Assembly: GCA_014904985.1 (NCBI GenBank)
Contig: MU129024.1
Location: 3,232 to 29,951 of the forward strand
Length of the DNA: 26,720 nt
Direction: 5' to 3'
Origin: Hydnum rufescens UP504
Taxonomy: Eukaryota > Basidiomycota > Agaricomycetes > Cantharellales > Hydnaceae
The notes below the pieces were generated by a model. That model ran no database searches. It was not told where the DNA came from and was given only the letters and a program-made list of their open reading frames with translations. The position numbers were made by a program, and so were the translations under genes. Positions 1 through 26,720 of the stretch are shown in pieces; position 1 is the stretch's first letter; the number at the start of each line of letters is the position of its first letter.

Positions 1-1116
1 TTCGTTTGTGGGGGTTCGTTCGTTAGTTATCTTGTTGTCGCGCGTTCGTTCGCCGGTTCTGCTTGGGCTCGCGGGGGGATTCTGGTTTCAGGATTAGAGA
101 AATAAATAATAAAATATTATTCAACTTATGCAGGCAAAAAGAGCAGCTTATGTGCTGCTTTTTGCGCCACAATAATAAGAATAAAAAAAATAGAAAAAAC
201 ATACTTGTAGGTACACCCACACCGCAATGCAGCGGTGGTGGGGTATGGGGCCCATGACTCTGGCTGGTCATTACGGCGGTTCGTAACAGGTGGCCCGTTT
301 GTGGGATCGGCGTCGATAAGGTGGGGGCTGTTGTTCGGTATTTATTTGCAGGGATGTTAAGACCTACAGAAAACCTTTTTAATTAGTTAAGAATTAAAAA
401 CCACGCAAAAAAGGCAGCTTTCGCTGCTCTTTTTGCGTGGCTGTAGCTACTAGGGTGGTGGGGGGCTACCTTATATAGAACCACACACCCGCCGTGGCAG
501 GTGTGTGATTCTGGGCCTTGTTCTTTATTTGGCGCGTTGCCGTGTCATGTTGCTGTGTCGTGTTGTTATGTTGCATTGTTGTGCCACGTTCCCATGTCGT
601 GCTGTGGTGTATCGCGCTGCCGGGTTGCCGTGTCGCGTTGTCTCATCGTTTCGCAGGTTATCTTCGTGCGTTGGATGGGCTCCTATCTGGAATAAAGTGC
701 ATCAGTGAAAAAATCCCAAAGCAGTGCAAAAAGAGCAGCTTACGCTGCTCTTTTTGCGCCACAACAATAAAAAAAAAAAATAAACCTTGTAGTACCCACA
801 CCCGCTGTAGCGGGTGTGGGGTACTGCGGTCCGTTGTTCGGTGTCGATAGTCAGGGGTTACGGGGGCTCTCACATGGGTATTCGTTTGTGCGGGAAGTGA
901 TGACCTATAATACAAGACTATATGTTAGTTAAGAGTTAAAGACCATGCAAAAAGAGCAGCTTTCGCTGCTCTTTTTGCGTGGCTGTAGCTACTGAGGGGG
1001 GGGGACTTATCTTATATGGAACCACACACCCGCCGTGGCGGGTGTGTGATTCCGGGCCCTCGTTTGGCGTGTTGCCGTATGTCACGTCGTCATTGTCGCG
1101 TTGTTGTCATGTCACG
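1..1116 (-). repeat. Hairpin A/B tandem array, block 1 (outside the left inverted repeat)
   Basis: Four degenerate repeat units alternate two hairpins. Hairpin A is at about 133-168, 401-440, 721-760 and 943-982, with GAGCAGC/GCTGCTC stems flanked by an A-tract and a T-tract. Hairpin B is at about 211-247, 481-508, 792-824 and 1021-1050, with ACACCCGC/GCGGGTGT stems. Minus-strand intron signals are recognisable but partly decayed. For example, an acceptor TATTATAG preceded by AACTAAC is near 905-935, while the matching donor near 1010 reads ATAAGT instead of GTAAGT. The short ORFs here have no conserved frame and are treated as chance. The block continues off the left edge of the window, so the array extends beyond it. 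Strand is assigned from the intron signals only. Confidence 0.8.
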
Positions 1117-1337
1117 TCACCTTGGTCAGTCATCTAAGCCTACCTAGTTAGGTACCACTTCCAGGGCAGATAATGGTACCTAAGTAGGTCCCATCACTAT
1201 TCCGGCCGAAATGGCCATTTTTATGATTTCACCTCCTGGACCAGAATTGGCCGAAATGGCCGAAAATTGGCCGAAAATTGGCCGAAACTGGGACTTGGAG
1301 AGAATCTCAGACTTGCAGGACAGCGGGCCATGCGGGC
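1117..1337 (+). repeat. Left terminal inverted repeat of a ~7 kb composite element
   Basis: This segment is almost the exact reverse complement of 7873-8087. It starts TCACCTTGGTCAGTC and contains the tandem 11-mer ATTGGCCGAAA. It ends near a GGGCCATGCGGGC motif. I estimate more than 90% identity between the arms by eye, with a few substitutions and short indels. The arms are inverted and enclose the hairpin array, the solo LTR and the large palindrome. Inference: these are the ends of a transposon-like unit. I see no convincing target-site duplication outside the arms, so they could instead be an inverted segmental duplication. Confidence 0.75.
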
Positions 1338-1521
1338 TTATCGGGGATAATCACCAGTAATTATTATTATATTCCCCCCTCTGGTGTTTCATTTATAGTT
1401 ATTTATTTATTATCATTATCACTATATACACCAGGTGGGGGCTGTTTTCATTTGGCAGTCTCATGTTTTGTTCTTATGAACTAATGTATTTATTTATTTA
1501 AAAATTCAATTAAAAAAACAT
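1337..1521. repeat. AT-rich direct repeat, copy 1
   Basis: The sequence from TATCGGGGATAAT to TTTAAAAATTCA, ending against hairpin B at 1522, is recognisably repeated in the same orientation at about 6340-6477. Both copies run through TATTTATTTATT tracts and a tTTTCAgTCcTGTTTTGTT-like stretch. No coding potential is visible. This copy links the left inverted repeat to the array, and the second copy follows the inverted unit. Confidence 0.6.
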
Positions 1522-3452
1522 ACCACACACCCGCTAGGGCAGGTGTGTGGTACCGTTCATTGTTTCCTCAGGACTTAGGACGGGGGTCGTCCGGTGTTCA
1601 GATGCGGGTTCAGGCGGCATGTTGCTGGGGTGTCAGGCAGCAAAACAGTAAGGAGGAAATTCAAAGCAGCACAAAAAGAGCAGCTATCACTGCTCTTTTT
1701 GCGCCACTTGCAAATAAAAATAAAAATAAAAATAAAAGACCACACCCCGCTGAGGGGGCTATGTGGTACTGGGCATTTCTGCCTTGGGGCTTGGATGGGG
1801 GCTCACCCGGCTCGTTGGTGGCCATTTGGGCGGGCGTGGCTTGGTGGTTCACCATTGTGTGGGTCGTTTGGGGGTTGTGGCTCTCTGTCGTCGTTTCGGG
1901 ACCTTTAAATTTGATCCTAGAATGGAATGATAACATACATTAGTAAAAAAATTCGAAGTGACGCCGGAGGAGCAGCTTGCACTGCTCCTTTGGCGTCACT
2001 GTAGATGTAGAAAGTTGAAAAAAAAAATACCTTGTAGTACCACACACCTGCATTGGCGGGTGTGTGGTACTCGTTTTTGCCCGGGGTTGCGTACCCTCGA
2101 CTGCCAGTTTTCCGTACAGTGGGTTCGGGGGTTTTTGGGCACATACTCGTTTGGGGGGAAGGAAGATCTAGAATACAAAATTTTAGATTAGTAAAAGTTA
2201 AAGCAATGCAAAAAGAGCTGCCTTCGCAGCTCTTTTTGCGCTGTTGGGGGTGCACTACATTACATACCTGGTATAGAACCACACACCTGCTACTGCGGGT
2301 GTGTGGTTTGTCTCTTTGTTCGGCGCATCATTGTTCACGGCGATGTTGTCGTTCCGGGGGGGCTCGCTTTGCGGGTCTTCACTTGTGGTGATACCTAGAA
2401 TAAAAAACTATTAGTTAAAAAATTATAAGCGACGCAAAAAGAGCAGCTTTCGCTGCTCTTTTTGCGTCGTCGGGGGTGTGTTACATACCTTGCATAGATA
2501 GAACCACACACCCGCTACTGCGGGTGTGTGGTTCTCTTCGTGTGGTGCGTCGTCGTTCGCGGGAGTGTTGTCGTTCTGGGGGGGCTTGCTTCGCGGGTCT
2601 CCATTTGTGACAATACCTAGAATAAGAACTCATTAGTTAAAAAATTATAAGCAATGCAAAAAGAGCAGCTTTCGCTGCTCTTTTTGTGTTGTCGGGGGTG
2701 TGTTACATACCTTGCATAGATAGAACCACACACCTGCTACTGCGGGTGTGTGGTTCTCTTCGTGTGGTGCATCGTCGTTCGCGGGGTGTTGTCGTTCTGG
2801 GGGGGCTTGCTTCGCGGGTCTCCATTTGTGACAATACCTAGAATAAGAAATCATTAGTTAAAAAATTAAAAGCAATGCAAAAAGAGCAGCTTTCGCTGCT
2901 CTTTTTGTGTCGTCGGGGGTGCGTTACATACATAGATAGAACCACACACCCACTACTGTGGGTGTGTGGTTTGTGGTGTGTCGTCGTTCGCCAGTCTCCC
3001 TTGCGGGCATGGTGGGCTTGCTCCGCGGGTCATCATTTGTGAGGATACCTAGAATGAAAAATTATTAGTTAAAAAATGAAAAACAATGCAAAAAGAGCAG
3101 CTTTCGCTGCTCTTTTTGCACCGTCGGGGGTACATTACATACCGAGTATAAAACCACACACCTGCAGCAGCGGGTGTGTGGTTCTCTTCGTGTGGTGTGT
3201 TGTTTGCCGGGGTGCTGTCATTCTGGCTTGCTTTGCGGGTTCATTTGTGGCAATACCTAGAATAAAATATTATTAGTTCAAAAAATAAAAGCGACACAAA
3301 AAGAGCAGCTGTCGCTGCTCTTTTTGCGCGGGGTACATTACATACCTTGTATAGAACCACACACCCACTACTGCGGGTGTGTGGTTCGTCCCTTCGTTTG
3401 GCATTGTTGTTCGCCAGTCTCCTTTGTTGTTTGCCGGTCTCCTTTGTTGTTC
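1522..3452 (-). repeat. Hairpin A/B tandem array, block 2 (most regular part)
   Basis: This block holds eight hairpin A stems at about 1669-1703, 1957-2000, 2208-2239, 2431-2468, 2657-2686, 2878-2907, 3087-3120 and 3297-3326. Hairpin B stems alternate with them at about 1522-1553, 1739-1767, 2037-2070, 2277-2308, 2501-2534, 2723-2756, 2940-2971, 3152-3183 and 3354-3387. From 2168 on the period is about 210-230 bp and neighbouring units are very similar, so amplification there is recent. The end of the block carries short repeats with the core TCTCCTTTGTTGTT, into which the LTR at 3458 inserted. Predicted exons differ in length modulo 3 (127, 128 and 137 nt), so a conserved protein is unlikely. 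Confidence 0.9.
1917..3345 (-). other. Series of seven predicted spliceosomal introns in array block 2
   Basis: Read on the minus strand, seven units carry an intron signature: 1917-2030, 2168-2267, 2395-2488, 2617-2710, 2838-2931, 3049-3142 and 3257-3345. Most donors are GTATGT, often after AAG or AGG; the 1917-2030 donor is GTATTT. The 3' ends have AACTAAT-type branch sites followed by TTATTCTAG. Four consecutive introns are exactly 94 nt. Hairpin A lies mid-intron. Hairpin B lies in the exon, ending roughly 6-20 nt upstream of the donor. The signals match the fungal consensus. Splicing itself is inferred, since no transcript is available here. Confidence 0.6.
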
Positions 3453-3562
3453 ACCGGTGTGGAAGATAAAAACATCCAGCATCAGAAAAAGTGAAATTAC
3501 ACAACTTCCAGCCATTGGACAATCACATGACCAATTATGAGATTAATTACAGCTACGTGCAG

Positions 3563-4020
3563 AAACGAAATTCGTTTTATAACTCCGTCAGTTTTGATCG
3601 GAGAGGTACGCCCATATAACGCTTAGAAAGCTACGATTCACACCTTTCGAACGGTACCAAACACAAGTTGAACGGACCAAAACTGCACTCTCCAGGCCAA
3701 TTTTATTATTAAAATCCAGGATTTCCAGTAAAAAACGAATACCTCTGTCAGTTCGCATTCAATACTCTCGGAACAACCGCGCCTAGAAAGATATAAAAAG
3801 TCCGCATCCAACGGTACTGAGCACGCGAAGAACAGATTAAAACTGAACTCTACAGAACGATATTACTATCAGAATTAACACCCATCAGTAAAAAACGAAT
3901 TTCTCTATCAGTTTACACCGGATCTGCTCAGAACCACCGCGCCCAGAAAGCTGTTAAAAATCCGCATTGAATGATACCAAGCACGCCTATTACGGATACA
4001 AACTGCTGTCTCTGCATCGA
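3563..4020 (+). repeat. Three diverged ~160 bp repeats in the LTR U3 region
   Basis: Copies begin near 3563, 3728 and 3890. Each opens with an AACGAAt core followed by ctCtgTCAGTTt. A conserved middle reads CGCCtAGAAAG, and each closes with a GGTACCaA/GcAC motif before an AACTG box. Identity is low but the order of motifs is kept. Such U3 repeats may act as enhancer-like elements; that is inference. Confidence 0.55.
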
Positions 4021-4199
4021 ATCCCACACCATGCACTTGTTCCTTTTATTAAACAGTAACAAAAACACCTTAACCACTGGACTAAGCTCAGATTAATCTC
4101 CAGAACCCGGAGATGTCCTTTAATTTCGCTTCCCATGAGCCCCAAAGCACATCACAAGATCAGTGACATCATGCTCCAACCACTCCACAAGCTCAGCAA

Positions 4200-4440
4200 A
4201 TTAGTGACATCATTCCCTTTATGAATCCTTTTGTTCTCTTTATGAATGACATCACTATGACTTCACTATGACATCACACTCTATGGATGACTCAGCTATG
4301 ACCGCATTATGACATCATTTCTTTATTACTCTTTTGTTCTACTCCACTATGACTCCCCATGACATCACTATGATCTCATAGCTTTATTACTCTTTTGTTC
4401 TTGCTCCATGCACAGCCACCTTCAGATAGGTATATAAGCT
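4200..4440 (+). promoter_or_regulatory. LTR promoter: TGACATCA cluster and TATA box
   Basis: ATGACATCA/CTATGAC motifs recur between about 4240 and 4375. They resemble CRE/AP-1-like bZIP sites. They are followed by GTATATAAGC at 4430-4439, a good TATA box, with a pyrimidine-rich stretch about 20-30 nt downstream where transcription could start. This position fits the U3/R boundary of an LTR. Confidence 0.5.
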
Positions 4441-4828
4441 AGCAGATTTTCTTGTTCCCCCCCATCTCCTCACTCTGGAAATCAACCACTGTCAACTACT
4501 GTCTACCATTCTGCTTAATATCTAAAGAACTGTCTATCTAAAGCCATCTGGAGCTAAGTCATCTTCAAGGTTGTTGAGACCAAGTTACTGGAAGCCATCT
4601 ACGCGAAATACTGAAGCCAAGGATAGTTGCAGAACCTAAGGTTAGAGTTGCTGGACATCCAAGGAAAAAGTAAGCATAACGAAATACGAGTCAGGAAAGA
4701 AGATTGAAGCATACTAACCAAACTAACCAAGCACTGACCATTCTATAGCCCACAGATATCCGCATTTTGACTAGGAGGACGTAAACGAGGACACACAAAT
4801 ATCAGTAAACAAACAAACGCAACACGAA

Positions 4829-4948
4829 CACGTATAAGCCTTTCCACAAGCATCCCAGACGTATAAGCCTTCCTATAAGCATCCTCCACATATAAGCCTT
4901 TCTATAAGCATTCCATACAACGTATAAGCCTTCCTATAAGCATCTACA
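4829..4948 (+). repeat. 29-30 bp tandem repeat, four copies, in LTR U5
   Basis: Four imperfect copies of acGTATAAGCCTTtCtAtAAGCATcC follow one another. The differences are small substitutions and one copy with a longer spacer. The region is A/C-rich with no ORF. Confidence 0.8.
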
Positions 4949-5146
4949 ATATATCATTGACTATTGCTAGTCCATATCACATTCCATTCTCCAATAAACA
5001 CATACATATCTTGCAGAGAGTGATCAACCATCAAAGCGAACCAACCCATTTGAATAAACAGAAACACAGTCTCCTATCTACACACTGGCTGAACCAGATT
5101 TTGATTTGACAGTCATCGGAGCTCCTAACCCTTCTTCTATACCGGT

Positions 5147-5429
5147 CTCCTTTGTTGTTCTGGGGGCTTGCTCCGCAGGTCCTCATTTGTGGCAGGTCGG
5201 GCCTCCTCGTTGGCACCTGGGACAAAGCCATAACCTAGAATAATAAAGTTGTTAGTAAAGAAATTAAAACCAGCGCAAAAAGAGTAGCTTTTGCTACTCT
5301 TTTTGCGCCGTTGTACCTACTAAAATGGAAACTTACCTTATGACCACACACCCGCAGCAGCGGGGTGTGGTCACGGGGTCGGGGTCGTGTGGTGGTCGTG
5401 TGTGTCGCCTTAGGATGTGGCTGCGTAGT
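5147..5429 (-). repeat. Hairpin A/B array, block 3, with predicted intron 5235-5336
   Basis: The array resumes after the LTR with one unit. Hairpin A (5273-5308) is the variant GAGTAGC/GCTACTC, a compensated change from the common GAGCAGC/GCTGCTC. Hairpin B is at 5341-5373. Read on the minus strand, 5235-5336 is a strong intron: AAG then GTAAGT, branch TACTAAC, acceptor TTATTCTAG. This unit forms the outer part of the left arm of the palindrome centred at 5760. Confidence 0.75.
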
Positions 5430-6090
5430 TGCGAAATTCAACGCCAGCAACTGCCAATACTCAAGAAGCACCCAAGTGCTGGCGCTACAAGCACAGTACA
5501 CATTAATAGTAAGCATGTAGATGCAAAATAAATACTATATAATAAATATTTGTCCAAGAAAATTCTAAGAAGAAGAAGATAATGAGTCAGAGCTCAATAA
5601 GGCATGATATGGCTAATTGCAAAGTGGATTGGGCCATTTCTATGCATCAGAATTGGCCGAAATTTGAATATATTGATGGTATATATGCACTCTACATGGA
5701 TGACGAGTTATATTGGACGTTCTGGGCATTTTTCAATTTTTCACACCTTCAATTCCCTATTTAGGAATTGAAGGTGTGAAAAATTGAAAAATGCCCAGAA
5801 CGTCCAATATAACTCGTCGTCCATGTAGAGTGCATATATACCATCAATATATTCAAATTTCGGCCAATTCTGATGCATAGAAATGGCCCAATCCACTTTG
5901 CAATTAGCCATATCATGCCTTATTGAGCTCTGACTCATTATCTTCTTCTTCTTAGAATTTTCTTGGACAAATATTTATTATATAGTATTTATTTTGCATC
6001 TACATGCTTACTATTAATGTGTACTGTGCTTGTAGCATCAGCACTGGGCGCTTCTTAAATACCGGCAATTGCCGGCGTTGAGTTTGCATC
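5430..6090. repeat. Large palindrome (~660 bp, 7-nt loop)
   Basis: Bases pair around centre 5760, where x pairs with 11520-x. The loop is only 5757-5763. From about 5485 to 6035 the arms are nearly identical. The visible differences are one GAT/GAC difference near 5702/5818 and a short indel near 5475. Outside this core, similarity fades but continues to about 5430 and 6090. Each arm contains CAGAATTGGCCGAAAT (5648-5663 and its mirror), which also occurs in the inverted repeats at 1117 and 7873. Each arm also encodes the same ~60-codon ORF; I regard this as a by-product of the symmetry. Confidence 0.92.
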
Positions 6091-6300
6091 TTCCTTCGCA
6101 TCTCCGCAACCAAAACAAGCAACCGCCTGGAAAGGCAAGCACACGACCACACACCCGTCACTGCGGGGGTGTGGTCACAAGGTGAGTGTTTCCCCTAGTA
6201 GATACAACAGCGCAAAAAGAGCAGCGAAAGCTGCTCTTTTTGCGCCCCTTTGAACCTTTTTACTAACATATTTTGTATTTTTCTAGATTGAGACCTGGGG
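6091..6300 (+). repeat. Inverted hairpin unit, array block 4
   Basis: The unit is in the opposite orientation to all the others. Hairpin B (6145-6177) comes first and hairpin A (6210-6245) second on the plus strand, with linker sequences reversed. It is the outer part of the right palindrome arm. Hairpin A here has the loop GAAA, the complement of the usual TTTC, as expected for an inverted copy. Confidence 0.8.
6182..6286 (+). other. Predicted intron on the plus strand in the inverted unit
   Basis: AAG is followed by GTGAGT at 6182. A TACTAAC branch site is at 6261-6267, and a pyrimidine-rich stretch ends in TTTTCTAG at 6286. Length is 105 nt with hairpin A in the middle. It mirrors the minus-strand intron at 5235-5336, so the splice signals flip with the repeat unit. 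Confidence 0.6.
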
Positions 6301-6339
6301 TCCAAGGCACAACGAAAACATGCGAAACGAGGGCCCAAA

Positions 6340-6477
6340 CCTATCGGGGATAATGTTTTCCATTTATAATTATTTATTATTCACTATATTGTACATATGC
6401 TCCACAGGGTTTCAGTCCTGTGTTTTGTTTTTATTGACTTGTTTATTATTTATTTATTTAAAAATTCATAAAAAACA
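6340..6477. repeat. AT-rich direct repeat, copy 2
   Basis: It shares the TATCGGGGATAAT start, the CAGTCcTGTTTTGTT stretch and the TATTTATTTATTTAAAAATTCA end with 1337-1521, in the same orientation. It again runs directly into a hairpin B (6477-6509). The join between the inverted unit and this repeat is probably a rearrangement breakpoint. Confidence 0.6.
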
Positions 6478-7872
6478 TACCACACACCCGCTTGGGCAGG
6501 CATGTGGTACTGTCTATAAAAATTTAAAACACTATCTAACACCCGCTTGGGCGGTGTGTGGTACCAGGGACGTTGTTTCATGCGCTTCACCGTTGGGGCT
6601 CCCCCTCACCCGTGGTTGCGTGTTTTCATTCGGTGGGGTCGTGGCTTCAGTTGGGGATGTGGATTCAGAAGAATACCTATGATAATAAATAATAAGGTAG
6701 TTAAAAAAAGAAAACCAGGCAAAAAGGAGCAGCCCCTGCTGCTTCCTTTTGCATAGTCGGACATGTATATATATACTAACCTTAAAGATTACCGCACCCG
6801 CCGAAGCGGGTGTGGGGTTCGTCCGGGCTTGTGTCGTGTTTCGACTTGTTGCCGTTCACGGGATTCATTTGGTGGGTGGTTGTCGTTCTCCCGTGTTCGT
6901 TTGGCGGGGTCGCGGGTGTTGGGTTCAGATGACAAACTAAAATAATAAATAATACGTTAGTTATAAAAAAAAATGAGAAAACCACGCAAAAGGAGCAGCG
7001 CACGCTGCTCCTCTTGCGCGGTTGTACTCACCTTAAAATTACCACACACCCGCAGAAGCGGGTGTGTGGTGCTCTCTTGGGTTTGGTCTGGCTGGTCGTG
7101 GTTGGCGTGGTTCGTTTGGCAGGTGTCATGGCTGGTCGCATCATCATTCCCGGGGGGGTTCGTTCGGTGGGTTGTCATTGGCTTGACCGTCTAGAATAGT
7201 AAATATGTTAGTAAAAGAAAAAATAGAAGAGCCACGCAAAAGGAGCAGCGTACGCTGCTCCTTTTCCGCGGTTGTGCAGATACTTACCTTACACACCTGC
7301 TTTGGCGGGTGTGGTTTTGTCTGGGGTTCTGTCTGGCCAGTCATCGTTGGCGGGTTTCGTTTGGCGTATGTTGTTTTGGGGGTCGTCATTTTTGCTTGAC
7401 ACCCTAGAATAGTAAATATATTAGTAAAAAGAAAAAAGAAGACCCATGCAAAAGGAGCAGCATACGCTGCTCCTTTCCGCATGGTTGTACTTACCTTAAA
7501 ATTATCATACACCCGCCGAAGCGGGTGTGTGGTTTTGTCTGGGGCTTTGTCCGGTTGGCCGTCGTTGGCGGGTCACATCGTGATTTCGGGGCGGGGTGGT
7601 TCGTTCGGCAGGTGTTATTTTGCTGGGTCTGGTCGATAACCTGGAATAAAAAATATATATAGTTGAGAAATAAAATCAGCCCGAAAGAGCAGCATCTGCT
7701 GCTCTTTCGCGCTGTTGGGGGTGTACAAACGTACCTGCCTTTATTAGAACCACACACCCGCCACGGCAGGTGTGGTTCCTGGGGCCACCCATAGGGGGTC
7801 TGTTGTCTGCTTTGGTTTGGCTGTTGCTGTGTCGGCCCTCATCGTGCGGGCTTTCGTCTAAAATAATCAAAG
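6477..7872 (-). repeat. Hairpin A/B tandem array, block 5
   Basis: Hairpin A stems are at about 6719-6752, 6982-7021, 7232-7271, 7443-7484 and 7682-7709. Hairpin B stems are at about 6477-6509 (with a degenerate second copy near 6536-6563), 6791-6817, 7041-7070, 7290-7314, 7506-7533 and 7747-7778. In this block hairpin A has an AAAAGGAGCAGC stem, and outer pairs CCACGC or CCATGC are matched on the other side. Orientation is as in block 2. No conserved protein frame is present. Confidence 0.88.
6677..7734 (-). other. Series of five predicted introns in array block 5
   Basis: On the minus strand, introns are predicted at 6677-6780 (donor GTTAGT, acceptor TATCATAG), 6937-7031 (GTGAGT; CTAAC; ATTTTAG), 7191-7287 (GTAAGT; TACTAAC; TATTCTAG), 7404-7494 (GTAAGT; TACTAAT; TATTCTAG) and 7641-7734 (GTACGT; CTCAACT; TATTCCAG). 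Donors follow AAG in four of the five; the exception, 7641-7734, follows CAG. Hairpin A lies in each intron. The hairpins differ in sequence from block 2, yet the splice signals are kept. Confidence 0.6.
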
Positions 7873-8087
7873 TGCCCGTATGGCCCACTGCAAGTCTGAG
7901 ATTCTCTAAGTCTCAGTTTCGGCCAAGTTTCGGCCAATTTTCGGCCATTTCAGCCAATTCTGGGCCAGGAGGTGAAATCATAAAAATGGCCATTTCGGCC
8001 GGAATAGTGATGGGACCTCCTTAGGTACCATTATCTGCCCCGGAAGTGGTACCTAACTAGGTAGGCTTAGATGACTGACCAAGGTGA
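7873..8087 (-). repeat. Right terminal inverted repeat of the ~7 kb composite element
   Basis: Reverse complement of 1117-1337, including the GGCCGAAA tandem motif and the GTACCATTATCTG segment. Its outer end (about 8087) abuts the repeat-rich 3' tail of the decayed gene, whose last open frame runs into the repeat and stops at 8057. This suggests the element landed in, and truncated, that gene. Confidence 0.75.
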
Positions 8088-8560
8088 GGAGACTCATGAT
8101 GAAATTCACGAGGAGGCTGGCGAGACTCGTGACGAGCTTCACGAGGAGGTTCATGAGACTGACGAGGAGGTTCACGAGGCTCCCAAAGAGGTTCACAAGA
8201 GTCGCGATGAACTTCACGAGGAGGTTCGCTGAGACTCATGAGGAGGTTCGCGAGACTCACGACGAACTCCATGAGATTCATGGGACCCACAACAAAGTTT
8301 GCTAGGAGATTCGCGAGACTTGTCGGAGGAGGTTCGCGAGACTCGTGAGGAGGAGGTTCGCGAGACTCACAAGGAGGAAGTTCGTGAGACTCACGAGGAG
8401 GTTCGTGAGACTCGCGGTGAGGAGGTTTCGGAGGTGGTTTGCGAAGAGGTTCGTGAGACTCATGACGAAATTTGCGACGTTCATGAGACTCATGATGAGA
8501 GGGTTCACGAGACTCATCACATGAAGCTTTGTGAGTCCCGTGGTGCAAAGGCTTGTGGGA
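8088..8560 (-). repeat. Short imperfect tandem repeats in the gene tail
   Basis: Plus strand reads as reiterated GAGACTCAcGAgGAGGTTCgc units of about 18-24 bp. Minus strand, in the frame of the upstream gene, gives H-E-S-R-E-P-P-style repeats. The middle (about 8250-8330) is out of frame, then the frame returns, so repeat-length indels have accumulated. The plus strand also shows an R-E-T-H-E-E repeat, but nothing upstream supports it as a gene. Confidence 0.7.
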
Positions 8561-11394
8561 CTTGTAGTGAGATGCTTCTTGGGACTCACGGAGAGATGTA
8601 CGTCCAGAGGCCCAGTTGCGAGAGACACTTGCTTCATCCTCATAGTATTGTGAATCACCATCATCAGTATTATTGGGAGATGATGAGGTTTTGTTTTCAA
8701 ACTCCATCGGATAATAATTTTCCTCAGAGTAGTCCCCTTGAGCAGCGTCTTCGAAAGATGGCAAACCTCAATCATCAATCCATTCTTTGTTTGACGAGTT
8801 ATCGGAGTCGTCAATTGTGGTAGAGCTAGAGTGGGATGGAAATCTCTATAAGTACAAATACGATACATGAGAGGCAGTGACTTGATCAATACTTAGGTTG
8901 AGGCGGTTTCGCTGGCCATAGCATAGATCTTCACGACGAAGAGGCTCGGGCGGCAGGTGATTATCCCCAACATCAGGGTCTCTAAAATCGGGCTCGCTAC
9001 CCTCTGAGATCGAGGGTAAACCATAAGTAGAATCTTGTATATTGCGCGGTGGCTCGAAGTGGATTTTTCAATTAGAGACGAACGTGCCATTGTTGTTGAG
9101 ACCGACAGTTTTGAATCAAGTGCACCAGAGTTCCCAGTACCACTACCTGCACCTGAAGATGAGGTAACTCGTGTCCTATTCGGCACTGAGGCAGGGAGTG
9201 GCTTGGTTGCACTACGTGAATTCCCTGCTCCGACCGGATTTCTTGATTTCGAATACAGAGTGTGAGACAATAATGGCTTGGCAGATCGGGTGGAAGACGT
9301 GGTGGTAGAGGCTACAGATCAGACATTGTGTGCCGCTATGGCACCTCTTGGTCATGGTCGTGGCTGTTGCCCTGGATCACTTTGAGGTTGAGACTGAGGT
9401 TGAAGAGTAGGTTGAGAATGAGAACGATATCGGGTGCGAGAGCGGGAACGAGAGCGGGAATGAGAGCGGTGCGAGAGTGAGAGCGTGAACGAGAGCGCCA
9501 ATGGGACGAAGTATTGTTCTGCTGGTGCGAACGGGAGTGGGACTGGGATCGTTGTGCTTGCTGTTGCCTCTGCGAATGCGACATTGAGGGTGAATTACTG
9601 CGAGAGGGATTCGAGTCAGAATCAGAATGAAGCTTTGTTTTCGCCTTCTTGTCTCATTTACGTGTGCCAGATTTCTTGGGGAGCCATGGTTGAATATCGC
9701 AGACACGCAGAAGAGTCTCTCCTTTATTGTTCTCGATGAGTGGGTATTGGTCAACATCATCAGGATCCTTGGCCACTAGCAATCTTATTTCAGACAAATC
9801 AATAGATCGGAGGTAGATACGAAACACTTGCCAGAATTCCATTTGCGAACGTGGAGGTGGCATGTCGAGCTGAATGCACAATTATTGATGAACGGCACCA
9901 ACTCGTCCTTCGAGTACTCAGATTGATTTGGAGTTGGAACTTGCAGGTCATCAGGCCAGCCCACCAAGGTCAGCTCCTTCGCGCAAAGTTTAAGACCTAG
10001 CTGCTTCATAGGAAATGCCCATTTGGTGCCATCCCGGGAATTCAGGATGCCGATGCCATGGGGTTCTGAAGAAATTGCTATAATCATTGCAACTCGCAAC
10101 AAAAAGGAATCATTAAATACCTAGAATTGGTTTCATAAATGCTGACAGAGCAGCACGAGCAGTGTCTCGGTTCATCAATGCCTTGTGTTTCTTCTCTTCG
10201 ACTAGTTGCTCGGGTTCAATTTCCCCAGAGTTCGTTGTTTTCAGAGTACTGGATTGACCTCAATTTGCACCATAACCAGTCAACTAAAGAGAACGGGACA
10301 TACTTTGCGGTTCGTATGGCATTGTGGAGTGTCTTAAGAATATTAGCCTTGAATGGGTCGAGTGCTTGCATAATCTCAGGCGATCCAGTAATCATGCAGT
10401 TCTGTGCGGTGGCATATCCATCTTGAAAGTCTCGATTGATAAGAAATGTAATCATTGCGATGTTCGAGAATGCGTCCAAATGTAAGGCCTACATACTGTA
10501 TCAGTGATGGAGCCCATACAGTTAAGGCATCTATGACAGGTCTACATGCCTGTTTTTTTATTGAATTTGCATTCCGAGCCATTATCGCTCCCCGCCGGCC
10601 TTCTTCTGCTTGTTCAAAGTCTTGAATACCTCTCTTCTCCTGTAGACCTTTTAGGAGACTGTCTTTTTTGGCCACAGCCTCGTTCTTGTTTAGACCTTCA
10701 AATAGTGTTGCATATTTAACTTTCATTCGCGCATTCCAAGCTTTCAACGGCTCTGTCAAACTCATATATTAGCCACTACTTAGCGTGAATAGGAGATTCG
10801 TACCATCTGTAGGCCAATTATCCTTTTCAGAACTCAAGAATGCATTCCATAGATTTTCAGTTCGAGAGGGTGGGACTGACGCCACATGGCCCGCCTCGGC
10901 AAGAATCCTACTGGGCTTGACTTGCCATTTTTGCGCCAGAAAATCCACAGCCTTCATGAATTGGCCCCAAATCAGTTCACACATCTTCCGTTGGTCCAGC
11001 AACAATGGACCATCTTTGAGAGTTGAGACGTTAGGGAGGATATCGGCAGTTGAATTGTTATCGTCGCATAGCTGATCGTCCCAGATGCCTTCCTGGGCCT
11101 GAAGATTGGCAAGTTCTGCTTCGATGTTGGGAATGTGAGGATGGTTTGACTTGGTCCTTGGCTTCTGGCATTGCTTCCCTGCAGTTCGGGTGCGTGCTGA
11201 TCGAACATTCCTGTTCTCGTCTTCTTTGCCGAAGACATCATCAAAGTGCTCATTGTTAGAGTCTTCTGAGTCAGATGGGGTAACGAACTCCGATCCACTA
11301 TCAACATCTTGACTCCAATCAACATCTTGATCTAGAGCTGCCTGTGCAAACCTAGTGATGAAGTTGGCACCCGTTGTAGTTCTAGACTTGAAGG

Positions 11395-11705
11395 GGGCAT
11401 TGGCGGATGTCGAAGGGACTCCGGATGTCGAAGGGACCATGGATGCCGACGAGATCGCAGATGCTGAAGGAACCGTAGACGCTGAAGGAACTGTAGATGC
11501 TGAAGGAACCATAGACGCTGAAGGAATCATAGACATTGAAGGGATCGTAGACGTCAAAGGAATTGTGAGTGTCGAAGGACGTGCGGATGTCAAAGGAATT
11601 GCGGGCATCGAACGAATTGTGGATGTCGAACAAATTGCAGACGTCGAACGAATTGCGGACGTCGAACGAATTGCAGACTTTGAAGGAAGTGTAGATACCG
11701 AATGA
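11395..11705 (-). repeat. 18-bp coding minisatellite (about 17 copies)
   Basis: Units such as GGAACCGTAGACGCTGAA repeat with an 18-bp period. On the minus strand they encode variants of the hexapeptide P-S-A-S-T-V in the same frame as the flanking decayed gene. Frame is kept throughout, which fits a repeat that expanded while the gene was still coding. Confidence 0.8.
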
Positions 11706-13055
11706 ATGGCGGGGGTGGAATGGCCCGCAAAGGTAGAGTGAACAGCAGATGTGGGAGATGTTGGATGAACAGTAGATGCCGAAGACAGTGCGGATAAAAG
11801 GGGAATCTAGTAAGGCGTTGGATCCTGTGTCAGATTTTCTTTCACTCGAAATGGATTGGGTGCACCTACGGCAGTGTCGTGTCATTCATACGTTCGCTTA
11901 GCCATGTTCAAGACATCAACTAGCCACTTATCGATAAGTCCAGACTCATGGTCTGTGGGACAGTGAGTAAAAGCGGATTGGAACATCTCGGGAATCACGG
12001 CTACCGCACCGCCAGAAGCCCAGAACACTGATCCATCCATCTGTTGAGTGTTCGCAATCGATACCGAGCATGCGACTTGCCGAACACTCTCGAAATTGCC
12101 CATAGAGAACATGGCAAGTGCCGCTTCAGCTTCGTATCAATCCCCAAAGGCTTGCTTGGCGAAGTCTTTAAATGCCAGGCCAAATTTAAGGTCGTCTATG
12201 AGAAAATCGCCAAAATTGTCAATGCCGAAGACTTGTCACCACTCTTCATAAGACTGAGGAATGTAGCTCCCAAGGTAGTCGCCCTGTGATGCAATAGTGC
12301 CGACATCTGGGAGGTGCTGAACGAGAATACGAAGATGTTGAATGTGCAATGCACACCATTCAGTACTACGAGGATCCCCGCCATTGAAAATCTCATATTC
12401 AATGGGAGTATCGGTACCCATAGAGGCATGTAGGGAACTGAAATCCATGACACCGCCATCATGAAGCTGTTCATATAATAATTAAGCAGGGAGTTCCTTA
12501 GTGACGACTGAATACTGACCAATATAGTATCATTATTGGAGAGAAGTATGGGGTCAATTGGGATTTCACTGCCTGAGGATAGGCTATCCACATTTCTGGG
12601 TGGCATGCCAAGTCTGGGTTGTCTGCCTTGGCCGCGGCCCCACACTTGTCCTTGTCCATGTCTGCGACTATGAATATGAATTGACTGCACCCAAGTGGCA
12701 GTGGGTTTTCCCCTTTTGGAGCCCAGCCCTCGGCCCCTGGCTGCCTCAGACTGAAGATATTCTTGACTTTCTTGGTATTTCTGAGTTCGTCGTATTTTAC
12801 GCATATGACCAGGCTAAAATAAAAAAAAATATTAGTTCAATGAATGGAAGGGGCCTCAATGCATACGTCTGCAGACCCGGAGCCGTCTTCACTCTTGGGT
12901 AAGTCTTGTTCACGGGCGGGATCAGATAATGAGGCACTCTGAGGAAAGTTCATCAGAATTGTGTAGGAATATATAGGTGAATATACTCATACCTCTCCTC
13001 TTATCCTTTTCTTGTCATTTAGTGATGTCTCTGAGGGTCCAGGATTATCTGACAT

Positions 13056-13477
13056 TTAGAACTAGTTGTGAAAGCTGATCAAGCCTCAGTAAATCCCACA
13101 ACAGTGCACCCCAAGCTGAAAATATTCAATTATGCCTAGAGTAAATATAGTCCTATCTACTTCTCTAGTCTCCTGTATTCCTTCCATTGCTCTCTGAACC
13201 TTTCCCTCTAAGTTAATTATAGCAGCATGAAATAGTATAGCCTGCATAACATATGCATATTATACTATTTAGAGGAATCATGAGTCTTAATCTTGTAGTG
13301 ATGTTATAATGTGGTAAAGGGGCAGAAATACTATGAGAAATACTATCACAAGGATTACTAGAAGGTCTTGGTACATGGGGGATGCAGAAATTAGGGGTTA
13401 GCGGCCTTGAGGAAGGGGGTGGAGGACCCGGCCAAATTTGATTCCGCGGCCAGGCGGACCCACCCCTATCTGAGGAT
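13056..13477. other. No gene seen; upstream region of the decayed gene
   Basis: AT-rich sequence upstream of the minus-strand ATG at 13055. There is no clear TATA box at the expected distance and no supported ORF. A short self-complementary stretch, ATAGTATA...TATACTAT, lies near 13231-13268. Confidence 0.4.
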
Positions 13478-13660
13478 CCCACGGCCTGATTCTGGGGTCC
13501 CATGACCTAATCCAAGTGTCCCAAGGCCTAACTCGGGCGTCCCCAGGCCAACTTTGGGTGTCCCCAGACCAAGAACCCTGGAGCTTCTCGGGGGCTACTG
13601 CCCCGAACCCCCAGGTTTTCTGGAGGGGACCCAGGGCTGAAAAATCAGCCCTGGGGAGCC
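13478..13660. repeat. GC-rich ~21-22 bp tandem repeats and a hairpin
   Basis: About five imperfect copies of CCCcaGGCCtAactcgGGtgT run from 13478 to 13580. They are followed by GGGGGCTACTGCCCCGAACCCC and a perfect short hairpin, CAGGGCTGA/TCAGCCCTG with an AAAA loop, near 13632-13653. This style of GC-rich satellite is common around fungal transposons. No coding potential is apparent. Confidence 0.6.
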
Positions 13661-13766
13661 CTATTTTTCAAGCAAATAGATAGGTGAGTATTCCAAGTGT
13701 ACCATTATAAGTTGTACCTCTGTAGGTAGGATGTGCCTATAGGGTATTACATAGCTAACTAGGTAC

Positions 13767-14168
13767 TTAAAGGTGTTTGCCTAAGGTGGGGAGTAGCGAG
13801 TCACCCAGATTCACTTGGTGCCAGCTGGGGGTTTTATCCAAATTATACCAGTCACAAGTGGTGTCCATTGAGTGGGTGTACAGTTGACCTGAACCAAGAG
13901 GGTCACAGATGAGGTGTGCCACCTTGATGAGCCAATCCACAGTTTGACCAGCATATTGCGTGACATCTTCCAGCTTGCCTTCAAATAGATACAAATGGCC
14001 GGTGGGGGGTGGATTGGTGGGAGGTGGGCCAGCGGGCAGGATTGGGATAACATGAGCCCAGCAAACTCGGATACGGACAATGGGCAGTGCAGCTGTGGTG
14101 ATGTCCATCCGGATGCAAAAACCCGAACTCAACGCTAACCCAGGTGCCGGAAAAAATGAGTTACGCAA
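13767..14168 (-). CDS. Unidentified ORF, possibly a gene remnant
   Basis: A 133-codon open frame on the minus strand has ordinary composition and no repeats. It includes a Pro-rich segment (AGPPPTNPPPTGHLYLFEGK) followed by a Trp/Cys/His-containing half. A second candidate start lies at residue 22 (MDITTAALP). I recognise no family. It ends 40-90 bp from the left border of the SEA4 duplicate, so it could be an exon cut off by that rearrangement. There is no intron evidence on either side. A neutral ORF of this length is possible, though the composition argues mildly for real or former coding sequence. Confidence 0.35.
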   Translation of the reverse strand: MRNSFFPAPGLALSSGFCIRMDITTAALPIVRIRVCWAHVIPILPAGPPPTNPPPTGHLYLFEGKLEDVTQYAGQTVDWLIKVAHLICDPLGSGQLYTHSMDTTCDWYNLDKTPSWHQVNLGDSLLPTLGKHL

Positions 14169-14209
14169 TATTGAGAGCTTTGGAGCGAGCTTGAACGCGC
14201 TGCTCAGAA

Positions 14210-16735
14210 GAGCGGAAAATGGTTATGGCTTTCTACAACATAATTTTGATGTACACTAAGTCCGAGGACAAGCCCGTAGTTTTGGGATAAAGAACCTCGT
14301 GTGTCGCGGAGGTACAAACCAGTGAGAAACTATGTGGAGTACCTACGCTATATATAATAAAAGGGGTCGGCCCTAGAGCGGGCCAGAAGAGCGGGGAGGG
14401 TAGAGGCCGCCCACAAACGGGCACGTGACACTAATACGCCGTAGCCGATAACCGCCTACTCCAACACGTAGCAGATTTTTTTTAGACCAAGTCGTACCGA
14501 TTTTACACCATCCAACATATCTTCACAACCCTTCCACCAAGGTTTCATACACGTAACGTATTATCCATATAAGAAAAATGTCCCAAGAGATTCAAATCAT
14601 TTCAGCACACCGACAAGTGCAGTCCGCCACTGCGCAGACCGAATGCACCTTCCCTTTTGCATCCCCAAAGAACCAATCCAGCATGTGCCCTGAGTGCCCA
14701 CCATGTCGGCAAGCCTGACAAAATACCATTGCATCATCGATCGTATCTGTACATCGTACAAATTAAACAACACAGCCCACATTAATTTTCATGTGCGCTC
14801 ACCCTCAAATGAAATCGCATCAGCGAGTTCAATATGCCGTGCTTCTTCATCAGGCACCCCAATAGTCATGAGGCATATCACACATCGAGGCAATTTTCGT
14901 TGACACGACGGGCAAAAATCAGCCTGCAGTGGCATCGTCAAACAGCGGACAGGTGCTGATAGAAGATAGCTGACCTTGACCCTCCCATTGATGCCATACG
15001 GACCGCTTTCCGTAGGCTGCGACGAGTTGATAATCCTGTTGCAGTAATTACACCGTACCTCCAGCTGCCGGGGCACCCATTCGAACGGCGTGACCTCCCC
15101 ATCGTGAATGGCGGCCAATTTTATTTCCCCCCGAAGCATGTCGAACTGACAGCGGTGGTGGAATAGTCGCCATGAGTCCAAAAGGTTCTGATAACCTTCA
15201 ATCCACCGTTCCGAATGATTGTCGAATGGCTTCGAGCGCTCACTCGGCTTCCATCGAGCTGGAGAGACGCACGAAGCCAGAATCGCAGCAGTTTGAACAT
15301 CACCTGTGTTGTCCAAATATGCTTGAATCACATCCAATGCCAGGGGATTCAGACCAGTAATAAGAAGCGCTTCGATATCCCCGTAACGCTTCATACTCTC
15401 CACGAGGCCATGAAGATATTTGGTCAACTATAGCACGATCATGTCAGATCTCCCAATTGGATGAAGGGTGGCGATAACTGTACCTCATCATCAGGAAGGA
15501 AAAGGAAAGCGATCGCTAATCGCTCACGAAGGGGAATACTCGTCTCCTGCAGCAAGATATCCTCCCAACCGTCTCCAACGAGGTGAGAAAGCATCGTTCG
15601 AATATACATGTTGGTATTCCGCACCGCAAGCCGCTTTAGATGATCCAGCCATGGGTTCCGTTCACTGGCACTAGGGTGCTCCACTAGCATTTTGATCGTT
15701 CCAGATAGCATCTGAAGGGCTTCATCTAAAAAAACTCATTAAAATCACCCGGATAGGAGATAGATCAAGGTCATTCCACATACTCCGACTACGTAAAAGA
15801 ATTTCGATGGCGAGCTCATGATTTACCAAAAGGACTGCCCAGCAAGCGGCACGCTCCGCATTGGCGTTCTCTTCCCATCTAACAAGAAGCGAGGGTGAAT
15901 ATCCGTGTTGCCTAAGGCAGCATGCAGAAATATGGCGGACCTCTGGATGGCTTGCCTAAATTCTGCATCACTGTAATCCCAACCAAAAAGGCCTAGCGCA
16001 AACTGCCTCCGTGCGACTTTCGAAGATTGAACGGTGGCTGAGGAAATATCCTTCTTCACACCGTGCGTGCGCCCTCCATTAATGGTCTCGATTTCCGCTT
16101 CATAGTGTAGGCGGGATGAGTCACCTGCAGATTTGTTTCGGGACGATGGACGGCGATGGCCTCTTCCAGAGGATGTGCGTCCAGTGGCGCCGAGATTCGA
16201 GTGAGTTCCCTGCTGGTCCGAGTGTAATGTCCCTCGTTCTTTATCTTCGGCAGGTAAATTTTTGCTGGGAAAAGATGGAAAGCCTTCCCAGATGCTCAAT
16301 ACGCCTTGATACGTAAAGTCAAAGCCATGGAGTCGGCTAGATTCGACGCCCACGATGGTTCTGGATGCTGTGTGACAAGACTGCATCGAAGGTTACGCGA
16401 CGAAGCGGAGAACTATGCTTACAGTCCATCCACCTCCACAGCGCAGGCAAGGACTCCACGTCAGTGATAGGATTCCTGGTAGCGACGGAGGCATTATGAA
16501 TCATCTGGATTAAGATCACGGTTCAAAAGTGGTCGCGGCCTCGTGTAAAGACCAAGTAATATTAGTGACACTTTCAAGACCATAGCCAGCCATGACCCGG
16601 GCGCGCATCACTTTGGCAAGTTCGCGATGGCCCTTACGGGTCACGGGTCACTAGTCGGACATCTTCGGGCGCAGAAGACTTCAGCAAACCAGTACCATGT
16701 TCGTCCTCTGCCAGACGACCCTTTGACTGGGATCG
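14210..16735 (-). pseudogene. 5'-truncated duplicate of the SEA4/MIOS gene (3' half)
   Basis: Nearly identical to 21117-23459. On the minus strand it keeps the exon equivalents 6-12: 16423-16504, 15941-16367, 15784-15878, 15484-15725, 14975-15427, 14803-14923 and 14592-14746. All join in frame to a TGA at 14592. They encode the alpha-solenoid and the C-terminal zinc domain (CNYC, CPSC, CVIC, CQACRHGGHSGH, then CTCRC). The propeller exons are absent. The residual exon 5 piece (16570-16735) carries a 24-nt deletion and a 7-nt duplication, and its donor has changed from GTCAGT to GTCACT. It is a fragment without its start, yet it has the healthier 3' end of the two copies. Confidence 0.8.
14272..14466. 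mobile_element. ~190 bp insertion in the copy-1 3' flank
   Basis: In copy 2 the sequence runs from GTCCGAGGACAAG to CAGCAGATTTTTTTAGACC over four or five bases. In copy 1 the same flanks are separated by about 190 bp starting CCGTAGTTTTGGGA. A CGTAG pentamer occurs at both edges (near 14275 and 14468), which could be a target duplication. A TATATATAA stretch lies inside. No coding sequence or recognised family was found. A deletion from copy 2 is the alternative. Confidence 0.4.
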
Positions 16736-17180
16736 GGAAGAGGTACAGATCGCGCGGCACTTATTTCTCCAAACATATCAACATATCTTCAAGGTAGTCT
16801 CCCGTCTATCCATCCCGTAAGATTGCGGACGGCAGCGAGGACGCCGAATTTTCTGAGGCATGGGGGTTGGGATGGCACCCTAAGATCGGGAAGAGGCACA
16901 TATCGCATAGCACCTATTTCCCCAAATCTCCGAGGTGGCACGAGATGCTGCGCTCTCGAAAAGATAGCGTATGCATTGGGTGATCAAATTGTTAAAGGAG
17001 CACCAAGGTTGACAGTTTGTTGAGAGCTGTCAAAATTCCACCCAGTCCAACCGATTGAATATAGATATCAGTATCCAGGTACGATGGCCATGGGGTCAGC
17101 CAACTCCATCGGCTAGAAGGATCGATCTAAATCAGTCTATAACGAAAAGAATAATTCACCTACTGTACTAGATCCCTAGA
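16736..17180. other. Junction region of the duplicate, no supported gene
   Basis: The similarity to the SEA4 gene ends at GATCGGGAAGAGG. This motif and the following ~40 bp recur at 16884-16928 (GATCGGGAAGAGGcaca..atcGCatagcaCcTATTTC). The two copies form direct repeats about 150 bp apart at the breakpoint. ORFs here are short and show no sign of selection. Confidence 0.5.
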
Positions 17181-17186
17181 CTCGTG

Positions 17187-17217
17187 ACCAGTACCCTCAG
17201 CTTGCTGAGGGACTGGT
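17187..17217 (-). repeat. 31-nt hairpin, first of an inverted pair
   Basis: ACCAGT-acCCTCAGC-tt-GCTGAGGg-ACTGGT folds on itself. The same sequence, reverse-complemented, is at 18176-18206, with matching flanks (CTCGTG outside, GATCCCT nearby). The hairpin is followed, 14 nt away on the minus strand, by CTAG. It recalls a Helitron 3' end, but the match is weak. Confidence 0.55.
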
Positions 17218-17580
17218 AGTTGAGGACTTTGAGCAACATCCGGAAGCAAAAACGGGAAATTCGGCGCCACAACTCAACGCCGGCCGAAGGTGAGGGGTGT
17301 GTAAGTCGGTAAATACGGTATTTGGGCCTGTAAAACTCACAAAAGTAGGTTATTAGCTATATTTTAAAGTTACTTGAGAAGTCCCGGGTGAATTTGAAGA
17401 AGATAATCGAACATTCCCAAAAAGGAAACATCTTACTTCTCGCGCGCGCAAGGGTGGTTGATATGGGGGATAAATGTGGAGTTGAGATAACATTTGGAAT
17501 AAGCTAAAAGGAGTTTTCCCAAACATCCTGCATGCTTCACGGCGGAGCTAGGATGGGCGCTTAATTTGATCTCTTGACTT

Positions 17581-17655
17581 GCGCAAGTTTCGAACCGGGG
17601 AAATGCAAAAAAAACAGCATATTACTACCACACTAGCCACTACACTACAGTAGTG
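17581..17655 (-). ncRNA. tRNA-like fragment (SINE head or degraded tRNA)
   Basis: On the minus strand an A-box-like TAGTGGCTAGTGTGG is followed about 40 nt later by a B-box GGTTCGAAAC (plus 17587-17596). A possible anticodon arm, ATGC...GCAT with a T-rich loop, lies between. The acceptor stem does not pair, so this is not a functional tRNA. It could be the Pol III promoter end of a SINE or a decayed tRNA copy. Confidence 0.35.
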
Positions 17656-17770
17656 AATACAATTAGTTCTAGTTTCGTATGTATATAACACCATCTGGAG
17701 CCGCCGCCGAGTTGCTGGGCGAGCCGAGTTTCCGGATTTGCATCCGGATGTTGCCCAAAGTCAATTACTG

Positions 17771-18182
17771 GGACTGGTACAATGGGGACTGCCGACAGGT
17801 TGTGGTCGAAACTTATCCGGGCGTCCAATCATATCATTGTTCCCACGAAAATTAATCTTAGCTTCAGTTGCTTTTTGAACGGCTGTCTATCTGAGCTGTG
17901 AGTAAGAGGATCATACTTGGGGTGTGGACATAGTGTCCATGCCTCTTATATGCACGGGAAATGTTCCGGGGTGTAGCTGGAGTTCTAGGCACCAGGTGCT
18001 CTCGACGATGGAGCCATCATCTTAATTTTGTGTAGGCGAAGGTAGATTTATTGATTTAACTTAATCAATTCACATTCAAAAAGCAACTAAAGCTAAGATT
18101 AATCTTCGTGGGAAAAATGATATGATTGGACGCCCGGATAAATTTCGACCACAACCTGTCGGCAGTCCCCATTGTACCAGTC
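17771..18182. repeat. Inverted repeat, ~108 bp arms and ~195 bp spacer
   Basis: 17771-17880 and 18075-18182 are about 93% identical as reverse complements. They run from CAAAAAGCAACT to GTACCAGTCCC. The arms include GGACGCCCGGATAA and CCTGTCGGCAGTCCCC, so the same short ORF start (MDARI) appears on both strands. The outer edges lead into the 31-nt hairpin at 18176 on one side and into unrelated sequence on the other. The structure resembles a foldback element or a small TIR element with the hairpin at one border. Confidence 0.75.
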
Positions 18183-18206
18183 CCTCAGCAAGCTGAGGGT
18201 ACTGGT
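18176..18206 (+). repeat. 31-nt hairpin, second of the inverted pair
   Basis: ACCAGTcCCTCAGC-aa-GCTGAGGgtACTGGT, the counterpart of 17187-17217. Downstream reads CACGAGTCTACTAG, against CACGAGTCTAG at the other copy. Confidence 0.55.
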
Positions 18207-19636
18207 CACGAGTCTACTAGATCCCTGAAGAATTTTTTACCCTCGGGCTGTTTCCGGGAGCTTTTTACAGAGATCCGGAATGACGTCAGGTGGAACCTAG
18301 ATCCAGAACCCAGGGGGGTCAGCCCATTCATGGATTTCAGAAGGGCAAATGCCATCTGATCAATGTTCAATCAGAGCTCGTGGGCGTGGGGGTCCCGACC
18401 CAACTTGATTTCTGCCCGGAACCCCAAAGACGGTCCGAAAAAGCTACTATAATATCTTTCGATCCATGTTTAAATATTTGAATTCAGATAATTACTCCCG
18501 TCAGCGATATCTGAGTCATTAGAGGAGTTAGGCGGTGGATCCCCGAAAGAATCCCGAATCATAGAACAGGGTAATGATCTGTAATGATGTTGAGAAGGTC
18601 TCTAAAGCATGAGCTGCACTCACACTCCATACAGGGCATGACCTTGGCACACCCCTTTCCTCAGAATCCCAAGAAACAAGGGGAAAGTACTATGGGGAAG
18701 CCCAACCCGAGGCATCCGGACGCCGTGACTGGTTGCAAGATAGACCGTGGAAGTTCCCGGTAAGCATCGTCCGTACTCCCACAAGGTACTAAGTCTTGTT
18801 CTCCAAGAGCCCGGGTGTATGCCATATATATCTAGTACGTAACGGTGCCTAAAAAAGGCAAGGCATATGTACTGTAGTAGGAATGCAGATAGTAAAAATC
18901 AGTAAGCAACGGAAATTGAACGACCGTGGGAAGGGGATAAGCGGATGGGAAGGATGTTCACCAGGGAGGGGGCAGGATGGGACAGTGACGAGATGAATGG
19001 GACGGCTATTGGCAGGTGTGATAGAGTGAACAGAGAAAAACAGAAAGGAAAAAGAGCTTACAGTATGATGGGAAAGGGAGGCATAAGGGAAGATTAATTA
19101 ATCAAGGGGAGATCTAATACAAAATTGGCTTGAGTCGACTCCAAGTCCAGTGATTTAAGATAAAGAGGAGGGGGGCTCGGAATTGGCATGGCATGGAGGG
19201 GGAATCGCTGTGTGGCCCACACGTATCGGAGGGTAAGGGGAAGCACCGAAGGATGAGAAAGCAGTTGGGAGGTTCTGTCAGACTGGCGGGCTTCATAAAT
19301 ACGTGAACAATAAGGCAATAAGGCTGCACAGGCCAGCTGCAGGGCAGTCTTCCGGAGTACCGCGGCTCGAAGTCGAGAAAGAGGGGCAGCCCGGCGGTGC
19401 TCTTATCGCACCACCCTTTGCGTACAGCTCAAACGGCTCCACCCAATTGAGCAGCTGCAACACTATCCAAAAGGGGGAAGGAGATCGTCGGGAATGAACT
19501 CTCGGGTGGCTACGACTGATTACATAATGCCCATACCCGTGCGCGCATACCTTCCGCTGAGCACCAGTGCTCTCCAGCTGCGAGTGAACACGAAGCATCA
19601 TCGATCGACTTCGGGTAGCTGTGGATTAGGGTCCCT
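18207..19636. other. Intergenic, nothing recognised
   Basis: Several ORFs of 60-100 codons occur on both strands (for example minus 19293-19601). None shows a recognisable motif or convincing splice structure. The purine-rich stretch near 18900-19100 is low complexity. No repeats shared with the rest of the window were noticed. Confidence 0.4.
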
Positions 19637-20090
19637 CATTTCGCGGCATCATGCCCGCAAGAAGGGTGAGCGTGGGATGGCTTGCGGGGAAATTGTATTG
19701 TTTCCGAATATCCAGATATTGACGCCTCGCTGGTACCGCGAGGCACTGAGACTGGGGTTCTAAAATGAATTTAATCGCGAGTCACCCGTTGCACGCATGT
19801 AACTGATTGTATTAGTCTTTCTCCTTATAAAACACCCCAAAATATGGAGGCAAACTCACATCCCTTTTGCGATGCAAATCCCCCACGATTCGAAGATCTA
19901 CATCAGTCAGTCTCATCCAATTTCTTACCATCGTGCTCCGAGTCATTGATGTGTTTTCCTCCCAGAGGCCGGAGATGGGGCGCCTGTGGTAGGAACGACG
20001 GGCACGGGAGTCGAAGTGAATGGAGGGGGTGGAGGGAACGTCGAGGACGTCGCCATCTGTGAGTCGCGTCATCATTCGAATCATGACCAT
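19637..20090 (-). CDS. Weak candidate for a small three-exon gene
   Basis: A minus-strand frame from ATG 20090 is open for 54 codons to a GTAAGA donor at 19928. A possible acceptor follows after 31 nt (CTGACTGATGTAG). A 38-nt exon ends at GTGAGT near 19859. An intron of about 100 nt ends in CATTTTAG at 19760, and the last exon reaches a TGA near 19637. The splice sites are good but the first intron is shorter than usual. The product is about 105 residues, Arg/Ser-rich, and I recognise no family. Unspliced, the first frame simply continues to 19812, which is the alternative. Confidence 0.25.
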
Positions 20091-21116
20091 GTTCTCAGAC
20101 CTACCAACGCTTAGCCAACGTCTACAACTTCAATTTTCCTGGCCGTACAACGCGTAGACGCGCAGTTGGATTGCCCCCGACCCCGATGATCATGATTTCC
20201 CTACGTTTTTGGATATTTGAACTGCAGGCAAGATCATCCATCCTCCCCTTGGCTCGTTCCTAACCAACCTAAGCACACGGACAGATCAACTTAAATCTTC
20301 ATCGACTGTGAGTTAGTATACTAAGTGTTCAGGCTCTTTCAGGGAGATAACGAAACTCACAGCCTGGGTGGACCTTCCGCATCCGACAAAAAAACCACCG
20401 CCCAGAGCTAGGCGTCCCTATTCAGTTCGCACTCCATTCCACCACGACGTCGTGTCAGAAAAAAAATGAGGGGGATAAGTCTCCCGGGACATGGAGTTAT
20501 TGTAGTACTATTCCTCGAAAATCAATCCTCAGGAGACGGCGAGAGCCCAAAAAAACACACGTAAATCCGTCGTTTATTTTTCTTTTGGGCCGTACGCCGT
20601 CGGTAAGACGAGTGAGGACATCGCAGAAACTTTCATCACTCCTATTTTGGAGCGCAATTCGGCAGACTCCGAACGTGACATCCACCGTCACAATTTGAGT
20701 CATGGAGTTGTGTCACGCGTCACGCAGAGCCTTTGAACTAAGAAAATCTCGGTGTGAGACAAAATTTTGCCCGTAGTTGAACTAGTTGCTCAAGTGTCAG
20801 ATGTCGCGGGGGTCCTTGAACTAACGGCCACCTGGGCGAAAGCAAAAAATACTGTCGCGCAAAATCTGGCTGAACCCACGGTCAAAACAGTACGGTACAG
20901 CCTGAGTACTGTAAGTCATGACTAGTCACTGACCCACACTTCGGGTAGATAAGGGCAGACGTTAGCAGAGAAAAGTGAGTGTAGACCAGTTTCCATTCAT
21001 TTGATAGGTCGCATCTCATAAGCAGACATTCAGGTATGCTGGCTGCACCCTACTCGAGCGGTGCGCCTTGTTCCTTCATTAAAATTGTAGCAAGCTTCGT
21101 CTGGCTCCAGGAGGGT
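20091..21116. other. Intergenic, nothing recognised
   Basis: No supported gene. A minus-strand ORF at 20497-20703 has no recognisable motif. Short palindromic stretches occur (for example AGTACGGTACAGCCTGAGTACTGT near 20885-20915), without an obvious function. Confidence 0.4.
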
Positions 21117-23459
21117 GGAAAAGGTTGTGGCTTTCTACAACATAATTTTGATGTACAGTAAGTCCGAGGACAAGTACACAGCAGATTTTTTTAGACCAAG
21201 TCGTACCGGTTTTACACCATCCAACATATCTTCGCAATCTTCCACCAGGTTCATACACGTAACATATTATACATAAAAGAAAAATGTCCTAACAGATTCA
21301 AATCATTTCAGCACACCGACAAGTGCAGTCCGCCACTGCGCAGACCGAATGCACCTTCCCTTTTGCATCCCCAAAGAACCAATCCAGCATGTGCCCTGAG
21401 TGCCCACCATGTCGGCAAGCCTGACAAAATACCATCGCATCATCGATCGTATCTGTACATCGTACAAATTAAACAACACAGCCCACATTAATTTTCATGT
21501 GCGCTCACCTTAAATGAAATCGCATCAGCGAGTTCAATATGCCGTGCTTCTTCATCAGGCACGCCAATAGTCATGAGGCATATCACACATCGAGGCAATT
21601 TTCGTTGACACGACGGGCAAAAATCAGCCTGCAGTGACATTGTCAAACTAGCGGACAGGTGCTGATAGAAGATAGCTGACCTTGACCCTCCCATTGATGC
21701 CATACGGACCACTTTCCGTAGGCTGCGACGAGTTGATGATCCTGTTGCAGTAATTACACCGTACCTCCAGTTGCCGGGGCACCCATTCGAACGGCGTGAC
21801 CTCCCCATCGTGAATGGCGGCCAATTTTATTTCCCCCCGAAGCATGTCGAACTGACAGCGGTGGTGGAATAGTCGCCATGAGTCCAAAAGATTCTGATAA
21901 CCTTCAATCCACCGTTCCGAATGATTGTCGAATGGCTTCGAGCGCTCACTCGGCTTCCATCGAGCTGGAGAGACGCACGAAGCCAGAATCGCAGCAGTTT
22001 GAACATCACCTGTGTTGTCCAGAATATGCTTGAATCACATCCAATGCCAGGGGATTCAGACCAGTAATGAGAAGCGCTTCGATATCCCCGTAACGCTTCA
22101 TACTCTCCACGAGGCCACGGAGATATTTGGTCAACTATAGCACGATCATGTCAGATCTCCCAATTGGATGAAGCGTGACGATAATTGTACCTCATCATCA
22201 GGAAGGAAAAGAAAAGCGATCGCCAATCGCTCACGAAGGGGAATACTCGTCTCCTGCAGCAAGATATCCTCCCAACCATCTCCAACCAGGTGAGAAAGCA
22301 TCGTTCGAATATACATGTTGGTATTCCGCACCGCAAGCCGCTTTAGATGATCCAGCCATGGGTTCCGTTCACTGGCACTAGGGTGCTCCACTAGCATTTT
22401 GATCGTTCCAGATAGCATCTGAAGCGCTTCATCTAAAACAACTCATTAAAATCACCCGGATAGGAGATAGATCAAGGTCATTCCACATACTCCGACTACG
22501 TAAAAGAATTTCGATGGCGAGCTCATGATTTCCCAGAAGGACTGCCCAGCAAGCGGCACGCTCCGCGTTGGCGTTCTCTTCCCATCTAACAAGAAGCGAG
22601 GGTGAATATCCGTGTTGCCTAAGGCAGCATGCAGAAATATGGCGAACCTCTGGATGGCTTGCCTAAATTCTGCATCACTGTAATCCCAACCAAGAAGGCC
22701 TAGCGCAAACTGCCTGCGTGCGACTTTCGAAGATTGAACGGTGGCTGAGGGCATATCCTTCTTTACACCGTGCGCACGCCCTCCATTAATGGTCTCGATT
22801 GCCGCTTCATACTGTAGGCGGGACGAGTCACCTGCTGATTTGTTTCGGGACGATGGACGGCGATGGCCTCTTCCAGAGGATGTGCGTCCAGTGGCGCCGA
22901 GATTCGAGTGAGTTCCCTGCTGATCCGAGTGTAATGTCCCTCGTTCTTTATCTTCAGCAGGTAAATTTTTGCTGGGAAAAGATGGAAAGCCTTCCCAGAT
23001 GCTCAATACGCCTTGATACGTAAAGTCAAAGCCATGGAGTCGGCTAGATTCGACGCCCATGATGGTTCTGGATGCTGTGTGACAAGACTGCATTCGAAGG
23101 TTACGTGACGAAGCGGAGAACTATACTTACAGTCCATCCACTTCCACAGCGCAGGCAAGGACTCTACGTCAGTGATAGGATTCCTGGTAGCGACGGAGGC
23201 ATTATGAATCATCTGGATTAAGATCAGGGTTCAAAAGTGGTCGCGGCCCCGTGTAAAGGCCAAGTACTATTACTGACACTTTCAAGACCATAGCCAGCCA
23301 TGACCCGTGCACGCATCACTTCCGATATATCCTCGCGCATCACTTTGGCAAGTTCGCGATGGCCCTTACGGGTCACTGGTCGGACATCCTCGGGCGCAGA
23401 AGACTTCAGCAAACCAGTATCATGTTCGTCCTCTGCGAGACGTCCCTTCGACTTGGATC
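21117..23459 (-). repeat. Segmental duplication, copy 2 (within the longer SEA4/MIOS gene)
   Basis: Counterpart of 14210-16735. Identity by eye is about 96-98% over exons and introns alike, so it is a DNA-level duplication and not a retrocopy. Similarity starts at GGCTTTCTACAACATAATTTTGATGTACA downstream of the gene and ends inside exon 5 near 23459. Orientation is direct, with about 4.4 kb between the copies. Confidence 0.9.
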
Positions 23460-25332
23460 GCGAGGCATTGCGGGCGGCCGACACCGATCGTGCATGCCCG
23501 AGCTCAAGGTTCGCCGTTGCCGATGGCGTGAGAGGGAGCCGTCGCATCGTAGAGGGCGAACGCGCGTAATTTTGATTCAAGTGGCGCGATGCCGAAAGGG
23601 AAGACTGACGATGAGGTTGGGACGTTGGCATGGAGTCTCTGACAACCGGGAAGGGCAGGCGGCCTTTCCGATCGTCCTCCCCCTCGGGAGGGACCTCGCT
23701 GTGTGTTGTGATACCAGGGGAGTCGCTGATTTCCTGGGTGATTGCGGGAGGGATGGAATGCTCGATGTCAAGTTCCCACGGATCCGTGTTGTACATGTAC
23801 GAAGGGAGGATACGATCATCTGTAGATCGATATGCTGTTCCCGTACTAAGTGCGAGCTCTCCGCGCGCGCTCCAGGAATGATGAGCTGCAATTGTCGGTC
23901 GCGAGATATCGAGAGCACCTTCTTTCGTCACAGTTAAGATGTATGCGTGGCCGTTCGTTCCGTCCAAGTTGGGTGCGAAGGTGAACGAGGACAGAGGTTG
24001 TTCAAATACCTTGCCTGTCGTGCATTTATGAAAATGAGTAAAAGTGGGCTACAGTTGATGCGAGTGGAGACTCACCTTTCCGTGCGTGTCCCAGGAGAGG
24101 GAGATGTGAATCGGCCACTTCACTAGTGTACTCTATAGCAGAAGAGGCAGATACCCCAGAGTCAAGGCGAAGATGCTGTATTGCTGCCGTCTCGATATTC
24201 CCAAACTCGTGCTCTGTTCGCGGTCCACAGCAGTCGGCTCAGCTTCCATTAGAGACCACAAGCGAATATTAAATGCGTCTTTCTCAAGCGTGCCTATAAT
24301 GCCTCTCCGTGCGGGCGAGAACGCTATATGTGTGAGTGTTTTCCCCAACCGTGCACCACTGGCATCACTATGAGCATCTCCGTCCGAGAACGCGAGGACT
24401 GGCCGATCAATTCTTCGTCGGTCCCAGACTCGCACACCGCCGTCGTCACCGTAGCTAGCGAGTTTAAACTCGTCAAAAGGGTCGTAGCATAGCCCGAAGT
24501 GGGCTTTCGTTTGGGAATTGAAAAGCAAACTGGATTGAGGCTCAGAGGGCTCACGGATGTCATATATACGGAGGAATCTAAGGCCAGCACACACTGCCAC
24601 CAGATACGGCGTGGAAGGCAGGAAGCACATCGATGAGATTACATCAGCGAAGGCGTAGCGCCGCAGAGGTCCCCCGTGGTCATTATTGGGACGGGGGGAA
24701 AGGCGAGGGAGCTTGGCAGACCAGTTGGTATCGTCAAAGGAAGATTCCGTAGCAATACTCTGGGATGCTCTCTCGACATCCCAGATCATCAGGCTGTATT
24801 GGCCCCTGACCTTATCTAGACCTGCTGCGAGATAATTGGGATTTGTCGGGGAGAATGAGAGCTGGAACATGTCCAATCAGCGGAGTAAGTATTAATTATT
24901 ATGAGTTTGTACTTGCGTTATTACACGAGCGAGAATGCTGGATATTTAGTGAAGCCACTGAAGGCTTCATTGGTGCATGGGAAGACTGGGCTGGTGAGAC
25001 CGCATTTGCGTTGATTCTCGTGAGATCAATCCTTCCGGTACTAAGACCGATCGCAATAAGGTCACTGTAACCTGAGTGTGGTGACCATGCGAAACACTAA
25101 GGTCGCCACGGATAAGAACGATGTTGGCAAGACACTGGGAGCATTTTGACTTCATCAGGGACAAGTCGGACTGCACTGTCAGAAGCTTTATGTAGTCATT
25201 CTGAGGAGTCAATATCAGCACAGGGTACTAAGCAAATTACTGCCAGAGAGAGCATACGCGTGGGCTCCATTCGTATAGTTTAATGTCGGCCCCAGCCCCC
25301 ACGACAAACTTGTTCGAGCCACAGGGTCCCAT
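21298..25332 (-). CDS. SEA4: SEA4/MIOS-like WD-repeat subunit of SEACAT/GATOR2, with apparent frameshifts
   Basis: SEA4/MIOS is part of the SEACAT/GATOR2 complex, which relieves inhibition of TORC1 when amino acids are present at the vacuole/lysosome. I infer 12 exons: 25241-25332, 25136-25175, 24917-25096, 24076-24861, 23278-24014, 23131-23212, 22648-23074, 22491-22585, 22191-22432, 21681-22134, 21509-21628 and 21298-21452. Start ATG 25332 gives MGPCGSNKFVVGAGADIKLYEW. Propeller blades follow (FAWSPHSG, LSFSPTNPNYLAAGLDKVR, SYGDDGGVRVWD, IAFSPARRG, PLSSFTFAPN), then the solenoid, then CNYC/CPSC/CVIC. Expected length is about 1,100 residues. Problems: exon 4 needs a 32-nt intron (24133-24164) or a frameshift to join exon 5; exon 10 has one extra base near 22022; exon 11 lacks its last base, which puts the CQAC-HGGH motif out of frame. 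Confidence 0.85.
24862..24916 (-). other. Possible GC-AG intron 3 of SEA4/MIOS
   Basis: Exon 3 ends RSCNN and exon 4 resumes LSFSPTNPN, matching the family's R-S-C-N-A-L-x-F-S-P signature. No GT donor in phase exists. GCAAGT, the strong consensus typical of GC-AG introns, is at the right place (24911-24916). The acceptor is TTCCAG. Exon 3 is then exactly 180 nt. Confidence 0.55.
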
Positions 25333-25635
25333 ACCGCGATCTTTCTCGGCCACTGTGTTTGCATGGCCGCCGCTGGAGGCAGGCAGTAAATGTCACGGCG
25401 ACTGTGACTGTGACGAGCCAACAAACATGGAGTCGCCACACACTCAGATGCAGGCTGCCCTGCTTGAGCGCATATCCAAGCATGCAGTGAGTAAGCCCCA
25501 GCTGGAGTAAATTATCGTATTGACCTTTCTGGTGCGAAGACTCTTTGCTTTGAAGCCCTTATCGAGTGAACACTAGATATCGGTATTTCACTCGTTTGCT
25601 CGTATTTTCAAGGATTCTCGTGATAACTTTCTGTA
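25333..25635. promoter_or_regulatory. Upstream region of SEA4/MIOS (intergenic)
   Basis: About 300 bp lie between the chosen SEA4 start and the end of the next minus-strand ORF. The frame upstream of the chosen ATG is closed by a TGA about 70 bp further up, which supports this start. No TATA box or other site stands out. Confidence 0.35.
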
Positions 25636-25914
25636 CTACCCAGAAGTGAACACTGCTAATGCAACGTCTAAACCACGGCTCAGCTGTTGACTAACTATCG
25701 GGCGCAATGTCCATTCAACCTCGATCCAACCAACGCGCTCCCTGATCCGATCGGATTCACGAAGAAGCCGAATAGCTTTCCACGGGCCTGCTTGCGCGAT
25801 CTGGGATACAGTATCCCGGTTGAGTGAGGTGAAATGGGTCGATGGGATTGTGGAATCGACGCTCCATTTTTCCGGGTCGCCGAAGACACTGCCCTCCTTC
25901 AAGAAAACATCCAT
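25636..25914 (-). CDS. Unidentified exon or C-terminal fragment
   Basis: A 92-codon minus-strand frame ending at TAG has balanced composition and no repeats. It contains HFTSLNRDTVSQIAQAGPWK and a charged RLLRESDRIRERVGWIEVEW stretch. Just upstream of the ATG, GTAGACAG could be a splice acceptor, so it may be the last exon of a gene running in from the right. I recognise no family. It lies upstream of SEA4 in tandem orientation. Confidence 0.4.
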   Translation of the reverse strand: MDVFLKEGSVFGDPEKWSVDSTIPSTHFTSLNRDTVSQIAQAGPWKAIRLLRESDRIRERVGWIEVEWTLRPIVSQQLSRGLDVALAVFTSG

Positions 25915-26373
25915 GCTCTGTCTACATGTTTGGTCAATTCAAACATCAGACGCACTAGCTCGATAATCTTTCCCGTGCACGTTTCTCATTATACCGTTTT
26001 CCAGACCACAGGCGGGCGCATGTCAATGCGCTATGTTCATTATGTCTTCCCGCTTATCTATATAGGGTGGATCCGCTATTTCTCCTCGCCTTGAACATCA
26101 GTGAAAGATTTCCTAATGAAGAATGGTGCTTTTGTGTTCTCAAAGAGTGCAAGACATGAGGCTTTTTCGACATAGATCCCTTATTGGTACGGGCGACGCC
26201 GCCATAGTTATTTCAAATCATATTGCCCCAATACAGTGAGGCCGTCGGCTTAACCTTACAGCCGGTAAAATAGCATCTCCGCTATGCGAGCGCCCTGACT
26301 AGAAAGTATCGGCGCTTATTCCCTGCACAGTCGGCCTAATATTCCTTACGACGGGACAGCCACTGATACTGGG
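25915..26373. other. No gene seen
   Basis: Only short chance ORFs occur here. The stretch could hold introns of a gene linking the flanking minus-strand exon candidates, but no splice pair is convincing. Confidence 0.35.
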
Positions 26374-26660
26374 CTACCTGGGTCGGCAATCAGACCAAAA
26401 CAAATCATACCCGCCAGACTCGGCATCAGCCGAGGCCGTGCCGCAGTGACTGAGACTTATAGTCTTCCTGAAAATATACGGGATCCCCTCTTCTTCATCT
26501 GCCTCTCTGTAGGCTTGGTGGAACGTCCCTTGATCCACTTCCTTACCCTCTTTTCCTCGTCCATACCATGTCCTCCATCTATACCCCACCGGTTTCAGCT
26601 CAGCCAAATCAAAAGTCGAGCCCGTTTTCGACCACGTCGCCAGGCATGGGTACGCTTGTC
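26374..26660 (-). CDS. Unidentified exon, partial gene
   Basis: A minus-strand frame is open from a TGA near 26660 and passes TGSTFDLAELKPVGYRWRTW, then a Lys/Glu-rich stretch (GKEGKEVDQGTFHQAYREAD), to about 26480. After that the sequence looks less protein-like. TATTTTCAG lies near 26475. The frame is probably an exon of a gene extending off the right edge. No family is recognised, and a link to 25636-25914 is possible but not shown. Confidence 0.35.
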
Positions 26661-26720
26661 AAATACTCCTCTCTATTCACTGACGGAAATCCAACTAGCG
26701 TATTTTTGCACGAGACTCAG

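Follow-up and report, generated by a model that had tools for sequence, protein, structure and literature searches.

Tandem intron-exon cassettes around a palindromic centre in a putative Kyakuja-like transposon of Hydnum rufescens

A dispersed repeat of the basidiomycete Hydnum rufescens UP504 is, in our judgement, probably a non-autonomous, Kyakuja-like transposon, whose arms of intron-exon cassettes point outward from a palindromic centre and would yield spliced non-coding RNAs from a divergent promoter located there. Each cassette appears to comprise an intron with canonical splice signals, which carries hairpin A, and a putative non-coding exon ending in hairpin B. The window, that is, the whole stretch of DNA analysed (26,720 nt of contig MU129024.1, positions 3,232 to 29,951), contains the following predicted features, with positions counted from its first letter.

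1..1117, minus strand: part of an adjoining array of degenerate units, with hairpins A near 145, 401, 724 and 943
1118..8086, no strand: composite element interval, with a CACCTTGGTCAGTC.. terminus at 1118 and an inverted copy ending at 8086
1917..2030, minus strand: hairpin-A intron, 114 nt; donor GTATTT, off consensus
2168..2267, minus strand: hairpin-A intron, 100 nt; GTATGT..TACTAAT..CTAG
2395..2488, minus strand: hairpin-A intron, 94 nt; predicted fold -33.9 kcal/mol, z -8.0
2489..2616, minus strand: non-coding exon, 128 nt; hairpin B near its 3' end, fold -44.5 kcal/mol, z -5.9
2617..2710, minus strand: hairpin-A intron, 94 nt; placement verified by script
2838..2931, minus strand: hairpin-A intron, 94 nt; placement verified by script
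3049..3142, minus strand: hairpin-A intron, 94 nt; placement verified by script
3257..3345, minus strand: hairpin-A intron, 89 nt; placement verified by script
5235..5336, minus strand: hairpin-A intron, 102 nt, the first to the left of the palindrome; GTAAGT..TACTAAC..CTAG, fold -33.3 kcal/mol, z -6.3
5472..6048, no strand: palindromic centre, 285-nt arms that are 99% complementary, 7 nt between them
6182..6286, plus strand: hairpin-A intron, 105 nt, in the opposite arm; GTGAGT..TACTAAC..CTAG, structured as the minus-strand units
6677..6780, minus strand: hairpin-A intron, 104 nt; donor GTTAGT, no CTAAY, oriented toward the centre
6937..7031, minus strand: hairpin-A intron, 95 nt; GTGAGT, oriented toward the centre
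7191..7287, minus strand: hairpin-A intron, 97 nt; GTAAGT
7404..7494, minus strand: hairpin-A intron, 91 nt; GTAAGT, fold -32.1 kcal/mol, z -6.0
7641..7734, minus strand: hairpin-A intron, 94 nt; GTACGT, no CTAAY branch site

Between 1917 and 7734 there are thus 13 hairpin-A introns on the minus strand and one inverted copy on the plus strand (6182-6286). The 13 were placed by hand from the sequence and then verified by script; this placement replaced an automatic choice of donors, which in several units had settled on a GTGTGT located within hairpin B. All 13 start with GT and end with AG, with lengths spanning 89-114 nt. The donor fits GTRNGT in 11, the exceptions being GTATTT (1917-2030) and GTTAGT (6677-6780), and a CTAAY branch site lies within the final 45 nt in 11, all except 6677-6780 and 7641-7734. 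A sequence-only reading had described the repeat as an intron-exon module, with hairpin A intronic and hairpin B at the exon end, and had counted at least 12 minus-strand units with splice signals; the 13 introns found here agree with both statements. Its run of four successive introns of exactly 94 nt was recovered when the coordinates were checked in the sequence (2395-2488, 2617-2710, 2838-2931 and 3049-3142), and the junction pairs that it named, 2488/2395, 2710/2617 and 7494/7404, are exact as predicted intron ends. Intron 5235-5336 is flanked by 1889 and 1340 nt, neither of which is a normal exon; an insertion of 1.7 kb sits in one of these stretches, and the other contains the palindrome.

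The arms around the palindromes have a consistent polarity, since 138 of the 142 cassettes near a detected centre point outward from it. Within the window, the minus-strand units on the right-hand side of the centre (6677-7734) are oriented inward, which we counted against our preferred explanation. Both arms of the window palindrome contain TGACTCA and TATATAG, 48 nt apart. Over the family, each motif is present in 27 of 34 centre arms (shuffled means 1.1 for TGACTCA and 1.7 for TATATAG), and they are spaced by 46-50 nt in 23 of 34 arms and 13 of 17 palindromes, counts in which arms and copies are related and hence not independent. These motifs are consistent with the prediction that the centre is a divergent promoter, in which case each arm would give one spliced non-coding RNA.

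For the whole repeat family, we oriented 245 of 338 hairpins A by the nearest hairpin B, leaving the splice signals unused; of the 93 that stayed uncounted, 92 lacked a hairpin B within 90 nt and one was at the edge of a locus. The full set of strict donor, branch site and acceptor was present in 157 of the 245 units (26 sources), with a mean of 4.05 and a maximum of 9 in 100 shuffles and a single unit of 245 on the antisense strand. As the units are related by descent, the test was redone on 18 representatives, one for each cluster formed by 318 units at 70% identity: 16 had branch site and acceptor, 11 a strict donor and 10 both, while mononucleotide shuffles gave means of 3.4 (maximum 9) for branch site plus acceptor and 0.6 (maximum 4) for the donor. 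At the level of the sequences compared, splice signals are kept across strongly diverged units. A scored choice of sites placed an intron in 232 of 245 units, with a median length of 100 nt, or 61 nt once the hairpin is subtracted. GTATGT (85), GTAAGT (41) and GTGAGT (40) predominated among 170 strict donors, the R at +3 being imposed by the pattern. Base composition also shifts at the predicted borders, from 63% A+C in exons to 45% T in introns without their hairpin. Among 12 young copies (88.9-96.4% identical; L022, which is split by an insertion, L016 and more distant loci were set aside), diversity was lowest at the splice dinucleotides (pi 0.023-0.026), followed by the remaining intron (0.049) and exons (0.064), with CpG decay as a possible confounder.

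These observations bear on a different explanation, in which the palindromes are DNA-level sites (bound by transposase or host proteins, or forming cruciforms) and the splice signals are unused relics of an ancestral gene. We hold this to be unlikely, although it is the alternative that fares best. Arrays of subterminal binding sites are common in DNA transposons, and the stems have no consistent excess of G.U over A.C pairs. With a strand-neutral detector, G.U and A.C counts were 94 and 82 in hairpin A and 136 and 133 in hairpin B; over the inner 13 pairs hairpin A had more A.C (44) than G.U (21), and hairpin B leaned the opposite way (G.U 100, A.C 74). This comparison thus gave no consistent sign of selection on a sense RNA fold, within a power limited by neutral decay of dead copies. 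Two-sided changes that preserve pairing occur in both hairpins, in a detection-biased count made with a detector that penalised A.C, and they would suit DNA sites too. Against this explanation, the splice signals persist in the representatives of the 18 clusters, and binding sites alone would account neither for this nor for the switch of composition at the predicted splice sites. A search of Rfam returned 20 matches with E values no higher than 1, and not one of them attained its gathering score; the palindrome scored best, against miRNA precursor models, which we attribute to its being a long hairpin. Two exon-junction patterns searched for spliced retrocopies found none: the second had 0 matches, and the 100 listed of the 130 matches of the first were acceptor sites, which this pattern fits within two mismatches, making it a poor test for retrocopies.

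We also considered whether the arrays could be a decayed multi-exon protein-coding gene with amplified exons, a possibility to which we give little credence. Seven deposited Hydnum proteins (P0003-P0009) are predicted from such arrays, six at E 1.1e-5 or better and the seventh at 0.049, and open spliced stretches reach 147 codons. However, the 131 exons over the sources fall into all length classes modulo 3 (50/30/51), as the sequence-only reading had noticed for the units at 1917-7734, stops occur in every frame (135/105/157, from the 113 exons that had an anchor), and most exon indels (66 of 79) are not multiples of three, as scored against one copy and so not independent. A Pfam scan of five of the seven proteins gave no match. 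By the frame, stop and indel counts, coding exons were rejected, and the exons show no sign of coding constraint, in line with the earlier proposal that any product would be non-coding. The deposited gene models weakly back single introns: one intron of P0003 coincides exactly with a hairpin-A intron, as does one in P0004. Under the reading with fewest introns, P0003 has six introns and residues 46-281 of P0004 also have six, so that each model contains no more than this single match. The P0003 model appears, moreover, to treat one hairpin A as coding sequence.

The cassettes belong to a dispersed element, mostly 4.5-5.5 kb long, with CA..TG ends, CAGGCTGG.. and CACCTTGG.. The CACC border had first emerged from alignment, and the subsequent end search demanded CA. 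The CAGG end is about 83% identical to the CACC end over its positions 6-75 (several loci), and one terminus has 343 genome copies at up to 1 mismatch (control 0). An exact 7-bp target duplication flanks 4 of 14 end pairs (L011, L015, L018 and L034); no 3-10 bp match flanks the element in the remaining 10, which was counted against the preferred explanation. Helitron ends (a hairpin followed by CTAG) had been a candidate and were dropped because the ends are CA..TG with duplications. In the window, the terminus at 1118 and the inverted copy ending at 8086 share about 200 bp at 96% identity; the interval has no target duplication and is thus not an intact insertion. For the repeated gene next to it (8098-12916), Pfam gave no match to the pieces and proteins scanned.

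Judged from these ends, the mobile unit is the larger dispersed element and not the single intron. This speaks against the kinship with introner-like elements that the sequence-only reading had suggested. That a mobile hairpin-A intron formed arrays by local insertion or duplication we regard as very improbable. Such an origin would agree with the stable internal fold of these introns, with their canonical U2-type splice signals, with the 1177 perfect hairpins A in the genome (control 0) and with the stable secondary structure described for fungal introner-like elements (PMC8469720). However, it is the element of mostly 4.5-5.5 kb that has the ends and the target duplications, and lone hairpin-A introns in genes, which the same reading had proposed to look for, did not appear: 10 of 10 sampled apparent singles lay in array-like repeats with hairpin B, and none was a single intron at an unrelated host-gene position, in a sample (10 of 1177 perfect hairpins) that rare genic singles could escape. 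Loci L045 and L051, for instance, have one strict hairpin-A motif per 2 kb, yet several hairpin-B motifs and homology to the arrays. The GAGCAGC palindrome has no occurrence in the window beyond 8100, a stretch that includes the MIOS gene.

Returning to the Kyakuja-like transposon that we favour, Kyakuja (KDZ) elements such as Kyakuja-1_LB of Laccaria bicolor are described, in the portions of PMC12730594 consulted, as having 7-bp target duplications and 5'-CA..TG-3' ends, both of which the Hydnum element shares. Kyakuja-1_LB and -2_LB are reported there (section 3.2.1) to be without terminal inverted repeats, whereas the two ends of the Hydnum element resemble each other, and its body of intron-exon arrays with a palindromic centre is a further difference. 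KDZ has 154 reported matches in this genome; among those listed, a comparison by eye placed none within the 14 end-pair intervals. The hAT dimerisation domain, taken as an alternative transposase, has 90 genome matches, and hAT elements with 7-bp duplications are also found in rust fungi, a point against the Kyakuja assignment. The element is likely to be moved by a Kyakuja-type transposase made elsewhere in the genome.

How such an element might work can be proposed as follows. With hairpin A folded away, the intron presented to the spliceosome would be roughly 60 nt long, and the mature RNA would retain the hairpins B. We propose that cassettes multiplied in tandem because every added intron would raise RNA accumulation; in another basidiomycete, Cryptococcus neoformans, intron number cumulatively raises RNA accumulation, according to the part of PMC3744415 consulted. 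The RNA might then evade silencing and keep the locus open to the transposase, which is a guess and the weakest step. More tentatively, and with slightly less than even confidence, the family may stand for a transposon class with a body consisting entirely of two non-coding genes, transcribed divergently from a palindromic promoter and put together from an intron-exon cassette that can be amplified. Intron number would then be the selected trait, and such elements would live by heavily spliced RNA and not by protein.

Galileo, of the P superfamily, has 7-bp target-site duplications and a fold-back form. The Hydnum element resembles Galileo in its fold-back architecture and 7-bp duplications. 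It differs from Galileo in host, ends and interior (PMC4168063). Like introner-like elements (described in 2012; via PMC8469720 and PMC9860276), it has a large set of related introns, each with a stable hairpin within, but these are in tandem inside a transposon and, as far as sampled, do not occur one by one in host genes. The internally symmetrical stwintrons of Hypoxylaceae (PMC8469720) are also proliferated fungal introns with inverted repeats; they reach new gene positions without target duplications, whereas in Hydnum the hairpin is enclosed in a canonical intron. Non-autonomous, satellite-bearing oyster Helentrons (PMC7492417) likewise carry and disperse tandem arrays, of satellite-like repeats in their case and of intron-exon cassettes in Hydnum. 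Our literature search, which covered titles, abstract openings and few subscription papers, found no tandem intron-exon arrays in a transposon.

Introns are usually viewed as passengers that genes carry along. In the Hydnum element, by contrast, a high-copy transposon appears to be built from intron-exon cassettes, which would let tandem introns multiply without insertion into genes, and its two protein-less spliced RNAs, if made, would be a new use of introns by a transposon. If spliced, the arrays, which vary naturally in intron number and hairpins, may serve to study the effects of introns on RNA levels and whether introns shield transposons from silencing. The element would also explain why some of the proteins predicted for this fungus look dubious, such as P0003 and P0004, which were read from arrays.

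The first 8 kb of the window carry hairpins of two classes, A and B, in alternation, and most hairpins A, when read on the minus strand, have splice signals around them (donor, branch site and acceptor). We refer to a hairpin-A intron together with its exon, which bears hairpin B near the 3' end, as a unit or cassette, and to tandem units as an array. The features of the window are listed here in its coordinates.

1118-8086: window copy of a dispersed mobile element with arrays in two arms
5472-6048: palindromic centre of this copy
1917-7734: 13 minus-strand introns and one plus-strand intron (6182-6286)
~3456-5141: 1.7 kb piece inside the array
6677-7734, minus strand: units to the right of the centre, oriented inward
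8098-12916, minus strand: degenerate repeated gene
11404-11678: 18/36-bp tandem repeat inside the degenerate gene
14470-16735 and 21180-23460: one 2.3 kb stretch present twice, in direct orientation

Intron coordinates were placed by hand and then verified, and these were used instead of an automatic donor choice, which took GTGTGT inside hairpin B for several units. A coordinate check confirmed that four introns in succession are each 94 nt long, as the sequence-only reading had stated. Among four sequences folded, three introns gave -32.1 to -33.9 kcal/mol and one exon -44.5 kcal/mol, with z-scores of -5.9 to -8.0. The donor-like GTGTGT lies in the 3' arm of the exonic hairpin B on the minus strand (for example at 2500-2515), and one deposited gene model (P0004), as read here, uses the hairpin-B GTGTGT as a donor. 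Pairing in the hairpin-B stem may keep the splicing machinery from seeing this decoy.

To compare the splice signals with chance, we examined the window together with 25 fetched loci, which yielded 338 class A and 294 class B hairpins. Orientation was assigned to 245 of the 338 hairpins A by the nearest hairpin B, the splice signals not being consulted; of the rest, 92 lacked any hairpin B within 90 nt, and one sat at an edge. A strict GTRNGT donor was present in 170 of the 245 oriented units (mean of 100 dinucleotide shuffles 27.9; antisense strand 15), a CTRAY branch site followed downstream by YAG in 228 (shuffles 35.5; antisense 4) and both together in 157 (shuffles 4.05; antisense 1). Scored site choice yielded an intron in 232/245 units, with a median length of 100 nt, or 61 nt without the hairpin. 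Because units descend from each other, 318 of them, from a set that included further loci (two overlapping by ~0.6 kb), were clustered at 70% identity, and the 18 cluster representatives retained a strict donor in 11 cases, branch site plus acceptor in 16 and both in 10 (mononucleotide shuffle means 0.6 for the strict donor and 3.4 for branch site plus acceptor). Among 12 young copies, variation was lowest at the splice dinucleotides, a pattern that CpG decay may confound.

The lengths of 131 exons between successive introns, modulo 3, are distributed 50/30/51, and stops per frame, counted from hairpin B in the 113 exons with this anchor, number 135/105/157. Exon indels with respect to one reference copy were multiples of three in 13 of 79 cases, the pairs not being independent. 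Exons are 63% A+C and introns minus the hairpin 45% T. When the fetched locus L011 was spliced in silico, removing eight introns from the right arm and three from the left, stops were found in all frames. These exon lengths, stops and indels, together with the splice signals measured against shuffles, bear out the claim of non-coding intron-exon modules.

A query made from translated spliced arrays retrieved seven predicted Hydnum proteins (six with E <= 1.1e-5, one with E 0.049). One of the deposited proteins, P0003, reads exactly on contig C134, and its fewest-intron reading requires six introns, of which one coincides exactly with a hairpin-A intron. Residues 46-281 of P0004 likewise require six, with one exact hairpin-A intron and a CTAG acceptor ending four of the six. 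The remaining introns look like choices of the gene predictor that keep the frame open, and the two gene models weakly favour hairpin-A introns as predicted splice units.

Homology to the window stops sharply at 1118 in many loci, and the element is bordered by CACCTTGGTCAGTC.. and CAGGCTGGTCAGTC.. In the 63.2 Mb assembly (539 contigs), the CACC terminus, which is the element end at 1118 and, inverted, the end at 8086, occurs 343 times with <=1 mismatch (control 0), and the perfect hairpin A 1177 times (control 0), the palindromic pattern being reported on both strands. Among 14 end pairs 3-8.5 kb apart, 11 span 4.46-5.48 kb and the others 5.98, 6.97 (the window copy) and 7.11 kb. An exact 7-bp duplication flanks four of these pairs (GACAGCT, GTCAGTT, AAGCTCC and GATTGTT), and no target duplication was found at the other ten. 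We regard the window copy as a composite, since both of its ends are of the CACC type, a flanking duplication is absent and the units at 6677-7734 face inward. The piece at ~3456-5141 is a later insertion, LTR-like in appearance, which starts with TGTGGAAG and has ACCGG on either side; parts of it also occur in six fetched loci (L015, L016, L019, L022, L023 and L026).

Kyakuja elements of Laccaria have CA..TG ends and 7-bp duplications, both common to the Hydnum element, whereas the described families are without terminal inverted repeats (PMC12730594) and the two ends of the Hydnum element resemble each other. Duplications of 7 bp are also described in hAT7 elements of rusts. The Kyakuja-type transposase (KDZ) gave at least 154 matches in the genome (584 first-look candidates, 150 scored), more than the hAT dimerisation domain with 90, and none of the KDZ matches listed fell inside the 14 end-pair intervals when positions were compared by eye. 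Given the hAT7 duplications, the lack of a listed KDZ match inside and the alike ends, we call the element Kyakuja-like, which is short of proven membership. Judged by its sequence, it is a non-autonomous, Kyakuja-like transposon of palindromic build, with predicted intron arrays as its arms.

A long palindrome was detected in 16 of 26 sources; the second one of locus L029 is not an element centre. Within 2.8 kb of the palindrome, 138 of 142 units (15 sources) are oriented outward. Of the four others, two belong to the window, one to L016 and one to L019. Over the initial 300 nt of each arm, likeness between copies is 0.67-0.92 per 20 nt (>=0.77 in 13 of the 15 intervals), and 0.54-0.62 beyond the first intron. 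TGACTCA, which we take to be a bZIP-type site, and TATATAG, presumably a TATA box, each occur in 27/34 arms (shuffled 1.1 and 1.7, values that overstate the case given the kinship of arms and copies). They stand near positions 171 (22 arms) and 219 (24 arms), and are 46-50 nt apart in 23/34 arms, 20 of which have a spacing of 48 nt; these 23 arms belong to 13 of 17 palindromes. We infer that the palindromic centre is a predicted promoter. In L022, a 1.36 kb stretch (~1640-3001) lies at the palindrome centre between parts matching window positions 5744 and 5746, as if inserted at the palindrome tip.

Kinship with introner-like elements, which the sequence-only reading had proposed, was not supported. 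Ten seemingly isolated hairpins A, drawn from the 1177-hit list in a check for lone hairpin-A introns, all lay in array-like regions, with motifs of both hairpin classes and array homology covering the regions wholly or partly (10/10). The fetched loci L045 and L051 have one strict hairpin-A motif each, and the window beyond 8100 contains no hairpin-A palindrome. In a eukaryote-wide paper on introners, the fungi named are Pezizomycotina, and its main text makes no mention of basidiomyc- or Hydnum (PMC9860276). The non-coding intron-exon modules were real and unusual, but their setting is the arms of a Kyakuja-like transposon and probably not an introner.

To the observed cassettes, polarity, ends and duplications we add a proposed working, in which two outward transcripts would each be spliced at their own hairpin-A introns, leaving a predicted mature RNA that is A+C-rich and carries many hairpins B. 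Through hairpin A, donor and branch site would be brought effectively closer together. In Cryptococcus neoformans, expression is described as rising cumulatively with intron number (PMC3744415); if the same applied here, it would give selection for more cassettes. On the sense strand, G.U does not consistently outnumber A.C in the stems (whole stems, 94 vs 82 in hairpin A and 136 vs 133 in hairpin B; inner 13 pairs, 21 vs 44 and 100 vs 74). This may tell against the folds acting in the RNA, but neutral decay of dead copies would blur any such signal. A genome search with two junction patterns found no spliced retrocopies among the matches listed. Splicing of the arrays, if real, decides how interesting the element is.

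In the neighbouring sequence, the 2.3 kb stretch that occurs twice (95.7% identity) belongs to the MIOS (SEA4/GATOR) gene region, so that the MIOS gene looks interrupted or partly duplicated. The degenerate gene is 94% identical in L017 over 9299-12916, and its relatives are deposited as the hypothetical proteins BS47DRAFT_1394478 and BS47DRAFT_1402844; the gene pieces and proteins scanned gave no Pfam match. In one reading frame, its tandem repeat gives a repetitive S/T/P-rich stretch.
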